From the NCBI GenBank assembly GCA_021772915.1, contig JAJFLB010000023.1:62001-126000 (forward strand): 64,000 bases of DNA. The letters are read 5' to 3'. The translations under genes were made by a program, and so were the position numbers. Every line of letters begins with the position of its first letter. The first letter of the stretch is position 1. This stretch comes from Gammaproteobacteria bacterium (GTDB lineage: Bacteria > Pseudomonadota > Gammaproteobacteria > Xanthomonadales > SZUA-36). Positions 1 through 64,000 of the stretch are shown piece after piece. The notes under the pieces were generated by a model that searched no databases, was not told the origin of the DNA, and saw nothing but the letters and a program-made list of their open reading frames with translations.

Positions 1-355
1 TCGCCAGGTTCAGGATCAGCGTGATCACGTGTTGGGCCACCGACCGGGTCGCGTAATTTCTGACATTGCACACCGCGATTCCAAATTCCTCCGCGGCCTC
101 AAGATCGACCACGTTGGTACCGGTTGCCGCGACCGCGATCAGTTTAAGCTCGCTTGCCGATTCCAGTGTTGCACGCGAGAGGACACACTTGTTGGTAACC
201 ACGACATCTGCTCCAACCAAGCGCTCGATGACTTCTTCCGACTCGGTGAATTCATACCACTGCCAGCCTGGCAAAGACCGGTCGAGCGCAGCCGCATCAA
301 GGTCACCGTTATCCACGGAGCCCAGGTCCAGAAACACACCTTGTGATAATTTCAT
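1..355 (-). CDS. D-2-hydroxyacid dehydrogenase, 5' part (runs off window)
   Basis: The first ~118 codons are present, starting with ATG at 355 (MKLSQGVFLDLGSVDNGD) and leaving the window at base 1. The fragment has the N-terminal catalytic-domain pattern of NAD-dependent D-2-hydroxyacid dehydrogenases: a strand ending in ADVVVTNK, then LKLIAVAATGTNVVDLEAA and the diagnostic VCNVRNYATRSVAQHV segment that leads into the dinucleotide-binding domain. The family reduces 2-keto acids; hydroxypyruvate/glycerate dehydrogenase is a likely assignment, but the Rossmann domain and the catalytic Arg, Glu and His lie outside the window, so the substrate cannot be read. It is the last gene of the minus-strand block after exbD and is separated from it by a terminator. 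Confidence 0.85.
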   Translation of the reverse strand, partial: MKLSQGVFLDLGSVDNGDLDAAALDRSLPGWQWYEFTESEEVIERLVGADVVVTNKCVLSRATLESASELKLIAVAATGTNVVDLEAAEEFGIAVCNVRNYATRSVAQHVITLILNLA

Positions 356-383
356 TTCAGTTTGGTCTCATGATGCCGGTCAC

Positions 384-405
384 AAAAAAAGCCGCGCAGA
401 GCGGC
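384..405 (-). terminator. Rho-independent terminator after exbD
   Basis: On the minus strand a short GC stem (GCCGC, loop TCTGC, GCGGC) is followed by seven T residues at 390-384. It begins 22 bp past the exbD stop codon and ends before the start of the next minus-strand gene, so it would separate the two units. Confidence 0.7.
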
Positions 406-427
406 CTTTCCGGACGTCTGGTAAAAG

Positions 428-832
428 CTATTTCCGCGTCGTCGCTACACTGACACTACTCACGCCAACGGCCTCGGCAGCATCCAGAATGGTAACCAGT
501 GCATCGGTTTCCGCGTCCGGGTGTGCTGCAATGATCAGGGGTGAATCCGGTCTTTCAGCCTTTTCCCGCTCCAGGTTGGCCTGTACTGCCCTGCGCTCAA
601 TTAGACGACCCTTGAGCATGATATTGCCGCTGGCATCAATCTTGACCACGATGGGTCCTTTTTTCTGCTTGATCTCCTTGGGTGGCGTATTCGAAGGTCT
701 GGATATTTCAAGACCTTTCTCCTTGACGAAGGAAGTCGTCACAATAAAGAAAATAAGCATGATGAAAACGATATCCAGCATCGGTGTGATGTTGATTTCC
801 GCCTCATCGCTTGTGCGTTGTTTTCTACGCAT
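428..832 (-). CDS. exbD: ExbD/TolR-type biopolymer transport protein
   Basis: This 134-residue protein has the ExbD/TolR layout: a short charged cytoplasmic N-terminus, the family signature EINITPMLDIVFIMLIFF within one transmembrane helix (about residues 12-32), and a periplasmic domain. Asp19 in PMLDIVF matches the conserved membrane Asp through which ExbB/ExbD or TolQ/TolR use proton motive force. No exbB or tonB lies in the window, so the partner must be elsewhere. It could energise TonB receptors such as the one at 45768-48176, but that link is inferred. It follows glmS by 100 bp on the same strand and ends at a clear terminator. Confidence 0.92.
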   Translation of the reverse strand: MRRKQRTSDEAEINITPMLDIVFIMLIFFIVTTSFVKEKGLEISRPSNTPPKEIKQKKGPIVVKIDASGNIMLKGRLIERRAVQANLEREKAERPDSPLIIAAHPDAETDALVTILDAAEAVGVSSVSVATTRK

Positions 833-932
833 GAAACAAACCTAAGTATCTACCCACCGCATAGGGTTTTACCGACCGGGTGGCACAGCTTACTGAACCT
901 CATCAAATTTCGCCAGTTTCCACGGTGCAAAG

Positions 933-2765
933 CTATTCCACGGTCACTGATTTGGCCAGGTTTCGTGGCTGGTCCACGTTTGTACCCCGTTGTACCGCCA
1001 CGTGGTAGGCCAGCAATTGCAGGGGAATGGTCATGACGACGGGTGACAATAATGGTCCGCCGGTATCCAGACCCATGATATGGCCATGCCTTTGCCCGAA
1101 ACTTGAAACCACTTTGCTATCCGCTATCACGTACAGCTCCCCACCCCTGGCGCTGACCTCCTCGATATTGCTGATCAACTTCTCCAGCAGCGTGTTATCT
1201 GGCGCCACGGCAAACACCGGCATTTTTTCATCCACTAACGCCAATGGACCGTGTTTCAATTCACCTGCCGCATACGCTTCTGCATGGATATAGGAAATTT
1301 CCTTGAGTTTGAGTGCCCCTTCCATGGCAATCGGGTAATGGCTGCCACGACCCAAAAATAAAGCGTCCTCTTTTTCTATGAATGCTGCTGCCAGTGCTTC
1401 AAACTCTGCGTCCAGGCCAAGTGCCTGATTCAACAACTCCGGCAAGTGGTTCAGGTCAGCGACATAGCCCGCGTAGCGGGTCTCATCAACACCATTGAGC
1501 CTGGCCAGTTCCAGTACGAGCAGCTGTAAAGCAACCAGCTGGGTGGTAAATGCCTTGGTCGATGCGACCCCGATCTCGGGGCCCGCACGGGTCATTAGTA
1601 CCAGTTCCGCCTCACGCACAATGGAGCTTTCAGCAACATTGCATATCGCCAGCGTCGCGGTGTAACCCGCTTGCCTGGCATGCTTTAGCGCCGCCAGCGT
1701 ATCGGCCGTCTCACCGGACTGGGATATAACCACAAACAGGGTATCGTCAGTGACCACCGGTCGTCGATAACGGTATTCGGAAGCAATTTCAACACGACAT
1801 GGAATACCGGCCAACTGCTCCATCTGGTACCTGGCCACAAGTCCCGCGTGATAACTGGTACCACAGGCAACAATATGCACCTGGCAGATTTTGCCCAGCA
1901 CTTCTTCAGCGCCAACACCAAAGATATTTGGCAGCACCCTGCTGGCACTGAGTCTGCCTTCCAGGGTCTCGGCCACAGCCTGGGGTTGCTCAAAAATCTC
2001 CTTTTGCATGTAGTGGTTGTAGTCGCCACGCTCCACAGCATCAATCGTGACCTCGACCTCTTTGACCGGTCTTGTTACCAACTCATCACTTTCATTGCGA
2101 ATTTCATAGTCGTCAGCGTTCAGTGCGACCACATCCCCTTCTTCCAGGTAGACAAAGCGGGTCGTCTCAGCTATCAACGGATAAACATCCGAAGCCAAAA
2201 AATGCTCACCATCACCGATACCCAGCACCAGTGGACTGCCTCTGCGTGCACCAACCACCACTCCCGGCTCGACGGCACTGACCACGGCGATGGCAAACGC
2301 GCCACGCAGACGGCCAATGGCCTTGCGCACCGCAGCAAACAAATCCAAACCGGAACCCATCAATTGCGCAATCAAATGCACCATCACCTCGGTGTCGGTA
2401 TCGGAGTTGAACTCGCAACCCGATTCCCGTAATTCGTTTCGCAGTGCTGCATGGTTCTCGATAATGCCGTTGTGTACCAACGCCAGCTGATCACCAGCGG
2501 TCTGGGGATGTGCATTTTGAGTATTGGGTTTACCGTGGGTCGCCCAACGTGTATGGGAAATCCCACAATGACCGTCTATTGGTGATGCTTCCAACAGTGC
2601 TTCCAACTCCTTCACTTTGCCCGCTGCACGCTGCCGCGCCAGGAAGCCATCCTGCTGCAAGGCGATGCCTGCTGAGTCGTAGCCCCGGTATTCGAGCGCA
2701 TACAAACCAACCATCAGGATATCCCGGATGTTGCGCCGGGCTGCCGCTGCAACAATGCCACACAT
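933..2765 (-). CDS. glmS: Glutamine--fructose-6-phosphate aminotransferase
   Basis: GlmS makes glucosamine-6-phosphate from fructose-6-phosphate and glutamine, the first step to UDP-GlcNAc for peptidoglycan and LPS. The start at 2765 is chosen because the mature enzyme needs Cys as residue 2 (MCGIV), the glutaminase nucleophile; an upstream in-frame start would bury it behind 24 extra residues. The protein (610 aa) shows the class-II amidotransferase motif HTRWATHG, two SIS sugar-isomerase domains (CGTSYHA, SQSGETADT) and the conserved C-terminus LAKSVTVE. It starts 22 bp after glmU, so the two consecutive-pathway genes are very probably one operon. No glmS ribozyme was seen, as expected outside Firmicutes. 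Confidence 0.97.
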   Translation of the reverse strand: MCGIVAAAARRNIRDILMVGLYALEYRGYDSAGIALQQDGFLARQRAAGKVKELEALLEASPIDGHCGISHTRWATHGKPNTQNAHPQTAGDQLALVHNGIIENHAALRNELRESGCEFNSDTDTEVMVHLIAQLMGSGLDLFAAVRKAIGRLRGAFAIAVVSAVEPGVVVGARRGSPLVLGIGDGEHFLASDVYPLIAETTRFVYLEEGDVVALNADDYEIRNESDELVTRPVKEVEVTIDAVERGDYNHYMQKEIFEQPQAVAETLEGRLSASRVLPNIFGVGAEEVLGKICQVHIVACGTSYHAGLVARYQMEQLAGIPCRVEIASEYRYRRPVVTDDTLFVVISQSGETADTLAALKHARQAGYTATLAICNVAESSIVREAELVLMTRAGPEIGVASTKAFTTQLVALQLLVLELARLNGVDETRYAGYVADLNHLPELLNQALGLDAEFEALAAAFIEKEDALFLGRGSHYPIAMEGALKLKEISYIHAEAYAAGELKHGPLALVDEKMPVFAVAPDNTLLEKLISNIEEVSARGGELYVIADSKVVSSFGQRHGHIMGLDTGGPLLSPVVMTIPLQLLAYHVAVQRGTNVDQPRNLAKSVTVE

Positions 2766-2787
2766 ACTTACAAGGCCTCTGGGTTGA

Positions 2788-4146
2788 TCACTTGGACCGC
2801 TTCCAGCCCGGCACAGTGACCTGTTTTGACCGGCCAACGGTCAGCTTTCCGGCTGGCGCATCCTTGGTAATGGTACTGCCGGCGCCGATATCGGCGCCTT
2901 TGCCTATCGTTACCGGTGCCACCAATTGGGTATTGGAGCCGATGAAAACATCATCTTCAATCACCGTGGGGTGCTTGTTGAAACCGTCGTAATTGCAGGT
3001 GATGGTGCCAGCACCGATATTAACCCGCTCACCAATACTGCTATCACCCAGATAACTCAGGTGGCTGGCCTTGCTGGCCTCACCCAGGGTGGTGTTCTTG
3101 ATCTCGACAAAATTGCCCACACGGCTGCCGGCCGCCAGTTCGGTGCCGGGGCGTAGGCGGGCAAACGGACCAATATCACAAGCGCCCAGGGTTCTCACTC
3201 CTTCAAGTACGCTGTAGGCATGCACGTTGGTTCCCGCGGCCAGTTGACAATTCTTGAGCACGCAGCCGGGGCCAATGTGTACGCCATCACCGAGGTCTAC
3301 CTCACCCTCGAGTATCACGTTCACATCCAGGTAAATGTCGTTGCCAACCGTAACCTTGCCACGTACATCGAGACGTTGGGGATCTGCCAGCTGAACACCG
3401 GCACGTAATAATTCTTCAGACATTTTCCAGCAATACCTCCGTTCCAGTGCCGCCAGTTGAATACGGTCATTTGCCCCTTCCAGGTCACCCGCCTCCGGGG
3501 CTACAACAGAACCCGTCTGTAGGCCTTTTTTGTAGGCAATGGATAACACATCGGTCAGATAATACTCGTTTTGTGCATTTTCACTGGCCATATTTTCCAA
3601 ACAGGCCATCAGCACGGCTTTTTGCGCCAGGATGATGCCTGAATTGACCTCGCAGATGGTCTTTTGCAGATCGGTGGCGTCGCGCTCCTCGACAATGGCC
3701 GCGATACTGCCGTCATCGTCACGGACGATACGACCATAACCCGTCGGGTCCGGCACATTCATCGTCAACACCTTGATTTGAGCCTCAGTCGACTCGACAA
3801 GACTTCGCAACACACTCGCATTGAGCAGCGGTATATCACCGTACAGCACCAATACCTGGGCATCTTCCGGAACGGCGGGCAGCGCCTGCAAAACGGCATG
3901 ACCGGTACCGAGTTGCTCGGCCTGGGGTGCCCAGGTAATCTCAAATGCGGCACACGCCTTTTGCACTTCATCAGTATCCGGATCATAAACCACGTGAATC
4001 GCCGCAGGTTGTAGTTGCTTTGCGGTATCCATTACATGAATAATCATGGGCCGGCCACCGATGGTCTGTAATACTTTCGGTGTCTTCGACCGCATGCGTA
4101 GTCCGGCACCCGCAGCGAGTATGATGATATGAAGAGGTATGTGCAT
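2788..4146 (-). CDS. glmU: Bifunctional GlcNAc-1-P uridyltransferase / GlcN-1-P acetyltransferase
   Basis: GlmU acetylates glucosamine-1-phosphate and then uridylylates it to UDP-GlcNAc. The 452-residue protein has the N-terminal pyrophosphorylase fold (LAAGAGLRMRSKTPKVL, YGDIPL) and a C-terminal left-handed beta-helix with hexapeptide repeats and the acetyl-transfer motif ASHLSYLGDSS containing the catalytic His. The Thr usual in LAAGxGTRM is Leu here. The ATG at 4146 is chosen because it places MHIPLHIIILAAGAG at the normal distance from the nucleotide loop; 46 upstream in-frame residues have no family counterpart. It is transcribed with glmS and divergently from the S9 peptidase gene, with a 129-bp shared intergenic region. 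Confidence 0.97.
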   Translation of the reverse strand: MHIPLHIIILAAGAGLRMRSKTPKVLQTIGGRPMIIHVMDTAKQLQPAAIHVVYDPDTDEVQKACAAFEITWAPQAEQLGTGHAVLQALPAVPEDAQVLVLYGDIPLLNASVLRSLVESTEAQIKVLTMNVPDPTGYGRIVRDDDGSIAAIVEERDATDLQKTICEVNSGIILAQKAVLMACLENMASENAQNEYYLTDVLSIAYKKGLQTGSVVAPEAGDLEGANDRIQLAALERRYCWKMSEELLRAGVQLADPQRLDVRGKVTVGNDIYLDVNVILEGEVDLGDGVHIGPGCVLKNCQLAAGTNVHAYSVLEGVRTLGACDIGPFARLRPGTELAAGSRVGNFVEIKNTTLGEASKASHLSYLGDSSIGERVNIGAGTITCNYDGFNKHPTVIEDDVFIGSNTQLVAPVTIGKGADIGAGSTITKDAPAGKLTVGRSKQVTVPGWKRSK

Positions 4147-4275
4147 AGTTTGTTGTGCTGGTTTGAACACAGAGTATACCGACAAGACCCGGCAGGCTCT
4201 ATGTAAAGAATCGGGCAAGATTATGCCGTTTCCCGGGTCTTGTATAACAAGTCTCCCTGTCCAAATGAGAAACTG

Positions 4276-6276
4276 ATGAAACACGCGCTACTGACAGTCC
4301 TATTGTTCCTTTCGTTGGCCTGCACCAGTGCGGCCGCTGAAGTGCTGCAACGTATCGTCAACGACGGTCAGATGGTGTTGGAGGATATACCACCAATCCC
4401 ACCTTCCCTGGCGCTGTCGCTGAACCGCTATCAGAGTATTCGTGCAGCAAGGCTAGCCGGCTGGTCACGCGACAGCAACAGCATCTATATCAAGACCCGG
4501 TTTGGTGATGTTGCCCAGCTGCATCGTGTAGATATACCTGGTGGAGCGAGAACACAACTGACGTTCACTAACGAGCCGGTCAGAGAAGTGGTGCATCAGC
4601 CGGGTGGTGAGCTGCTGGCCCTGACCCGTGATCGTGGTGGGGATGAATTTGATCAGGTACATGTGCTGGATCCAAAAACCGGTCTGGTGATAAGACTCTC
4701 TGATGGCCACTCGCTGAATAACCGTATGACCTGGGACCGGAAAGGTCGCCAGCTGGCCTATCGTTCCACCCGCCGAAACGGCAGTTCGAATGATATCTGG
4801 GTGCAGACCGTAGCCTCTCCCGAGTCGGCAAAAATCTTGGTGAAGGCGGAAGACGGCGCCCTGTGGAAGCCGATCGATTTTAGCGCTGACGGCAAGAAAC
4901 TGCTGGTCCAGCAGTACATCAGTGTGGCAGATTCAAGAATCTATGTGAAAGACTTGTCCTCTGGAGAATTACGTCTTTTGGTGGGTGACCCCGAACGGCC
5001 CGCAAGCAACATCGCCACCGGTTTTTACCGTAATGACAAGAGTGTCCTGTTTGTAACTAACCAGCGTGACGGTGCCGCTGAAGTGGCGAAGATAAGCCTG
5101 GGCGAGACACCTCGACTTACTTTCCTGCCCAACATCACAAACTGGGACATTACCCAGTCCGTGCTCAGTCACGATCGCAGGAGAGGTGCGTTCATTTCCA
5201 ACGAAGGCGGAATCAGCAGACTGTACCTGTTTGACCCGAAACAACTGAACTATAAACGAGTGGGTCAAATACCTCTGGGTTTGATAAGCGGTCTTATTTT
5301 CAGCCCTGACGGAAGTAAACTTGGTATGACTCTGAACTCGGCGCGTAGTCCGAATGATATTTTTGTGCTCAAACTTGGCCGCCATCCGCTGTCCGCAAGA
5401 GGGCTTACCCGCTGGACCTTCAGCGAGATTGGCGGGCTCGATACCGCGAAGTTCGCCAAGCCGGCACCAATAACATTCCCGGTTTCCCTCGCCGGACAGG
5501 AAGACAAGTTACAAATACCGGCGATCGTCTATCTGCCACCGGGTGATGGCCCATTTCCGGTTCTAATTCATGTCCATGGTGGCCCGGAAAATCAGTACCG
5601 GCCAGGCTTTAACAGTGAGTTTCAATTGTTGATCGATCATTTGGGTGTCGCGGTCATAGCCCCAAACATACGTGGCTCACTGGGATACGGCTCCACTTTC
5701 ATCACCTTGGATGACGGCTATAAACGCGAAGCAGCGATTAAGGATATCGGCGCACTACTCGATTGGATTGACTTGCAGCCACAACTGGACCAGAACCGGG
5801 TTGCAGTGGCTGGCAGCAGCTATGGTGGTTATGTGGCACTCGCTGCAGCCGTTCACTACAGTGGTCGCTTGCGGGCGGCGGTTGATCGTTTTGGTATCAG
5901 CAATTTTGTAAGTTTTTTGGAAAACACCCAGGACTATCGGCGCGATTTACGTCGTATTGAGTACGGCGACGAACGAGACCCGGACATGCGGGCGTTTCTT
6001 GAGCGCATCAGCCCATTAAATAGCGTGGAAAAGATCAAAATACCGCTATTGGTCGTACAAGGCAGAAACGACCCGATTGTACCCATGTCGGAATCCGAAC
6101 AAATGGTAGAAGCACTGCGCTCGCAAGGCCAGACGGTCTGGTATATGAAAGCACTCAATGAGGGCCACGGTTACAAAAAAAGAGAAAACCGTAACCTGTA
6201 TCAGCAGGCCACGATCATGTTTTTGCAGCAGTACTTGTTGGGCGGGACCGATGAAGGTACGCCCAGGCACCCTTGA
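4276..6276 (+). CDS. Secreted S9-family prolyl oligopeptidase
   Basis: This 666-residue protein starts with a Sec signal peptide (MKHALLTVLLFLSLACTSAAA), which fixes the start at 4276 rather than 36 bp upstream. Residues ~60-400 form a WD40-like beta-propeller (repeated 'spDGkkL' turns) and the C-terminal ~250 residues an alpha/beta hydrolase. The catalytic triad can be seen: Ser515 in GSSYGGY, Asp599 in GRNDPIVP and His631 in NEGHGY. These traits match the S9 acylaminoacyl/dipeptidyl peptidases that trim short peptides in the periplasm. It is transcribed alone, divergent from glmU. Cleavage specificity cannot be read from the sequence. Confidence 0.93.
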   Translation: MKHALLTVLLFLSLACTSAAAEVLQRIVNDGQMVLEDIPPIPPSLALSLNRYQSIRAARLAGWSRDSNSIYIKTRFGDVAQLHRVDIPGGARTQLTFTNEPVREVVHQPGGELLALTRDRGGDEFDQVHVLDPKTGLVIRLSDGHSLNNRMTWDRKGRQLAYRSTRRNGSSNDIWVQTVASPESAKILVKAEDGALWKPIDFSADGKKLLVQQYISVADSRIYVKDLSSGELRLLVGDPERPASNIATGFYRNDKSVLFVTNQRDGAAEVAKISLGETPRLTFLPNITNWDITQSVLSHDRRRGAFISNEGGISRLYLFDPKQLNYKRVGQIPLGLISGLIFSPDGSKLGMTLNSARSPNDIFVLKLGRHPLSARGLTRWTFSEIGGLDTAKFAKPAPITFPVSLAGQEDKLQIPAIVYLPPGDGPFPVLIHVHGGPENQYRPGFNSEFQLLIDHLGVAVIAPNIRGSLGYGSTFITLDDGYKREAAIKDIGALLDWIDLQPQLDQNRVAVAGSSYGGYVALAAAVHYSGRLRAAVDRFGISNFVSFLENTQDYRRDLRRIEYGDERDPDMRAFLERISPLNSVEKIKIPLLVVQGRNDPIVPMSESEQMVEALRSQGQTVWYMKALNEGHGYKKRENRNLYQQATIMFLQQYLLGGTDEGTPRHP

Positions 6277-6342
6277 TTGCTGAGGACTTGATCGGCAGTT
6301 ACTCCCAACCTTGATCTACCAGGAGCTGTCTCTTAGACGACT

Positions 6343-6391
6343 CTTTACCTGTCTTTACCTGTCTTTACGCCAACGTTCAGGCTTTGTTCAG
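6343..6391 (+). promoter_or_regulatory. Tandem-repeat promoter region of the DUF1800/DUF1501 operon
   Basis: Two perfect copies of CTTTACCTGT and a third partial copy (CTTTACGCC) run head to tail from 6343 with a 10-bp period. They are followed by GTTCAG at 6375-6380 and again at 6386-6391, an 11-bp period. Direct repeats spaced by one helical turn are typical of OmpR/PhoB-type response-regulator sites. The block lies 68 bp upstream of the DUF1800 start. The regulator itself is not in the window. Confidence 0.45.
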
Positions 6392-6458
6392 TTAGCATCT
6401 AATATCCTGATGTATAAAGAAAAAACCACACCTTTGAGCAGGAATTGAGGAGTAACCA

Positions 6459-7976
6459 ATGAACACAAGCAGGATGCTGAATGCGGGAGAGGCAAGTCCG
6501 GAATTATCTCTTAACACGGAAATTGGCGCTCGGCACTGGACTGCCAGAATTGATCCCAATTCCGTCATTATCGACTCGACGCAACGCAATACCGACCGTT
6601 CCACACAAGCTGTACCCTGGCCACTGCATTTTGCCAACCGGCTGAGCTTTGGTGCTACCGACAAGTTAATCCAGGTTATTGAGGATAACGGATGGCAAGC
6701 ATTCCTGGAGTGGCAACTCGACTACGAAACCATCGATGATGGTGGTCTGGAAGAACTGCTCAACAAGAACTTGCCAACTCTGGGTGCATCTCCACAGGAA
6801 CTCATAGCGAGCGAAGAATTCCAGCGTAAAGCCGCAAGAGAGTTGATCGTGGCCTCACTATCCAGGCAGTCGTTCAGTTCTCGACAACTATTTGAACGCC
6901 TGGTTGAGTTCTGGAGCGATCATTTTAATGTGAGTATCTTTGATGGCCCAGTTCGCTACCTGAAAACCGTGGAAGATCGGGAGATCATTCGACCCCTGGC
7001 CATGACCAGGTTTCGTGACATTTTGCATGCCAACGCGAAAAGCCCCGCAATGTTATTTTACCTCGACAACTACACCAATACGGCTGTTGGTCCGAATGAA
7101 AACTACGCCCGTGAATTAATGGAATTGCATACCTTGGGTGTCAATGGGGGCTACACCGAAAAGGACGTGCTGGAAGTTTCCCGGGCATTAACCGGCTGGA
7201 CCATCCGACGGCGGCAGGGCACCTTCTTTTTTAACCGGGCGGCACATGATTACGGTGAAAAAACCGTACTCGGGGTAACCATTCCAGCCGGTGGTGGCAT
7301 CAGTGATGGTGAAACTGTACTGGACATACTCGCAGAGCATCCATCCACGGCGCGCTTTATCAGCACCAAGCTGGCGCGGCGATTTGTCAGTGACTCCCCA
7401 CCTGAATCACTGGTGGATAAATTGGCCGCAACCTTTACCGCCACCGACGGCGATATCCCTTCTGTGCTGCGCACCTTGTTCACGTCCAGAGAATTCTGGC
7501 TGAACCGCGAAACCAAGACCAAACGACCCATTGATTACATTAGTTCAACCGTGCGCACCCTGGGGCTGGCTGCCGACAGACGCGTCATGCGCTTTATCAC
7601 GTCCCGTCTGGAAGTGCTGTCGCAGATTCCTTTTGGCTGGCACGCACCCAACGGTTATGCCGATGTCGCAGGATACTGGACCACCGCCAGTGCACTTATT
7701 AATCGCTGGAATACCACCAGCACGGCGGTAAAGGAAACCCCCGCCGAAACCATCAATACATGGCTTGGGGATGCAGCCAGTCCCAATGAAGTAATCGCAG
7801 CCATGAGTGCCGGGGGTCTGCACAGGGAGGTCAGTCCAGCAGACAAAAAGACCCTATTAGAGACGATTTTTGCCGCCTGGCCTGCTGCGCAATCGTTGCC
7901 GTCAGAAAAGCTCGAATACTATGGCCGGGTAACACTTATCGCATTGCTTTCATCCCGCTATTTCCAACTCAGATAA
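6459..7976 (+). CDS. DUF1800 family protein
   Basis: The 505-residue product matches the DUF1800 family: an early AxRLSFGAT segment, the WQLDYE..D..L region, the conserved VEFWSDHFNV and ENYARELMELHTLGVNGGY signatures, and ALTGWTIRR followed by a HDYGEKTVLG block. The function is unresolved; members occur almost always beside a DUF1501 gene, as here (16 bp downstream), and are thought to act together outside the cytoplasm. No classical signal peptide is visible, so export may depend on the Tat-type partner. The ATG at 6459 follows GAGGAG at 6446-6451, an excellent ribosome-binding site. Confidence 0.9.
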   Translation: MNTSRMLNAGEASPELSLNTEIGARHWTARIDPNSVIIDSTQRNTDRSTQAVPWPLHFANRLSFGATDKLIQVIEDNGWQAFLEWQLDYETIDDGGLEELLNKNLPTLGASPQELIASEEFQRKAARELIVASLSRQSFSSRQLFERLVEFWSDHFNVSIFDGPVRYLKTVEDREIIRPLAMTRFRDILHANAKSPAMLFYLDNYTNTAVGPNENYARELMELHTLGVNGGYTEKDVLEVSRALTGWTIRRRQGTFFFNRAAHDYGEKTVLGVTIPAGGGISDGETVLDILAEHPSTARFISTKLARRFVSDSPPESLVDKLAATFTATDGDIPSVLRTLFTSREFWLNRETKTKRPIDYISSTVRTLGLAADRRVMRFITSRLEVLSQIPFGWHAPNGYADVAGYWTTASALINRWNTTSTAVKETPAETINTWLGDAASPNEVIAAMSAGGLHREVSPADKKTLLETIFAAWPAAQSLPSEKLEYYGRVTLIALLSSRYFQLR

Positions 7977-7992
7977 AAGTCAGGAGCACACT

Positions 7993-9216
7993 ATGAAACG
8001 GAGAAAATTTCTGCAAGTTTCCGGACTTGCCAGTTCCTGCCTGGTACTCGGGAAAAACGCCATCCAGGCTGCCGAAGCTGAAACCCCCACACAAGACCAG
8101 ATCCTGGTATGTCTGTTTCTGCGCGGCGCAGCTGACGGCCTGAACATAGTTGCGCCAGTCGGTGACAGTGACTATGCCAGTTTGCGCCCAACCATCGGCA
8201 TACCCCTCCCGGGAACTTCAGCAGATGCCGGGATTGACCTGGACGGCTTTTTTGCCCTTCACCCGGCCATGTTGCCACTGCTAAAACACTACGAGTCTGG
8301 TGACCTTGCTTTTGTCCACGCAGCCGGGCTAAGCAACGACTCCCATTCTCATTTTGATGCACAGGACTTGATGGACCGGGGTGTAACCGATTTTTCTAAC
8401 GCGCCTGATGGCTGGCTGAACCGCTATCTGGCACTCGAGACTTCCGTGTCGGACACATTCAGAGCCATTGGTATCGGCCATGCCATCCCTAAGTCTCTGG
8501 CCGGTACCTTCCCTGTACTTGGCATCAACAAAATCGATGAGTTCGGGCTGACTCTTGGGGGTAATCTTGGGACGGTTATGGAGAGTACGCTCACAAGACT
8601 CTTCAACCAGCAAAGTTTGCTGGACCAACACGCCCAGGGGGCACTAAGTGCCATCTCCGCGCTCAAGGAAATTGACCCCGGCCAGTACCTGCCCGAAAAC
8701 GGAGCAGAATACCCGCAATCTGAGTTTGGCAGCCGCATGCTGGAACTTGGACAACTGATCAAGTCCGGTATTGCAATGGAAGTAGCCGGTGTCGACATCC
8801 ATGGCTGGGACCACCACAACAATGAAAACCAGGTTTTACCGGGTATGTTGGATGACCTCGCGTCGACACTTGATGCGTTCATGACTGACATGGGTGATAA
8901 CATGCAAAAAATTACCTTGGTCACAATGAGCGAATTTGGCCGGCGTGCCTACGAAAACGCTTCCAGCGGTACTGATCATGGTCATGGAAATTTCATGATG
9001 ACACTGGGTGGTGGTGTGAAGGGTGGTCGGGTTTACGGTGACTGGCCAGGTCTGGGACAAAATCAGTTGGTCTTTAATGGCGATCTCGCTGCCACAACGG
9101 ATTACCGCACCGTGTTGACGGAATTGATGGGCAGTCGCTTTGCAGTTACTGACCCGGCTGCCTTGTTCCCGGATTACATTGAACAGCCGCAACTTGGAAT
9201 TTACTCAGCGATTTAG
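7993..9216 (+). CDS. DUF1501 family protein with Tat-type signal
   Basis: This 407-residue protein begins MKRRKFLQVSGLASSCLVLG, a twin-arginine (RRxFL) signal, so it is probably exported folded. The body has the DUF1501 pattern: FLRGAADGLNIVAPVGD near the mature start, HPAMLPLLKHYESGDLAFVHAAG, DIHGWDHHNNE, and SEFGRRAYEN..GTDHGHGNFM near the end. The His/Asp-rich motifs resemble those of the alkaline phosphatase/sulfatase superfamily, to which DUF1501 is distantly related. It is co-transcribed with DUF1800. No enzymatic activity can be assigned with confidence. Confidence 0.9.
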   Translation: MKRRKFLQVSGLASSCLVLGKNAIQAAEAETPTQDQILVCLFLRGAADGLNIVAPVGDSDYASLRPTIGIPLPGTSADAGIDLDGFFALHPAMLPLLKHYESGDLAFVHAAGLSNDSHSHFDAQDLMDRGVTDFSNAPDGWLNRYLALETSVSDTFRAIGIGHAIPKSLAGTFPVLGINKIDEFGLTLGGNLGTVMESTLTRLFNQQSLLDQHAQGALSAISALKEIDPGQYLPENGAEYPQSEFGSRMLELGQLIKSGIAMEVAGVDIHGWDHHNNENQVLPGMLDDLASTLDAFMTDMGDNMQKITLVTMSEFGRRAYENASSGTDHGHGNFMMTLGGGVKGGRVYGDWPGLGQNQLVFNGDLAATTDYRTVLTELMGSRFAVTDPAALFPDYIEQPQLGIYSAI

Positions 9217-9325
9217 CTTGGTTTGATTCGCATCATGGGAAAAGTGCCCAGCCATAACCACGGTGAGAGACTCTTTTTTAGCGCTGGTCAACCTGCTGGG
9301 TGCTTTGTGCGGCCACAGACTCGTC

Positions 9326-9706
9326 TCAATTCTTGGCTTGGTTCGCCTTGTAAGCCCGAACCGCCACATTAAACATCTCCGCGACGCGCTCTTCCATGTC
9401 TACTGAATAATTATGGGCGTTGTTAATCGCCGCACGGTTGCCATCTGACAATTCATCGCTCCTCGCATCATGGCCAATACACTTGCGGTAGACTTCCATA
9501 TCCGCCTGGAAGCCCTTGACCCCTTTTTGCGCCTTGATAAGATCATCATAGACAGGAGTCTCCGGTATGGGTGGTGGGGCTGACGGCAAATTACAGGCCT
9601 GCGCTTCCAGCGGCAGTACCACCATGCTTCCGTCTTTTGTCTCTTCCTTTGCCAAAACCGGCAAAGAGATCACCAATACCAGTGCTACAAAAATACTTCT
9701 TTTCAT
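9326..9706 (-). CDS. Small secreted hypothetical protein
   Basis: The start at 9706 gives a 126-residue protein with a clean signal peptide (MKRSIFVALVLVISLPVLAK) and a GTAGGTGATG ribosome-site region just upstream; the open frame extends 81 codons further upstream but without a recognisable domain. The mature part is hydrophilic, with two Cys (EAQACNLPSAPP and YRKCIGHDA) that could form one disulfide and a helical, charged C-terminus. I do not recognise a family. It is the distal gene of a minus-strand group below the cupin gene. Confidence 0.75.
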   Translation of the reverse strand: MKRSIFVALVLVISLPVLAKEETKDGSMVVLPLEAQACNLPSAPPPIPETPVYDDLIKAQKGVKGFQADMEVYRKCIGHDARSDELSDGNRAAINNAHNYSVDMEERVAEMFNVAVRAYKANQAKN

Positions 9707-9815
9707 TACATCACCTACTTTTTCAAAACTGCCCGGGCCTGTTGACACCTGCCACGTCGCATTGTTCCTGTTCCGGGGAAATGGATTTGTGTTGAATCCA
9801 CTCATTGCCGGGGTT

Positions 9816-10316
9816 TTACTCACCATCCCAATAATCAGCCATATCAGCCTGACCACGTATGATAAAACGCATGGCCTCAGGTTTTCCATCCCCTTGTGCC
9901 GGGAAATTTGCCAACACACCGGTTTTATCCGAATCAGGGTACTCTGCAATCTCCGGCCACATCATAGTGCTGACCGCCAGGTATTTCAGCTCTTTTGTTT
10001 CCGAGGTGTTGATAAACTGGCGTGCGGTTGCGCGCCCACCTGGCGGGCAGGCAACGACGTCGCCCGTACGTACAGGATGAGTCTCATCACCAATGCGGAC
10101 CTCGCCCGCGCCTTCCAGAATAAAAAACATTTCCTCGTTCACACGATGGCTGTGGAACGGAAACGCCCGTTTTCCGGGTGCCAGTACCGTCACGTTGTAA
10201 CCCAGCTTCTGGGCACCAATTTTTGCTGAAATCGCCCCCATTTGGGCATCGAATCGATCACCGTGGGACCAGGGTTGATATTCAAGATCGTCGATATTGA
10301 GAATTTGCGTTGGCAT
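9816..10316 (-). CDS. Cupin-domain protein
   Basis: The 166-residue protein has both conserved cupin motifs: FPFHSHRVNEEMFFILEGAGE (HxH...E metal ligands) and PPGGRATARQFINTS. Such single-domain cupins bind a metal in a beta-barrel and may be dioxygenases, isomerases or sugar-binding proteins; the exact role is not readable. The start at 10316 (MPTQILNIDDLEYQPWSHG) is preferred because the upstream open frame is the out-of-frame shadow of the neighbouring methyltransferase gene. It starts 13 bp after that gene, which suggests co-transcription. Confidence 0.85.
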   Translation of the reverse strand: MPTQILNIDDLEYQPWSHGDRFDAQMGAISAKIGAQKLGYNVTVLAPGKRAFPFHSHRVNEEMFFILEGAGEVRIGDETHPVRTGDVVACPPGGRATARQFINTSETKELKYLAVSTMMWPEIAEYPDSDKTGVLANFPAQGDGKPEAMRFIIRGQADMADYWDGE

Positions 10317-10329
10317 GGTCGGTCTCCTG

Positions 10330-10782
10330 TCAGATCCAACGTCTGACTTTTGCTTTGTAGTCCAGGTATTGTGGGCCAAAGGCCGCTTCAAGAAAGCGTT
10401 CTTCACCCAGCACGAAACGATTGCGTATAACCACGATGAACAATGGAATCGGTAACATTGCACCAACACTCCCCAGCAATGCTGCGACACCGAACAGTAT
10501 GAGAAACATACCCAGATACATCGGGTTGCGGGTAACCCCGTATAGGCCGCCGGTAACCAGGGTTGTTGCTTCTTCAAATGGCACGATGCCCGTGCCCACT
10601 TTCTTGAACAGATCCGCTGAAATGGCGGCAATGACAATACCGAGAATTATCGGGATAACACCGAAATAAGCAATGGGTGGGTCAATGTATTGCAGGACCG
10701 GAAAGTAGCCCTGCATCAGCCACATCAGCAAGAGTGCAATAAACAGGTAAGCCGGTGGAACGATCTTGCGTTTTACCTCCAT
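10330..10782 (-). CDS. Isoprenylcysteine carboxyl methyltransferase-like membrane protein
   Basis: The 150-residue integral membrane protein has about four hydrophobic helices and the ICMT/PEMT signature: VTGGLYGVTRNPMYLGMFL, then a hydrophobic stretch and a GEERFLEAAFGPQYLDYKAKVRRW tail that closes the SAM pocket. Bacterial members methylate small or lipid substrates, mostly unknown. An ATG at 10782 is preferred to a TTG two codons upstream. It lies directly upstream of the cupin gene. Confidence 0.85.
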   Translation of the reverse strand: MEVKRKIVPPAYLFIALLLMWLMQGYFPVLQYIDPPIAYFGVIPIILGIVIAAISADLFKKVGTGIVPFEEATTLVTGGLYGVTRNPMYLGMFLILFGVAALLGSVGAMLPIPLFIVVIRNRFVLGEERFLEAAFGPQYLDYKAKVRRWI

Positions 10783-10837
10783 ACACAAAAATCCATTCTA
10801 GGCTTAACCGCGGATACCTCACGGCAGCGTGTTCGCA

Positions 10838-11275
10838 TCAACTTGTCCAGTGGCTGGCCTTTGCCTTTGCCGCCAGTACGACAAGATAAATAGCGACAAT
10901 GGCGACCATCACGGGCATGACCATGCCGCCTGGCCCAAACACATCGAAAGACTCGCTTATAAAGAAGGAATGAAACATTTGCACCAACACACCTGCCAGC
11001 GACAGTTTCAAAAACAAGCCGGCCAGGCTTCTTCTTAGTAGCAACAAAACACAACCCAATGCTCCACCGCTAACTGCAATCGCAAATGCAGCAATGGCCC
11101 ACGTGGGTGTATTTTCAATTAACCCACGATCTACCTCAGACAGAGCTGCAAGCATTTCCGGACTCATAGTGACCTGGTTGATATAAGCGACAACACCCAT
11201 GAGGTTCCAGACCAGGAGCACGATGACTATGACCGTGAACCAGCCCGGTGCTTTGCTTTCCAATGCCTGAGACAT
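10838..11275 (-). CDS. Four-helix integral membrane protein, unknown function
   Basis: This 145-residue protein is almost entirely membrane: helices near residues 11-31, 57-80, 83-105 and 118-137, with a polar loop after helix 1 (NQVTMSPEMLAALSEVDRGLIE). A GGAGGAAAT ribosome-binding site precedes the ATG at 11275. Similar small proteins are usually annotated only as membrane proteins of unknown function. It sits between SirB2 and the methyltransferase on the same strand, with no further clue to role. Confidence 0.8.
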   Translation of the reverse strand: MSQALESKAPGWFTVIVIVLLVWNLMGVVAYINQVTMSPEMLAALSEVDRGLIENTPTWAIAAFAIAVSGGALGCVLLLLRRSLAGLFLKLSLAGVLVQMFHSFFISESFDVFGPGGMVMPVMVAIVAIYLVVLAAKAKASHWTS

Positions 11276-11330
11276 GATTTCCTCCAGATTTCTTTTATTC
11301 GCCCAATGCGCCTAACTATAGCTGTCTGTT

Positions 11331-11717
11331 CTAAAAGTGGACCAACCATCCCATTGCCGACCTGGATAAGGCCACGGATGCGATATAGGTAAACGTCAGC
11401 AGTCCCAATAGCCAGGCATACAGACGTGTCGTCTTAGTGCGACCCTGACCCAGGGCGACCACACCCAAGCTAATGTACACCAGCAAAGCACCAATTTTCG
11501 CGGCCAACCAGGGTTGGTCCAAAGGTGAGATTTGCAATGACACCGCCATGATAATCGCACTTGCAAGCAACACGGTGTCAACAATATGGGGGAATATCTT
11601 AACCCACCGTTGCTGCAGCAATGCTGAGTCTCGTAGCGCCCAGATGCCACGTATGAAAAATCCGCCAAAAGATAAAACCGCACAGCTTACATGGACGATT
11701 TTCAAGACTCCCATCAT
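11331..11717 (-). CDS. SirB2 family membrane protein
   Basis: The 128-residue protein has four predicted transmembrane helices and SirB2 family hallmarks: KIVHVSCAVLSFGGFFIRG near the N-terminus, RWVKIFPHIVDTVLLASA in the middle and WLAAKIGALLVYISLG. SirB2 is named from a Salmonella invasion-gene regulator locus, but the molecular function is undefined. Two ATGs in tandem (11717, 11714) make the start ambiguous by one residue. Confidence 0.88.
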   Translation of the reverse strand: MMGVLKIVHVSCAVLSFGGFFIRGIWALRDSALLQQRWVKIFPHIVDTVLLASAIIMAVSLQISPLDQPWLAAKIGALLVYISLGVVALGQGRTKTTRLYAWLLGLLTFTYIASVALSRSAMGWLVHF

Positions 11718-11748
11718 TCTCTATTCCTTTTCACCTGGTGGTATCGGT

Positions 11749-12225
11749 TTACAGTTCGGCGAGTCGTTGCAGGCTTGCCGCCGGCATCTGCTCTGAACGT
11801 GGGTAGTAACCTTCAAAAGCAGGTGTGCCTGCCGGCAGAATAACCCAGGGTTGTTTTGATGCTGTATAAATATGAATGTCCGGTGGCTGGGTATCCGGGT
11901 TATCCAATGTGCCAACCCGTACAAAGCTCAGCGCGTCACCTGCCCCGGCGTAGTGGCTCCACACGGCAATCTGGCAGGACGGGCAACGCACAACTTTTTG
12001 TCCCTTACCGCTATTGGAAGGTATTTCAAGCTGCACGGGGTCGCCGCTGAGCAGGCTAACGCAACTGGATTCAATCATTGCATTCAGTGCAAAAGCCGCC
12101 CCGGTCTCACGCTGACACCAGCGACAGTGACAGCAATGCACAAAAATCGGCTCACGTGTAAGACGATAGCGGAGCCTGCCACAGGTGCAGCCACCATCCA
12201 GAGTAACAGAATCGATGTCATTCAT
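11749..12225 (-). CDS. GFA-family zinc-binding protein
   Basis: The 158-residue product matches the glutathione-dependent formaldehyde-activating (GFA) fold: GGCTCGRLRYRL, then CHCRWCQRETGAAF and VVRCPSCQIAVWS, giving the Cys clusters that bind two zinc ions. Most members lack proven formaldehyde chemistry, so a generic GFA label is safest. It is on the minus strand between the SirB2 and ABM-domain genes with short gaps. Confidence 0.88.
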   Translation of the reverse strand: MNDIDSVTLDGGCTCGRLRYRLTREPIFVHCCHCRWCQRETGAAFALNAMIESSCVSLLSGDPVQLEIPSNSGKGQKVVRCPSCQIAVWSHYAGAGDALSFVRVGTLDNPDTQPPDIHIYTASKQPWVILPAGTPAFEGYYPRSEQMPAASLQRLAEL

Positions 12226-12252
12226 TCAGGTTGGTCCTCCACAACCACAATA

Positions 12253-12555
12253 CTACTTGTTCTCTTCAGCAAATTCGTAAGTTCTCTTTAATTCGCAAAT
12301 CTCCACACGGTAAGATTTGTACCATTTTGCGCGACCTTTTGCCTGGGCAAGTTTATGTGTGGCATCATTTTTCCAGGCGGCAATCTGTGCTTCACTTTCC
12401 CAGTATGAAATCGCGACTTCCTCATCGCCGTCCACCATGGAGACAAATTCAAGGCATCCGAATTGACTTTTTGCCAGTTTTCGCAACTTTTCGGCTGTTG
12501 CCAAATACTCGTCATCAGGCCTCGCCAGTCTCGCTTTAAATATTACTGCATACAC
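12253..12555 (-). CDS. Antibiotic biosynthesis monooxygenase (ABM) domain protein
   Basis: This 100-residue single-domain protein has the ABM ferredoxin-like pattern: MYAVIFKARLARPDDEY, GCLEFVSMVDGDEEVAISYWESEAQIAAWK and a DATHKLAQ...WYKSYRVEIC ending. It starts with GTG at 12555; the nearby ATG is out of frame. ABM proteins dimerise and may oxidise aromatic substrates or bind heme, but many are uncharacterised 'YdhR/HmoB-like' proteins. No substrate is suggested by context. Confidence 0.82.
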   Translation of the reverse strand: MYAVIFKARLARPDDEYLATAEKLRKLAKSQFGCLEFVSMVDGDEEVAISYWESEAQIAAWKNDATHKLAQAKGRAKWYKSYRVEICELKRTYEFAEENK

Positions 12556-12596
12556 TTCCGGTTTGTCCCTCGCTCATCTTATCCACACATGGCCGC

Positions 12597-13136
12597 TTAG
12601 AAACCTGACCCAGGCTGGCTTAGATATGCAGTCTCTTCAGCGGTCGATTCTCTTCCAAGGACACTGTTGCGGTGAGGATAACGACCAAATCTGGTGATGA
12701 CATCCTTGTGCTTGAGTTCAAATTCCAGGTTGCCCTGAATTTCGTTTTTGCGGAACAACTCTACCGCCAACTCATGTATGGCCAATGATTCACTGTGCAT
12801 AAACGGCATATACAGGAAACTTCTTTGCACTGCGTTTAGTTGCTGGTCTACCCCATGAGATATTGATTCCTGCGCCAGCGCCAGTGACATGGAGTCGTAA
12901 GCGAAAGCCCGCGGCGAGTCTCTGAACATATTTCTCGAGAACTGGTCCAGAACAATAATTTCAGCAAGCCTCCCCGCCGCTGATTCCCGCCATCCAAACA
13001 GCTCGCAGTTTATTGCCCTCCCATGAATATCTGAAAATCGCTCGATCAGCAGAGCATCAAACACAGTATCCTTTTTCCACCAAAAGGACTGATCCAATTC
13101 CTCAAACCAGAACTCAATAACCTGACGATACACCAT
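12597..13136 (-). CDS. DUF924 family protein
   Basis: The 179-residue helical protein has the DUF924 signature: VIEFWFEEL...FWWKKDTVFDALLIERF, then GRLAEIIVLDQFSRNMFRDSPRAFAYD and QRSFLYMPFMHSESL, with a terminal RFGRYPHRNSVLGRESTAEE block. DUF924 proteins adopt a TPR-like fold with no assigned reaction. ATG at 13136 is preferred over a TTG one codon upstream. It is divergent from the DUF4212 gene, with 69 bp between. Confidence 0.88.
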   Translation of the reverse strand: MVYRQVIEFWFEELDQSFWWKKDTVFDALLIERFSDIHGRAINCELFGWRESAAGRLAEIIVLDQFSRNMFRDSPRAFAYDSMSLALAQESISHGVDQQLNAVQRSFLYMPFMHSESLAIHELAVELFRKNEIQGNLEFELKHKDVITRFGRYPHRNSVLGRESTAEETAYLSQPGSGF

Positions 13137-13205
13137 CAATGCCTTTTGTTTTTGTATTCTGAGGGTAGTATAGCGTCTTTGAATTAATCAACTCAGGGGC
13201 CACCC

Positions 13206-13466
13206 ATGAACGAGCAACAAAGAAGATCCGCTTACTGGAAGGCTAACTTGAGGCTGGTTGCATGGTGTCTTGGCATCTGGTTTGTCGTCTCCTACCTGTT
13301 TGGAATCATCCTGGTCGAGCAATTGAATGTCTTCAGTCTCGGTGGATACAAACTGGGCTTCTGGTTTGCCCAACAGGGTTCGATTTTTGTGTTTGTGGTG
13401 TTGATCTTTTTTTACGCCTACCGGATGAACAAACTTGACCGGCAATTCGAAGTGAACGAAGACTGA
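13206..13466 (+). CDS. DUF4212 small subunit of sodium:solute symporter
   Basis: The 86-residue protein has two transmembrane helices and the DUF4212 signature RRSAYWKANLRLVAWCLGIWF, then GGYKLGFWFAQQGSIFVFVVLIFFYAYRMNKLD. It is the obligate small partner of the VC_2705-type SSS transporter encoded next; the two genes overlap by one base (TGATG), implying translational coupling and 1:1 synthesis. The small subunit is believed to help assembly or stability of the carrier. Confidence 0.92.
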   Translation: MNEQQRRSAYWKANLRLVAWCLGIWFVVSYLFGIILVEQLNVFSLGGYKLGFWFAQQGSIFVFVVLIFFYAYRMNKLDRQFEVNED

Positions 13467-15238
13467 TGGACCTGCAAACTCTCACGTACGTCGTTGTCGG
13501 GGCTTCTTTTGCCCTCTACATCGGTATCGCGATCTGGACCAAGGCTTCCACTACACGTGAGTTTTACGTAGCCGGAACTCACGTTCACCCCATCGCTAAC
13601 GGTATGGCAACGGCGGCTGACTGGATGTCTGCCGCTTCCTTTATCTCCATGGCCGGGCTGATCGCATTTCTTGGTTACGATGCCTCCGTATACCTGATGG
13701 GCTGGACGGGTGGTTATGTGCTGCTGGCCCTGCTGCTGGCACCCTACCTGCGTAAATTCGGCAAATTCACGGTGCCCGAGTTCATTGGTGAACGATTCTA
13801 TTCCAGAACTGCCCGCCTGGTTGCCGTGTTCTGTCTGATCGTGGCTTCCATCACTTATGTCATAGGCCAGATGAAAGGCGTGGGTGTAGCCTTTGGCCGT
13901 TTTCTCGAAGTGGACTTTGAAGTTGGTGTGGCAGTGGGTATGGCCGTCGTTTTCATTTACGCCGTTTTTGGTGGCATGAAAGGCATTACCTACACGCAAA
14001 TTGCGCAGTACTGTGTGCTGATCTTTGCCTATACGGTGCCGGCAATTTTTATCGCTCTGAATCTGACAGGCCACGCAATCCCCCAGATTGGCCTCGGTGG
14101 AAATATGTCCGACGGCTCGGGTGTGGCACTGCTCGACAAGCTCGACGAGGTGGTGACCGGTCTCGGCTTCGCTGCGTATACCGAACAAAAGGGAAGTTCG
14201 CTGAATATATTTCTGCTAACGGCCTCCCTGATGATCGGTACGGCGGGCTTACCCCATGTCATCGTGCGGTTTTTTACCGTACCAAAGGTTTCCGATGCCC
14301 GCATTTCAGCTGGTTGGGCACTGGTGTTTATTGCAATTCTTTACACCACCGCACCCGCAGTCGGTGCCATGGCCCGTCTGAACCTGATGAACACTATTCA
14401 AACGGGTGAAGTGGGGGCTGAAGATGGCAACCTGGCGTACGCCCAGCGTCCGGAATGGTTCAAAAATTGGGAAGCCACAGGCTTGCTGAAATTCGAAGAC
14501 AAGAATGATGACGGCCGCATCCAGTACTACGACGACACCAATGCAGAGTTCTCAGCATCTGCAAAGGCCTATGGATGGAATGGCAACGAGATGGTAAAAG
14601 TGGATCGCGACATCATGGTGCTGGCCAACCCGGAGATCGCCAACTTGCCCAATTGGGTGATTGCACTGGTGGCTGCCGGTGGCCTGGCGGCCGCCTTGTC
14701 AACTGCCGCAGGCCTGCTGCTGGCGATTTCTTCGGCCATTTCACATGACTTGCTCAAAGGCATGATCACACCTAACATCTCCGAGAAAAAGGAATTGCTG
14801 GCCAGTCGCATCGCCATGGCGGGCTCCATCCTGGTGGCGGGTTATCTTGGTATGAACCCACCCGGGTTTGCCGCTCAGGTGGTTGCGCTGGCATTTGGTT
14901 TTGCAGCATCTTCGTTGTTCCCGGCCTTGATGATGGGCATCTTCAACAAGAACATGAACCGCACAGGCGCCGTGGCAGGTATGTTGACCGGTCTGACCTC
15001 CACAATAATGTACATTGTCTGGTTCAAGGGCTGGTTTTTCATACCGGGGACCGCGATGGCAGCCAATACACCGGAGAACTGGTTCATGGGCATCTCGCCG
15101 GAGTCTTTTGGCGCGGTAGGTGCATTACTTAATTTTGTTGTAGCGACAGTTGTTGCGAGGTTCACGGCAGCCCCACCGGAACACATTCGGCGTCTCGTAG
15201 ACGATATACGTATTCCCAGGAGCGCCTCAGCGAGTTAG
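13466..15238 (+). CDS. Sodium:solute symporter (VC_2705/ActP-like)
   Basis: The 590-residue carrier has about 12-13 transmembrane helices in the LeuT-type SSS fold and family blocks such as FYVAGTHVHPIANGMATAAD, SFISMAGLIAFLGYDASVYLMG and GLPHVIVRFFTV. A hydrophilic insert around residues 330-375 (DGNLAYAQRP...DKNDDGRIQYYDD) is typical of the VC_2705 subfamily and looks EF-hand-like. Substrates in this subfamily are probably acetate or other short monocarboxylates, with Na+ coupling. The last 12 bases overlap the 3' end of the convergent repeat-protein gene. Confidence 0.93.
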   Translation: MDLQTLTYVVVGASFALYIGIAIWTKASTTREFYVAGTHVHPIANGMATAADWMSAASFISMAGLIAFLGYDASVYLMGWTGGYVLLALLLAPYLRKFGKFTVPEFIGERFYSRTARLVAVFCLIVASITYVIGQMKGVGVAFGRFLEVDFEVGVAVGMAVVFIYAVFGGMKGITYTQIAQYCVLIFAYTVPAIFIALNLTGHAIPQIGLGGNMSDGSGVALLDKLDEVVTGLGFAAYTEQKGSSLNIFLLTASLMIGTAGLPHVIVRFFTVPKVSDARISAGWALVFIAILYTTAPAVGAMARLNLMNTIQTGEVGAEDGNLAYAQRPEWFKNWEATGLLKFEDKNDDGRIQYYDDTNAEFSASAKAYGWNGNEMVKVDRDIMVLANPEIANLPNWVIALVAAGGLAAALSTAAGLLLAISSAISHDLLKGMITPNISEKKELLASRIAMAGSILVAGYLGMNPPGFAAQVVALAFGFAASSLFPALMMGIFNKNMNRTGAVAGMLTGLTSTIMYIVWFKGWFFIPGTAMAANTPENWFMGISPESFGAVGALLNFVVATVVARFTAAPPEHIRRLVDDIRIPRSASAS

Positions 15239-15949
15239 TAGCTCTACCAATGTCTCAACAACGTTTTCGTCTTCAGAATTGGCCATCCAGAACAGGGCCT
15301 GGCGCCTGACTTCACGGGAGTGTTGCTCGTCCTTGGCCAGTTCCAGGAGCATCCGGCCATCAACTTCACCCAGCCAAAAAATGGCTTCCTCAGACAAGGC
15401 ATTGTCCGGTTCCACGGCTAGGGCGTAGAGACGCCGGCCTGCTTCCACACTGCCGTGTAAGGCCAGGGCGTGTAAGGCGGACTCAGCCGCCGCGCCTCGT
15501 GCAGGGCTTCGAGCCGTTGCGTCCAGCCACTCCAGTCCCACACTGTTGTCAATTGAGCCCATCCAGACTACCTGCTCACCGGCTGCGTCTACCGGGCAAT
15601 ATTCACCAACAACACGCATCCTTGCTACTTCCCCCTGTTGAATTTGAGCGTATACGATGACTTTATCCGTCAGTGGCGAATCAGATCTTGTGCCGTAACT
15701 TTCGTGCTTTCGAACCAGAGCACAACCGACTTCGCCCATGCGGTTCCAACGGCCCTTCCAGCAGCACGGTGAACGGACTCCGTCCCGGGCAGGTAGACTG
15801 AAGGCCAACCATTGTCCCTCAGCGAATTTGATCAGTTTTGCGGGGTCAGTGACCGACGTCCTGTCAGTCACTTTCGCATCGTACAATTCGCCCGCCTGGG
15901 CCCAGACGTGGCCGGCCATGAGGATCAACATCGTGGCCAGGTATCTCAT
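15227..15949 (-). CDS. Secreted HEAT-repeat-like protein, distal gene of sigma-factor operon
   Basis: The 240-residue protein has a signal peptide (MRYLATMLILMAGHVWAQAG), a central domain with CCWKGRW and scattered Cys, and a C-terminal helical repeat region (AAAESALHALALHG, EEAIFWLGEVDGRMLLELAKDEQ, REVRRQALFWMANSED) like the HEAT-type repeats of its upstream neighbour. Its ATG overlaps the upstream stop (ATGA), so it is translationally coupled to that gene. It is probably a periplasmic accessory protein of the ECF sigma unit; no enzymatic motif is seen. Its 3' end overlaps the convergent symporter gene by 12 bp. Confidence 0.82.
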   Translation of the reverse strand: MRYLATMLILMAGHVWAQAGELYDAKVTDRTSVTDPAKLIKFAEGQWLAFSLPARDGVRSPCCWKGRWNRMGEVGCALVRKHESYGTRSDSPLTDKVIVYAQIQQGEVARMRVVGEYCPVDAAGEQVVWMGSIDNSVGLEWLDATARSPARGAAAESALHALALHGSVEAGRRLYALAVEPDNALSEEAIFWLGEVDGRMLLELAKDEQHSREVRRQALFWMANSEDENVVETLVELLTR

Positions 15950-17493
15950 CCCTTGTTCTCCAGCAAATCGAACAGGTATTGGTCAGTTTCTTCAGAGTCA
16001 ATCACCATCAGCATTTGTAGCATTTCACGTTTCAGCTCGGAGTTAGTCTCCCGCTTTAACAACCCCAACAGACCCGGAGCATCGTCTAATATCATCATGT
16101 ACTCAATGACGGCTGTTTTCTCCTCATGGGACATTTCTGGATATAGTGTGACCAGATTCTTGCCGACTTCTTTGTCTCCGCTAATGGCAAGGGCCTGAAT
16201 AACCGCAATGCGCAACTCCTCTCCCTGTTCAGTTCTCAACAGGTCATTCAAACCCTGGGTATCATCTGCAATCGCCATGGCCTCTATTACGGCAATACGA
16301 GTCTCCTGATCCTCCAGGTTGGCATACAGCTCACTCAGCTCCGCCGTTGCACCCATTATTCCCAGCACCTCAACTGCCTGGTGTTGCAGCTCCGTATCAG
16401 ATTCTGTCCGCAAGATGGTCAGCGCCAGCTCACCCGCGCTATCCATCATGACCAGTGATTCAAGGACCGCCTTTTTTTCTTCTTTGGATTGAGCACTTGT
16501 GTAATGCGATTGCATAAACTCGGCCGCATCCTCGCCTTCACTCATTGCAATACCGTAGATGGCTGTCTTACGCAATTCAGGGTCCTTCTCTGTTGCAAGA
16601 ACTTCCCGCAGCAATTCCAGATTCCCTGCTATGGAAAACGCCTCCAGTGCAGCAATCTTTGATTTGCGGTCTTTAAATGTCGGATAGAGTGTCTGCAATT
16701 CCACGGTGGCATCCATGGCACCCATGGCGTAGATGATTTCCCGTTGCAAGTCCGAATTCTGCTCTGTTTTCAGGATATCGAGCAGTGGCGCAACCTCATC
16801 ACCGGCAACATAGGCATGAATTATGGCTTCCTTCACCTCTGCACTGGGCTCCCCTGTGTACAAGCCTGCAAGCAACGCCAGCGAAGACTCTGTACCTGCG
16901 GCACCCAGCATGTGGATGGCATCGATCTGCAAGTCCGTATCACCACTGTCACGGGCAAACTCGACAATCGCTTTTTGGGCCTCCGGCTCCTCGCTCATAC
17001 CCAGTATGAACAGGGCATCACGACGCACACTGTCTGACTTGGAATCACGCAACAATTCCAACACCAAAGGCAGGGCGCGCTCCGTATCCCGTTCCATCAG
17101 CCGTGCCAATGCGAACATGCGTAACTCCTCATCCAGCCCGGCTTCATGCGACTTATCACGCTCGCTCTTTTCTGCATCTTCATGTTCTATCAGCAATACC
17201 TGGGCTTCCTTTAGCCATTCACTACGGGGGTACTTACGGCCCAGGCTTTTTAGCTGACGCTTGGCCTCGTGCTCACGTCCTGCTTTGTAAAGGGCATGGG
17301 CGCGCCAGTACATGGAGGCATCGGCCGTGCTCTTGTCAGTCTCAATAGCTTGTTCAAAATGTTCAGCCGCCTCTGTCCAGTGCTGCTCGCGCAATGCTTT
17401 CTGACCATCCTCATAAGGTGTCTGTGCCATTACCGGCGCTGCCAGCAATATGCCTGTCAGGGTAAATTGTTTAAGTATCCTGTAAATTGACAT
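15946..17493 (-). CDS. Secreted TPR/HEAT-repeat protein
   Basis: This 515-residue protein has a signal peptide (MSIYRILKQFTLTGILLAAPVMAQ), one or two TPR units (YEDGQKALREQHWTEAAEHF, ADASMYWRAHALYKAG) and then roughly ten HEAT/PBS-lyase-type repeats of ~31-36 residues (for example SVRRDALFILGMSEEPEAQ, ELRKTAIYGIAMSEGEDA, ELQHQAVEVLGIMGATAE). ATG 17493 is preferred to an in-frame TTG at 17508. It lies directly below the anti-sigma gene; such sigma/anti-sigma/HEAT operons occur in proteobacteria, and the repeat protein probably binds a periplasmic partner or signal. Confidence 0.88.
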   Translation of the reverse strand: MSIYRILKQFTLTGILLAAPVMAQTPYEDGQKALREQHWTEAAEHFEQAIETDKSTADASMYWRAHALYKAGREHEAKRQLKSLGRKYPRSEWLKEAQVLLIEHEDAEKSERDKSHEAGLDEELRMFALARLMERDTERALPLVLELLRDSKSDSVRRDALFILGMSEEPEAQKAIVEFARDSGDTDLQIDAIHMLGAAGTESSLALLAGLYTGEPSAEVKEAIIHAYVAGDEVAPLLDILKTEQNSDLQREIIYAMGAMDATVELQTLYPTFKDRKSKIAALEAFSIAGNLELLREVLATEKDPELRKTAIYGIAMSEGEDAAEFMQSHYTSAQSKEEKKAVLESLVMMDSAGELALTILRTESDTELQHQAVEVLGIMGATAELSELYANLEDQETRIAVIEAMAIADDTQGLNDLLRTEQGEELRIAVIQALAISGDKEVGKNLVTLYPEMSHEEKTAVIEYMMILDDAPGLLGLLKRETNSELKREMLQMLMVIDSEETDQYLFDLLENKG

Positions 17494-17504
17494 GGTGTCT
17501 TCCT

Positions 17505-18263
17505 TCAAACTGATATTTGCGATTTGCTAAGTTGCTTGTTCATCACACGAACCTTGAATAAAAGTCCGTTTCTGACCTCCTGTTGCATCCGCTCACGGGT
17601 GAGGGGTGAGCCCGTATGTGCTTCATGAGCCAACTCGATCAACAATGGTTCGAGTTCGGCCAGGAAGGCGGCTAATCTATGTTTGCCCTGGGAAGCCGCT
17701 GCTTGCCGGTATAAACGGTTTGCCACCAACATGTCGGTCGCGTATTCGGCTTCACTGGCAGATGATGTGTCGGTATTGGCAAACTGGGTCAATACCAGGT
17801 TGACCTGGCCCAGGTGAGCAGACACCGACTGGTTCAATAGACGTCCGGAGTTTATTCCGGCCTGGGCAAATTCTGTTCCATCCAGCGGCCCCGTAGGGTA
17901 CTGCGCGGGACCCTGCCCGCCATTACGGCCCAGTGTGAATGCCAACACCGCCACCAACATCACCGATAGCGCACCGGCCAGGCTGAATCGTGGTTGGGAG
18001 ACGGATGACAGCCAGGTTTTCCAACGGCTGCCGGCATGGGACTGAACAGTTGTCAGTTGTGGGGAGATTCGTTGCCAGACGGTGGCGCCATAGTCGTCAC
18101 CGCGCGCTGGTGGCTGATAGGCATCAGCCAACCTGAGCTCGTTGCACAGTACGTCAAAACGGGCTGAAAGCTCTTCTGAATCGGCTACCCTTACGGCCAG
18201 CGATGGATCATTGTGCTCGCCGTAAAACAGCAGTATCAGGTCTTCTTCAGTGATGTGTTTCAT
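17505..18263 (-). CDS. Probable transmembrane anti-sigma factor
   Basis: The 252-residue protein starts with an acidic cytoplasmic region (MKHITEEDLILLFYGEH), has one transmembrane helix near residues 94-112 (LAGALSVMLVAVLAFTLG) and a mainly helical periplasmic part. Order of domains, position immediately after the ECF sigma gene and a 4-bp ATGA overlap with it indicate an anti-sigma factor that sequesters the sigma protein. The usual zinc-binding HxxxCxxC motif is absent, so it is a divergent or zinc-free type; this assignment rests mainly on context. Confidence 0.75.
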   Translation of the reverse strand: MKHITEEDLILLFYGEHNDPSLAVRVADSEELSARFDVLCNELRLADAYQPPARGDDYGATVWQRISPQLTTVQSHAGSRWKTWLSSVSQPRFSLAGALSVMLVAVLAFTLGRNGGQGPAQYPTGPLDGTEFAQAGINSGRLLNQSVSAHLGQVNLVLTQFANTDTSSASEAEYATDMLVANRLYRQAAASQGKHRLAAFLAELEPLLIELAHEAHTGSPLTRERMQQEVRNGLLFKVRVMNKQLSKSQISV

Positions 18264-18811
18264 GTCGTCACCAGGGGTCTTAATTCAATACGCATTTTCT
18301 TGACTGCGCGAAATATGGTCTGTTTGCAGGCATCTGTCGTCATTTCCATTATTTGTGCAATTTCCTTGATGGAATGGCCTTCAAAATGTCTCAGTAGCAA
18401 TGCACTGCGTTCCTTGTCGCTGAGGTTCATCATGGCCGCCTCCGTTTGTGTGCGGATGTCAATTTGCACATCCGGGGCTGATGTTACCGATGCGGTTTGA
18501 ACGGTCTCCCATTCAGGCTCAGGGGTTTCAAACTGGTTGCGTCTGGCTTGCTTACGCAAGTAGTCCATCGCGGTATTGACCGTAATGCGGTGCAACCATG
18601 AACGAAAACTGGATTGCATTCTGAAATCACCCAGCTTGCGCCAGGCCTTGATAAAAGCTTCCTGAACGATGTCCTCGGCGATGCTTTCGTCGCTCACCAG
18701 ACGCCAGGCCAGACGAAACATGGCATGACTGTGCTCCAGCACCAACTCACGAAATGCAGTGCGATCTCCTGCTGCAGCCTTGCGGATGATTTTTTGTTCT
18801 GTCTGGCTCAT
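18260..18811 (-). CDS. ECF-type RNA polymerase sigma factor
   Basis: The 183-residue protein has sigma70 region 2 (ELVLEHSHAMFRLAWRLVSD, EDIVQEAFIKAWRKLGDF, SWLHRITVNTAMDYLRK) and region 4 with a helix-turn-helix (LSDKERSALLLRHFEGHSIKEIAQIM). Lack of region 3 is typical of group-IV (ECF) factors. It leads a four-gene overlapping operon with a probable anti-sigma protein and two secreted repeat proteins, so it likely responds to an envelope signal. It is divergent from the kinase gene (119 bp shared region), which may contain an autoregulated promoter. Confidence 0.95.
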   Translation of the reverse strand: MSQTEQKIIRKAAAGDRTAFRELVLEHSHAMFRLAWRLVSDESIAEDIVQEAFIKAWRKLGDFRMQSSFRSWLHRITVNTAMDYLRKQARRNQFETPEPEWETVQTASVTSAPDVQIDIRTQTEAAMMNLSDKERSALLLRHFEGHSIKEIAQIMEMTTDACKQTIFRAVKKMRIELRPLVTT

Positions 18812-18930
18812 TTCAGAAGTTTAGACGTAGGCCCGCGCTATTGGTTAGCCGGGCGGAAAAAAAAGATTTGAGACACGGTCTGGGTCGCTGTTGGCGTATT
18901 TTGTTGCTTGTAGTGCAGTACACTTTGCTC

Positions 18931-19821
18931 ATGTTAACAAATCAGCAGATTGGGGAGTTTATCGCTGAACACCGACTTCCTGACAGGTTCAGCGACCTGA
19001 TCCACAAATACTACTCACCACTTGCAGCCTGGGTGAAACGACAGCACAACCCAAATGAAACACTGTTTGTCGGAATCAGTGGCGCCCAGGGCACTGGCAA
19101 AACGACCCTTGCTGACTATTTATGTCTTGCGCTTGAAGCGAATGCCGGCTGGCAGGTGGCGGCTCTGTCCATGGACGATTTCTATTTGACCCGGTCGGAA
19201 CGCAATCAACTGGGTGAAAGCACCCACGCCCTGCTGGCATCGCGGGGCGTTCCTGGCACCCATGATATGCGGATGCTGGCGAACTGCATTGAACGGCTCG
19301 GGATGCTTGGCGCGGGAATGAGCATGCCTTTGCCTCGCTTTGACAAGGCGCAGGATGACCGCAGTAGCCCCGATAGCTGGCCCGAGGTAACCGGGCCGGT
19401 GGACGTGATCATTCTGGAGGGCTGGTGCGTCGGCAGCGCACCGCAGCCGGGCAATACACTGGTGCAACCCATCAATTTACTTGAGCACGAAAAGGATACC
19501 GATGGCGCTTGGCGCCGCTACGTTAATGACCAGCTCAGGGGGACCTACGCCAGTCTGTTTGCCCGACTGGACAAGCTGATATTTCTAAAGGCCCCAAATT
19601 ACGACAGCGTTTATCGTTGGCGATTTGAGCAGGAGAGAAAGCTTGCCGCGGTAAACTCTGACAAGGCTACAAACATCATGGACACGCAGCAACTGGAGCA
19701 ATTTATGCAGCATTTTGAGCGCCTGACCAGGGCAAATTTGGCCCGTTTGCCCGCCGTTGCCAATGTTGTCATAGCGTTAGATGACAATCACGATTGTATA
19801 CGTTGTAAATTCGCTGAGTGA
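18931..19821 (+). CDS. P-loop kinase of the glycerate 3-kinase/uridine kinase-like group
   Basis: The 296-residue protein has Walker A GAQGTGKTT (residues 51-59), ALSMDDFYLT after the second strand, a GVPGTHDM loop, and the VDVIILEGWCVG motif, all found in the bacterial relatives of plant D-glycerate 3-kinase. ATG 18931 is preferred because 30 upstream in-frame residues are unlike the family. The final ~36 residues (from HFERLTRANL) are repeated in a diverged form at 32410-32527, next to the convergent hemolysin-III gene. The tail of this gene may therefore have been replaced when the intervening island inserted. Confidence 0.85.
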   Translation: MLTNQQIGEFIAEHRLPDRFSDLIHKYYSPLAAWVKRQHNPNETLFVGISGAQGTGKTTLADYLCLALEANAGWQVAALSMDDFYLTRSERNQLGESTHALLASRGVPGTHDMRMLANCIERLGMLGAGMSMPLPRFDKAQDDRSSPDSWPEVTGPVDVIILEGWCVGSAPQPGNTLVQPINLLEHEKDTDGAWRRYVNDQLRGTYASLFARLDKLIFLKAPNYDSVYRWRFEQERKLAAVNSDKATNIMDTQQLEQFMQHFERLTRANLARLPAVANVVIALDDNHDCIRCKFAE

Positions 19822-19882
19822 GAATATCAGGCTTCCCCTGGCGTTATGTCAATCAGTTTGCGCTGACAAGATACGGTTCACT

Positions 19883-20206
19883 TTACCCAGAGTTAACCTG
19901 ACGCGCTTCCAAGGGGTTTTCGCACCCAATAGCCACCACCGTGCAAGGGTGACACCGGCCACAAGCTTGTTGGTCTGAGCGAATGAATCCAACCACTGCC
20001 GACTTGCTGTTCCCGATCTGGTAACGGCAGGGCCTTTTTCATCCCAAATGTAAGAATTGGCGTGAAAGACAGATGCATCCAGGCAGAATTCAGCACTGGC
20101 CGCTCAAATATGATCTTGTGTATGGCAGTCTGGCAGAAGACCTGATATGAAATGGCAGTTCACTACCCCAGGGTTTCTGGCTTTATAGCGTTTTTACAAC
20201 TTATAC
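19883..20206 (+). mobile_element. IS91-like element remnant, left copy (3' part only)
   Basis: Bases 19883-19975 encode LPRVNLTRFQGVFAPNSHHR and VTPA in frame, a recognisable C-terminal piece of the IS91-family transposase that is also present in the right-hand copy ([19 protein letters not shown] at ~31791). The following ~200 bases are the inverted terminal region: bases 20010-20206, read on the minus strand, align over about 200 bp with 30790-30990, ending in a 33-bp terminus at 20174-20206. The rest of the transposase is missing. The stretch from 19822 to the next gene at 20289 holds nothing else recognisable. Confidence 0.7.
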
Positions 20207-20288
20207 TCAAGGGATGTTCAATATCTGCGGTATGCAAGTAATATGGTGTTTGTCTTACCTATACTCGGTTTTGCAAACACTATTTTAT

Positions 20289-23200
20289 CTATTGCGCATC
20301 AGACATCGCACCCAGGTATTGATTCAGCGCATCAGTAGCTTCTATAGCCATGAATGTAGAGGGGTGGGTTAACTTTGCAATTTTTTCGACATTGGCCCTT
20401 AACCGTGATGCGTCCAACTCGATGTAGCCGCATTGTGCAAGGTTATTTTCGGCTGCATATTGTTGCCAGGTCTCATTTTCCCATTTGAATTCATCATTGG
20501 CTTGCAGCCAGCGGGCACCAAGCTCAGCGTGAGTGCTTGTACAATCGATGTGTAATAACTTGATGAGGAAGTCGGTTGTATGTCGCGCGCCCCACGTTGT
20601 TTTTGCGTTCCACAGCAACCCGTCTTTATATGCCGGCAAGTCGCCTTTTTTACTGTGAAAGTAGGCCGTTGAGAAACCGGATAGTTCAGTTGATTTCGAG
20701 CAGCTCAGGAAATCCAATTCCAGTGCAACTCTTTGTTCGACTGAATCGCTGTCGCCAATGATTCGGTTAAAAAGTTTCAATGCCTGAGTGTACGCACCGG
20801 CAGCTTTAGGCAAATTGCGTGATGAGCGTGCCAGATGGCCTCGTAATTGCCATAAACGCCATGTTTTGGGATGATTGGGAACCCCCCAGACCTGTTCCTG
20901 ACGTACAGCCAACACATCCAGTAATTGTCCGGCTTCTTGCAGCTTTCCCAATGAAAACCATGCTTCAGCTAGTGACAGCGATGTTTCAAACCATTTGGGT
21001 GTTTCACTGCGATAGGACTCCAGATACATTTCTGCCGCTTGCTGTAATGCCCGACTGGCTTGATCATACTTACCTTCATCAAGTAAATAATCGCCCAGCG
21101 CGTGCCAGCGGAAAGGCGTTGCAATGTGCAACCGCCCAAGCGTATCTGCTGAGCCTTGTGCCGCGCTGCGTTGTAGCTCAATAGCCCGTGTTGTTGAGCC
21201 CACTCTATGCTCCAGGCTGGCTGCGGCTTCCAGGGTTTTGAAGTAGGCAGGGTCTGTCTGTCGGCCCTGTAGCCGGTACAGGGTTAGTGATTGCGCCATA
21301 AGCTGCAGTGCACGGGGCCGGTCCCGTAGCTTGACCGGTTTGACCCACCAGTACGCCAGCAGAAATGCAAGTTCGGCCAACATTTCCGGCGACTGGGGGT
21401 GATTCACAAATGCGCTATCGGCGTAGTAATCGTAGGCTTTTTCCCAATAATAAGGTGCATAGATCCATTCCGGCATGACCAGACGGGCAGCGCGCCAATA
21501 AGCATTTGCAATTTCTTCATTGCTCGCACCACTGGCGATCAGATTACTGATGGCAATTTTCAGTAATTCGTCTTCACGTTTATCGGCTAAATCCAGATTG
21601 CGTTTGTCTCTGAGCTCAGCCAGTGCCCAGGCGTATTGGTACTTTTCCCTCTCCCCTTCCCGGGCCACGCTAAAGGCCTGGGTAAGAAGATCCTCGGCGC
21701 GCTCAAATTCACCCATTTGCAGGTACAAACGACCCGCGGCATGCAGCAATTGACCACGGTTAATGCTGTCTTCGGCGAGTTCCACCGGGATTCGGCGCAC
21801 ACCTTCGTCCAGCATCTGCCGTGCAGTGAGGGACTCAACATTGGTATTCGGGCTGGTGGTATTGAACATGCCAATAACAAAATTGGTGACGCGGTTGGAC
21901 AGACCGAGATTATGCTCCGCGGCCTCACGTTGTTGTGTGGCAACAAATGAAAAATAGGAAGAAACAATCGCCAATAGGGCAAGCATAACAACGGCCAGAC
22001 GTCTGATGCCAACCAGTCGTTGTGAACGTGCTTGTGAGCGCCTGATAAACTCGCTGATATCTTCATTCAGATCAGCCAGCAGGGTAACGGATCGGCCATC
22101 TGCCAATGCCTTTCCGGAGCGCAGAAGAAGATCGGAAGACTTATCGCCCCGCCGCCAGTTGTTATAGGCGACCTGGGTGCGTCGAAAGGCTGCCAGACGT
22201 TCAAGATTTTCTTCCGACCACTCACGTGCTTCACCCCATTGCTCAAGTAAGGTCTCATGAACCAGAGAATAATACCGACCACCGGTAACATGCTTGCCGC
22301 TGGTCAGTAAGCGCGCATCCACCAGTTTATGGGCGAGTTGCTCAACGTGTTCATTGCTCCTTATCTCACTGTCCAGGGCCGGTCGCCGGGTGACGCGGTA
22401 GTTTTCGAGATCAAACTGGGTGAGGTATCTCAACAGATCAGGCAGTGCCTTTCTCAGCGGTCGCTTCAGATCGTTCATCACTTCATCGGCATGCCTGGAA
22501 ATGGCACCGACAAGGCCACCCAGCTCATGGTAGCTTTTCCAGGTCAGTACCTCGTCATCTCGGGTCTCATACATACGATGCAACAGAAACTGCAGCAATG
22601 GTAATGCCTGACGCATATGGTTGGCACTGGAGATAATTTCACTTTTCAAAGAGCCGAGGGTATTGGAGGATTCAAAGCGAAATCCGGCCAATTTGGCAGG
22701 TCCCTGGAGAATTTCCGCCAGCTCAGATTGTGATGGCTTGCCAAGCGTAAATGTGCCGGAGCCCTGTCTCAGCCGCGCCATGGCCGGCCAGTCGTTCAAG
22801 ACGGGAATGAAGTCTTCACGTAGGGTCACGATTACATCCAGAAACCCTGAACGGGCAAGCAGGTGAACCATTTGCATGACCAATGCGGTATCTTCCAACG
22901 CCAGGGCTTCTTCGAACTGATCAATCAGCAGCACGGGTGTTGCGTTACTGGAGTGTTCCTGCTCAAGTGGTTGAGCGACGAGTCTGGCTATGATTTGTCC
23001 CAGTTTAGAATGTGGGTCTAACGCGGCAACTTCCGCAGGATTGTGTATGAGAATATCGGCGGTGCCCAGTTTGCGTTGCTTCATCAAGGCCGGTAACAAT
23101 CCGGCACGGGCAAAAGATGATTTACCCACACCGCTGGCACCGGTGATCAGCAAAAAGCCGCACTTGCGTTCGCGCTGCTCTGTCAGTGCTACGCTGGCTT

Positions 23201-23633
23201 CAGCAACGGCGCTTGAGCGGCCAAAAAAGATTGGACCGTCGTTGACCTGGAAACGACCAAGACTTCGGAATGGCGAACCACCTGTCCACACTTGTGTTGA
23301 ATCATCCCGCGACTCCGGCGTCACCTGCGCCGTACACAGCAGGCGATAACCCTTGCGGTGAATGGTTTCTATATATCTGGGCTGGTGTGCATCGTCGCCA
23401 AGTGCCTGGCGCAACTTGAGGATGACGCGTTTGAGCACCTCTTCATTGACGTACTGTCGTGGCCAGACAAGATCCAGTAATTCGTACTTCTCTACCGTCT
23501 GCCCAGGGTGCTCGACCAACACCTGCAACACGGCCAGCATCTTGGGTTGCAGGTGCACGACCTCTGCGCCCCTGCTGATGCAATGACGATCAGGTTCGAC
23601 ATACCAGTCATCCAGGTGAAACGCTTGTTTCAA
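20289..23633 (-). CDS. Winged-helix / STAND ATPase / TPR membrane regulator
   Basis: This 1114-residue protein joins an OmpR/CadC-type winged helix (residues 1-100, with EEVLKRVILKLRQALGDD and IETIHRKGYRLL) to a STAND-type NTPase (P-loop GASGVGKSSF at 165-174, Walker B VLLIDQFEE near 234-242), one transmembrane helix (about 545-565) and a long TPR-rich C-terminus that would face the periplasm. It resembles CadC-like one-component receptors with an added ATPase switch. The start is TTG at 23633, supported by GGGAAGG five to six bases upstream and the conserved wHTH beginning there. It is divergent from the WxxW gene at 23738 and likely controls the promoters that share the 20-bp motif described below. 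Confidence 0.9.
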   Translation of the reverse strand: MKQAFHLDDWYVEPDRHCISRGAEVVHLQPKMLAVLQVLVEHPGQTVEKYELLDLVWPRQYVNEEVLKRVILKLRQALGDDAHQPRYIETIHRKGYRLLCTAQVTPESRDDSTQVWTGGSPFRSLGRFQVNDGPIFFGRSSAVAEASVALTEQRERKCGFLLITGASGVGKSSFARAGLLPALMKQRKLGTADILIHNPAEVAALDPHSKLGQIIARLVAQPLEQEHSSNATPVLLIDQFEEALALEDTALVMQMVHLLARSGFLDVIVTLREDFIPVLNDWPAMARLRQGSGTFTLGKPSQSELAEILQGPAKLAGFRFESSNTLGSLKSEIISSANHMRQALPLLQFLLHRMYETRDDEVLTWKSYHELGGLVGAISRHADEVMNDLKRPLRKALPDLLRYLTQFDLENYRVTRRPALDSEIRSNEHVEQLAHKLVDARLLTSGKHVTGGRYYSLVHETLLEQWGEAREWSEENLERLAAFRRTQVAYNNWRRGDKSSDLLLRSGKALADGRSVTLLADLNEDISEFIRRSQARSQRLVGIRRLAVVMLALLAIVSSYFSFVATQQREAAEHNLGLSNRVTNFVIGMFNTTSPNTNVESLTARQMLDEGVRRIPVELAEDSINRGQLLHAAGRLYLQMGEFERAEDLLTQAFSVAREGEREKYQYAWALAELRDKRNLDLADKREDELLKIAISNLIASGASNEEIANAYWRAARLVMPEWIYAPYYWEKAYDYYADSAFVNHPQSPEMLAELAFLLAYWWVKPVKLRDRPRALQLMAQSLTLYRLQGRQTDPAYFKTLEAAASLEHRVGSTTRAIELQRSAAQGSADTLGRLHIATPFRWHALGDYLLDEGKYDQASRALQQAAEMYLESYRSETPKWFETSLSLAEAWFSLGKLQEAGQLLDVLAVRQEQVWGVPNHPKTWRLWQLRGHLARSSRNLPKAAGAYTQALKLFNRIIGDSDSVEQRVALELDFLSCSKSTELSGFSTAYFHSKKGDLPAYKDGLLWNAKTTWGARHTTDFLIKLLHIDCTSTHAELGARWLQANDEFKWENETWQQYAAENNLAQCGYIELDASRLRANVEKIAKLTHPSTFMAIEATDALNQYLGAMSDAQ

Positions 23634-23683
23634 GCTGCCTTCCCATTGCCAACTGTCAAGCAGTATATTAGCCGATTCATGTT

Positions 23684-23704
23684 TTTGGGGACTTTTTGAT
23701 CACG
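23684..23704 (+). promoter_or_regulatory. Shared island promoter motif, copy 1
   Basis: TTGGGGACTTTTTGATCACG lies in the 104-bp region between the divergent regulator and WxxW-protein genes, 33 bp before the latter's ATG. The same string with one change occurs at 24664-24684 and 28192-28212 before the other island transcription units. A site conserved in otherwise dissimilar promoters next to a DNA-binding regulator is a good operator candidate. Confidence 0.5.
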
Positions 23705-23737
23705 TTGATCGGTATTACTGCCTTAGAATAGCTACTC

Positions 23738-24529
23738 ATGAGGCGACCCAACAAGCCGGCCATAGCAATTTTTTTATTGCTGTTTGCAGGTAACCATGTC
23801 TTGGCGGCACAGTGTTGGCTGGGAGAGCGCTTTGGCACCAAACTACAGCGTTATCCCGCAACAGAAGGGTCTGACACAACAAATCGAGAGACCTGCAAGG
23901 CAACCTGCCAAGGCGACATCGGCACCGTGCTGCAGATTTGCAATCGACTGGGTGCCCCGTATGTGAACAACGTTGAGTTTGGGTGTTTTTTTAAATCAGA
24001 TGAAAATGCCGCGGAGTTACTGGCGGGCACCCCACCGGACTTTTATGGTTGCATGCAATTGTGCGAATGCCCAAAAGGTCAGTGGTACGAAGCTTTCAGA
24101 CGTCAATGCGTTGAGCCCACTGGTACGGCCGTGGCCAATATGCCCAACGGCGACAAGGGTGGTGGCTATTACGTCAAAGACGGGTACCTGTTCAAGGATG
24201 CCGGGCAAGCGACTTGCAGAATGTTGCCATCCGGCGAACCTACCGCCCGCACTACCGGATCAGAATCCACCGGACACTGGACGCCGTGGATGAATCGTGA
24301 TCAGCCGGGTGGCTACGGTGACGCTGAAGCCCTGGAAGCATTCATTAGAACGGGTAAGGTTTGTAGCCGACCGATTGACATCCAGTGCCGTACCAGGGCA
24401 GGAAAGGATTGGCTGGATGCGGGCCAGGTCTATACCTGTAACCGAAACGTTGGTGGATCGTGCTTAAACCATACCCAGGCCGAAGGGGAAAAATGTCTGG
24501 ACTATGAAGTGCGCTTTTTGTGTCCATAA
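23738..24529 (+). CDS. Secreted Cys-rich protein with C-terminal mucin-type WxxW domain
   Basis: The 263-residue protein has a signal peptide (MRRPNKPAIAIFLLLFAGNHVLAAQ), an N-terminal Cys-rich region with about ten cysteines (residues 26-124), and a C-terminal domain from residue 180: HWTPWMNRDQPGGYGDAEAL, then PIDIQCRTR and CLDYEVRFLC. This matches the Mucin-2 WxxW domain (WTxW, GDxExL, IxC, C.DYxVRFxC), best known from animal mucins and CILP but also found in bacterial secreted proteins. It is probably an adhesive or carbohydrate/matrix-contacting module; function is unproven. Its 3' end begins the long direct repeat whose second copy holds a decayed version. Confidence 0.85.
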   Translation: MRRPNKPAIAIFLLLFAGNHVLAAQCWLGERFGTKLQRYPATEGSDTTNRETCKATCQGDIGTVLQICNRLGAPYVNNVEFGCFFKSDENAAELLAGTPPDFYGCMQLCECPKGQWYEAFRRQCVEPTGTAVANMPNGDKGGGYYVKDGYLFKDAGQATCRMLPSGEPTARTTGSESTGHWTPWMNRDQPGGYGDAEALEAFIRTGKVCSRPIDIQCRTRAGKDWLDAGQVYTCNRNVGGSCLNHTQAEGEKCLDYEVRFLCP

Positions 24530-24663
24530 ACGATCTGTCCTCTCTTCGATTCAAGCTCATTACGTGTTCGTAAAAACTTCCCTTGAAATGAATTTCGTGC
24601 TTACGCTCTAACAATTGTCCATTATTTTTCCATATTAAACATAGAGATACATAAGTTAAGTAA

Positions 24664-24684
24664 TTTGGGGACTTTTCGATCACG
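24664..24684 (+). promoter_or_regulatory. Shared island promoter motif, copy 2
   Basis: TTGGGGACTTTTCGATCACG occurs 107 bp before the 67-codon ORF. It belongs to the duplicated segment, so it is not independent of the copy at 28192, but it is independent of the copy at 23684 because the surrounding sequences do not align. Confidence 0.5.
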
Positions 24685-24791
24685 ATTGTTTTTCGGCTAT
24701 GGGGATACTGGTGTGTACTGAAAGCGTTGCCGCGTAGACCAGCAATCAATTGATTCTATCTGGTGACCTTTATCTTTTAGGAGAAGTCGTG

Positions 24792-24995
24792 ATGAACACT
24801 AGGGCAACCAGTGGTCCGGCCAGCCTGAAGAACACGCTATTAGGAGTAGTGCTTACAACTTTACCCACGATGACAAGCGACTCAGCCTGGTCCGCCAACG
24901 CGATGCCGCAGCCAGGAACGCCTCTCTGGATTCTTGCAGACGCAGCCATTGGCAATACTAATCAGCATTTCAGTACAGACGGGGGCTTACTATGA
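24792..24995 (+). CDS. Possible 67-residue leader ORF, copy 1
   Basis: The ORF follows a TTTTAGGAGAAG ribosome-binding site and encodes MNTRATSGP...STDGGLL. Its stop overlaps the ATG of the next ORF (ATGA at 24992-24995), a translational-coupling arrangement kept in the second copy. In this copy the following ORF (MKQNSLNKSVNRP, 24992-25033) ends after 13 codons. Between copies about 14 of 67 residues differ, with about seven silent changes, close to the neutral ratio, so protein-level selection is not shown. It could be a leader or a chance ORF. Confidence 0.4.
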   Translation: MNTRATSGPASLKNTLLGVVLTTLPTMTSDSAWSANAMPQPGTPLWILADAAIGNTNQHFSTDGGLL

Positions 24996-25033
24996 AACAG
25001 AATTCCTTAAACAAATCGGTGAACAGACCTTAA
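24992..25033 (+). pseudogene. Truncated N-terminus of an FG-GAP-type gene
   Basis: Thirteen codons (MKQNSLNKSVNRP) match the start of the 648-residue protein at 28519 (MKKNSLNKSTIST) for nine positions and then stop. This marks the right edge of the direct repeat; the rest of the ancestral gene was lost or replaced by the WxxW gene that begins at 25105. Confidence 0.6.
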
Positions 25034-25104
25034 CAATTTTTGAAATATTACGAAATTTGTCGCATTGCAAAAGCATAAATAACTTTATCTTTGGGAGAGA
25101 GATT

Positions 25105-26838
25105 ATGAGTAAGAATACTAAATATTTTGGACTTTTATTTGTCTGTTTTACCGCCTTTTCTTTGGTTGCTAAGGCCCAAACAATAACTGGACGTTTTTCC
25201 GTTGACAATGGGTATCAACTTTGGATTGGTAATTCTTACGAAGTACAAACCCAGCTAGCAGCCCAATGGAATACAAGGGCGAAACAAATAAAAACGGGGG
25301 TGTCAGTCACCTTCAACGCAATACCAGATTGCCACATTTACATCGTTGCTTGGTCTGATGACAAAGATTTTCAAGGATTGGTTGGGAGTTTTTCAGGGGC
25401 AACCACTATTAAGACAGGCGACAGTCAATGGCGCGTTTGGCCGACCGGAAATAACCTTAATGGGGTCAGTAATGCAACCACGACTCCAAGCATAGGCCAA
25501 GTAAATTCGTGGCTTATCGGTGCCCCACCAAACCCAAGCACGTGGCCAATTCCTTTTGCCGGGCCAATAGTAAATGGTCCTATTCCCAATAATATTTATG
25601 GAACCGTTCTGGGCATAGACCCTAACGCTAAATGGGTTTGGCATGACAGCAAAAAAGATTCCCGGGCCACATGGCCGTTAACCACGGGGACTTACTCTCC
25701 TCATGGCGTTCCGTTTCTAGGTTTTAATCACGACGAGGTTCTTATTTTTCGGGTTCCTTGTCCAGCACCTGTTCAACCACCTGACCCTTGTTGCCCACCC
25801 TGGAACGAGCATCGGTTAGGGGACATGTTGGAATATCTGGGTTCCGGTGGAATTGCTGATCCTTATACACTCAACTTCGCACCCACTAACGCGTTCGACA
25901 CCCAGATGCAGGCGTATATTGACTATCTAAATGTTGCTTCTAACTTTGCGATCTCGTCGATTCACATCACATTTAGCCTATATGACCATGGGACAGGTAC
26001 TAGTCCGTCAGGGGCGAGCCTTGCGTATATTGGTCCGCCTGGTTCACAAGATCGCTATGTGCAGTGGACGGCTGGCCCACCAGGCGGTTATCAAATGTCT
26101 CCATTTTTTACCATGCCCTCCCACTCACTGCAGGTGGGAAATTGGTACCGTGTGGGTACAGGCATCTGGTTGAATGACAATAACTCATTCTTCCCAGACT
26201 CATGTGCAGTGAATGAGGTGTTTTTCCGTATCCAGGTGTTGGGACTTGTAGCAGGTGGCGACGGCGCGGCCGTTCTGCAGATACGGATGCCGGACGGGCG
26301 GATCGTTGAAAGACCAATTGAAATTCGACAGGAAGGCAGGCCACAGGTAGTTAAGCAACCGGCAGGCAGGCCACAGGTAATCAAGCAGCAGGATGGCAAA
26401 CAACAGGATGGTGATTCTTCCACGACAAAATATACGAGTTCGAAACGAAGGTGTTGTCGTCCGGGTTGTGATTGGAACTGTGGTGACAAGATGCTCGAAG
26501 TTGATAAGGAGCATGTCGAAAACGTGAGAAGTCAACCGCCAGAAGGTACGCAACCAGCAGGCAGGCCACATGTAGTCGAGCAAAATGGTTCGTGGACCCC
26601 TTGGTATAACCGCGACAATCCCAGTGGCAAGGGTGATCATGAATTGTTAAGCGACTTCATTGCTGCTGGCCAGGCTAGGCCCAACCCTGTGGAGATAGAG
26701 TGCCAAACCACGTCCGGTGTTGGCTGGCGAAAGGCAGGGCAGGTTTACACCTGCAACACCCAGACCGGTGGTGTTTGTGTCAACAGCCAACAGCGCAAAG
26801 GCAAGTGCCAAGATTACAAGGTGAGGTTCCGATACTAG
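25105..26838 (+). CDS. Large secreted protein with C-terminal WxxW domain
   Basis: The 577-residue protein has a signal peptide (MSKNTKYFGLLFVCFTAFSLVAKAQ), which fixes the start at 25105 behind GGGAGAGAG. It then has two unrecognised beta-rich regions (about 26-230 and 240-400), a Pro/Gln/Lys linker with three copies of GRP(Q/H)V(V/I)(K/E)Q, a Cys cluster (KRRCCRPGCDWNCGD) and a C-terminal WxxW domain from residue 496 (SWTPWYNRDNPSGKGDHELL, IECQTTSG, CQDYKVRFRY). The final Cys of the domain is Tyr here. The layout suggests a surface or extracellular protein whose WxxW tail is an interchangeable module. Confidence 0.8.
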   Translation: MSKNTKYFGLLFVCFTAFSLVAKAQTITGRFSVDNGYQLWIGNSYEVQTQLAAQWNTRAKQIKTGVSVTFNAIPDCHIYIVAWSDDKDFQGLVGSFSGATTIKTGDSQWRVWPTGNNLNGVSNATTTPSIGQVNSWLIGAPPNPSTWPIPFAGPIVNGPIPNNIYGTVLGIDPNAKWVWHDSKKDSRATWPLTTGTYSPHGVPFLGFNHDEVLIFRVPCPAPVQPPDPCCPPWNEHRLGDMLEYLGSGGIADPYTLNFAPTNAFDTQMQAYIDYLNVASNFAISSIHITFSLYDHGTGTSPSGASLAYIGPPGSQDRYVQWTAGPPGGYQMSPFFTMPSHSLQVGNWYRVGTGIWLNDNNSFFPDSCAVNEVFFRIQVLGLVAGGDGAAVLQIRMPDGRIVERPIEIRQEGRPQVVKQPAGRPQVIKQQDGKQQDGDSSTTKYTSSKRRCCRPGCDWNCGDKMLEVDKEHVENVRSQPPEGTQPAGRPHVVEQNGSWTPWYNRDNPSGKGDHELLSDFIAAGQARPNPVEIECQTTSGVGWRKAGQVYTCNTQTGGVCVNSQQRKGKCQDYKVRFRY

Positions 26839-26841
26839 TCG

Positions 26842-26912
26842 CATGATCAGCCGAATGGCCACGGAGGTGCTGAATCCCTGACAGGCTTTTTTATGCCGGG
26901 TGAGCTTTGTAA
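26842..26912 (+). pseudogene. WxxW-domain remnant
   Basis: Immediately after the previous stop, one frame reads HDQPNGHGGAESLTGFF and then MPGELC, which aligns with DQPGGYGDAEALEAFIRTGKVC in the WxxW domain of the 23738 gene. The start of the domain and its Cys-rich end are absent. It is a third, decayed WxxW copy. Confidence 0.55.
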
Positions 26913-26967
26913 CAGTACAATCAACTTGCTCTTGCCGTGTGGGAGCAAACACAGAGGAGCTATAAAA

Positions 26968-27582
26968 ATGAATAGCAAAACAATCCATCGCAATGTCTGG
27001 GTGCTGGCACTGAGCCTGTGTCTCGGCGTCATTTTCACCCACGCAACAGCATATGCTGCTGAGAAAAGAAAAGCTAGGTTTATGCCCAAGCCCAAGCCCG
27101 TTTGCACAAGCACCGTAGAAGTGACAGGGTTGCACTATCCGAACCAGTCCTGTGCACAGTCCCAAGCCAACTTTCAGGCCGGCATGCTCACCAATTTTCA
27201 ATTCACCTCAAAATGCCCAGCACCGAGCGCACTTACATCGGTCTTCAACGTTTCCTGTCAGAATGCGCCGACCCAGGGGTTTAATACTGGGTCAGTGTAT
27301 AAGGGGACCGCTTGTTGCACTGCGCCGCAGGTAGTCATCTCCAATCTACCGATGCAAGGTGGTAATGAGAAGACCCCCTGTCCAGGGCTGGGAGTCATCT
27401 ACACGCGGGCGGACGCGCCTTTGGTACCCTATCTCAACATCATGCTTGCCAGCCTTGATCAGCAATGTGCGACAAAGGGACCAGGGTTCAAGTTGCAATC
27501 GATCAAGTTTCTGACGTGCTGCGCAGATCCGCGCGGCCCCGGCTTCGGGCCGAACGCTACTGCGGACCTGACTTGCGGATGA
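26968..27582 (+). CDS. Secreted Cys-rich hypothetical protein
   Basis: The 204-residue protein starts behind GAGGAGC and has a signal peptide (MNSKTIHRNVWVLALSLCLGVIFTHATAYAA). The mature chain has about 13 cysteines, including C-C pairs (TACCTAP, LTCCADP), so it is probably disulfide-rich and extracellular. No family is recognised. It is between two WxxW remnants and shares the Cys-rich secreted character of the island proteins, but has no WxxW domain. Confidence 0.7.
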   Translation: MNSKTIHRNVWVLALSLCLGVIFTHATAYAAEKRKARFMPKPKPVCTSTVEVTGLHYPNQSCAQSQANFQAGMLTNFQFTSKCPAPSALTSVFNVSCQNAPTQGFNTGSVYKGTACCTAPQVVISNLPMQGGNEKTPCPGLGVIYTRADAPLVPYLNIMLASLDQQCATKGPGFKLQSIKFLTCCADPRGPGFGPNATADLTCG

Positions 27583-27883
27583 AGAGCCAAAAGAGCTAGC
27601 AAAAATGGATCCCAGGAGAATTGATGCTACACATACACAGCCCACTGACGGTGATGCTCAAAGCAAAACCCTCTACGCTCGACTTTTTTCGTCGATTTAA
27701 CTTGGTTTGGTATTTAACGAAATCGTCCAGATAAGCTTTACATATGAGGTTATTTTAAAACCAATTGAGCTTGTTTTAGAACAAAAGTCTGGGAACCCAT
27801 CGCTCAAGAGACATGGGTGGCTTTGCTTTTTGTTTGAGTAGTGGATGTCCTCGTCCTTATTCATCCGCACGCCGAATGCGCTG
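27583..27883. other. Non-coding island spacer
   Basis: This AT-rich stretch has no supported gene. It contains a hairpin at 27784-27819 (AAAGTCTGGGAACCCAT ... ATGGGTG) that resembles one at 30993-31038. A short TCGAC/GTCGA inverted repeat around T residues near 27678-27696 is too weak to call a terminator. Confidence 0.5.
27784..27819. repeat. ACCCAT/ATGGGTG hairpin, copy 1
   Basis: AAAGTCTGGGAACCCAT is followed after about 14 bases by ATGGGTG, so the second half can fold back. A similar AAAGTCTGGACACCCAT ... ATGGGTG arrangement is at 30993-31038 inside the right IS91-like copy. Both are probably traces of mobile-element sequence. Confidence 0.4.
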
Positions 27884-28058
27884 TTCAATGGACGTGTAGT
27901 TAGAGTCCTCCGGTGTCGTACCAGGACAGGAAAGGATTGGCTGAATGCGGGTCAGGTCTATACCCCGCAACAGAAACGTTGGTGGATCGTGTATGAACTC
28001 TACCCAGCCCGAGGGGGGGAGATGTCTGGACTATGAAGTGCGCTTTTTGTGTCCATAA
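27884..28058 (+). pseudogene. Decayed 3' end of a WxxW-domain gene
   Basis: The sequence CGTACCAGGACAGGAAAGGA onward closely matches the end of the 23738 gene, including GKDWLNAGQVYT and the final DYEVRFLCP codons and TAA, but frameshifts after QVYT and an upstream deletion break the frame. It is part of the second copy of the 630-bp direct repeat. Confidence 0.75.
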
Positions 28059-28191
28059 ACGATCTGCCTTCTCTTCGATTTAAGCTCATCACCTGTTTTC
28101 AAGAACTTCCTTTCAAATGAAATTTGTGCCTGTGTTCCAATAATTACCAACTTTTATTCATATTAAACATATAGATATATCGGTTTAAAAG

Positions 28192-28212
28192 CTTGGGGAC
28201 TTTTCGATCACG
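28192..28212 (+). promoter_or_regulatory. Shared island promoter motif, copy 3
   Basis: TTGGGGACTTTTCGATCACG at 28193-28212 lies 106 bp before the second 67-codon ORF, at nearly the same distance as in copy 2. It would drive the coupled small ORF and FG-GAP gene. Confidence 0.5.
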
Positions 28213-28318
28213 ATTGTTTTTCAGCCATGGGGATACTGGTGTGCACTGAGAGCGTTGCTGCATAGACCAGCAATCATTTGATTCTATCCGATGACTTTTA
28301 TTTTTAGGAGAAGTCTTG

Positions 28319-28522
28319 ATGAACACCAGGGCAACCAGTGGCCCGGCCAAGCTGAAGAACACGCTATCAGGAGTAGTGCTTACAACTTTACCCATGATGT
28401 CAAGCGACTCAGCTTGGTCCGGCTACGCGATACCGCAGCTAGGAACACCTGTCTGGATTTCTGCAGACGCAGGCATTGGTACTACTAATCAATATTTCAG
28501 CACTGACGGGGGCTTACAATGA
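28319..28522 (+). CDS. Possible 67-residue leader ORF, copy 2
   Basis: This is the homolog of 24792-24995 (MNTRATSGP...STDGGLQ) with the same TTTTTAGGAGAAG ribosome site. Its stop overlaps the ATG of the FG-GAP gene (ATGA), so if translated it would couple to that gene. The substitution pattern between the copies does not prove selection on the protein. Confidence 0.4.
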   Translation: MNTRATSGPAKLKNTLSGVVLTTLPMMSSDSAWSGYAIPQLGTPVWISADAGIGTTNQYFSTDGGLQ

Positions 28523-30465
28523 AAAAGAATTCCTTAAACAAATCGACTATCAGCACATCAAAGTTAATCAGTCAAATTGTCACACGTATGACGCTTATTA
28601 TCAGCCTGACATACGTTCTCATGCCTGCTGTTGGGCTGGCGCAAACGCTATCCTTCGACGCAGCCACATTCTACCAAATGGGACAGCGTATGGAGACTAA
28701 TATAAGGATTGGCGACTTCAATGGCGATCTTGTGCCAGATATTGCTTCTGCGGATTCATATGTTGGTCGCATTTTTATTCGCTTAGGCAATGGTGATGGC
28801 ACGTTTGGCTCAGCCACGAGCTTCGCTGCATTTGGAGTAATACGCGCTCTGGCAATTGGCGATCTTGATGGTGATGAAAAGCTTGACCTCGTCACTGCAA
28901 ACAATATTGGCAACCGTGTTTATGTTCTTTTAGGCAATGGTGATGGTACGTTTGGCTCTGCCACGAGCTTTATTGTTGGCTATAGACCAAACGATGTGGA
29001 GATTGGTGACATAAACGGTGACTTCATAGCAGATATAGTTTCAGTAAATTACGGCTCAACCGATATATCAATTCTTATTGGCGTCGGTGATGGCACGTTT
29101 GGTGCCCAGACGACGATAGCCTTAAGTTATCAGCCATACAGAGTTGAAATTGCTGACCTAGATGATGATGGCAATGGGGACCTGGTCGTTTCAAGTTATT
29201 ACAGTTCCACGAACCAGATTTTCTTGGGTAGCGGTGGTGGTGCGTTTGGTAGTCCCACAACCTTTGTTACCGGGACAAATCCAGGTGATGTGGTGATCGC
29301 AAATCTCAATAATGACTCTATACCGGATATTGCTCTGCCAAATGTAGGAAGCGACGATGCCTCGATCCTTATAGGCGTGGGCGACGGCACGTTTGGTGCC
29401 CCCACGAATATCAATTTTGGAATGCTCTCGAGTCTGGAGTTTGGCGATTTAGATTGTGATGGCAAGCTCGATATGGTGGCGACCGGCGGCGGAGAGGTCA
29501 ACGTACTCTTGGGCTTCGGCGACGGCACGTTTGGTGCCTCCACGAATTTCGTGCAGACAGGCGGGGTAAGCGCGATTAGTGATTTCGATGGTGATGGCAA
29601 GCTCGACCTGGCTTTGGCGGAAAACTGGTTTTTTCCTAATCCTAGAAATATCGCCGGCGTGTGGATTCTTTTGAATGCTACTGACACACCGCCAAAGTGT
29701 AACTTCGACCACTTCCTTTCCTACGATGTCAAGACGACAAAGAAGACGCCGAAGTTTGAGGAACGGGAGATATTCCTTAAAGACCAGTTCCTGGAAGGAT
29801 TATTCCGGGTGGAGAAACCCGAGGAACTGCTCAATCCGGCGGACAAGAACGGTGAGGGGATCAGCGATTTCGATTCTCATTTATTGTCCTACAAAGTCAA
29901 AGAGCGGGGAGACCTGGGTCATTTCAGGCTGGCTGGCATCCTGGTTGAGAACCAGTTCGGATCACTCATAGTGGATGTGGAAGAACCCGACCGCCTGCTC
30001 GTACCGGCATCCAAGAGTCTGTCTGAACTGCTGTCCCCACCGGACCCGAGTGCTCACAACGTGGATCATTTCCTGTGCTACAAGATTCAGGACGATGACG
30101 ATGACGATGACCATGGTCACGATTCCAAGGATTCAAGTGAATCAAGGGACGAGGATTCAGAAGAGAAAGACAACCATCCCACGATCCAGGTCCTGGTGCA
30201 GGATCAGTTTGACAATGCGCCCAGGTTGTTTGACGTCAAACAGCCGAAGCGGTTGTGCAACCCGGTTGACAAAAATGGTGAAGGGATCAAGAACCCGGAT
30301 AACCACCTGCTTTGCTACAAGGTCAAGCCGGCAAAAGGCGAACGTAAGCATGAGAAGATCAAAGGGATATTTGTCAATGACCCGTTCGGGCCGAATCAGG
30401 TGGATACCAAGAAGGAAAAGGAGCTCTGCGTACCGTCGACGAAAACCCTTCCTCCACTGGGCTGA
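28519..30465 (+). CDS. Secreted FG-GAP/VCBS beta-propeller protein
   Basis: The 648-residue protein has a signal peptide ending near Ala41 (VGLAQ), seven FG-GAP/VCBS repeats (about residues 60-385, each with D.DGD or D.NGD calcium loops and GDGTFG), and three C-terminal modules of ~85 residues with the pattern HFLcYKvK ... DQFG ... P..LC.P..K. A long Asp/Glu/Ser/His linker (about 525-560) separates the second and third modules. The propeller suggests Ca2+-dependent ligand binding outside the cell. It has no WxxW domain but shares the promoter, leader ORF and repeat with the WxxW units, so it is likely part of the same regulon. Confidence 0.85.
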   Translation: MKKNSLNKSTISTSKLISQIVTRMTLIISLTYVLMPAVGLAQTLSFDAATFYQMGQRMETNIRIGDFNGDLVPDIASADSYVGRIFIRLGNGDGTFGSATSFAAFGVIRALAIGDLDGDEKLDLVTANNIGNRVYVLLGNGDGTFGSATSFIVGYRPNDVEIGDINGDFIADIVSVNYGSTDISILIGVGDGTFGAQTTIALSYQPYRVEIADLDDDGNGDLVVSSYYSSTNQIFLGSGGGAFGSPTTFVTGTNPGDVVIANLNNDSIPDIALPNVGSDDASILIGVGDGTFGAPTNINFGMLSSLEFGDLDCDGKLDMVATGGGEVNVLLGFGDGTFGASTNFVQTGGVSAISDFDGDGKLDLALAENWFFPNPRNIAGVWILLNATDTPPKCNFDHFLSYDVKTTKKTPKFEEREIFLKDQFLEGLFRVEKPEELLNPADKNGEGISDFDSHLLSYKVKERGDLGHFRLAGILVENQFGSLIVDVEEPDRLLVPASKSLSELLSPPDPSAHNVDHFLCYKIQDDDDDDDHGHDSKDSSESRDEDSEEKDNHPTIQVLVQDQFDNAPRLFDVKQPKRLCNPVDKNGEGIKNPDNHLLCYKVKPAKGERKHEKIKGIFVNDPFGPNQVDTKKEKELCVPSTKTLPPLG

Positions 30466-30470
30466 ATCCC

Positions 30471-30531
30471 GTAGGACTGATGAGCTTGCTCATCGGGAAC
30501 AATTCCCGACCAGCTTGCTGGTCGGTCCTAC
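30471..30531. repeat. Cloverleaf-like palindromic element
   Basis: A GTAGGAC/GTCCTAC outer stem encloses three nested hairpins: GATGAGCTTGCTCATC, GGGAA/TTCCC, and GACCAGCTTGCTGGTC. The element starts 5 bp after the FG-GAP stop codon. Its GTAGGA edge resembles REP/BIME-type repeats of gammaproteobacteria; it could also act as a transcription terminator or mRNA-stabilising structure. Confidence 0.75.
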
Positions 30532-30992
30532 ATCACCAAAGAATTTTTTGACTCTGACTCCTTAATTCCGGTGACTCAGGTTGAATCGGTTTTTTGGATT
30601 CATTTCCCCAGTTCTTTTTGCACCTCCAGCAAGGCCTGTGTAATTTCTTCTTGTCGTCCTGCATCGGCCAGGTAGGCGTGAAGTGTTGACAGGGGAGACT
30701 ATGGGCTAGGTATTGAGCTGCGAAAGTAGTAAGCAACGAGGTGTTAATGTTCTTAAGCGAAGCAGAAGACAAAAACCGTACAAACGCGCGTATAAGTAGT
30801 TTAAACGCTATATTGCCAGAAAACTCAAAGTACCGAACGGCTATTCGTATCAGGCTTTTAGCCAGACTGCCACGTAATTTGAGCCTATTTGAGCAGCCAA
30901 GACTGAATTCTAACCGGATTCATATGCGTTTTACCCCAATTCTCACGCTTGGGGCGATAGAAAACTTACCGTTCCTTTCTCGGGATCAGTGA

Positions 30993-31038
30993 GAAAGTCT
31001 GGACACCCATATTATCTGCACCTAAAGTCATGGGTGTT
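30993..31038. repeat. ACCCAT/ATGGGTG hairpin, copy 2
   Basis: AAAGTCTGGACACCCAT is followed by ATGGGTGTTC, so GGACACCCAT and ATGGGTGTTC can pair across a ~19-base loop. It resembles the hairpin at 27784-27819 and lies inside the IS91-like element. Confidence 0.4.
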
Positions 31039-31133
31039 CAATCCTCATCCCTAATCCTTATCCGACTTCGACTGACATGTGATTGGTCGGGCGCTGTGGC
31101 AAAAGCTGCGGAGTGTTGTAGGATAGGGATTAG

Positions 31134-32145
31134 ATGTGGGTGTCTAGGCTTTTTTGGCTTTTTCGGAAATTCAATCTGTTTCTCGATGGTGTCTACATTG
31201 ACACTAAACATGGATCTTCACGATTTCATTGGGTCAAAGCCCCGAGCAGCGCTGAACTTACCCGATTAACCCACACCATTGCCCACCGGGTTGCCTGCTA
31301 CCTGGAGCACCAGGGCTTATTGGTGCGCGATGGTGAGAGTAGCTATCTCACCTCAGAAGGTGCATACATCGATCATGAACCACCTGTTGGGAAGTTGACG
31401 TGAAGGGATTCACTAATGCCGCGAGGGCAGGGATGCACAGGAGCGGTCCATTACCTACCGAATTGCCATGGGACCAAAGCAAGGCCGCAAGGTGTTCACG
31501 CTGCAAACCCTACCCAACCTTGAATCAGGTAACCCGTTTTCAGGCTCAGTGGGTGAAGCTGCCGGGTTTTCGCTGCATGCGGGTGTAGCCACCAATGCCA
31601 ATGAGCGGGAGAAGCTGGAACGCTTGTGCCGGTATATTACGAGACCAGCCGTATCCACAAAACGTCTATCAATGACCCGAAATGGCAGAGTGCGCTACGA
31701 GTTGAAAACGCCCTGGCGCAATGGCACCACCCATGTCATATTTGAACCGTTGGATTTTATCTCCAGGCTGGTTTCGCTTGTTCCCAAGCCACGCATTAAC
31801 CTTACACGCTTTCATGGTGTTTTCGCGTCGAACAGTCAGTATTGGATGCTGGTAACTCCTGCAAAGCGAGGTAGGGGAAAAACCGTCATTGCCCTAAATA
31901 ACCAAACACATGCCGAGAAACGGGCTTCGATGACATGGGCAAAGCGTTTAAAGCGGGTGTTCAATATCGACATTGAGACTTGTAGCGAATGCGGTGGTGA
32001 TGTCAAGATTATTGCCAGCATTGAAGACCCAGCAGTTATTCAGAAGATACTCGCCCACCTGGACGGCAGTGCAAATTCTGCGGAAACAGAACTGTTACCG
32101 GGTTGCCGGTCCCCGCCGAGTCTGCCAGCGGGATTGTTCGCTTGA
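31134..32145 (+). pseudogene. IS91-family transposase, frameshifted and truncated
   Basis: Two frames together encode most of an IS91-type transposase: the 31134-31403 part reads FLDGVYIDTKHGSSRFHW, then SAELTRLTHTIAHRV and EHQGLLVRDGESSYL; after an interruption and a frame change, 31450-32145 continues with [74 protein letters not shown] and [11 protein letters not shown]. The N-terminal zinc-binding and first HUH regions are missing, so the gene is inactive. Confidence 0.88.
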
Positions 32146-32409
32146 AGAAACTTAGCTATAGCGCTTTGCCACTCTCAATTTGGTGGCGGTATGGCTTTTA
32201 TCGTCTGGGCTTCGAAATTGGCGTGAAATAGAACGTAAATCGAGTAAAATCCAGTCTTCACTAATCAACTGATGCGACAATTCGCAGCGAACCAAGCAAA
32301 ATGTTGACGTAAAGTGAAGTTCAATATATGCAGGTTTCTGGCAATATAGCTTTAGTACCTCCTATACCCTCGCCTTCTGCTGTTGTAAAACATCTCGATA
32401 TAATCGACC

Positions 32410-32527
32410 ACATCACTTTGAACGCCTGACCAGAGCAAACCTTGCCTCATTGCCCACAACTGCCGATGTTGTTCTGGATCTGGATGACAAACACGGAATA
32501 CATGCCGTACATTTGCCCAACGACTAG
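32410..32527 (+). pseudogene. Second 3' end of the P-loop kinase gene
   Basis: One frame reads HFERLTRANLASLPTTADVV and then DLDDKH...LPND followed by TAG, which aligns with the end of the kinase at 19821 (HFERLTRANLARLPAVANVV, DDNH) at roughly 60% protein identity. It ends 43 bp from the stop codon of the convergent hemolysin-III gene, the spacing expected for an original gene junction. It is best explained as the original kinase tail, displaced by the island. Bases 32146-32409 before it belong to the IS91-like right end. Confidence 0.75.
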
Positions 32528-32570
32528 TGCTCCGTCCACGTGATAACTACGGATTCAGAGCAGTGGTCTC

Positions 32571-33218
32571 TTACCCTCTGGGCAAAACATGGCTGTACAC
32601 CGCGACAAAGTGACAAAAACTGCCAAGCAATACAAACAGGTGAAAAAGCGCGTGGTTAAACCGGATTTTTCCCATGCTGTACATGATTGCACCCAGCGTG
32701 TAGGCCACACCACCTGCAAATAACCAAAACATTCCGTCTGAAGAAAGGCTGTTCATCAGTGGGTTGATGGCAAAAACAATGATCCATCCCATGAACACGT
32801 ACAGCACTGTCGAAAGCAGGTCGTATTTGCCGGTGTAGAATAATTTCAGTGTGACCCCGGCGACCGCCATTGACCAGGTCACCACAAATATTGTCCACCC
32901 GGTCGGACCATGCAGTGTTACCAGTGCAAACGGTGTGTAGGTTCCGGCAATCAATGCATAAATGGTCGCGTGGTCCATGATGCGCAAACGGCTTCTCAGC
33001 GCGGGCTCTTTCGCGCCATGATAAAAAGTTGACGCAGTATAAAGAGCGATCAAGCTAACACCAAAAAAGCTGACACTGACAATGTGCCAAATGGTGCCAA
33101 ACTGGATTGCACGTGAAAGCATCGCCACCAGTGCAACACCACTCAGTACCAGGCCGATGGCGTGGGAGGTGATATTGAATTTCTCTTCACCGGATGAGTA
33201 GTGCTTTAACCCGTCCAT
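32571..33218 (-). CDS. Hemolysin III / PAQR-family membrane protein
   Basis: The 215-residue protein has seven transmembrane helices and PAQR motifs: KFNITSHAIGLVLSGVALVA, ALYTASTFYHGAKEP, RIMDHATIYALIAGTYTPF and NHALFHLFVLLGSFCHF, with the Asp and His residues that bind zinc in this family. The ATG at 33218 follows AGGGAGGGA; 27 upstream in-frame residues overlap the helicase gene region and are not needed. It is the third gene of the yaiI-dbpA unit. Activity as a true hemolysin is unproven for most members. Confidence 0.9.
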   Translation of the reverse strand: MDGLKHYSSGEEKFNITSHAIGLVLSGVALVAMLSRAIQFGTIWHIVSVSFFGVSLIALYTASTFYHGAKEPALRSRLRIMDHATIYALIAGTYTPFALVTLHGPTGWTIFVVTWSMAVAGVTLKLFYTGKYDLLSTVLYVFMGWIIVFAINPLMNSLSSDGMFWLFAGGVAYTLGAIMYSMGKIRFNHALFHLFVLLGSFCHFVAVYSHVLPRG

Positions 33219-33246
33219 GGCTGGTCCCTCCCTTTGTCTATAGCTT

Positions 33247-34635
33247 TCACGACTGGCTGAGCTTTCGGACCCGAATGGCACGTCCTTTGACTCTTCCATT
33301 ACTTAGGTAGCTGAGCGCCTGGTGTAGTGCATTACGCTCAATGGCCACGAAGCTGGTCATCTCGAAAATGTCTATTTTTCCGACCTGAGAACTGGCAAGA
33401 CCAGCATCTCCGGTCAGGGCGCCCAGAATGTCCCCGGGTCGAAGTTTGTTTTTTCGTCCCGCATCAAGCTGGATGGTAGCCATGGGTGCGCGCAAACTGA
33501 ACTCTGAATCACGCTCCAGGGAGGCATAAACATCACAGATGCAGGGCTTATTCATGAACTGCTCTATGGCATTCACACGGACTTGCTCAGACTCGGTGAA
33601 AATACTGAGTGCCTGGCCTCTCTCCCCGGCACGGCCCGTGCGGCCAATGCGATGGACGTAAATTTCCGGATCACGTGGTAACTCGTAATTAATTACCGCC
33701 GCTATTGCCTTGATATCCAGACCACGCGCGGCGACATCAGTCGCGACCAACACCGAACAGCTGTTATTTCCAAACTGCACCAACACCTGGTCGCGCTCAC
33801 GCTGCTCGAGGTCACCGTGGATTGCCAGTGCCTCAATCTGGTGGCCACGCAACAAACGCGCTACCTCGTCACATTGCTTTTTGGTATGGCAAAACACCAA
33901 GGTTGATGCGGGTCGGTAATGTTCAAACAGAGCCAGCAAGGTGTTATTGCGCTCGTGCTTTTTGACCTCGTAAAACACTTGCTCGATCACACCGCTCTGG
34001 TGCTCGGTGTCTACCGTAACCGTTTCCGGGTTACGCAAAACTGAGCGGCACATACGCTTGATCGCATTGGGATACGTAGCAGAAAACAGCAGGGTTTGAC
34101 GCTTTTTTGGAGTCTGCGCAATGATTTCGGTCATCACATCAAAAAAACCCATGTCCAGCATCCGGTCGGCTTCATCCAGTACCAGTGTATTCAATCCATT
34201 GAGCTTCAAAGTCTCTCTACGCAAATGATCCTGAATGCGTCCCGGGGTACCCACTGCAATATGGGCTCCGTGCTCAAGCGAGCCTCTCTGCGGTCCAAAG
34301 GGCTTGCCACCGCAGAGCAAAATCAACTTGATATTGGCGACACTGCGCGCCAGTCTGCGTAGCTCTTTGCCCACCTGGTTAGCCAGTTCCCGGGTGGGAC
34401 ACAACACCAAAGCCTGCACCCCATAAAAGCGCGGATTGATTTTCTCCAGCAAACCGATACCAAAAGCGGCCGTTTTGCCGCTGCCGGTCTTGGCACGGGC
34501 GATCAGGTCTTTGCCACTCAAAATTATGGGCAGGCTCTGCGCCTGGATGGGTGTCATTTGCTTGTAACCAAGCGACAACAGGTTAGCTTTCTGTGCGCTG
34601 GATATAGGTAGGACTGAAAAGCTGTCAGCGGTCAT
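33247..34635 (-). CDS. dbpA: ATP-dependent RNA helicase DbpA
   Basis: The 462-residue protein has all DEAD-box motifs: Q motif with TPIQAQSLP, Walker A ARAKTGSGKTAAF, PTRELANQV, GTPGRIQDH, VLDEADRMLDMGF, SAT, and HRIGRTGRAG. Its C-terminal domain (KIDIFEMTSFVAIERNALHQA ... GRAIRVRKL) is the RNA-recognition fold that targets DbpA to hairpin 92 of 23S rRNA. It therefore acts in late 50S ribosome assembly. It starts one base after the yaiI stop and is probably co-transcribed with it. Confidence 0.95.
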   Translation of the reverse strand: MTADSFSVLPISSAQKANLLSLGYKQMTPIQAQSLPIILSGKDLIARAKTGSGKTAAFGIGLLEKINPRFYGVQALVLCPTRELANQVGKELRRLARSVANIKLILLCGGKPFGPQRGSLEHGAHIAVGTPGRIQDHLRRETLKLNGLNTLVLDEADRMLDMGFFDVMTEIIAQTPKKRQTLLFSATYPNAIKRMCRSVLRNPETVTVDTEHQSGVIEQVFYEVKKHERNNTLLALFEHYRPASTLVFCHTKKQCDEVARLLRGHQIEALAIHGDLEQRERDQVLVQFGNNSCSVLVATDVAARGLDIKAIAAVINYELPRDPEIYVHRIGRTGRAGERGQALSIFTESEQVRVNAIEQFMNKPCICDVYASLERDSEFSLRAPMATIQLDAGRKNKLRPGDILGALTGDAGLASSQVGKIDIFEMTSFVAIERNALHQALSYLSNGRVKGRAIRVRKLSQS

Positions 34636-34636
34636 T

Positions 34637-35083
34637 TTATGTCACCCGGGCCAGTACTTTATCGAGGTGGTCGGCAAAGGCTTTGCGGTCGCGATTGCTG
34701 AGCGCCGGTGGCCCACCGGTATTGATACCGCTGCCACGCAGTGTGTCCATGAAATCCCGCATATTCAGACGTGCCTTTATGTTTTCGGTGGTATAGAGTT
34801 CGCCACGGGGACTGAGTGCCAGACCGCCCTTTTCAATGACTTCGGCAGCAAGTGGAATGTCACTGGTGATGACAAGATCTCCGGCACACAGTCGGTTGAC
34901 GATTTCATTATCGGCAACATCGAACCCGGATGCGACCTGGAGATTCCTTATATGGACTGAGCGTGGGATGTTCAAGGGCTGATTTGCTACCAGCGTTGTT
35001 AGCACTTTTGTACGCTCGGCAGCTTTGCAGAGGATTTCCTTGATCACCACCGGACATGCGTCGGCATCTACCCAAATATTCAT
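34637..35083 (-). CDS. yaiI: YaiI/YqxD family (UPF0178) protein
   Basis: The 148-residue protein matches the DUF188 family: [22 protein letters not shown] with the conserved D-ADACPV motif, [22 protein letters not shown], and [23 protein letters not shown] near the end. The fold is PIN-like, suggesting nuclease ancestry, but no activity is established. The gene leads a three-gene minus-strand operon with dbpA and the PAQR gene. Confidence 0.93.
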
Positions 35084-35167
35084 AGCATCGCTCCCAACGG
35101 AGGTAGTCCGGTTCCAATTGCAGGCTTTGCCATGGCCTTGCCAGTTGTTGTATTTTAATGATAATCA

Positions 35168-37534
35168 GTGCAATTTATAACTCATATTCGAACAGGACCT
35201 ATATATTCTGTGGAAAATCAATCATATTCAATTCCACATACGTCGAAACCAGGTCGTCGTGGTTTATCGCTCATGGTCGCCATTTTTTTCTGGGCAGTTT
35301 CTTTTGAAGCAAATGCGACAACTTATACAGTTACAGTCAATACCGCTGATGAGTTTCAAGCTGCACTTGACGACGTGAATAACACGAAATTTAAACGTCG
35401 CGACATTCTAGAGATTCTGCTCGCAAGCCAAGAATTCCCATTGCTCATACGACCGGAGATTCTCTACAACTGGAAAGTACCAAAAAACACTTTCCCAGAT
35501 ATTTTGATTGCACCGCAACCGGGTGCCGATGTCAGCATTGTTGGTGGTGGCCCCGGTTCGGACTTTGGGTTTATCAACGCAAGCCCAACATCGGGGGATA
35601 CCGACATTGTATTGAAAATCGAAGGTATCGATTTTCGTGACTTCCACACCGAAGGAAATGGCGCCATTATTTTCTTGGATTCGACCACCGCCGAGAGTGG
35701 CTCGAAAGTAACTGTAATCCTGGAAAACTGTACTTTCGAAAACATCAGCGCTGCAAATGGGGGGGTCGCAAGTGTCTCAGGCGAAGGCTCGTCAATAATC
35801 ATTAGAGACAGCACAATGGATGATATTTCAGTTTCTGGCTCTGGTGCAATTTTATCCGCGGACAATGCCGCTTCATTTTATTTTGTCCAAAACGCCATAA
35901 ACAAGGCGGTCGCAGATCAGCGTGCGGCTGTGATAAACGCAACTGCGGTTGACTTCGGGGAGGCGATATTCAACACGATACATAACTCATTTGGACACGC
36001 CCAGTTCGCTTCAATATTTAGGATGAGCGGTAATACAATTACCAACAAGGGCAATCATATTGACTTCCCGCCTTTAAGCATCAATGATCAAGCTACTGCG
36101 TTGGGAGCTCCCCCCAGCAATGCAGTTGTGAATGTAAGTAACAATTCAACCTCAGTTTCCGGCCCTAACGGGGCTGCAATTGCCGACACAGGCAGTACCC
36201 TAACCGGGGCAGATGTCAATATGTGGCTGAATATGGTTCAAACGACAAACGGGGCGCGTTGCACTGCACATCCCTTCGCCGGCACTGAGATTAATTTCGT
36301 AAGTTGGGGCGGAAGTGTTACAGACGATTTGGAATGTACTGCTTTTAATAACCCAGGCGATATCAAAAATCTGGATCTCAAACTAGCGAACACTCTGATA
36401 CCGGAACGTTTCAGTCCTGTGATGGATGTTCCCATGGATTTTAGCGCGTTTGATACTTGTCCCAGGGCTAACTCTTCATCACTCCGAGACTCCGGTAACC
36501 ACCAGCAGGCATCGGCGTGCACCGACCCAGGCCAGCCGGGTGTACTTCCCTGTGGTTACAAGGACATCCGCGGTTTCGCACGGCCACAAGACGGTGATCT
36601 GAACGGCTCTTTTGATTGCGATGCCGGTGCTTACGAGGTCCAGGGTGGCGCAGACATTGGCTCGTCTCAAAGTGCTGCCTATTTTGATATCGCCCACAAT
36701 CAGGAAGGTTATTTTGCCGAGATGCTCGCTGATGGCCGGGTCGTGATCGGCGTTTTTACTTATAAACGCGATGGCACCGCACCCGCCTGGTACACCGGTG
36801 TGGGTCAGGTGGTGGGCAACAGCTTTGTAGTCGATGACCTGGTGCTGGCCAAGGGTGGTGTGTTTGGGGTCGGCTTTGACGCATCCAGCATTACCCGCAC
36901 AACGGTGGCGGGGTTTTCCGCCAACTTCCCTGATTGCGAAGCAACTACTAATCCCGGTCGCTGGGTTATCGACCCGGTGGATAACATCAGCATCAAGGAT
37001 CCGCGTGGAGCGGTCACCGATGCAGAACTCGTCACCTTGTTGGAAGAACAAATTCAGCTCAGCAGCCGTCTCGGCCATATCATAGACTGTCCAGCCAGCG
37101 GTCCTGCGGGCAGTGACACCAGCATTGAAACACATGTTGAAGCCCAGTCACCAAACGCTTTTCGAAGTGGCACCTATTTCGATTTAGCACGCAGCGGAGA
37201 GGGTATCTTTGTACAGGTATTGACCGACGGCACCCTGGTGGTCATGTGGTATACCTTTGACCCGCAGGGTAACCCCATGTGGATCCTGGCCACCGGTACT
37301 CTGGTCGGAAATACCACCACCATCAATGCTAGGTACCCCACCCAGTTCACCCACTTTGGCTCCACCTTTGATCCAAGTGAGATCGTGCTGTCTGACTGGG
37401 GCACTTTTACGCTGACATTCACCGACTGTAACACCTTGATTTTTGCCTACGCGTCCACGGTCGCCGCCTACGGCAGCGGCAGTCTCAATTACACCCGGCT
37501 GACACAGTTGGCCGGGACCAGCTGTCCGTCGTGA
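35168..37534 (+). CDS. Large secreted beta-helix protein with duplicated C-terminal domain
   Basis: The protein (up to 788 aa) has a signal segment (RRGLSLMVAIFFWAVSFEAN), an N-terminal right-handed beta-helix (about 55-420; repeated DIVLKIEGIDFRDF, VILENCTFENIS, IIIRDSTMDDIS turns) and, after ACTDPGQPGVLPCGYKDIRG, two copies of a ~110-residue domain starting AYFDIAHNQEGYFAEMLADG and TYFDLARSGEGIFVQVLTDG. Such domains occur in gammaproteobacterial surface proteins. Start choice is uncertain: GTG 35168, GTG 35210 or ATG 35273 all keep the signal peptide core. No catalytic residues were identified. It is monocistronic and divergent from yaiI. Confidence 0.8.
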   Translation: MQFITHIRTGPIYSVENQSYSIPHTSKPGRRGLSLMVAIFFWAVSFEANATTYTVTVNTADEFQAALDDVNNTKFKRRDILEILLASQEFPLLIRPEILYNWKVPKNTFPDILIAPQPGADVSIVGGGPGSDFGFINASPTSGDTDIVLKIEGIDFRDFHTEGNGAIIFLDSTTAESGSKVTVILENCTFENISAANGGVASVSGEGSSIIIRDSTMDDISVSGSGAILSADNAASFYFVQNAINKAVADQRAAVINATAVDFGEAIFNTIHNSFGHAQFASIFRMSGNTITNKGNHIDFPPLSINDQATALGAPPSNAVVNVSNNSTSVSGPNGAAIADTGSTLTGADVNMWLNMVQTTNGARCTAHPFAGTEINFVSWGGSVTDDLECTAFNNPGDIKNLDLKLANTLIPERFSPVMDVPMDFSAFDTCPRANSSSLRDSGNHQQASACTDPGQPGVLPCGYKDIRGFARPQDGDLNGSFDCDAGAYEVQGGADIGSSQSAAYFDIAHNQEGYFAEMLADGRVVIGVFTYKRDGTAPAWYTGVGQVVGNSFVVDDLVLAKGGVFGVGFDASSITRTTVAGFSANFPDCEATTNPGRWVIDPVDNISIKDPRGAVTDAELVTLLEEQIQLSSRLGHIIDCPASGPAGSDTSIETHVEAQSPNAFRSGTYFDLARSGEGIFVQVLTDGTLVVMWYTFDPQGNPMWILATGTLVGNTTTINARYPTQFTHFGSTFDPSEIVLSDWGTFTLTFTDCNTLIFAYASTVAAYGSGSLNYTRLTQLAGTSCPS

Positions 37535-37643
37535 TGAGCGTCGGACAAGGGCAGGTATTTCTTACCTGGGGAAGGTTGGCTTAAATGGAAACCGGAGTTT
37601 TCAGCCAAGTGGTATCAGCCTGATCAACTCATTGGCTCGTTAT

Positions 37644-38285
37644 CTACCCACCATTGGACATGCCGCTTAAGTAATATTGCCAGAGCATTCTTGCCGCTGT
37701 TGCCCGATGCGGGCGCCACGCATTCCCGATTTCTGCCAGTTCCTGTGAATTTGGTCGTTGCGGTAAATTTCTCAAGTTTTGCACAGCCGCTGCCAAAGCA
37801 ACATCACCGGCCGGCCAGACATCCGGGCGACCGAGTGCCATTAACAGATAGACTTCTGCCGTCCATGGTCCGACCCCTTTGATGTCAGTCAACATCCTTA
37901 GCGCCGTCCCGTCGTCAGCCACGCCCACCGCCTCGAGATCAAGTCTGCATGACTGGATTGCCTCAGCAATGTTGATGAAATAGCCCGCCTTTTGACGGGT
38001 AACCCCAAAGGTCCTCAGAAATGGCGCACCCAATGCCAGGACCCGTTGCGGTGTAAGTGGTTTGACCTTTACGACAAGCCGCTGATACATGGCATCGGCT
38101 GAGGCCAGTGAAACCTGCTGTTCCAGAATGATACGGATCAGAGTGACGAAACCTGGAGCCCGTGCCCACAGGGGTGGTGGCCCGTGCGCTTTGAGCACAC
38201 GCGCCAAATCTTTGTCTGTCATTGCCAGCGCCGCGGCCGCCTTGGCCAGACCATTGTCAGTCAATGCTACTGGCAACTGGCTCAC
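37644..38285 (-). CDS. HhH-GPD DNA glycosylase (AlkA-like)
   Basis: The ~213-residue protein has the HhH-GPD fold: FVTLIRIILEQQVSLASADAM, the helix-hairpin-helix LTDIKGVGPWTAEVYLLMAL, and the catalytic Asp in VWPAGDVALAAAV. It resembles 3-methyladenine DNA glycosylase II, which removes alkylated purines, but lacks AlkA's N-terminal domain. I place the start at GTG 38285, whose GTGA overlaps the stop of the thioesterase gene; a TTG at 38312 is the alternative. The overlap suggests co-transcription. Confidence 0.87.
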   Translation of the reverse strand: MSQLPVALTDNGLAKAAAALAMTDKDLARVLKAHGPPPLWARAPGFVTLIRIILEQQVSLASADAMYQRLVVKVKPLTPQRVLALGAPFLRTFGVTRQKAGYFINIAEAIQSCRLDLEAVGVADDGTALRMLTDIKGVGPWTAEVYLLMALGRPDVWPAGDVALAAAVQNLRNLPQRPNSQELAEIGNAWRPHRATAARMLWQYYLSGMSNGG

Positions 38286-38698
38286 GTGGTGGCATGCATC
38301 AGGGTGCGGCAATTCTCTTTCATCTCTGGCTCAAAGGGACAGGACTTTCTGGTTATTGTGTCGATGTGCACACCAACCAGTTCAGAAGTTGCCACTTCCT
38401 GATCCGTTTCGGGGTTATACATGAGGTGCAAGAACCTAAGCGCCTTGTCCTTGACCTCCAGAAATTCTGACTTGATGACCAACAGATCACCAGATTTCAC
38501 CTCCGCCTTGTATTTTGTGGTCTGTTCGACCGCGGCCATCCCCCTGTCGTTTTCGTCCATATAGGTCGCGGTTATTCCAACCCTGGACATCAGATGCCAG
38601 GTGGCTTCATCAAACCTGGCGGTATACCACTGAACATTCATGTGTTGCATGTGATCTATCTGGTGGGGATAGACCACGCCGCGATAAGTTTCAATCAT
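38282..38698 (-). CDS. Hotdog-fold acyl-CoA thioesterase
   Basis: The 138-residue protein has the 4-hydroxybenzoyl-CoA thioesterase-like pattern YPHQIDHMQHMNVQWYTARF (Asp/His-Met-x-x-Tyr) and a hotdog beta-sheet order. These enzymes hydrolyse acyl-CoA thioesters; the substrate is not readable. A TAGGAGGAA ribosome-binding site precedes ATG 38698. It overlaps the glycosylase gene by 4 bp and lies just below the 23-bp tandem-repeat array. Confidence 0.88.
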   Translation of the reverse strand: MIETYRGVVYPHQIDHMQHMNVQWYTARFDEATWHLMSRVGITATYMDENDRGMAAVEQTTKYKAEVKSGDLLVIKSEFLEVKDKALRFLHLMYNPETDQEVATSELVGVHIDTITRKSCPFEPEMKENCRTLMHATT

Positions 38699-38720
38699 GT
38701 GTGTTCCTCCTAAATATCTG

Positions 38721-39017
38721 TTGGCATCTTGTCTATAGCCAGACTGGCGTTTTGTCTATAGCCACGTTGGCAGCTCGTCTATAGACACATTGGCATTTTG
38801 TCTATAGCCACACTGGCAGCTCGTCCATAGCCACGTTGGCAGTTCGTCTATAGCCACGATGGCAGCTCGTCTATAGATACATTGGCATTTGGGCTATAGC
38901 CACACTGGCAGCTCGTCTATAGCCACATTGGCAGTTCGTCTATAGCCACGATGGCAGCTCGTCTATAGCCACATTGGCATTTTGTCTATAGCCACATCGG
39001 CAAACTGGCTATAGCCA
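38721..39017. repeat. 23-bp tandem repeat array with 92-bp higher-order period
   Basis: Twelve complete 23-bp units run without gaps from 38732 to 39007, with partial units at both ends. The consensus core is CTATAGCCA followed by three variable bases and TGGC, so each unit has a CTATAG palindrome and a GCCANNNTGGC dyad. Units vary in the last seven bases (ATTTTG, AGCTCG or AGTTCG types), and these types recur in the same order every four units (38778-38869, 38870-38961, then 38962 on). The array fills the gap between the divergently arranged thioesterase and upstream DUF779 region; nothing else is seen in 38699-39132. Confidence 0.97.
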
Positions 39018-39132
39018 AGCTTGTAAGTTTTTATTTCATACATTTCATGCAGATATAGTGATTGCTACTGTGCTTTTTTTGATCCACTTTGGGTGGGTCT
39101 CTCACTGAGTTTGTCGGGAACCGAGCTTGAAC

Positions 39133-39546
39133 TCATCGGTTCGGCAATAAATCCGACCCGATGTCAGCTGCTTCTTCGTCGGTTAACAATCTTGAAATAG
39201 CCATGAATCTCAGACCCAGCGGTATTTCCAGCGAAAAACTCGAGCCCCTCCCCGGTGAGACATCCACCGTAATGTGCATATTCCTGTAGTACTCGAACTG
39301 ATCTGCGGACATATAAAACTCGCAACCATGGATTTGCCCAAGACAGAGATCCCTGGAACCGAGCAGGAACTCACCTTTTTGAAAACACATGGGCGCAGAA
39401 CCATCACAGCAACCCCCACTTTGATGAAACATCAATTCACCATGCTGGTCTCTTAATTGATCGATCACGTGTCTGGCTTTGTCCGTCACTGCCAGCCGCG
39501 AAACACTCTCGCCAGTGCCATGGGCGACAACTGATGGCTTGCCCAT
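39133..39546 (-). CDS. DUF779 protein (aldehyde dehydrogenase partner)
   Basis: The 137-residue protein has the DUF779 signature: FHQSGGCCDGSAPMC, then FYMSADQFEYYRNMHITVDV and SPGRGSSFSLEIPLG. DUF779 genes are linked to AldB/ExaC-type aldehyde dehydrogenases, as here (22 bp downstream of the dehydrogenase gene), and probably support that enzyme; its molecular role is unknown. The Cys-rich GGCCDGSAPMC loop could bind metal or be redox-active. Confidence 0.9.
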   Translation of the reverse strand: MGKPSVVAHGTGESVSRLAVTDKARHVIDQLRDQHGELMFHQSGGCCDGSAPMCFQKGEFLLGSRDLCLGQIHGCEFYMSADQFEYYRNMHITVDVSPGRGSSFSLEIPLGLRFMAISRLLTDEEAADIGSDLLPNR

Positions 39547-39567
39547 TACTAAACGATTGCCGGAAAG

Positions 39568-41064
39568 CTAGAAAAAACCCAGCGGGTTCTTGTCATAAGA
39601 CATCAATATATTCTTGGTATGCCGATAATGATTAAGCATCATCTTGTGTGTTTCACGTCCGATCCCGGATTTCTTATAGCCACCGAATGAAGCATGGGCC
39701 GGATAGAGGTGGAAACAATTACACCACACGCGTCCTGCTTCAATACCACGGGAAAAGGCTTGCATCTGATGCACGTCGCGGGTCCACACACCTGCACCCA
39801 GACCATATAAAGTGTCATTGGCGATTTCCAGTGCCTCGGCCTCATCCTTGAAGGTGGTGACACTCAGAACCGGACCGAAGATTTCTTCCTGGAAGATCCG
39901 CATCTTGTTGTTGCCCTTGAAGACGGTGGGCTGGATGTAATAACCGTCAGGGTAAGTTTCGTTCTGGTACGCCTCGCCGCCAATCAGGACCTCAGCACCT
40001 TCCTGTTTGCCAACATCCAGGTAGTTGAGGATTTTCTCGTACTGGTCATTGGACGCCTGGGCACCCATCATGGTGCTTGCATCAAGGGTGTCGCCCATGG
40101 TGATTGCCTCAATACGTTTTAAGCACCGCGCCATGAACTCGTCGTAAATACTCTCCTGGATCAGCGCCCGGGACGGACAGGTACAGACTTCACCCTGGTT
40201 AAAGGCAAACAGGACCAGTCCTTCTATGGCCTTATCCAGAAAGTTATCGTCCTGGGCCATGACACTCTCAAAGAATATATTGGGTGATTTGCCACCGAGC
40301 TCGAGGGTGACCGGAATAATGTTCTCGGAGGCATATTGCATGATGAGACGACCCGTCGTGGTCTCCCCTGTAAATGCGACTTTCTTGATGTCGGGATGCG
40401 TTGCCAGGGGTTTGCCTGCCTCCGGACCGAAACCATTGACAATATTGAGCACGCCGGCAGGCAGCAGATCAGCAATCGCCTCCATCACAACAAGTATTGA
40501 AACCGGCGTCTGTTCGGCAGGCTTAAGCACCACGCAGTTACCCGCTGCCAGCGCCGGGGCCACTTTCCAGGTCGCCATGAGAATCGGAAAGTTCCACGGA
40601 ATGATCTGCCCGACAACACCCAGTGGTTCGTGGATTTCCATTGAAACGGTATTGGCGTCCAGATCGGTCACGTCTCCGGATTCGGCACGTATGACACTGC
40701 CGAAATAACGGAAATGATCGATGGTCAGTGGGATATCAGCCGCCATCGTCTCCCTGATCGCCTTGCCATTGTCCCAGGTCTCCACCAATGCCAGTTGCTC
40801 GAGGTTGGCCTCGATCCGTTCGGCTATCGCGAACAGGATATTACTGCGTTCCGCGACCGGTGTTTTGCCCCAGTCCCGGGCTGCCCTCCATGCCGCTTTA
40901 ACGGCAAGGTCAACGTCTTTGTCGTTAGACCTGGGGACCCTGGCGATCACACTTCCGTCCACGGGCGAGGTGTTGTCAAAATACTCACCGTCAGCCGGTG
41001 CTACCCACTGACCACCAATATAATTTTCGTACTGGTTTTTGAACTCTGGTTTCTGATAGGACAC
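39568..41064 (-). CDS. NAD(P)-dependent aldehyde dehydrogenase (AldB/ExaC-like)
   Basis: The 499-residue enzyme has the ALDH catalytic set: [20 protein letters not shown] (with the conserved Asn), [13 protein letters not shown] (Glu general base) and [18 protein letters not shown] (nucleophilic Cys in GEVC). GTG 41064 is chosen because it follows TTGGAGAG with good spacing; the in-frame TTG at 41106 lacks one. The subgroup with a DUF779 partner usually oxidises acetaldehyde or similar short aldehydes during alcohol use. It is divergent from ygfK, with 103 bp between. Confidence 0.93.
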
Positions 41065-41167
41065 GCTACTCTCCAACTCTTGCAGATCACTGGTGGTAAT
41101 AAACAAAGCGCACGGCCAGTCATTAACCGTGGACTTCCGGGAAAAGGGCTTTTATTCTACACCACTC

Positions 41168-44100
41168 ATGTCTGACCTATTTTATCCAATCTCATCGACC
41201 CAACTGATCGAATGGGTGTTCACTGAACTGGAATCCCACGATTCCATTTTTGGTATTCCGCGACAGCATTTCTTTGTCCCCCAAGAAGCGGACCCGTTTC
41301 GCAGCAGTGCTTTTGGCCATCCACTGGAGACCCCGTTTGGTCCAGCCGCAGGACCCCATTCGCAGATGGCGCAAAACATTGTTGCCGCATGGTTGTGCGG
41401 TGCACGCTATATCGAATTGAAAACCGTACAAACTCTGGATGTGCTCGACGTATCGAAACCCTGTATAGACATGCAGGACGAGGGCTACAACGTAGAGTGG
41501 TCGCAGGAACTGAAAATCTACCAGTCCTTCGATGAATACCTGCGTGCCTGGGTGTTGATCCACGCCCTGCACCACAAACTCGGGTTTCCCGGTACCTCAC
41601 CCGGCATGGTGTTCAACCTCAGTGTGGGCTACAACCTGGCGGGAATCCAAAAACCGAATATGCAGTGGTTCCTGCAACAGATGCAGGATTGCTCCAGCTA
41701 CAAACAGGACCTGATCGACCAGGTGGCTCGTTTTTATCCCGCTATTGCTCAGGTGGATATCCCCGACCGCATTTCCGACAACATGACGCTGTCCACCATG
41801 CACGGTTGTCCACCCGATGAGATCGAGCGAATCTGTACCTACCTGATGGAAGACCAGGGTCTGCACACCTATGTCAAATGCAACCCGACCCTGCTGGGTC
41901 CTGAGCGGGTGCGCACTTTGTTAAACCAGGATCTGGGATACAGCGACGTTGTGGTGCCGGATTCTGCCTTTGGCCACGACCTGGAGTATTCGGCAGCCGT
42001 ACCCATGCTCCACACCTTGCAGGGCGTGGCACGTGAGTGCGAACTGCACTTTGGTGTGAAACTCAGTAACACACTTGAAGTGGAGAACTTCCGTACCGTG
42101 TTCGAGGCTAAAGAAGAGATGATGTATCTCTCCGGGCGACCGTTGCACGCGATCACGGTGAATCTCGCCCTTACGCTGGCCGAGGAATTCGACGGTAATT
42201 TGCAGATGTCATTCTCGGCCGGTGCTGATTGCTTTAACGCAGCGGACCTGTTGGCCGGGGGTATGCAAACCATCACGGTGTGTTCTGATCTGCTGAAAAC
42301 CGGTGGCTATATGCGCCTGCTCCAATACCTTGAAGAAGTCAGGGATGCCTTCGAAAATGCCGCCGCTACCGACATCAATGAATTTGTGTCCAACAAGGCA
42401 GGCGCGAACGGAACTTCCGGCGACACACGGGCCAATGCTCGGGTTAACTTACGTCGATACGCGCAATCCACACGCCAGGAGCCGGTATTAAAGAAAGCCG
42501 CTTTTTCGACCGCACGTAGCAAAACAGCCCGTAAACTGGGTCTATTCGACTGTATAGAGGCACCCTGCGTCGACCAGTGTGCGATCAACCAGAAAGTACC
42601 GCAATACATGAATGCAGTTCGGGAGGGTGACTTTGCCGAGGCCTTGAGTCTGACCCGCGAAGACAACCCGATCGCTGCCATCCTGGGGCGGGTTTGCGAC
42701 CACCTGTGTGAGTCCACCTGTATCCGCACCCATCTGGACGAACCGCTGGCCATACGTGAGATCAAACGATTCATAACGGATCACGAAGCACCGACTGATT
42801 TGAGCACCCAGTCGCAGTCACAAGGAAAAAAGGTAGCGATCATTGGCTCCGGTCCTGGCGGAATGGCGGCCGCGGCGGACTTGGCACAGGCCGGGTGCGC
42901 GGTCGAAATCTTCGAGATGCACCCCTACGCCGGTGGCATGGTCGGTGGCGCCATCCCCGAATTCAGACTTCCGCAGGTGGTATTCAACCGTGATCTCGAT
43001 CGGCTGCAGAAGCTGGGTGTGCGGATTCACTATAATGTTAAAGCCGGACGGGACATCTACCTGTCACAATTACGCAGCGAAGGCTTTGACCACGTGGTGA
43101 TCATGGTCGGTGCCCAACTAGGCAAGAAACTGGGTCTGGAAGGGGAGGAAGGTGATGACGTCATGGATGCCCTGTATTTCCTGCGCCAAGCCAGGGAAGG
43201 AAATCCGGCACCCATCGGAAAACACGTAGGTATCATCGGTGCAGGTGACACGGCCATGGATTGTGCACGTACGGCCTGGCGGCAATCCGATAGCCGCGTC
43301 AGTGTGATCTACCGACGCAGCATCGACCAGATGCCGGCGGACCGTGAGGAAGTGGCACTGCTGGCGGAGGAAGGGATTGAGGTGCTGGAAATGGCCAAAC
43401 CACAGCAATTGGTTTTTGAAGATGGCTCATTGCACGCGCTCAAGTGCCGGCGCATGGAATTCCGGGGTGAAAGAGACACTTCCGACCGCAAAATTCCCTA
43501 TGAGGTGCCAGATTCTGACTTCGATGTACCGTTAAATACACTGATTCTGGCCATCAGTCAGCACGCGGTGCTGGATTTTTTCGATGAGGAACCGATCGCG
43601 CTCAATCAATGGGGTTACATAGAGGCAGACCCCGTAAGCTTCGAAACCTCGGTGCCCGGGGTCTATGCCGGTGGTGATGTAGTTAACGACGGCCCCTCCT
43701 CCATCGTCGAGGCTGCGGCCGATGGCAGGGCCATTGCCGAGGCCATTTTGGATCAGAAAACCACTGCTGCACATCCTGCACCCACATTCGACACCGTGGA
43801 GCTTTTGCGCAAACGAAGCCACCGGCAATGGCGGGTACCGGTGCCACACACATCATCAAAGGGCCGGCGTAATTTTAACGAGGTGGTATTAACCTACGAT
43901 GAGGACCAGGCACGTACCGAAGCGGCCCGTTGCCTGGATTGCCACAAGTACTGCAGCATCTGCGTCGGTGTGTGTCCTAACCTGGCCCTGCAAACCTGGC
44001 AAGCCGAGCCATTCGAGGTACAGTTGCCGGCTCTGCACCTGGGGTCCAATGGTATACAAACCGGCCCGGGCAAGCCCTGGCGCGTGGGGCAGGAATACCA

Positions 44101-44554
44101 GATCGCCGTGTTAACTGATTTTTGTAATGAGTGTGGAAACTGCACCACTTTTTGCCCCACCGCGGGTGAGCCCTACAAGGACAAACCCCGGCTTTATGTC
44201 GACCGGGCAGAATTTGAAGCACAAAGCGACAATGCTTTTATGCTCTTGAAGGAAACGCAGGGGTGGGCAATGGAAGGCCGATGGCAAGGCGCAACCCATC
44301 GCATTGATCTGAATGGCAAACTGGACTACCGGGGACCTCTATTCAGTGCACGTTTGGACCCGGATAGTTTTGAACCGGAACACATTCAGGCGTCCGAAAC
44401 GATCAGCGACAGTGATGTGCTTTCACTCCAACCCTGTGTGACGATGTTTGTATTGCTGAACGGTCTCAGGCAATCCCTGCCGCATCTGCCCGCAGCATTG
44501 CCAGAAGAACTCGCCATCGAGGGCAAAGTGGCCCACCCAGGATACGTTGAATAA
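41168..44554 (+). CDS. ygfK: YgfK-type multidomain oxidoreductase (putative selenate reductase subunit)
   Basis: This 1128-residue protein has the YgfK layout: an N-terminal dihydroorotate dehydrogenase-like barrel (PFGPAAGPHSQMAQNIVAAW, TMHGCPPDEIERIC), a GltD-like region with Fe-S cysteines (CIEAPCVDQCAI, CDHLCESTC), NAD(P)/FAD dinucleotide folds (AIIGSGPGGMAAAADLAQ, GIIGAGDTAMDCART, YAGGDVVNDGPSS) and C-terminal ferredoxin motifs (CLDCHKYCSICVGVCP and CNECGNCTTFCP). In E. coli it is encoded with ssnA and xdhD, and in gut bacteria this cluster is linked to uric-acid and purine degradation; here it probably feeds electrons to or from the molybdenum hydroxylase encoded at 51439. ATG 41168 fits the family N-terminus. 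Confidence 0.92.
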   Translation: MSDLFYPISSTQLIEWVFTELESHDSIFGIPRQHFFVPQEADPFRSSAFGHPLETPFGPAAGPHSQMAQNIVAAWLCGARYIELKTVQTLDVLDVSKPCIDMQDEGYNVEWSQELKIYQSFDEYLRAWVLIHALHHKLGFPGTSPGMVFNLSVGYNLAGIQKPNMQWFLQQMQDCSSYKQDLIDQVARFYPAIAQVDIPDRISDNMTLSTMHGCPPDEIERICTYLMEDQGLHTYVKCNPTLLGPERVRTLLNQDLGYSDVVVPDSAFGHDLEYSAAVPMLHTLQGVARECELHFGVKLSNTLEVENFRTVFEAKEEMMYLSGRPLHAITVNLALTLAEEFDGNLQMSFSAGADCFNAADLLAGGMQTITVCSDLLKTGGYMRLLQYLEEVRDAFENAAATDINEFVSNKAGANGTSGDTRANARVNLRRYAQSTRQEPVLKKAAFSTARSKTARKLGLFDCIEAPCVDQCAINQKVPQYMNAVREGDFAEALSLTREDNPIAAILGRVCDHLCESTCIRTHLDEPLAIREIKRFITDHEAPTDLSTQSQSQGKKVAIIGSGPGGMAAAADLAQAGCAVEIFEMHPYAGGMVGGAIPEFRLPQVVFNRDLDRLQKLGVRIHYNVKAGRDIYLSQLRSEGFDHVVIMVGAQLGKKLGLEGEEGDDVMDALYFLRQAREGNPAPIGKHVGIIGAGDTAMDCARTAWRQSDSRVSVIYRRSIDQMPADREEVALLAEEGIEVLEMAKPQQLVFEDGSLHALKCRRMEFRGERDTSDRKIPYEVPDSDFDVPLNTLILAISQHAVLDFFDEEPIALNQWGYIEADPVSFETSVPGVYAGGDVVNDGPSSIVEAAADGRAIAEAILDQKTTAAHPAPTFDTVELLRKRSHRQWRVPVPHTSSKGRRNFNEVVLTYDEDQARTEAARCLDCHKYCSICVGVCPNLALQTWQAEPFEVQLPALHLGSNGIQTGPGKPWRVGQEYQIAVLTDFCNECGNCTTFCPTAGEPYKDKPRLYVDRAEFEAQSDNAFMLLKETQGWAMEGRWQGATHRIDLNGKLDYRGPLFSARLDPDSFEPEHIQASETISDSDVLSLQPCVTMFVLLNGLRQSLPHLPAALPEELAIEGKVAHPGYVE

Positions 44555-44558
44555 ATGG

Positions 44559-44864
44559 ACGAGAGCCACTGCTGTCCCACATAATCTGAGAGTTCTGTGC
44601 AGAAATGAAGCTATGACTATAACTGCAGGATAAGGGGTTAACGTGGACATGGCTTCGGTACGCCACGGGAGTGTGGGGTCTTGCCTCAAGACACATCATA
44701 AACCCCTCATGGGGATTCGGTCGCGACCGAGCGCACATGGAGAAGGTGAGACCGCGAACCGGTCGAGAGGCTGGCCTGGGCCAGGTGTTCACAGCGTGTC
44801 CTGACAGTAGATACCCACCACAGCGACCCTTGGTTGAATAAAGTGGGACAGCAGTGACGAGAGC
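44559..44864. mobile_element. MITE-like element with 14-bp TIRs and 8-bp target duplication
   Basis: CACTGCTGTCCCAC at 44567-44580 and its exact reverse complement at 44843-44856 bound a 290-bp element with no ORF. ACGAGAGC occurs directly outside both ends (44559-44566 and 44857-44864), an 8-bp target site duplication. Inside is a perfect palindrome TCGGTCGCGACCGA (44717-44730). The element landed in a gap of ~19 bp between the stops of ygfK and the convergent esterase gene. The TIR family was not identified with certainty; mobilisation would need a transposase elsewhere. Confidence 0.92.
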
Positions 44865-44865
44865 T

Positions 44866-45633
44866 TTAGTTACCTTTAACTGCGAAAAACGTTTTCAATA
44901 CATCATCCATTAGTGGTCGCCAGTTTTTCCAGTTGTGGCTCTCCCTGACTTCCCGGTAGGTAACCTCGTAACCGAGCTTCTTGAGATGCCGGTGCCACCT
45001 GCGGTTGGCGTTGGTATTGTCACGGATGGTCCCAGTGCTGAGGAAAATCCTGATGGGTAACTTACCAAACTGCTCGTACATTTCGAACAGGTTTTTGACC
45101 GGGTGTAGGGCGGGGGATTGCATGGCAATACCGGCAAACGAGCGGTAGGCGTAAAAACCGAAACAAGCTGAATTGAGCCCACCAAACGAAAGACCGAGGA
45201 TAACCCGGCTCTCACGATTATTTCGGGTTTTGTAGTCGGCCGCTATTTTTGGAACCAGTTCCTGCTCGTAAAAACGGGCGTAGTTTTTATTGCATATGAA
45301 TTCCGAGTTACGTCGGTTGTCGCGCAAATTATGCGGGTCCCTGTTATCTACAAAAACGGCGATTACGGGTTCAATATTGCCGTCGGCAATTTCCTTGTCG
45401 ATTTTCAGGTGCATATCACCCTCCGAGATATACCACTGGCCATCGGTAACATAAATTACTGGTAAATTTTCGAGCGTCTCATAAGCTTCAGGCAGATAGA
45501 CCCGGTATTGCAGGTCATAGCCCATGAACTTGCTGCTGATGATCTGGTTTTCTCCCAAAGTGCCAGCGGCGAAAACAGTGTTGCCAACGGTAAGCAAGCC
45601 GAGCAAGCTGAATTTCAAGAATGAATGCATCAT
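44866..45633 (-). CDS. Secreted alpha/beta-hydrolase (esterase-like)
   Basis: The 255-residue protein has a signal peptide (MMHSFLKFSLLGLLTVGNTVFA) and an esterase-D-like fold: YRVYLPEAYETLENLPVIYV, then GLSFGGLNSACFGFYA with the nucleophilic Ser, and a late HNWKNWRPLMDD with the likely His. Such proteins include siderophore and carbohydrate esterases. It is next to, and on the same strand as, the TonB-dependent receptor, so it may process the transported ligand. ATGATG at 45633 makes the start ambiguous by one codon. The MITE ends two bases beyond its stop. Confidence 0.83.
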   Translation of the reverse strand: MMHSFLKFSLLGLLTVGNTVFAAGTLGENQIISSKFMGYDLQYRVYLPEAYETLENLPVIYVTDGQWYISEGDMHLKIDKEIADGNIEPVIAVFVDNRDPHNLRDNRRNSEFICNKNYARFYEQELVPKIAADYKTRNNRESRVILGLSFGGLNSACFGFYAYRSFAGIAMQSPALHPVKNLFEMYEQFGKLPIRIFLSTGTIRDNTNANRRWHRHLKKLGYEVTYREVRESHNWKNWRPLMDDVLKTFFAVKGN

Positions 45634-45724
45634 GTTGCCCGCACCATAACTTGGCAGACGTATTGTCGAGACCATTATGCGGTGAACAGAGCGATAACTG
45701 GTATCAAAGGCTTAATGCTGCACA

Positions 45725-45757
45725 GAAAAAAACTGCCCGCCGGTGTCCGGCGGGCAG
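45725..45757 (-). terminator. Rho-independent terminator after TonB receptor
   Basis: Read on the minus strand, an 11-bp perfect GC-rich stem (CTGCCCGCCGG / CCGGCGGGCAG, 3-base loop) is followed by a run of T residues (45732-45726). It starts ten bases past the receptor stop codon and would end that transcript before the esterase gene, so the two genes may not share one mRNA. Confidence 0.92.
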
Positions 45758-45767
45758 CGTCAGTGAC

Positions 45768-48176
45768 TTAGTAACGCATACGATAAATCACACCAAAGGT
45801 GCGCGGCGTGTTGGTTCTGAAACCAAGACGGGCACGGCCGCCACGTTCACGATCGAAGGAAGTATCGGCATTCTCATCAGTCAGGTTGTTGACATAAAGT
45901 ACCGCCTCCCAGGAATCTTTGGCCATGCCATAATTCAGGTTGAGTATGCTGTAATCAGGCAGGTCCAGATTCAAGCTCGTTACTTCGTTGCCGGTAGCTC
46001 CGCCGAACGGCAGGCCTGAGGAAAAATTACCGGCTCCCGCTACCTGGTCGGAAGGCTGCGTAAATCGGCTGTCGATATAGTGGAAGGTAGCCGAGAGCCA
46101 GGACTCAGACCCCTCTATGAACCCACGTTGCAATTCATAGGTGGCTGTCGCTGCAACCTGGAACTCGGGAACCGATGGCAAACGATTGCCGTCCGCAACA
46201 CCACCAAGAATAGAACCTGTAGCATCTATGACTGTTGAGTCAAATTCTGATTCAAGCACGCTGCCCGCAATCGAGAAGTTAAAATCGTCAGTGGCCTGTA
46301 CATCCAGCTCGAACTCAATACCGGTGGAGTGCGCTTCCGGAACATTAAAGGATATCCGTGAAGAGCATGAACCCGCATCCAGCGTGACCTGCAGATCTGA
46401 AATGTCCGCAAAGAAGACTGCCGTGTTGAAGGTTACATTGTCATTGAACACCGCTTTCACGCCGACTTCGTAATTCCACAGGGTTTCATCTTCATAGCTT
46501 TGAAAGCTCCCGAATATTTGACGGTCAGCAGGAGTACACAAATTGGCGTTGAGAGGATCATTGACACCACCGAGACGAAAACCCTGGGAGGCTTGCGCGT
46601 TAAATGTCACATCGTCGCTGTAGTCGTAACTGAGCATGACACGTGGCGTGAACCCATCGGCACTGGTCTCATCAAAGGTCATGCTATCGCCATTGGCGAA
46701 CAGACCGCCACTGGAAATAAAGCGTTTTTCGTCGTAGTCGTAAAACCGTCCACCTGCGGTGAGGTGTGTGCGCTCGTTAATATCAAAGGTAATCTCACCA
46801 AAAATGGCGAATTGCTGCAAACTATACGGAAGATCGGAGTTGAATGGGGAATCCAGATTGGGAAAGCCGTTGGCAACTGCGGCGGAAGTACCCGCGCCCA
46901 ACACTGCATCGGTGAAAGCCGCGTAGCCGGGGGTCGGCAGTCTTTGTGAGTATTCTCGATCGGTGTCGGAATAAAACACACCAGCCAGCCATTGCCACGG
47001 ACCATCATTGTTGGAGCTGAAACGCAACTCGGTCGTAAACTGCTCCACGGCGGTCGCATCCAGCAGATTGGACGGCAAGGTCACTGCAGCTTCTGGGTAT
47101 CCCAGATCTACCGAGACACTACCGGTTAGGGCGCTGGCATCGCGACTGACAAGAATGTCGCGATCGGTGTAACTGGTTACAAAAGTTGCATCAAAAGAGT
47201 CAAAAGCAACCTGTGCAGTCAGATCGAGGATGAGTGTGTCATCATTAAAGCCTTCATCCAGCAACAGATACTGCTCTCGTTCACCCAGCTGGATGGGGGT
47301 TCGCGTTGTCGTGTGTGGATTGGCAAAGAGATTGAACACTTCCTGGCGATTAAAACCGTCCGTGCTAATCTCCTGGTAGATCAGACGGGGCGTAATGACC
47401 ACGTTGTCGTTCGGTTCCCAGGTAATGGCGGCGCGTACCCCCACACGTGAACCGTCATTGACATCATCCTTCCTGCTGCCACCCTCACCCAGCGCATCGA
47501 TATAACCCGCATATTCAGTGTAGTAACCAACGATTCGCAAGGCTGCTGTACCATCAGCAAACGGTGCATTGTACATGCCTTTGATACTGCCACCGACATC
47601 ACCATCGGTCACCGTGTTGATATTGGCTTCAAAGGAACCTTCACTGCTTTCCAGGTTGGGTTGGTTGGTGATGTAACGAATGGTGCCGCCGACCGAACCT
47701 GAACCAAACAGCGTGCCCTGTGGGCCGCGCAGGGTTTCCACCCGGTTCAGGTCATACAAGTCAAGATCAGGGGTAAACAGGGACAGGGAGATAACCGATT
47801 CGTCCAGATAGACACCCACCTGCTCCTTGACACCGGGCTGGTCACGAACGATCTGACCCGCTGAAACGCCACGGATGGCGACCTGGCTTTGACCCGGACC
47901 CAGATTCTGCACCGTCAGGCCGGCAACATTCCTGGAGAGTTCCTCAAGGTTGGTTGCGCCCGAGCGTTCTATATCTGCCTGTGTCTGGGCATTGATTGAG
48001 AACGGCACGTCCTTGATCGTCGATGCACGTTTGGTCGCGGTTACCATCACCTCCTCAAAAACGGTGGCTTCCTGGTCAGACTGTGCCAGTGCGAGGTTTC
48101 CCGCAGTTCCACAGATCAATACGAAGTTGACGACTGTAAGTAGAATTCTCTTTCTGTACATAGTTAGTTTTTCCAT
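45768..48176 (-). CDS. TonB-dependent outer-membrane receptor
   Basis: The 802-residue protein has a signal peptide (MYRKRILLTVVNFVLICGTA region), a TonB-box-like EEVMVTATKRAST, a plug domain (VPFSINAQTQADIERSGATN, QVAIRGVSAG, ETLRGPQGTLFGSGSVGGTI) and a 22-strand barrel ending in FGVIYRMRY. Its plug has the pattern of receptors for sugars or other organic ligands rather than clear siderophore receptors. It sits inside the purine/ureide gene cluster, between ygfK and ssnA, and could import a cluster substrate; this is inference. ATG 48176 or 48161 are both possible starts. Confidence 0.92.
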   Translation of the reverse strand: MEKLTMYRKRILLTVVNFVLICGTAGNLALAQSDQEATVFEEVMVTATKRASTIKDVPFSINAQTQADIERSGATNLEELSRNVAGLTVQNLGPGQSQVAIRGVSAGQIVRDQPGVKEQVGVYLDESVISLSLFTPDLDLYDLNRVETLRGPQGTLFGSGSVGGTIRYITNQPNLESSEGSFEANINTVTDGDVGGSIKGMYNAPFADGTAALRIVGYYTEYAGYIDALGEGGSRKDDVNDGSRVGVRAAITWEPNDNVVITPRLIYQEISTDGFNRQEVFNLFANPHTTTRTPIQLGEREQYLLLDEGFNDDTLILDLTAQVAFDSFDATFVTSYTDRDILVSRDASALTGSVSVDLGYPEAAVTLPSNLLDATAVEQFTTELRFSSNNDGPWQWLAGVFYSDTDREYSQRLPTPGYAAFTDAVLGAGTSAAVANGFPNLDSPFNSDLPYSLQQFAIFGEITFDINERTHLTAGGRFYDYDEKRFISSGGLFANGDSMTFDETSADGFTPRVMLSYDYSDDVTFNAQASQGFRLGGVNDPLNANLCTPADRQIFGSFQSYEDETLWNYEVGVKAVFNDNVTFNTAVFFADISDLQVTLDAGSCSSRISFNVPEAHSTGIEFELDVQATDDFNFSIAGSVLESEFDSTVIDATGSILGGVADGNRLPSVPEFQVAATATYELQRGFIEGSESWLSATFHYIDSRFTQPSDQVAGAGNFSSGLPFGGATGNEVTSLNLDLPDYSILNLNYGMAKDSWEAVLYVNNLTDENADTSFDRERGGRARLGFRTNTPRTFGVIYRMRY

Positions 48177-48508
48177 TGACTGTTGGGACCCTGCCTATAG
48201 AAGACAGCTAAAGGCCCGAACCACTTTCAAAAAATGACGCCTTTCAAAACAAAGCTTATATATGTGTATGTAAATGTCAATTACTTGTAGTTACCAACCT
48301 ATAGACTGGTCCTTGGCTTGTGCTGGTGTTGCAGGTTGGCTGGGGCAGCCGTTTCGGCGGGTGGCAAATCAAATGAACAAGGATGCCGGTTTTTGTGGCG
48401 TCTGGCACTGGTGACCTGGAACTTATGAACCCAACTCTTAACTAAGCATTTAGAACGGTTGCCTGACTGCGCCACTTGATCCAGACGTTGATTGGCTACA
48501 ATGATGTG
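48177..48508. other. Divergent intergenic region without gene
   Basis: This 332-bp gap separates the divergent TonB-receptor and DUF1287 genes and must hold both promoters. No ORF, clear palindrome or repeat was recognised. The part next to the receptor (about 48230-48300) is AT-rich, as expected for a promoter. Confidence 0.5.
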
Positions 48509-49099
48509 ATGAAACTACTATTAAACATTTCCCTAATCTTCTTAGTCTGTGAGGGAGCGATTGCCGATTCGATTTACCAGAGACTGGCCGTAGCGGCGCT
48601 TGCAAGAACCTCCCACTCAATTAGCTATGACGGGTCCTACTATGCCTTGTCATATCCTGGCGGTGACGTCCCGACCGATATTGGGGTTTGTACCGATGTG
48701 GTTATACGTTCTTATCGTGCTCTCGATATTGATTTACAACGGCTTGTTCACGAAGACATGTCAGAAAACTTTAATCTCTACCCATCAAAGCGGATTTGGG
48801 GGCTCCAAATACCTGATGCAAATATCGATCACCGCAGGGTTCCTAACCTACAGGTCTTTTTTAGGCGCCATGGGAATGAACTCCCGACTGCCAATGACCC
48901 CAAATCCTATAGGGCGGGGGATATCGTAACGTGGATGCTTCCCGGAAACCTTCCCCATATAGGAATCGTTACCGATAAGATTAGCCTGTCAACAGGTAAC
49001 CGGATGGTCGTTCATAATATTGGCAGAGGACCAAAACTCGAGGATATGCTCTTCAACTATCAAATAAGCGGTCACTATAGGTTTGCACCAGAAACATAG
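48509..49099 (+). CDS. Secreted DUF1287 family protein
   Basis: The 196-residue protein has a signal peptide (MKLLLNISLIFLVCEGAIAD) and the DUF1287 pattern: SYDGSYYALSYPGGDVPTDI, GVCTDVVIRSYRALDIDLQ, RRVPNLQVFFRRHG, AGDIVTWMLPGNLPHIGIVT and HNIGRGPKLEDMLF. The Cys and His positions resemble those of NlpC/P60-like hydrolases, but no activity is known. ATG 48509 is preferred to an upstream frame start. It is upstream of ssnA by 54 bp on the same strand. Confidence 0.85.
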   Translation: MKLLLNISLIFLVCEGAIADSIYQRLAVAALARTSHSISYDGSYYALSYPGGDVPTDIGVCTDVVIRSYRALDIDLQRLVHEDMSENFNLYPSKRIWGLQIPDANIDHRRVPNLQVFFRRHGNELPTANDPKSYRAGDIVTWMLPGNLPHIGIVTDKISLSTGNRMVVHNIGRGPKLEDMLFNYQISGHYRFAPET

Positions 49100-49153
49100 C
49101 AAAAGGAGAGCGGTATCCGATACCATACTTGAACCACCGCAGGGAGAATGTAG

Positions 49154-50476
49154 ATGAGTTCACTGTTGATCACCAACGGACACCTGGTGACGCTTGATGA
49201 AGCCAACCGCTTTATCAGCAACGGCAGCGTGTACATCGAGAACAACCGCATCGTCGAGGTCGGTGAGGCAGCCGACGTCAAACGCACGGCACAGAACAAT
49301 ATCGATGCTCGTGGCAGCGTTGTCATGCCGGGTCTTATCAATACCCACCATCACCTCTACTCCACCTTTGCACGGGGCTTTACGCCACCGGGTGCAGCAG
49401 CGCACAGCTTCGAAGAGATACTTAAGAGTCTGTGGTGGAAACTGGATGCAACGCTGGATTCTGAAGATGTCTATTACTCCGCCTTACTGGCCATCATGGA
49501 CGCGGCCCGGGCCGGTTGCACCACGATTATCGACCACCACGCATCACCTGCCTGTGCGGACGGCAGTCTGGATGAAATCGAGCGGGCATTCAGGGAAGTG
49601 GGTCTGAGCGGCTGCCTCAGTTACGAGGTCTCCGATCGTAACCGCGAGGGAGAGGGTATCGAGGAAAACGAGCGCTGGGTCCGTAAGTGCGGTGATGCTG
49701 ACGACGATCAGATGTCCGCACTTTTTGGTATGCACGCACTGATGACACTGGGCACAAAAACTTTGGAGCGTTGCGCGGCAGTTGTGCAGGAGCTGAATAC
49801 CGGCTTCCATGTCCATGCTGCCGAGGACGAGGTTGATATACGGCTGACGCAGGAACGTCATGGCCGGCTAATCATGGATCGCTTCCAGGATTTTGATATT
49901 CCGGGAGAAAAAACGCTGTTTGTACACGGCTCCAATTTTGGCCCCGGCGAAATGGAGCAGTTGTGTTCTACCAACTCCATGCTGGTGAACAACCCCGAAT
50001 CCAACATGAACAACGGCCTCAACGTGTCACCAATCCTGGAATTTCTGCAACACGGGGTGATGGTAGGCGTCGGTACAGACGGCATGTCCTCGCACTTGAT
50101 ATCCCAGGCCCGCGCCATGTACCTGCATCAGCGCGCGCAACACCGGGACCCGACCATTGCCTTTGTAGAGGCCTGCCAGATCCTGCTGGAAAACAACCGC
50201 ACGATTGCCAACCGTCTGTTCAACGAGCCCCGCGGCGCGTTGGCGGCGGGTCAACTGGCTGATATAATGATTCCCGAATATGTCCCGTTCACCCCACTGA
50301 ACGCCAGCACATTCTATGGACACCTGCTGTTTGGTCTGAGCTACAGCCGCGTACGAACAACCATTGCACGTGGCCGTGTGATCGTTGATGAAGGCCACCT
50401 GCCACACCTGGATGAAGACGCCATCCGCGCACGTTGCACGGCACGGGCACAGGGTATCTGGAACCGCATTAACTGA
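49154..50476 (+). CDS. ssnA: SsnA-type amidohydrolase
   Basis: The 440-residue protein has an amidohydrolase beta-barrel with the metal ligands: VVMPGLINTHHHLYSTFARG (HxH), HVHAAEDE, LFVHGSNFGP and GVGTDGMSSHL (Asp). It matches SsnA, a chlorohydrolase/deaminase-like protein of the E. coli ygfK-ssnA cluster; related enzymes deaminate guanine or 8-oxoguanine. Here it is followed by the FAD and molybdenum subunits, so it probably acts on a purine or ring-opened product. A GGGAGAATGTAG region precedes the ATG. Confidence 0.92.
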   Translation: MSSLLITNGHLVTLDEANRFISNGSVYIENNRIVEVGEAADVKRTAQNNIDARGSVVMPGLINTHHHLYSTFARGFTPPGAAAHSFEEILKSLWWKLDATLDSEDVYYSALLAIMDAARAGCTTIIDHHASPACADGSLDEIERAFREVGLSGCLSYEVSDRNREGEGIEENERWVRKCGDADDDQMSALFGMHALMTLGTKTLERCAAVVQELNTGFHVHAAEDEVDIRLTQERHGRLIMDRFQDFDIPGEKTLFVHGSNFGPGEMEQLCSTNSMLVNNPESNMNNGLNVSPILEFLQHGVMVGVGTDGMSSHLISQARAMYLHQRAQHRDPTIAFVEACQILLENNRTIANRLFNEPRGALAAGQLADIMIPEYVPFTPLNASTFYGHLLFGLSYSRVRTTIARGRVIVDEGHLPHLDEDAIRARCTARAQGIWNRIN

Positions 50477-50530
50477 CCGGGACAACCCGGTCACCACCGG
50501 TTCACTGTCGACTGCAAGAGGAACTCAGTT

Positions 50531-51442
50531 ATCAGAATTTGCTGGAATAATTATCATACACCGGAATCCATCGAGGAGGCGATCCAGTACTTGGGTCACT
50601 ATGATGGACGGGCCCAGGTCGTCGGTGGTGGCACCGACCTGTTGCTGGAGATTCAACAGGGCCGGCACCCGGTGGTTGAAGCCATGGTGGATACATCCCG
50701 TATTAAGGGACTTGATCTGATCACCAACGACAATGACCACATTGTTATCGGTTGCGCGGTCACACACACACAAATTGTCAATGCCGAGCCTATCATCCGT
50801 CATGGTACTTGCCTGGTGGAAAGCTGTGGTGTCATTGGCGGCCCACAAGTACGCAACGTGGCCACACTGGCGGGTAATGTTGCACACGCCCTGCCGGCGG
50901 GTGACGGCACCATCGGCTTGCTGGCTCTTGATGGAGAGGTCGAAGTGACCGATGCCAACGAGTGCCGATGGATACCCATGCGGGAAGTCTTTCTTGGGCC
51001 AGGAAAAAGCTCGATTGATCACCATCGATCGATCCTGACCCGGCTGCGTTTCAAACCCACCGAAACCCGTGCCGGTTCAGCCTTCGCCCGTGTCATGCGG
51101 CCACAGGGTGTGGCCCTGCCGATCATCTCGATGGCGGCACGGTTACAACTGGGCGACGACAACACAATCATCTCGGCGCGCATCAGCCTCGGTCCCGCCG
51201 GGCCGGTACCCTACCTGGCCGAGACGGCGATGGCCGTGCTCGCAAACGGGTCTGCCAATGCGGGACAGTTTGAGAAGGCGGCTCAGGCCGTACTGTCCGC
51301 AGTACAACTTCGCACCAGCAAACACCGGGCCTCGCAGGAGTACCGTGCGGAAATGATAACAACACATTTGCCATTGATCCTGGAACGCGCAGCTGAGCGT
51401 GCCTGCAACGGTGACGCCGTACCGGTGGGGGTTGGACAATGA
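50531..51442 (+). CDS. FAD-binding subunit of molybdenum hydroxylase (non-canonical start)
   Basis: The protein (~303 aa) is a CO dehydrogenase/xanthine dehydrogenase medium-subunit homolog: AQVVGGGTDLLLEIQQGRHP (FAD loop) and GGPQVRNVATLAGNVAHALP. The family N-terminus RICWNNYHTPESIEEAIQYL is fully encoded from 50531, but no ATG, GTG or TTG lies in that frame between the ssnA stop and TTG 50591. AAGAGGAA at 50516-50523 is seven bases before an ATC codon (50531), so an ATC start, or a mutated ATG, is most likely; starting at TTG 50591 would delete 20 conserved residues. It overlaps the next gene by ATGA. Confidence 0.85.
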   Translation: MRICWNNYHTPESIEEAIQYLGHYDGRAQVVGGGTDLLLEIQQGRHPVVEAMVDTSRIKGLDLITNDNDHIVIGCAVTHTQIVNAEPIIRHGTCLVESCGVIGGPQVRNVATLAGNVAHALPAGDGTIGLLALDGEVEVTDANECRWIPMREVFLGPGKSSIDHHRSILTRLRFKPTETRAGSAFARVMRPQGVALPIISMAARLQLGDDNTIISARISLGPAGPVPYLAETAMAVLANGSANAGQFEKAAQAVLSAVQLRTSKHRASQEYRAEMITTHLPLILERAAERACNGDAVPVGVGQ

Positions 51443-54357
51443 CCACACTGCACCTGCAGGTGAACGGCAAAGACGTAAATCTGGACGTACCAGAATCGCG
51501 TTTTCTGTCCGAGGTCATTCGCGAAGATCTGGGTCTGATCGGAACCAAGATCGGCTGTAACGAGGCCGAGTGTGGTATCTGCACCGTACTTGTCAACGGC
51601 CTGCCGGTGGTCAGCTGTACCTATCCCGCTTTTAAGGCCCAGGGCGCCCAGGTGGAAACCATTGAAAGCCTGTCTGCGGACGGGTACCTGCATCCTATCC
51701 AGCAGGCATTTCTGGACCATGGTGCGGTCCAGTGTGGCATTTGCACGGCAGGTCTGATCATGACATCGAAGGCCTTGCTGGACGAAAAACAGGCCGCCGG
51801 TGAAGTGGTTAGTGAAAGTGACATCAAGATCGCATTGAAGGATACCTACTGCCGTTGCACCGGTTACCAGAGTGTCATCGACGCCATCCGCCAGGCCTCC
51901 GGTCAGGATGTCCCGGTCAATATCCCGGTCGTACGTCAAACCGACTGCGAAGTTGGCAAAGCACAACCCAACCCGGATGCCTTGGCCAAGATTCGCGGCC
52001 AGGCAAAGTTCACGGACGATTACGATTTCTCGGGTATGCTTTACGCACGCACGCTGCGCGCCGGCATACCCCACGCACGGATACGCTCGATTGACACCGA
52101 AGCCGCACGCGCCCTACCCGGGGTACAGGCGGTGCTGACCCACGAGGATGTCCCCGGTCGTAATCTGCACGGTATCGTCGACCTTGACTGGCCGGTGCTG
52201 TGCGGCGACAAGGTGCGTTATACCGGTGACCCGGTAGCCATCGTCGCCGCCGATACCGAGGTTATTGCGGCCCGGGCAGTAGAACTGATTCAGGTTACTT
52301 TCGAAGAATTGCCTGCGGTCAGTGATGCGATGGAGGCCTTGCGGCCCGACGCATCCGTGCTACACGAAGACCGTGCAGACGGTAACCTGCTAAAACACAT
52401 CGAAGTGCAAAAGGGTGAAATCGAGACCGGCTTTGCCGCCGCAGACGTGATTGTCGACAAGACCTACCGCACACCCACCACCGAACATATGTTCCTGGAG
52501 CCCGAGTGCGCCATTGGTGTCCCCGCTGGCTATAACCCGGACAACTTTGGGGGAACCTGCGATGACAAGGCGGAACGGGGTGAAACCGCCCGCCACGACA
52601 AGACCTCGATCTACGTGGGTAGCCAAATTCCCTACCTGGACCGGGATCAGACTGCAGCTGCACTTGGTGTAGAGCCCACGCAGGTACGTGTCATCGCCAC
52701 CCTGATGGGGGGTGGTTTTGGCGGCAAGGAAGATATCGCAGGGCAAACACACGTTGCCTTGTTGGCTGAAAAGACACAACGTCCCGTAAAAATGCTCTAT
52801 TCACGGCAGGAAAGCCTGCAATTTCATCCCAAACGACATGCCACGGTGATTCGCATCCGCACCGGTGCCACCCAGGCAGGCCAACTCACCGCGGTGGAAG
52901 CCACGCTCTATGGTGATGGCGGGGCCTATGCGAGTCTCAGCGAAAAGGTTCTAACCCGTGCCACCACCCACGCGACTGGCCCTTACCAGGTACCGCATGT
53001 AAAAGTGGACTGTTTTGCGGCCTACACCAATAACGCACCCTGTGGTGCCTTCCGTGGATTTGGGGTCTCCCAGAGCTGTTTCGCGGTGGAAAGCAATATG
53101 GATATCCTCGCAGAGGAGCTGGGACTGGACGCCGTTGAATTGCGCCGCTTAAACACCCTGGATGTCGGTTCGGTGACAGCCACCGGACAGAAGATGCTGG
53201 AAAGTGTCGGTCTGAACGAATGTGTCGAGCGGGTCGACCATGATATGCGTGGGGACATGCACGGCAATGATTTCCGCTGGACCTGGCAGGAAGGCCACAG
53301 ACAGTATGCCTGGGGGCTGGCTATTGGCTATAAAAATACCGGGCTCGGTGGTGGTGCACCGGACAAGGCGAGTGCTCAGGTCGAGTTGTGGTTAGATCCG
53401 GCTGAATCCGGGGCCACGGCCGTACGCGCTCAGGTGCGGACCTCCTCGGCGGAAATGGGTCAGGGTTTACCGGCCGTATTGGCCGCCTGCGCTGCTGAGG
53501 AGTTGGGTATACCGATCCAGCAGGTTAACGTATTGCTCGGTGACACCGACCATTGTCCGGATGGGGGCCCGACCACTGCCAGCCGGCAGACTTTTGTCAG
53601 TGGCAATGCGGCCCGCCATGCTACCCGTACTGTAGTACAACAAATCTTGCCGGCGGCCGCCGCCTTGTTGAATGCCACGCCAGAAGATGTGAGTTTTAGT
53701 GCAGGCCATTTTACTGCCGGCGAAAAATCGTTGGGAGTGATTGAGGCGATCGAGCAAGCCGTAAAATCCAACATACCCACCGTGGCGGAGTACGAGTATT
53801 GGGCACCGAAGACCCAGCCACTGGGCACCGGGGGCGACATGCATTTCGCCTTTGGTTTCTGCGCCCAGGCGACACTGTGCGAGATCGACACGCACACCGG
53901 TGAAGTCAAGGTGCGCAAAGTGATCGCCGCCCACGATGTCGGCCGTGCAATCAATCCGATGACCCTGGAGGGACAAATCGAAGGCGGTATCGTAATGTGT
54001 ATCGGCTACGCGCTCACCGAACATTACATCCAGGAACAAAGCGTGCCCTGGACCAGCGTGATGGCACGCTACAAGATGCCGGGCATCAAGAATACGCCGA
54101 AGATCATCTCACACATCGTGGAGCACGCCACTTCCACCGGTCCCTACGGGGCCAAGGGTGTGGGCGAATTGCCAAGCATACCCACCAGCGCCGCCATCAC
54201 CAATGCCATTTACCGCGCCACCGGTGTACGGGTCCGCAGCTTACCCGTCGATCAGGACGAGCTGCTGCGCGCCATGCGCGCCGGAGCGAACGAAATTGAA
54301 CTGGGATGGGGAGACAGCAAACCCATACCCGTGGTCACCCTAGGAGGTGAAATGTGA
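51439..54357 (+). CDS. Fused 2Fe-2S/molybdopterin hydroxylase subunit (XdhD-like)
   Basis: The 972-residue protein joins a [2Fe-2S] domain with cysteines at 40, 45, 48 and 60 (CNEAECGIC) and 99, 102, 138 and 140 (CGIC, CRC) to the xanthine-dehydrogenase large domain (GKAQPNPDALAKIRGQAKFT, GGGFGGKEDIAGQTHVALL, GAFRGFGVSQSCFAVESNMD, TSSAEMGQGLPAVL). The active-site Glu is in GAKGVGELPS near the end. With the FAD subunit it makes a molybdenum hydroxylase for purine-like rings. The fusion of FeS and Mo subunits resembles XdhD, and the intact Cys set makes it redox-competent. The stop overlaps the GTG of the next gene. Confidence 0.93.
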   Translation: MTTLHLQVNGKDVNLDVPESRFLSEVIREDLGLIGTKIGCNEAECGICTVLVNGLPVVSCTYPAFKAQGAQVETIESLSADGYLHPIQQAFLDHGAVQCGICTAGLIMTSKALLDEKQAAGEVVSESDIKIALKDTYCRCTGYQSVIDAIRQASGQDVPVNIPVVRQTDCEVGKAQPNPDALAKIRGQAKFTDDYDFSGMLYARTLRAGIPHARIRSIDTEAARALPGVQAVLTHEDVPGRNLHGIVDLDWPVLCGDKVRYTGDPVAIVAADTEVIAARAVELIQVTFEELPAVSDAMEALRPDASVLHEDRADGNLLKHIEVQKGEIETGFAAADVIVDKTYRTPTTEHMFLEPECAIGVPAGYNPDNFGGTCDDKAERGETARHDKTSIYVGSQIPYLDRDQTAAALGVEPTQVRVIATLMGGGFGGKEDIAGQTHVALLAEKTQRPVKMLYSRQESLQFHPKRHATVIRIRTGATQAGQLTAVEATLYGDGGAYASLSEKVLTRATTHATGPYQVPHVKVDCFAAYTNNAPCGAFRGFGVSQSCFAVESNMDILAEELGLDAVELRRLNTLDVGSVTATGQKMLESVGLNECVERVDHDMRGDMHGNDFRWTWQEGHRQYAWGLAIGYKNTGLGGGAPDKASAQVELWLDPAESGATAVRAQVRTSSAEMGQGLPAVLAACAAEELGIPIQQVNVLLGDTDHCPDGGPTTASRQTFVSGNAARHATRTVVQQILPAAAALLNATPEDVSFSAGHFTAGEKSLGVIEAIEQAVKSNIPTVAEYEYWAPKTQPLGTGGDMHFAFGFCAQATLCEIDTHTGEVKVRKVIAAHDVGRAINPMTLEGQIEGGIVMCIGYALTEHYIQEQSVPWTSVMARYKMPGIKNTPKIISHIVEHATSTGPYGAKGVGELPSIPTSAAITNAIYRATGVRVRSLPVDQDELLRAMRAGANEIELGWGDSKPIPVVTLGGEM

Positions 54358-55835
54358 AATTGGTACCGGAATTGAATGAGGAGGTGCTGACCAAAAGCAT
54401 CGCCCGCGCACGCGCGCGGAACATCATCCTGCCAACTTTCGCCCAGATGAAGGATCCTCGTCGCGTACCAGAGGCTATTACCGGGCGGCTGGCGGAAGTT
54501 GGACTGTGGGACCTGGACCCGGCCAACCTTTTTCGGATCACCTGGAAAAATGAGCCGGTAGCACACGGAGGTGGCTTTGGTGAAGGTAACTGGATCGAAT
54601 TCCCTACGGCACTTACTGGTGTGGACGCAACCATCATCGGTATCACCGGCAAGTGGTTTCCCACCGGCTCCCACAAGGTTGGTGCTGCTTACGGTTGTCT
54701 GGTCCCACGGCTGGTAACCGGCGCTTTTGATCCCGCCGCCCAAAAGGCGGTGTGGCCTTCTACCGGAAATTACTGCCGCGGTGGCGCCTATGACTGTGCC
54801 TTACTGGCCTGCCCCGCGATCGCGATCCTGCCCGAGGGTATGAGCCGCGAGCGCTTCGAGTGGCTGCGGGAAATCGGCACGGACGAGATTATTGCTACAC
54901 CGGGAACAGAATCCAACGTCAAGGAAATCTACGACAAGTGCTGGGAATTGCGGCGCGAACGCGCCGACGGTATCGTCATTTTTAACCAGTTTGAAGAATG
55001 GGGTAACGCGATCTGGCATTACCATACGACCGGTGGGGTGATTGAAGAAATCTTCAACAAGCAATTCGGCCAAAGCCAGCAGGGCAAAGAACACCGGCTG
55101 TCTGCCTATGTCAGCGCCACCGGTTCTGCCGGCACCCTGGCAGCCGGTGATTTCCTGCGCAAGCACCATCCTGACTTGCGGGTTGTGGCTACCGAGGCCC
55201 TACAGTGTCCCACGCTGCTGCGCTTTGGTTTTGGCGAACACCGAATCGAAGGTATCGGTGACAAACATATCCCTTGGATTCACAACGTACGCAATACCGA
55301 TATGGTGGTGGCCGTAGATGATGAGCAGACCATGCAGATGATGCGTCTTTTTAACGAAGACGAAGGACACGATTGTCTACGACGCGAGGGCGTGGATGAC
55401 AACACCATCGAAGCACTCAGCCACATCGGAATCTCGGGCCTGTGTAACCTCGTAGCCAGTATCAAAACAGCCCGTTACTACGACATGGATAGCCGCGATG
55501 TGATCTTTACCCCACTGACCGATTCGATGGAGCTGTACTCATCCCGGATGGAGGAAATGGCGGAGAATCACGGCCCCTACACCAGTCACCTGGCCGACCA
55601 GCACTATGGACGTTACCTGTTGGGCACGGGCACCGACGACCTGCGGGAACTGACATACGCCGACCGCAAATCGCTGCACAACTTCAAGTATTTCACCTGG
55701 GTAGAACAGCAGGGCCGCTCTTCAGAAGAACTGAATCACCTGTGGGACACAGACTTCTGGCACGAAATCTTCTCGCAGGATGTCGTGGACGAATGGGACC
55801 AACTCATCAACAGCTTTAATCAGGCCGCAGCGTAG
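54354..55835 (+). CDS. PLP-dependent fold-type II enzyme
   Basis: The 493-residue protein has a tryptophan-synthase-beta/cysteine-synthase-like fold: ITGKWFPTGSHKVGAAYGCL with the probable PLP Lys in GSHK, WPSTGNYCRGGAYDCALLA as the Asn loop, and SATGSAGTLAAGDFLR as the Gly-rich phosphate cup. It is not a homolog of the E. coli diaminopropionate ammonia-lyase YgeX at family level, but occupies its position before ygeY, so it may do an equivalent lyase or replacement step. The GTG start at 54354 overlaps the previous stop. Confidence 0.85.
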   Translation: MKLVPELNEEVLTKSIARARARNIILPTFAQMKDPRRVPEAITGRLAEVGLWDLDPANLFRITWKNEPVAHGGGFGEGNWIEFPTALTGVDATIIGITGKWFPTGSHKVGAAYGCLVPRLVTGAFDPAAQKAVWPSTGNYCRGGAYDCALLACPAIAILPEGMSRERFEWLREIGTDEIIATPGTESNVKEIYDKCWELRRERADGIVIFNQFEEWGNAIWHYHTTGGVIEEIFNKQFGQSQQGKEHRLSAYVSATGSAGTLAAGDFLRKHHPDLRVVATEALQCPTLLRFGFGEHRIEGIGDKHIPWIHNVRNTDMVVAVDDEQTMQMMRLFNEDEGHDCLRREGVDDNTIEALSHIGISGLCNLVASIKTARYYDMDSRDVIFTPLTDSMELYSSRMEEMAENHGPYTSHLADQHYGRYLLGTGTDDLRELTYADRKSLHNFKYFTWVEQQGRSSEELNHLWDTDFWHEIFSQDVVDEWDQLINSFNQAAA

Positions 55836-55868
55836 CGGCCCAACAAGAATCATTACAAGGACAACATA

Positions 55869-57071
55869 ATGAACAGTAGTTACTACAGCGGCGCGAAGGA
55901 ACTCGAAGCCGATCTGGTTGCTTTCATGCAGGACATTATCCGCATTCCCTCGCTCAGTTCCGAGGAGGGTCCTGTCATCGAACGTATCCGGCAGGAAATG
56001 CTAAAGATTGGCTTTGACGAAGTTACCGTCGACCCCATGGGTAACCTGCTTGGCCGGATTGGATCAGGCCCGTACATCATTGCGCTGGATGCCCACGTGG
56101 ACACCGTGGGTGTCGGTGACCTGTCGCAATGGGATCGTGATCCACACTCCGGCGACATAGAGGATGGCTTCCTGTACGGCCGTGGCACCAGCGATATGAA
56201 AGGCGGGGCTGCTTCAAGTGTCTATGCCGGCGCACTGATGAAGAAAATGGGTATACCGGATGAAATAACCCTGTACGTGACTTCCACAGTCCAGGAAGAA
56301 GACTGCGACGGCCTGTGCTGGCAGTATATTGTTAACGAAGACGGTTTGCGTCCTGATCTGGTTGTTATCACCGAGCCAACCAGTCAGAGAATTTACCGGG
56401 GACACCGTGGGCGTATGGAGATGGAGGTCAGCACCCGGGGTGTTTCCTGTCACGGTTCAGCACCGGAACGTGGTGTCAACGCGGTCTACAAGATGGCCGG
56501 CATCATTGCCGATATCGAGAAACTCAATGAGCAACTGGAGCCCCACGAGCCCTTAGGCAGGGGGACGGTCACCATTTCCGAGATACGTTCCACCTCACCG
56601 AGTCTGTGTGCGGTGGCCGACGGTTGCACCATCCATCTCGACAGGCGGCTCACCACGGGTGAGACCGAAGAATCATCGGTGCAGGAAATCCTCGACCTGC
56701 CGTCGGTACAGGCAGCGGAGGCTACGGTAACGGTACTGGAGTACGCGGTACCCAGCCATACCGGTTTGACCTACCCAACCCGCAAATACTACCCCTCTTG
56801 GGGAATGGATGAGGACGATCCTGCCGTGCATAGTGCCCAGGCCGCCTACGGGGCAGCCTTTGGCGGTGAGACCGAAGTCGGATTCTGGACCTTCAGCACC
56901 AACGGTGTTGCAACGGCCGGTCTGCTCGACATTCCATCTATCGGTTTTGGACCAGGTCACGAGGAAGGCACCCATGCCCCGAATGAGCGGGTAGAAATAG
57001 ATCACCTGGTGCGTTGCACTGCGTTTTATGCAGCGCTGGTAAAAACCATTGCCCAGGAACAAGGAGAATGA
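55869..57071 (+). CDS. ygeY: YgeY-type M20 hydrolase
   Basis: The 400-residue enzyme is an M20 metallohydrolase with ALDAHVDTVGVGD (metal His/Asp), GRGTSDMKGGAASSVYAG, TSTVQEEDCDG (Glu) and ITEPTSQRIYRGHRGRME, followed by a dimerisation domain and late HAPNE. It matches YgeY, the 'selenium metabolism-linked hydrolase' found beside YgeW; in urate-degrading gut bacteria YgeY is proposed to remove an acyl or ureido group. It follows the PLP gene by 33 bp and precedes ygeW by one base. Confidence 0.93.
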   Translation: MNSSYYSGAKELEADLVAFMQDIIRIPSLSSEEGPVIERIRQEMLKIGFDEVTVDPMGNLLGRIGSGPYIIALDAHVDTVGVGDLSQWDRDPHSGDIEDGFLYGRGTSDMKGGAASSVYAGALMKKMGIPDEITLYVTSTVQEEDCDGLCWQYIVNEDGLRPDLVVITEPTSQRIYRGHRGRMEMEVSTRGVSCHGSAPERGVNAVYKMAGIIADIEKLNEQLEPHEPLGRGTVTISEIRSTSPSLCAVADGCTIHLDRRLTTGETEESSVQEILDLPSVQAAEATVTVLEYAVPSHTGLTYPTRKYYPSWGMDEDDPAVHSAQAAYGAAFGGETEVGFWTFSTNGVATAGLLDIPSIGFGPGHEEGTHAPNERVEIDHLVRCTAFYAALVKTIAQEQGE

Positions 57072-57072
57072 A

Positions 57073-58074
57073 ATGACCGAGGAAGCACTGCCACTGACGG
57101 ACCGCATGCGTGGCCGCGACTGGCTGATGACCCAGGACTGGGCGGATGACGAGATCGAACTCGCCCTGGATACCGCCAAGCAACTGAAAAAAGAATTCAA
57201 AACTGGGGTGCGCACACTGCACTTGCCACACAAGACGATCTTCCTGATTTTCTTCGACAAGTCTACCCGCACGCGTAATTCCTTCGAGGCGGGTATCACC
57301 CAGCTGGGTGGTCACGGACACTTTGTCGACTCCGAGACATCACAAATCGCACACGGCGAAAGCCCCAAGGACATGGGTATCATTCTCTCCGGCTACGGCC
57401 ACGGCATCGCCATCCGCCACGACACCGTGCCTGGCGAGGGCCAGACCTATATGCGGGACGTGGCCCAATGGGCCGATGTACCGGTCATCAATATGCAATG
57501 TGACGTTGATCACCCCTGCCAGACACTGGCCGACCTGATGACCATCCGTGAAGAATTCGGCCAGGACCTGAGCAAACTCAAGATCGCTGTGTCCTGGGCT
57601 TTCGCGCCGAGCTACGTTAAACCCATGTCGGTTCCACAAGGCCTGATCATGCTGATGACCCGCTACGGCATGAACGTAAGCCTGGCCCATCCTCCGGAAT
57701 ACACACTGATGGAGGAGTCCATGCGGCTGGCAAGGGAGAATGCGGCAAAATCCGGCGCCAATTTTGAAGTCGTGCATAGTATGGAAGAGGCCTTCGCCGA
57801 CGCCGATATCGTATACCCCAAGAGCTGGGGTCCGGAAGCATTGTATGGCGACCCCGAGGCGGCGATGAAAGTTGCCGGGCAATACCGTCACTGGATCTGT
57901 GACGAGGCGATGATGGCGCATGCAAAGCAAGAGGCCATTTACATGCATTGTCTGCCGGCGGATCGTGGCAGCGAAGTGACCGACGCGGTTATCGACGGGC
58001 CACAATCGCGTGTCTACCCCGAGGCCGAAAACCGGATGCACACCGCCAAGGCCCTGATGGCATTGACGATGTAG
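57073..58074 (+). CDS. ygeW: YgeW-type knotted carbamoyltransferase
   Basis: The 333-residue protein has the carbamoyl-phosphate motif FFDKSTRTRNSFEAGITQLG, HPCQTLADLMT and MHCLPADRGSEVTD, and lies next to carbamate kinase. These features match YgeW, a knotted transcarbamylase whose substrate was long unknown and is now linked to ureido intermediates of purine breakdown. It would run in the catabolic direction: phosphorolysis of a ureido group gives carbamoyl phosphate for the next enzyme. ATG 57073 follows AAGGAGA. Confidence 0.93.
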   Translation: MTEEALPLTDRMRGRDWLMTQDWADDEIELALDTAKQLKKEFKTGVRTLHLPHKTIFLIFFDKSTRTRNSFEAGITQLGGHGHFVDSETSQIAHGESPKDMGIILSGYGHGIAIRHDTVPGEGQTYMRDVAQWADVPVINMQCDVDHPCQTLADLMTIREEFGQDLSKLKIAVSWAFAPSYVKPMSVPQGLIMLMTRYGMNVSLAHPPEYTLMEESMRLARENAAKSGANFEVVHSMEEAFADADIVYPKSWGPEALYGDPEAAMKVAGQYRHWICDEAMMAHAKQEAIYMHCLPADRGSEVTDAVIDGPQSRVYPEAENRMHTAKALMALTM

Positions 58075-58085
58075 GGCTTGACCTG

Positions 58086-59060
58086 ATGACTGACCTATCC
58101 CGACCCAACGACAGTAACGCAGCCCCGCTGGTGGTAATCGCGATTGGCGGTAATTCGTTGATCGTGGACGACGAGCACCGCAGCGTGGTTGATCAATACA
58201 AAGCCGTTGGTGAGACCGCCCATCACATTGTGCCCATCGTGCGCGAAGGCTATCGCGTGGTCGTCACGCACGGCAATGGCCCCCAGGTGGGATTCATCCT
58301 GCTTCGTTCGGACCTGGCCCGTGATGTTTTGCATCAGGTTCCACTGGTCAGTTGCGTGGCGGACACCCAGGGTGCCATCGGCTACCAGATCGCACAAACC
58401 CTTCGCAATGAACTGAGGCTGCAGGGTATGGATAAGGAGGTGGTCGCCTTGATGACCCAGGTGGTCGTGGATCCGGATGATCCGGGTTTTTCTCACCCCA
58501 TTAAACCCATCGGACCCTTCATGAGCGAAGAGGAAGCGAGTCGGCACGCGCGCGAGGATGGTTGGACCGTTGGCGAGGACGCGGGTCGTGGCTGGCGGCG
58601 CCTGGTACCCACACCGGCTCCCCTGGAAATCATAGAATTGAATTCCATACGGGCCTTGCTCGATAACGGTTCGTTGGTCATCGCCGTGGGTGGCGGTGGG
58701 ATCCCGGTGGTTCAAGCGGCGGACGGTACCTTCGAGGGCCGCGACGCCGTCATCGACAAGGACGCCGCCTCCTGTCTGCTGGCCTGCGAACTCGGTGCGT
58801 CGGTGTTAGTTATGTCGACCAGTGTTGACAAGGTTTCGTTAAATTATGCGACACCGCAGCAGGTAGACATTGACCAGATGACAGCCGCACAATGCCGTCG
58901 TCACCTGGATGAAGGACACTTCGCTCCTGGCAGTATGCGCCCGAAAATGGAGGCTGCGCTCGCATTCCTGGACCAGGGTGGCGAAAGGGTGATCGTGACC
59001 CAACCCCACCATTTAGAAGAGGCCCTGCATGGTATATACGGCACCCATATCATGCCGTGA
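58086..59060 (+). CDS. yqeA: Carbamate kinase
   Basis: The 324-residue protein has carbamate-kinase motifs: LVVIAIGGNSLI, VVTHGNGPQVGFILLR, RRLVPTPAPLEIIE, VIAVGGGGIPVV and DAVIDKDAASCLLACELG. It converts carbamoyl phosphate and ADP to ATP, CO2 and NH3, so the YgeW-YqeA pair conserves energy from ureido groups. The start at 58086 is 11 bp after ygeW; an earlier in-frame start would overlap it. E. coli yqeA lies in the same cluster type. Confidence 0.93.
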   Translation: MTDLSRPNDSNAAPLVVIAIGGNSLIVDDEHRSVVDQYKAVGETAHHIVPIVREGYRVVVTHGNGPQVGFILLRSDLARDVLHQVPLVSCVADTQGAIGYQIAQTLRNELRLQGMDKEVVALMTQVVVDPDDPGFSHPIKPIGPFMSEEEASRHAREDGWTVGEDAGRGWRRLVPTPAPLEIIELNSIRALLDNGSLVIAVGGGGIPVVQAADGTFEGRDAVIDKDAASCLLACELGASVLVMSTSVDKVSLNYATPQQVDIDQMTAAQCRRHLDEGHFAPGSMRPKMEAALAFLDQGGERVIVTQPHHLEEALHGIYGTHIMP

Positions 59061-59072
59061 AGGAAGGATGAA

Positions 59073-60335
59073 ATGAGCTTTGACGGTTACCAGTGTATCG
59101 CCTGCTCAACAACCCAAGCCACAGATTTTGGTGGGTTCGTTTGTCCTTCCTGCGGTGGCAATCTCGACATCAGCTATGACTACGACGCGGTGGCAAGTAG
59201 TATCGACAATGATTTCTCTAATGGTCCCAACGACCTGTTCCGATACGCGCCCCTGCTGCCATTACAGCAACCCCGCTCACCCTTTCCCCTGCGGGTAGGC
59301 GGTACACCGCTTTACCCTGTAAGGGACGCGGCTACGTCCACCGGGATGCAGCAGTTGTATCTCAAGGACGACACCCTGAACCCCAGCGCTTCACTCAAAG
59401 ACCGGGCCAGTGCCGTGGCCATCGGACGCGCTCTGGATATCGGTGCAGATGTGGTATCCGCTGCCAGCACGGGAAATGCGGGTTCCTCACTGGCCTGTCT
59501 GGCCGCTGCCACCGGTCTGCAAGCCGTGATCTTTGTACCAGCCGACGCGCCGTTGGCAAAGCTCACCCAGATGCTTGCGTTCGGGGCCCGGGTGCTTGCA
59601 GTTCGGGGTAACTACGACGATGCCTATGATCTTTGCCTCGCAGCCTCGGAGGAGTTTGGCTGGTTCAACCGTAGCACCGGTTACAACGCATTTACCCGGG
59701 AAGGCAAAAAAACCTGTAGTTACGAGATCTGGCAAGATCTGGGCGAGCAGGTGCCGGACCGGGTGGTGGTTTCAACCGGGGACGGCAATACCCTCAGTGG
59801 TATCTGGAAGGGCTGGTGTGATCTGCAGGCAGTCGGGTTGATCGACCGCCTACCCAAAGTCGATTGTGCCCAATCTGAGGCCAGTGCCGCAATCAGCGAA
59901 ACCGTGCGGCGGATTCGCGCCACCGGGCAGTCAACGATTGACTGGTCCTCGGTGGTCGTAGATGAAGTCAGCGCCTCAACCGTGGCCGACTCTATCGCCG
60001 TCGATCGACCACGTGATGGACTGGCAGCCGTGAAAGCGGTCCTTCAATCCGGTGGCGAGGTGGTAACAATACCCGATGAGGAAATACTGGCAGCCATTCC
60101 CGAGGTCGCACAGGCCTGTGGGGTCTTTCCTGAACCTGCAGCTGCGGCACCCTGGGCGGGTGTGAAGCAAATGATCCGTGATGGACGGATAGCCAGCGAC
60201 GAGCGGGTCGTATGCGTAGTCTCCGGCAGTGGCCTCAAAGACGTCACCAATGCCGGCACGGTCATCGGCGAGCCACAGGTGATCGAACCATTCCTCGAAG
60301 CAGTGCGGAGTTATCTGGAAAAGCCAACATCCTGA
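59073..60335 (+). CDS. Threonine-synthase-like PLP enzyme
   Basis: The 420-residue protein has an N-terminal zinc ribbon (CIACSTTQ ... CPSCGG), then a fold-type II PLP domain: NPSASLKDRASAVAIG (PLP Lys in SLKDR), AASTGNAGSSLACLAA (Asn loop) and VVSTGDGNTLSGIWKG (phosphate cup). It resembles threonine synthase but closes the purine/ureide cluster, 12 bp after carbamate kinase. It may act on 2,3-diaminopropionate or a related amino acid; this is inferred from context, and a role in threonine biosynthesis cannot be excluded. Confidence 0.85.
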   Translation: MSFDGYQCIACSTTQATDFGGFVCPSCGGNLDISYDYDAVASSIDNDFSNGPNDLFRYAPLLPLQQPRSPFPLRVGGTPLYPVRDAATSTGMQQLYLKDDTLNPSASLKDRASAVAIGRALDIGADVVSAASTGNAGSSLACLAAATGLQAVIFVPADAPLAKLTQMLAFGARVLAVRGNYDDAYDLCLAASEEFGWFNRSTGYNAFTREGKKTCSYEIWQDLGEQVPDRVVVSTGDGNTLSGIWKGWCDLQAVGLIDRLPKVDCAQSEASAAISETVRRIRATGQSTIDWSSVVVDEVSASTVADSIAVDRPRDGLAAVKAVLQSGGEVVTIPDEEILAAIPEVAQACGVFPEPAAAAPWAGVKQMIRDGRIASDERVVCVVSGSGLKDVTNAGTVIGEPQVIEPFLEAVRSYLEKPTS

Positions 60336-60370
60336 AATAACCGGGGCCCAAGTTGTAGTTCAAAGGACTC

Positions 60371-61327
60371 TTATCCCCGAGCCACCACATACGCGAGGTA
60401 CACCAGGTACAAGCCAACGAACACGACTCCATGCGAGCGCGTCAAAGTGTTGTTGCGGCTGAACACCAATGCAAGAATGAGCATCGTACTCGATCCAATC
60501 ACGACTACCAGATCCGTATTACTGACGACCTCAAAGGGTAGCTCGACAACAGTCGAGGTGAAGCCCAATACCCACAGTAAATTGAATATGTTCGAACCCA
60601 CTACGTTGCCAACGGCGATGTCGGTTTGGTTGCGGTACGCAGCGACCGCAGACGCAACCAGTTCCGGACTTGATGTGCCAACGGCCACGATTGTCAGACC
60701 GATAAGCGCATCGTTGATACCCCAGTCCCTGGCCAAACCAGCTGCACCGTCAACAACCCACTGGCTTCCGAAATACAAACCCAGGGCACCTGACACTATA
60801 AAAACGAGTGACCGAGTGACTGTTCCGGCAGCTGCAATCTGCCTTACTTTGCTGCCTTCTGTCGAGGAGGTTTTGTAAACGTAGAACATGAACAACAAGA
60901 AAAAAAACAACAAGATGACGCCATCCAGGTGGCTGATACTCAGCTCTGAACGAGTCGAAAACAAATGTGCATTGGCGAGAAACCCCAGCAGCAAAGCCGC
61001 ACTTAGCGAGAACGGAATTTCCGATAATAAGGTGGAGTTTTTAACCGCTAAAGGACGAATGACCGCCGCGACCCCCAGCACCAATAGTACGTTGGCAATA
61101 TTGCTTCCGATCACATTGGCAATGGCCAGATCGGACTTGTTTTGCAATCCGGACGTGAGGCTCACAAGTAATTCGGGCATTGAGGTTCCAAAAGAGACCA
61201 CGGTCAAACCAATGGTCAGGGCCGAAATACCAAATCGACTCGCCACCACTGAAGCCCCTTTGACCAAAAAGTCAGCCCCTTTGATGAGCAAGCCGAAGCC
61301 AAGCACCAACAACAATCCGTTCATCAT
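60371..61327 (-). CDS. Calcium/sodium antiporter (CaCA family)
   Basis: The 318-residue carrier has two homologous halves with alpha-repeat motifs: VVSFGTSMPELLVSLTSG with GSNIANVLLVLG, and VAVGTSSPELVASAVAAY with GNVVGSNIFNLLWVLG. About ten transmembrane helices are visible. It belongs with YrbG-type K+-independent Na+/Ca2+ exchangers. It is convergent with the preceding cluster gene. Confidence 0.93.
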   Translation of the reverse strand: MMNGLLLVLGFGLLIKGADFLVKGASVVASRFGISALTIGLTVVSFGTSMPELLVSLTSGLQNKSDLAIANVIGSNIANVLLVLGVAAVIRPLAVKNSTLLSEIPFSLSAALLLGFLANAHLFSTRSELSISHLDGVILLFFFLLFMFYVYKTSSTEGSKVRQIAAAGTVTRSLVFIVSGALGLYFGSQWVVDGAAGLARDWGINDALIGLTIVAVGTSSPELVASAVAAYRNQTDIAVGNVVGSNIFNLLWVLGFTSTVVELPFEVVSNTDLVVVIGSSTMLILALVFSRNNTLTRSHGVVFVGLYLVYLAYVVARG

Positions 61328-61473
61328 GACCTTGTCTCACATATCGTCGCTTGACTTTGTATCAATGATCGACTTCCCGACGATAAAAAATTGGTATCCG
61401 ACATCTAGTGGGTGGTGAGTTATTGCCATGAGTTCCCCGGCCAGACAGTTGCATTCTGCGCCTGCCAGTCCGG

Positions 61474-61770
61474 TTATTTGTCAACGATCAGTTGGATAAA
61501 CTCGCCGATCGTTTTGTGGGACTCCAGTGGGTGCCTCAAGCGTTGGTTTAGGTCCAGTTCGTAACAATTCCGCCGCCCAACTTTTTTGACCTTTACGACA
61601 CCTGCTGAAACCAGTCTTGTCACTATCCTCTGCACCGCCCGCTCGGTAATTCCAACTTGAATGGCCATTTCCCGTGTCGTCGGTTGTGGTGTGTGTGTAA
61701 GACAAACAAGCACATGCGCGTTGTTACTGAAAAAGGTCCAGCTCTCAACATTCTTGTCATTGTTGTCCAT
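61474..61770 (-). CDS. Small winged-helix transcriptional regulator
   Basis: The 98-residue protein has a winged helix-turn-helix: NNAHVLVCLTHTPQPTTREM, then AIQVGITERAVQRIVTRLVS as the recognition helix and GVVKVKKVGRRNCYELDLNQ as the wing. It resembles ArsR/MarR-type repressors but has no clear metal site. It is divergent from the small membrane protein/nhaD genes, with a palindromic site between, so it probably regulates those genes and itself. Confidence 0.82.
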   Translation of the reverse strand: MDNNDKNVESWTFFSNNAHVLVCLTHTPQPTTREMAIQVGITERAVQRIVTRLVSAGVVKVKKVGRRNCYELDLNQRLRHPLESHKTIGEFIQLIVDK

Positions 61771-61794
61771 ACCATTAACCCTGCTAATACTATC

Positions 61795-61832
61795 GTAACA
61801 TTAATAACGTGACATTAATGTCGTAAATAATG
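61795..61832. promoter_or_regulatory. Palindromic operator candidate upstream of nhaD unit
   Basis: CATTAAT (61799-61805) and ATTAATG (61814-61820) form a perfect inverted repeat with an 8-bp spacer. It is also seen as three near-direct repeats starting CGTAA or CGTGA at 61795, 61808 and 61822. It lies between the divergent winged-helix gene and the 61880 gene, so it is a natural binding site for that regulator. Confidence 0.5.
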
Positions 61833-61879
61833 CTAAAATACATAGTCGACAAACTTGATATCAAACAAAGGATAGACTC

Positions 61880-62206
61880 ATGCAACAAATTGGACAAATA
61901 CTTTTTATTCTTGGAATAATTTTTGCATTTGCAGCGGGAATGGGAGTTGAGCACCCATGGCTGCCTGCAGGCTTGGCACTGTTTGGTGTTTTTGTCGGTT
62001 TGGTGAACGTCATTGATGTTGATACCAATAAATTTCTCATTACGGGTATTGCTCTGGAGGTCAGTGCTTCAGCCTTCAAGCAGTTTTCATATCTTGGTGC
62101 GGCGATGTCCGATGTCATGATATTTGTCGGTGGTGCTTTACTGGTAGTGGCCATGCGCGTTCTTTTCGGTTCGGCTCTATCCAACCTGTGGAAAACTCAC
62201 CAGTGA
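61880..62206 (+). CDS. Small integral membrane protein
   Basis: The 108-residue protein has four hydrophobic helices (about 6-25, 29-45, 50-70 and 74-94) and ends with a short charged tail. GGAT precedes the ATG weakly. It is 20 bp upstream of nhaD on the same strand and so is probably co-transcribed. I do not recognise the family; a role in ion transport or as a NhaD accessory is inferred only from position. Confidence 0.8.
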   Translation: MQQIGQILFILGIIFAFAAGMGVEHPWLPAGLALFGVFVGLVNVIDVDTNKFLITGIALEVSASAFKQFSYLGAAMSDVMIFVGGALLVVAMRVLFGSALSNLWKTHQ

Positions 62207-62226
62207 AAAACCTGTAGCAGATTCGC

Positions 62227-63708
62227 GTGAACAAATCTAACAGCGGGGTGCTACCCGGTACTGTTTGGGCCCTGATACTTCTCATGTGTGTCACCGTGCC
62301 GGTGGACGCCCTGGCCGTCGCTCCCACCGTGCTCACTGAAGTTAACCTCACCGGAACCTGGCTGGGAATACTTGCCCTGGTGATTTTCTTCGCTGCCTAC
62401 GTGCTGATCATTGCCGAGGAAACGATACGTCTGCGTAAATCGAAGCCAATCATGGTTGCAGCCGGATTTATCTGGTTATTGGTGGGTATCGCCTTTGTTC
62501 AGCAAGGGGATGCCCTTGGTGCGAGTCTGGCATTCAAACATGATTTGCTGGAGTTCGCCGAGCTGTTTCTATTCCTGCTGGCAGCCATGACCTACATCAA
62601 TACGATGGAGGAGCGTGGCGTATTTGATATCTTGCGCGACTGGCTCGTGGTCAAGGGCTTTTCACTACGCAAAATTTTCTGGCTCACGGGTTTGGTAGCA
62701 TTCTGCCTGTCACCGATCGCTGACAACCTAACCACCGCCCTATTAATGGCTACTGTGGTGATCTCGGTGGGTGGCAGCAATCATAAATTTGTCGCTATAG
62801 CGTGCGTCAATATTGTTGTTGCAGCTAATGCCGGCGGTGTCTTCAGCCCATTTGGTGATATAACAACCCTGATGGTCTGGCAAAAGGGCATCATTGACTT
62901 CATCGGGTTTTTCGCACTGGTTGTACCAGCAATTGTGAACTGGCTGGTGGTGGCTTTGATACTTAACTTTGCGGTCCCGAAGGTTCAACCGGAAGCTCTC
63001 GAAGGTAGGGCCAAGCTGAAACATGGCGCGCTGATCGTAGTTGCATTATTTCTGCTGACCATCACCATGGCTGTCACCGGCCACAATCTTCTGCATCTTC
63101 CACCGGTGGCCGGCATGATGACCGGGTTGGGCTTCCTGAAACTGTTTGGTTTTTACCTGCAGCGCCGGGATGAGCGTTTTGCCTATGTCCTGAAAACCGG
63201 ACTCATGAGTTCCGCACTGGCGATAGACTCAAAATCAAGAGAGGCGCCGAACACTGCTCAGCCTACTTACGATATTTACCGCAATTTGCAACGTGCCGAG
63301 TGGGATAGTCTGATGTTTTTCTATGGCATAATCATGTGCGTAGGAGGATTGGGCGCATTTGGTTATCTGGCGATCGGATCCGAACTGCTGTACGGAGGTC
63401 TGGGGCCCACCACGGCTAATATCCTGGTGGGAATTGCATCTGCCATTGTAGACAACATCCCGGTCATGTTTGCCGTTTTGGAGATGCACCCGGATATGAG
63501 CCACGGTCAGTGGCTGCTGGTCACATTAACTGCAGGTGTCGGCGGCTCCATGTTATCGGTTGGTTCCGCCGCCGGAGTCGCCGTGATGGGTCAGGCACGT
63601 GGAATATATACTTTTTTCGCACACCTGAAATGGGCCTGGGCCATTGCAATAGGCTACGCGGCGAGCATTGCTACACATATGTGGCTGAACGCCGCAGCGT
63701 TTGCGTAG
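62227..63708 (+). CDS. nhaD: NhaD-type sodium:proton antiporter
   Basis: The 493-residue protein has 12-13 transmembrane helices and NhaD motifs: LVIFFAAYVLIIAEETIRLR, LVAFCLSPIADNLTTALLMA, NIVVAANAGGVFSPFGDITT, VGIASAIVDNIPVMFAVL and TAGVGGSMLSVGSAAGVAVM. NhaD exports Na+ (or Li+) against H+, typical of marine and haloalkaliphilic gammaproteobacteria. The start is GTG 62227. The upstream signal-like hydrophobic segment is part of the mature protein in this family. Confidence 0.94.
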   Translation: MNKSNSGVLPGTVWALILLMCVTVPVDALAVAPTVLTEVNLTGTWLGILALVIFFAAYVLIIAEETIRLRKSKPIMVAAGFIWLLVGIAFVQQGDALGASLAFKHDLLEFAELFLFLLAAMTYINTMEERGVFDILRDWLVVKGFSLRKIFWLTGLVAFCLSPIADNLTTALLMATVVISVGGSNHKFVAIACVNIVVAANAGGVFSPFGDITTLMVWQKGIIDFIGFFALVVPAIVNWLVVALILNFAVPKVQPEALEGRAKLKHGALIVVALFLLTITMAVTGHNLLHLPPVAGMMTGLGFLKLFGFYLQRRDERFAYVLKTGLMSSALAIDSKSREAPNTAQPTYDIYRNLQRAEWDSLMFFYGIIMCVGGLGAFGYLAIGSELLYGGLGPTTANILVGIASAIVDNIPVMFAVLEMHPDMSHGQWLLVTLTAGVGGSMLSVGSAAGVAVMGQARGIYTFFAHLKWAWAIAIGYAASIATHMWLNAAAFA

Positions 63709-63756
63709 TGAACCTGGGCCGTCTTATTAAACATTCATGCTAGAGAGCATCAAGTA

Positions 63757-64000
63757 ATGACATTGGAAAAATTCTTGGTAGTTGTCGATTCCGCTCATTC
63801 GGAACACCTTGCACTGAACCGAGTTGTAAATTTCGCCGGCAGACAAAGGCACGCCGATATGCGCGCACACGTGTTCGTGGGCTTTGAAGGCGAGGATTTG
63901 AGTGAAACTGATCAACCCATGGACATTATCCGGGGGCGGGAATGGCTGGACGAACTACTGCTGCCGATGGAAAACACCGGGATCAAATTCACCGCCGAAC
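63757..64000 (+). CDS. Probable universal stress protein, 5' part
   Basis: The open frame starts with ATG 63757 and continues past the window end (81 codons). It begins TLEKFLVVVDSAHSEHLALN, like the first strand and helix of Usp proteins (FLVVVD followed by ...ALNRVV), and continues with DMRAHVFVGFEGEDLSE. Universal stress proteins often accompany Na+/H+ antiporters. The C-terminal ATP-binding motif is outside, so the call is tentative. Confidence 0.65.
   Translation, partial: MTLEKFLVVVDSAHSEHLALNRVVNFAGRQRHADMRAHVFVGFEGEDLSETDQPMDIIRGREWLDELLLPMENTGIKFTAE

Follow-up and report, generated by a model that had tools for sequence, protein, structure and literature searches.

A predicted membrane-anchored STAND regulator beside exported-looking CysD-domain proteins in a gammaproteobacterial locus

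The CysD domain has been studied as part of animal mucus. Does it also serve in a bacterium, within a set of exported proteins that answers to a switch of its own, and has such a set spread as a unit? These questions are raised by a locus (Table 1) of a Gammaproteobacteria bacterium (assembly GCA_021772915.1, contig JAJFLB010000023.1), situated in the window, by which we mean the whole stretch of 64,000 nucleotides analysed. Here CysD is an exported-looking bacterial module under apparent dedicated control. No paper on a prokaryotic WxxW or CysD domain is among the literature matches listed. A small, soluble CysD domain from a bacterium would make a convenient subject for studies of the fold's ligands, and a STAND NTPase in a membrane-held transcription regulator poses the question of how an NTPase that assembles can control, from the membrane, the binding of DNA.

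The genes of the locus are real. We consider it probable, though far from assured, that they constitute a locally regulated locus of three putative transcription units, in which the divergent protein REG switches on W1, leader A-W2-C3 and leader B-FG by way of a common motif.

Table 1. Features of the locus, with positions in the window
Feature	Position	Strand	Description
Left IS91-family remnant	19886..20215	+	26 transposase residues (19886-19963) and a 3'-end stretch
REG	20289..23633	-	Winged helix (Trans_reg_C), nSTAND1 NTPase, one predicted TM helix, TPR
Candidate operator copy 1	23684..23704	+	TTTGGGGACTTTTNGATCACG; in REG/W1 divergent gap 23634-23737
W1	23738..24529	+	Exported-looking, 263 aa, 16 Cys; C-terminal WxxW (CysD), residues 181-262
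Direct repeat A	24381..25018	+	~637 bp; W1 3' end, intergenic DNA, motif, leader ORF, first codons of downstream gene
Candidate operator copy 2	24664..24684	+	Within direct repeat A
Leader ORF A	24792..24995	+	67 aa; AGGAGAAG ribosome site; stop overlaps ATG (ATGA)
Vestigial ORF	24992..25033	+	13 codons; first codons match those of FG
W2	25105..26838	+	Exported-looking, 577 aa, 14 Cys; N-terminal parts D1 and D2; C-terminal WxxW with 4 Cys
C3	26968..27582	+	Exported-looking, 204 aa, 12 Cys
Direct repeat B	27909..28545	+	Second copy of A; first ~150 bp are the frame-shifted W1 3' end
Candidate operator copy 3	28192..28212	+	Within direct repeat B
Leader ORF B	28319..28522	+	67 aa; TGA overlaps ATG of FG (ATGA)
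FG	28519..30465	+	Exported-looking, 648 aa, 6 Cys; FG-GAP_3 and DUF7450 repeats
Second IS91-type 3' end	30790..30953	-	Inverted relative to the left one, 73% identical
Right IS91-family remnant	31134..32372	+	Transposase broken into two frames
Relic kinase 3' end	32411..32527	+	Resembles end of intact kinase 18841-19821

REG and its candidate operator

The initial annotation of a winged-helix, STAND and TPR membrane regulator is borne out. REG matches Trans_reg_C (E = 1.4e-17), nSTAND1 (E = 5.2e-74) and TPRs in Pfam, and the assignment to the STAND class agrees with a Walker A motif (GASGVGKSS), a Walker B motif (LLIDQFEE) and the nSTAND1 profile. The start codon is TTG with GGGAAGG upstream. 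A single hydrophobic helix spans residues 540-558 and is preceded by a basic stretch. REG is a predicted membrane-anchored one-component regulator.

In having an N-terminal OmpR-type winged helix, one predicted TM helix and a C-terminal part beyond that helix, REG resembles the ToxR/CadC-like regulators; its winged helix matches the HilA/EilA and CadC models, with scores far below their cut-offs. It differs from them in carrying a whole nSTAND1 NTPase between the winged helix and the TM helix, and in that the part beyond the helix is made of TPRs. The succession of winged helix, nSTAND1 and TM helix recurs in other proteins of the order. All seven aligned homologues of the same order have a hydrophobic helix after the STAND module, and six align with REG from residue 5 through nSTAND1 (27-35% identity over the aligned parts; checked with Pfam in one, L178). 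The seventh, L179, aligns only from residue 106 and has no winged helix. No WxxW gene was noticed beside these winged-helix homologues, and PF13330 occurs in the order sample only in the genome studied here.

We suggest that REG would be an inner-membrane regulator of the ToxR/CadC kind, its STAND module placed between the DNA-binding domain and the membrane helix. A signal, sensed by the putatively periplasmic TPR part, would control the switching together with an assembly of the STAND module that is driven by nucleotide. STAND NTPases that carry repeat sensors serve in phage defence, and REG does have PADLOC matches, albeit weak (mads_8, E = 1.7e-4; mads_3, E = 2.4e-4; a TPR model, E = 8.2e-4), so that an Avs-like defence system with the exported proteins as bystanders was considered. 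We judge this very improbable, since REG combines a DNA-binding domain with a TM helix, shows no toxic effector domain in Pfam and has no strong PADLOC match of the Avs type, while W1, W2, C3 and FG have no PADLOC match at all and the three motif copies precede genes for exported-looking proteins.

The motif is confined to the locus. With up to two mismatches, the GGGGACTTTTNGATCACG core has three matches in the 4.68-Mb genome, one in the REG/W1 gap and one upstream of each leader ORF; the reversed control gave 0 and shuffles of the window a mean of 0.01. The longest exact word common to the gap and the leader upstream region has 13 nucleotides, against a maximum of 12 in 2000 mononucleotide shuffles. 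Two of the three copies stem from one duplication, so there are only two independent contexts, and the single copy in a context of its own is that of W1, a gene without a leader ORF. The motif and leader said to be common to the genes of the locus exist, but as a pair they occur in two units by way of one duplication. The supposed third WxxW domain is a frame-shifted copy of the 3' end of W1 inside direct repeat B.

Repeats A and B bracket W2-C3, and these two genes may have entered or been duplicated by recombination, leaving the 637-bp repeats behind. The 67-residue leaders differ from each other with pN 0.106 and pS 0.161, and are not clearly under selection as proteins. Translation of leader B and FG is likely coupled through the ATGA overlap. 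Promoter-like consensus sites (15 versus 13.5 +/- 4.1 in shuffles) and terminator-like sites (16 versus 13.5 +/- 3.9) show no excess.

Could the motif be a 5'-UTR or recombination element of a cassette array rather than an operator of REG? Ending about 33 nucleotides before the start of W1, it might be part of the transcript, and the duplicated segment holds two of the copies. Yet the island has no Rfam family at the gathering threshold, and copy 1 has the position expected of a regulator site, between the divergent genes REG and W1; we regard this proposal as unlikely, though worth bearing in mind. A decaying or neutral gene collection, acquired long ago, in which REG regulates only itself or distant genes and the motif has survived the duplication by chance, seems to us rather doubtful. 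The frame-shifted WxxW copy, the 13-codon vestige, the broken IS91 pieces, the kinase relic nearby and a leader pN/pS that is not low are all in keeping with decay, but the duplication does not take in the motif of the REG/W1 gap, the five intact ORFs run to 204-1114 amino acids, the Walker motifs of REG are present and the cysteines of W1 and W2 are paired. We retain the locally regulated locus as the best account: REG would bind GGGGACTTTTNGATCACG and activate, rather than repress, W1, leader A-W2-C3 and leader B-FG.

CysD-type domains in exported-looking proteins

Several proteins of the locus were initially described as exported and Cys-rich, with common C-terminal modules. W1, W2, C3 and FG each have a signal-peptide-like N-terminus, a call made from the hydropathy of that stretch only and with no signal-peptide program, and they hold 16, 14, 12 and 6 cysteines, respectively. 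The common module applies to W1 and W2, which share the WxxW domain; FG has none by Pfam. C3 has no family match in Pfam, NCBIfam or PADLOC. The N-terminal part of W1 gives a sub-threshold TIL match, and D1 and D2 of W2 have relatives elsewhere. The predicted structure of the N-terminal part of W2 is uninformative (mean pLDDT 31), and the W1 model is poor outside its WxxW domain.

Both WxxW domains exceed the curated cut-off of PF13330 (Mucin2_WxxW; 22.4 bits), W1 with 77.7 bits (E = 1.2e-21) and W2 with 65.6 bits (E = 6.6e-18). In the W1 model the domain has block pLDDT values of 88-98 and superimposes on MUC5B (TM 0.72 by target length, E = 1.3e-5) and on CysD7 of MUC5AC (TM 0.65 by target length, E = 6.5e-5); sequence-profile matches have E values of 3.7e-12 and 1.5e-10. 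As modelled, the WxxW domain of W1 has the mucin CysD fold. The PF13330 match, the WxxW motif and the fold of the W1 model are thus shared with MUC2, MUC5AC and MUC5B. The difference is that W1 and W2 each end in a single WxxW domain, and Pfam finds no VWD domain in either.

The pattern of cysteines was compared in 36 bacterial and archaeal domains, numbered from W1 residue 25. Pair 218/229 is present in 36 of 36; for 185/238 both cysteines are found in 32 domains, one in none and neither in four; for 193/210 the counts are 23, three and ten. Three covarying pairs are kept in W1 (6 domain Cys) and two in W2 (4 domain Cys). Mucin CysD has five disulfides, according to PMC11912381. With 6 and 4 cysteines and three covarying pairs, the W1 and W2 domains fall short of that number; they are related to CysD but do not count as mucin CysD proper. 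The set comprised 33 of 34 kept pattern matches (L078, animal-like, was left out), the second domain of L070 and the two domains of the window. The 34 were kept from 48 matches, the other 14, some of them genuine but unusual, being skipped for want of a fit to the C-terminal regular expression. Six of the skipped matches (L060, L065, L068, L071, L093 and L097) look like chance.

The nearest relative seen for W2 is an Archangium protein (65% over 80 amino acids). In a domain tree, which contains no animal sequences, W2 groups with domains of Pseudomonadota MAGs (84/81) and W1 takes no firm place. An animal origin of W1 and W2 was set aside, the closest relatives seen being bacterial in a comparison whose tree is free of animal sequences; nor does the tree support the two as recent sister duplicates.

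The products of W1, W2, C3 and FG would be exported and stabilised by disulfides, and the CysD-type ends of W1 and W2 are most likely extracellular interaction or matrix modules. The divergent regulator, the genome-unique motif, the exported-looking Cys-rich products and the CysD-type domain lend support to the earlier idea of a regulated surface or extracellular interaction system. A bolder version, to which we give little credence, is that of a bacterial counterpart of mucus or matrix: the CysD modules would cross-link a self-made extracellular layer, the transmembrane STAND switch would sense, in the periplasm, what state that layer is in and would control dedicated operators of its own that are unique in the genome, and CysD would be an old prokaryotic matrix module later reused by animal mucins.

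IS91 debris and occurrence elsewhere

The locus had been presented as a composite island flanked by IS91 copies and spreading as a unit. Two outer copies would then have captured the block and spread it by rolling-circle transposition. The block does have pieces with Y2_Tnp similarity to its left and right, both in + orientation, and the kinase relic next to the right-hand piece, a relic that falls within the island as first delimited, indicates that rearrangement took place. WxxW is found only in the genome studied here among the sampled genomes of the order and of the phylum (398 each, own included), so that horizontal acquisition of the locus at some point is probable. The bounding pieces, however, are far from near-identical copies: the left one keeps 26 transposase residues, the right transposase is broken, and the 3' ends are about 73% identical, with one of them inverted. 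Y2_Tnp domain matches are scattered over the genome (14 in all). The tetranucleotide distance of the island is 0.138, and nine of 24 equal-length, overlapping genome windows are further off; the composition is within the range of the surroundings, with no sign of recent import. The composite IS91 unit is therefore unsupported and in our view improbable. The debris looks old and was probably not the vehicle of the locus; the pieces would be later or older remains.

The kinase is present in eight of 21 genomes, own included, and the kinases of congeners are at most 43% identical. Among five kinase neighbourhoods compared, that of G004 alone shows synteny, which is confined to the left flank: about 2 kb from its kinase lie three genes like those at 10333-11720 of the window. 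No gene of the right flank has a match in that neighbourhood, so no empty site can be read from this comparison.

By record titles, WxxW homologues occur in Myxococcota, Acidobacteriota, several Pseudomonadota and several archaeal lineages. A DNA pattern scan of genome contigs gave 45 stretches, of which 35 are genuine, and none in viral contigs; earlier scans of genome contigs and viral sequences with a two-row alignment found nothing, and a protein search with W1 had no match in plasmids and phages. Follow-up searches covered 28 and 25 genomes picked from those behind the 45 stretches. A relative of REG is found in none of the 17 regions read around WxxW genes, which came from 16 of the 28 genomes (the WxxW-richest, G796 and G810, are outside this set). 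This outcome, together with the diverged IS91 fragments and the ordinary composition, speaks against spread as a unit, and the co-occurrence of regulator and WxxW genes on which the initial annotation had staked its proposal did not appear in these regions.

Apart from our locus, FG-GAP neighbours are seen in two of 16 WxxW regions, the 17 less L158. In L156 (Alphaproteobacteria bacterium OFTM99), genes for an FG-GAP protein, a protein like W2 D1 and two WxxW proteins follow one another downstream of a regulator, a resemblance to our locus. The array differs in that the regulator is of LuxR type (GerE) and the W2-like protein has a LamG domain; no repeated motif before each gene is among the direct repeats listed. 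L156 keeps the FG-GAP, W2-type and WxxW genes with no match to the IS91 transposase, which also argues against the composite IS91 unit and suggests that some of these genes, though not the entire unit, may have travelled or been selected jointly.

Layout and putative control of the locus

The window (C16:62001-126000 of the source genome, which has 4.68 Mb in 71 contigs and is 98% complete) carries five intact ORFs between a kinase gene and a haemolysin-III-type gene. REG, a predicted membrane-anchored regulator, has Pfam matches to Trans_reg_C, nSTAND1 and TPR. Its single hydrophobic helix (residues 540-558), preceded by a basic stretch, follows the STAND module, as it does in all seven aligned homologues, three of which show an additional weaker and earlier hydrophobic peak. 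For six of the homologues the alignment begins at REG residue 5, so they carry the winged helix; for the seventh it begins at residue 106. Transmembrane regulators are widespread (PMC10269533), and literature searches with STAND terms showed none of them among the matches listed.

Features of the locus and its surroundings (window positions)
Feature	Position	Strand
Kinase gene	18841-19821	+
IS91 3'-end stretch, left	20043-20206	
REG	20289-23633	-
Motif copy 1	23684	+
W1	23738-24529	+
W1 N-terminal part	23738-24290	+
Direct repeat 1	24381-25018	
Motif copy 2	24664	+
Leader ORF A	24792-24995	
W2	25105-26838	+
C3	26968-27582	+
Direct repeat 2	27909-28545	
Motif copy 3	28192	+
Leader ORF B	28319-28522	
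FG	28519-30465	+
IS91 3'-end stretch, right	30790-30953	
Kinase relic	32411-32527	
Haemolysin-III-type gene	32571-33299	-
Large secreted-looking protein	35168-37534	

The other four products, W1, W2, C3 and FG, each have a hydrophobic N-terminus. According to Pfam, W1 and W2 end in a Mucin2_WxxW domain (PF13330) and FG comprises FG-GAP_3 and DUF7450; domain searches gave no family match for C3. TIL, a Cys-rich domain found in mucins too, matches the W1 N-terminal part below threshold (18.4 bits against a cut-off of 24.5). Just beyond the locus, the large secreted-looking protein gives a weak, sub-threshold choice-of-anchor Q match.

A candidate operator, TTTGGGGACTTTTNGATCACG, is present in three copies, the third with one mismatch; its 18-nt core gives three hits in the genome when up to 2 mismatches are allowed, and the reversed control gives no hit. 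The first copy lies within the 104-bp gap separating the divergent REG and W1 and the other two are upstream of the 67-residue leader ORFs A and B. We infer that REG binds this motif. Each leader ORF has a good ribosome site, and its TGA overlaps an ATG, which is the FG start for leader B and that of a 13-codon vestige for leader A. Comparison of the leader peptides (pN 0.106, pS 0.161) gives no clear indication of selection.

The direct repeats (81-91% identity, depending on the part) take in sequence from the W1 3' end up to the opening codons of FG and enclose W2 and C3. The second contains a frame-shifted copy of the W1 3' end, which accounts for one of the three PF13330 matches in the genome, all within the locus.

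A lean relative of the mucin CysD domain

Searching the sequences of solved structures with W1 retrieved the CysD domains of MUC5AC, MUC5B and MUC2 (E 2.2e-9 for MUC5AC with W1 alone; 3.7e-12 with a two-row profile). A predicted model of mature W1, built on 36 sequences, is confident only in the WxxW domain. Structure comparison matched this part to MUC5B and to CysD7 of MUC5AC, with E <1 for no other target.

Cys218 and Cys229 are present in all 36 domains. The pair 185/238 is complete in 32 and wholly missing in four, and it is exactly this pair that the W2 domain lacks. Both members of 193/210 occur in 23 domains and neither in ten; the three domains with a single one have Cys216 instead. 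Five disulfides and calcium binding characterize mucin CysD (PMC11912381); the bacterial domain is therefore a leaner relative. Literature searches for bacterial forms returned no paper on a prokaryotic WxxW/CysD domain among the matches listed.

Distribution and gene neighbours

PF13330 was found in one of 398 genomes of the order and one of 398 in an overlapping phylum sample, the source genome alone each time. A DNA pattern for the domain retrieved 45 stretches in contigs of other genomes, and in 35 of them the encoded protein resembles W1 or W2 (E 1e-4 or better); the pattern is strict, so the family count is a lower bound. A follow-up search with the family model found the domain in every one of 28 genomes. 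Carriers include Myxococcota, Acidobacteriota, Cellvibrionaceae and other Pseudomonadota, and archaeal records are among the 35. Of 37 matches whose 3' end is closed, 23 have the domain at the C-terminus (at most 15 residues following).

A Cellvibrionaceae genome (G810; L064/L083) has 18 matches and a Teredinibacter genome (G796; L077) nine, a large expansion in bacteria with a polysaccharide-degrading lifestyle. In a Pacearchaeota protein (L063:2910-5759) the domain is joined to an APP_N heparin-binding-type domain (E 1.1e-4). Two small alphaproteobacterial MAGs (0.9 Mb and 0.8 Mb; the record title of one gives yak omasum as the source) encode domains (L078:2737-3708 and L079:1-504) that outscore the others tested with the Pfam model (E 1.9e-26 and 1.1e-30). 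These look like animal CysD, whether through a host-derived gene, mimicry or contamination.

The initial annotation had coupled the regulator with WxxW genes. Among 20 regions of 6-20 kb, 17 of them with WxxW genes and from 16 genomes, there was no REG relative at E 1e-4, and the coupling is not borne out in these regions. FG-GAP neighbours occur in two of 16 WxxW regions, L156 (by repeat count and Pfam) and L162 (by similarity to FG), neither test alone finding both. The alphaproteobacterial contig L156 has a regulator gene of the GerE type on the + strand together with genes for an FG-GAP protein, a W2-like protein that includes LamG, and two WxxW proteins.

The N-terminal parts of W2 have relatives in six of 25 WxxW genomes and, within the order, in three of 398 besides the source, where one match (E 3.5e-5) contains two stop codons; in the two neighbourhoods read, the order relatives sit in other contexts. 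Some REG match exists in 60 of 61 relatives, mostly to the winged helix only, and by eye no partner gene recurs around nine longer REG relatives. Relatives of the STAND part (L179:3793-7284, L184 and L183) have other N-termini and no winged helix in the alignments; the STAND chassis therefore seems, from these sequences, to be joined to different heads. That of L183 appears kinase-like by eye.

Flanking debris and origin

It had also been proposed that the locus is a composite IS91-flanked island that may spread as a unit. The left IS91 piece retains 26 transposase residues (85% identity to a longer genomic copy); the right is broken into two frames of 75 and 232 residues (49 and 77%). The 3'-end stretches match at 73% in inverted orientation. 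The genome holds 14 Y2_Tnp matches, and the island is ordinary in composition (GC 0.499 versus 0.52 in the flanks; tetranucleotide distance inside the spread of 24 overlapping comparison windows). Given these fragmentary ends, scattered transposases and ordinary composition, a composite transposon is not supported. The locus may have arrived horizontally long ago, by another route.

In a congener, the kinase has three left-flank genes close by and no right-flank gene within the 14 kb compared. An 85-nt stretch at the right edge of our locus is 73% identical to the kinase 3' end, and in our reading of the sequence it would continue into a tail that resembles the end of the congener's kinase more closely than the present one does. 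The relic derives from a second kinase copy, of which it represents the 3' end, with differences from the intact end that preserve the reading frame; this suggests a former tandem copy or a foreign segment.
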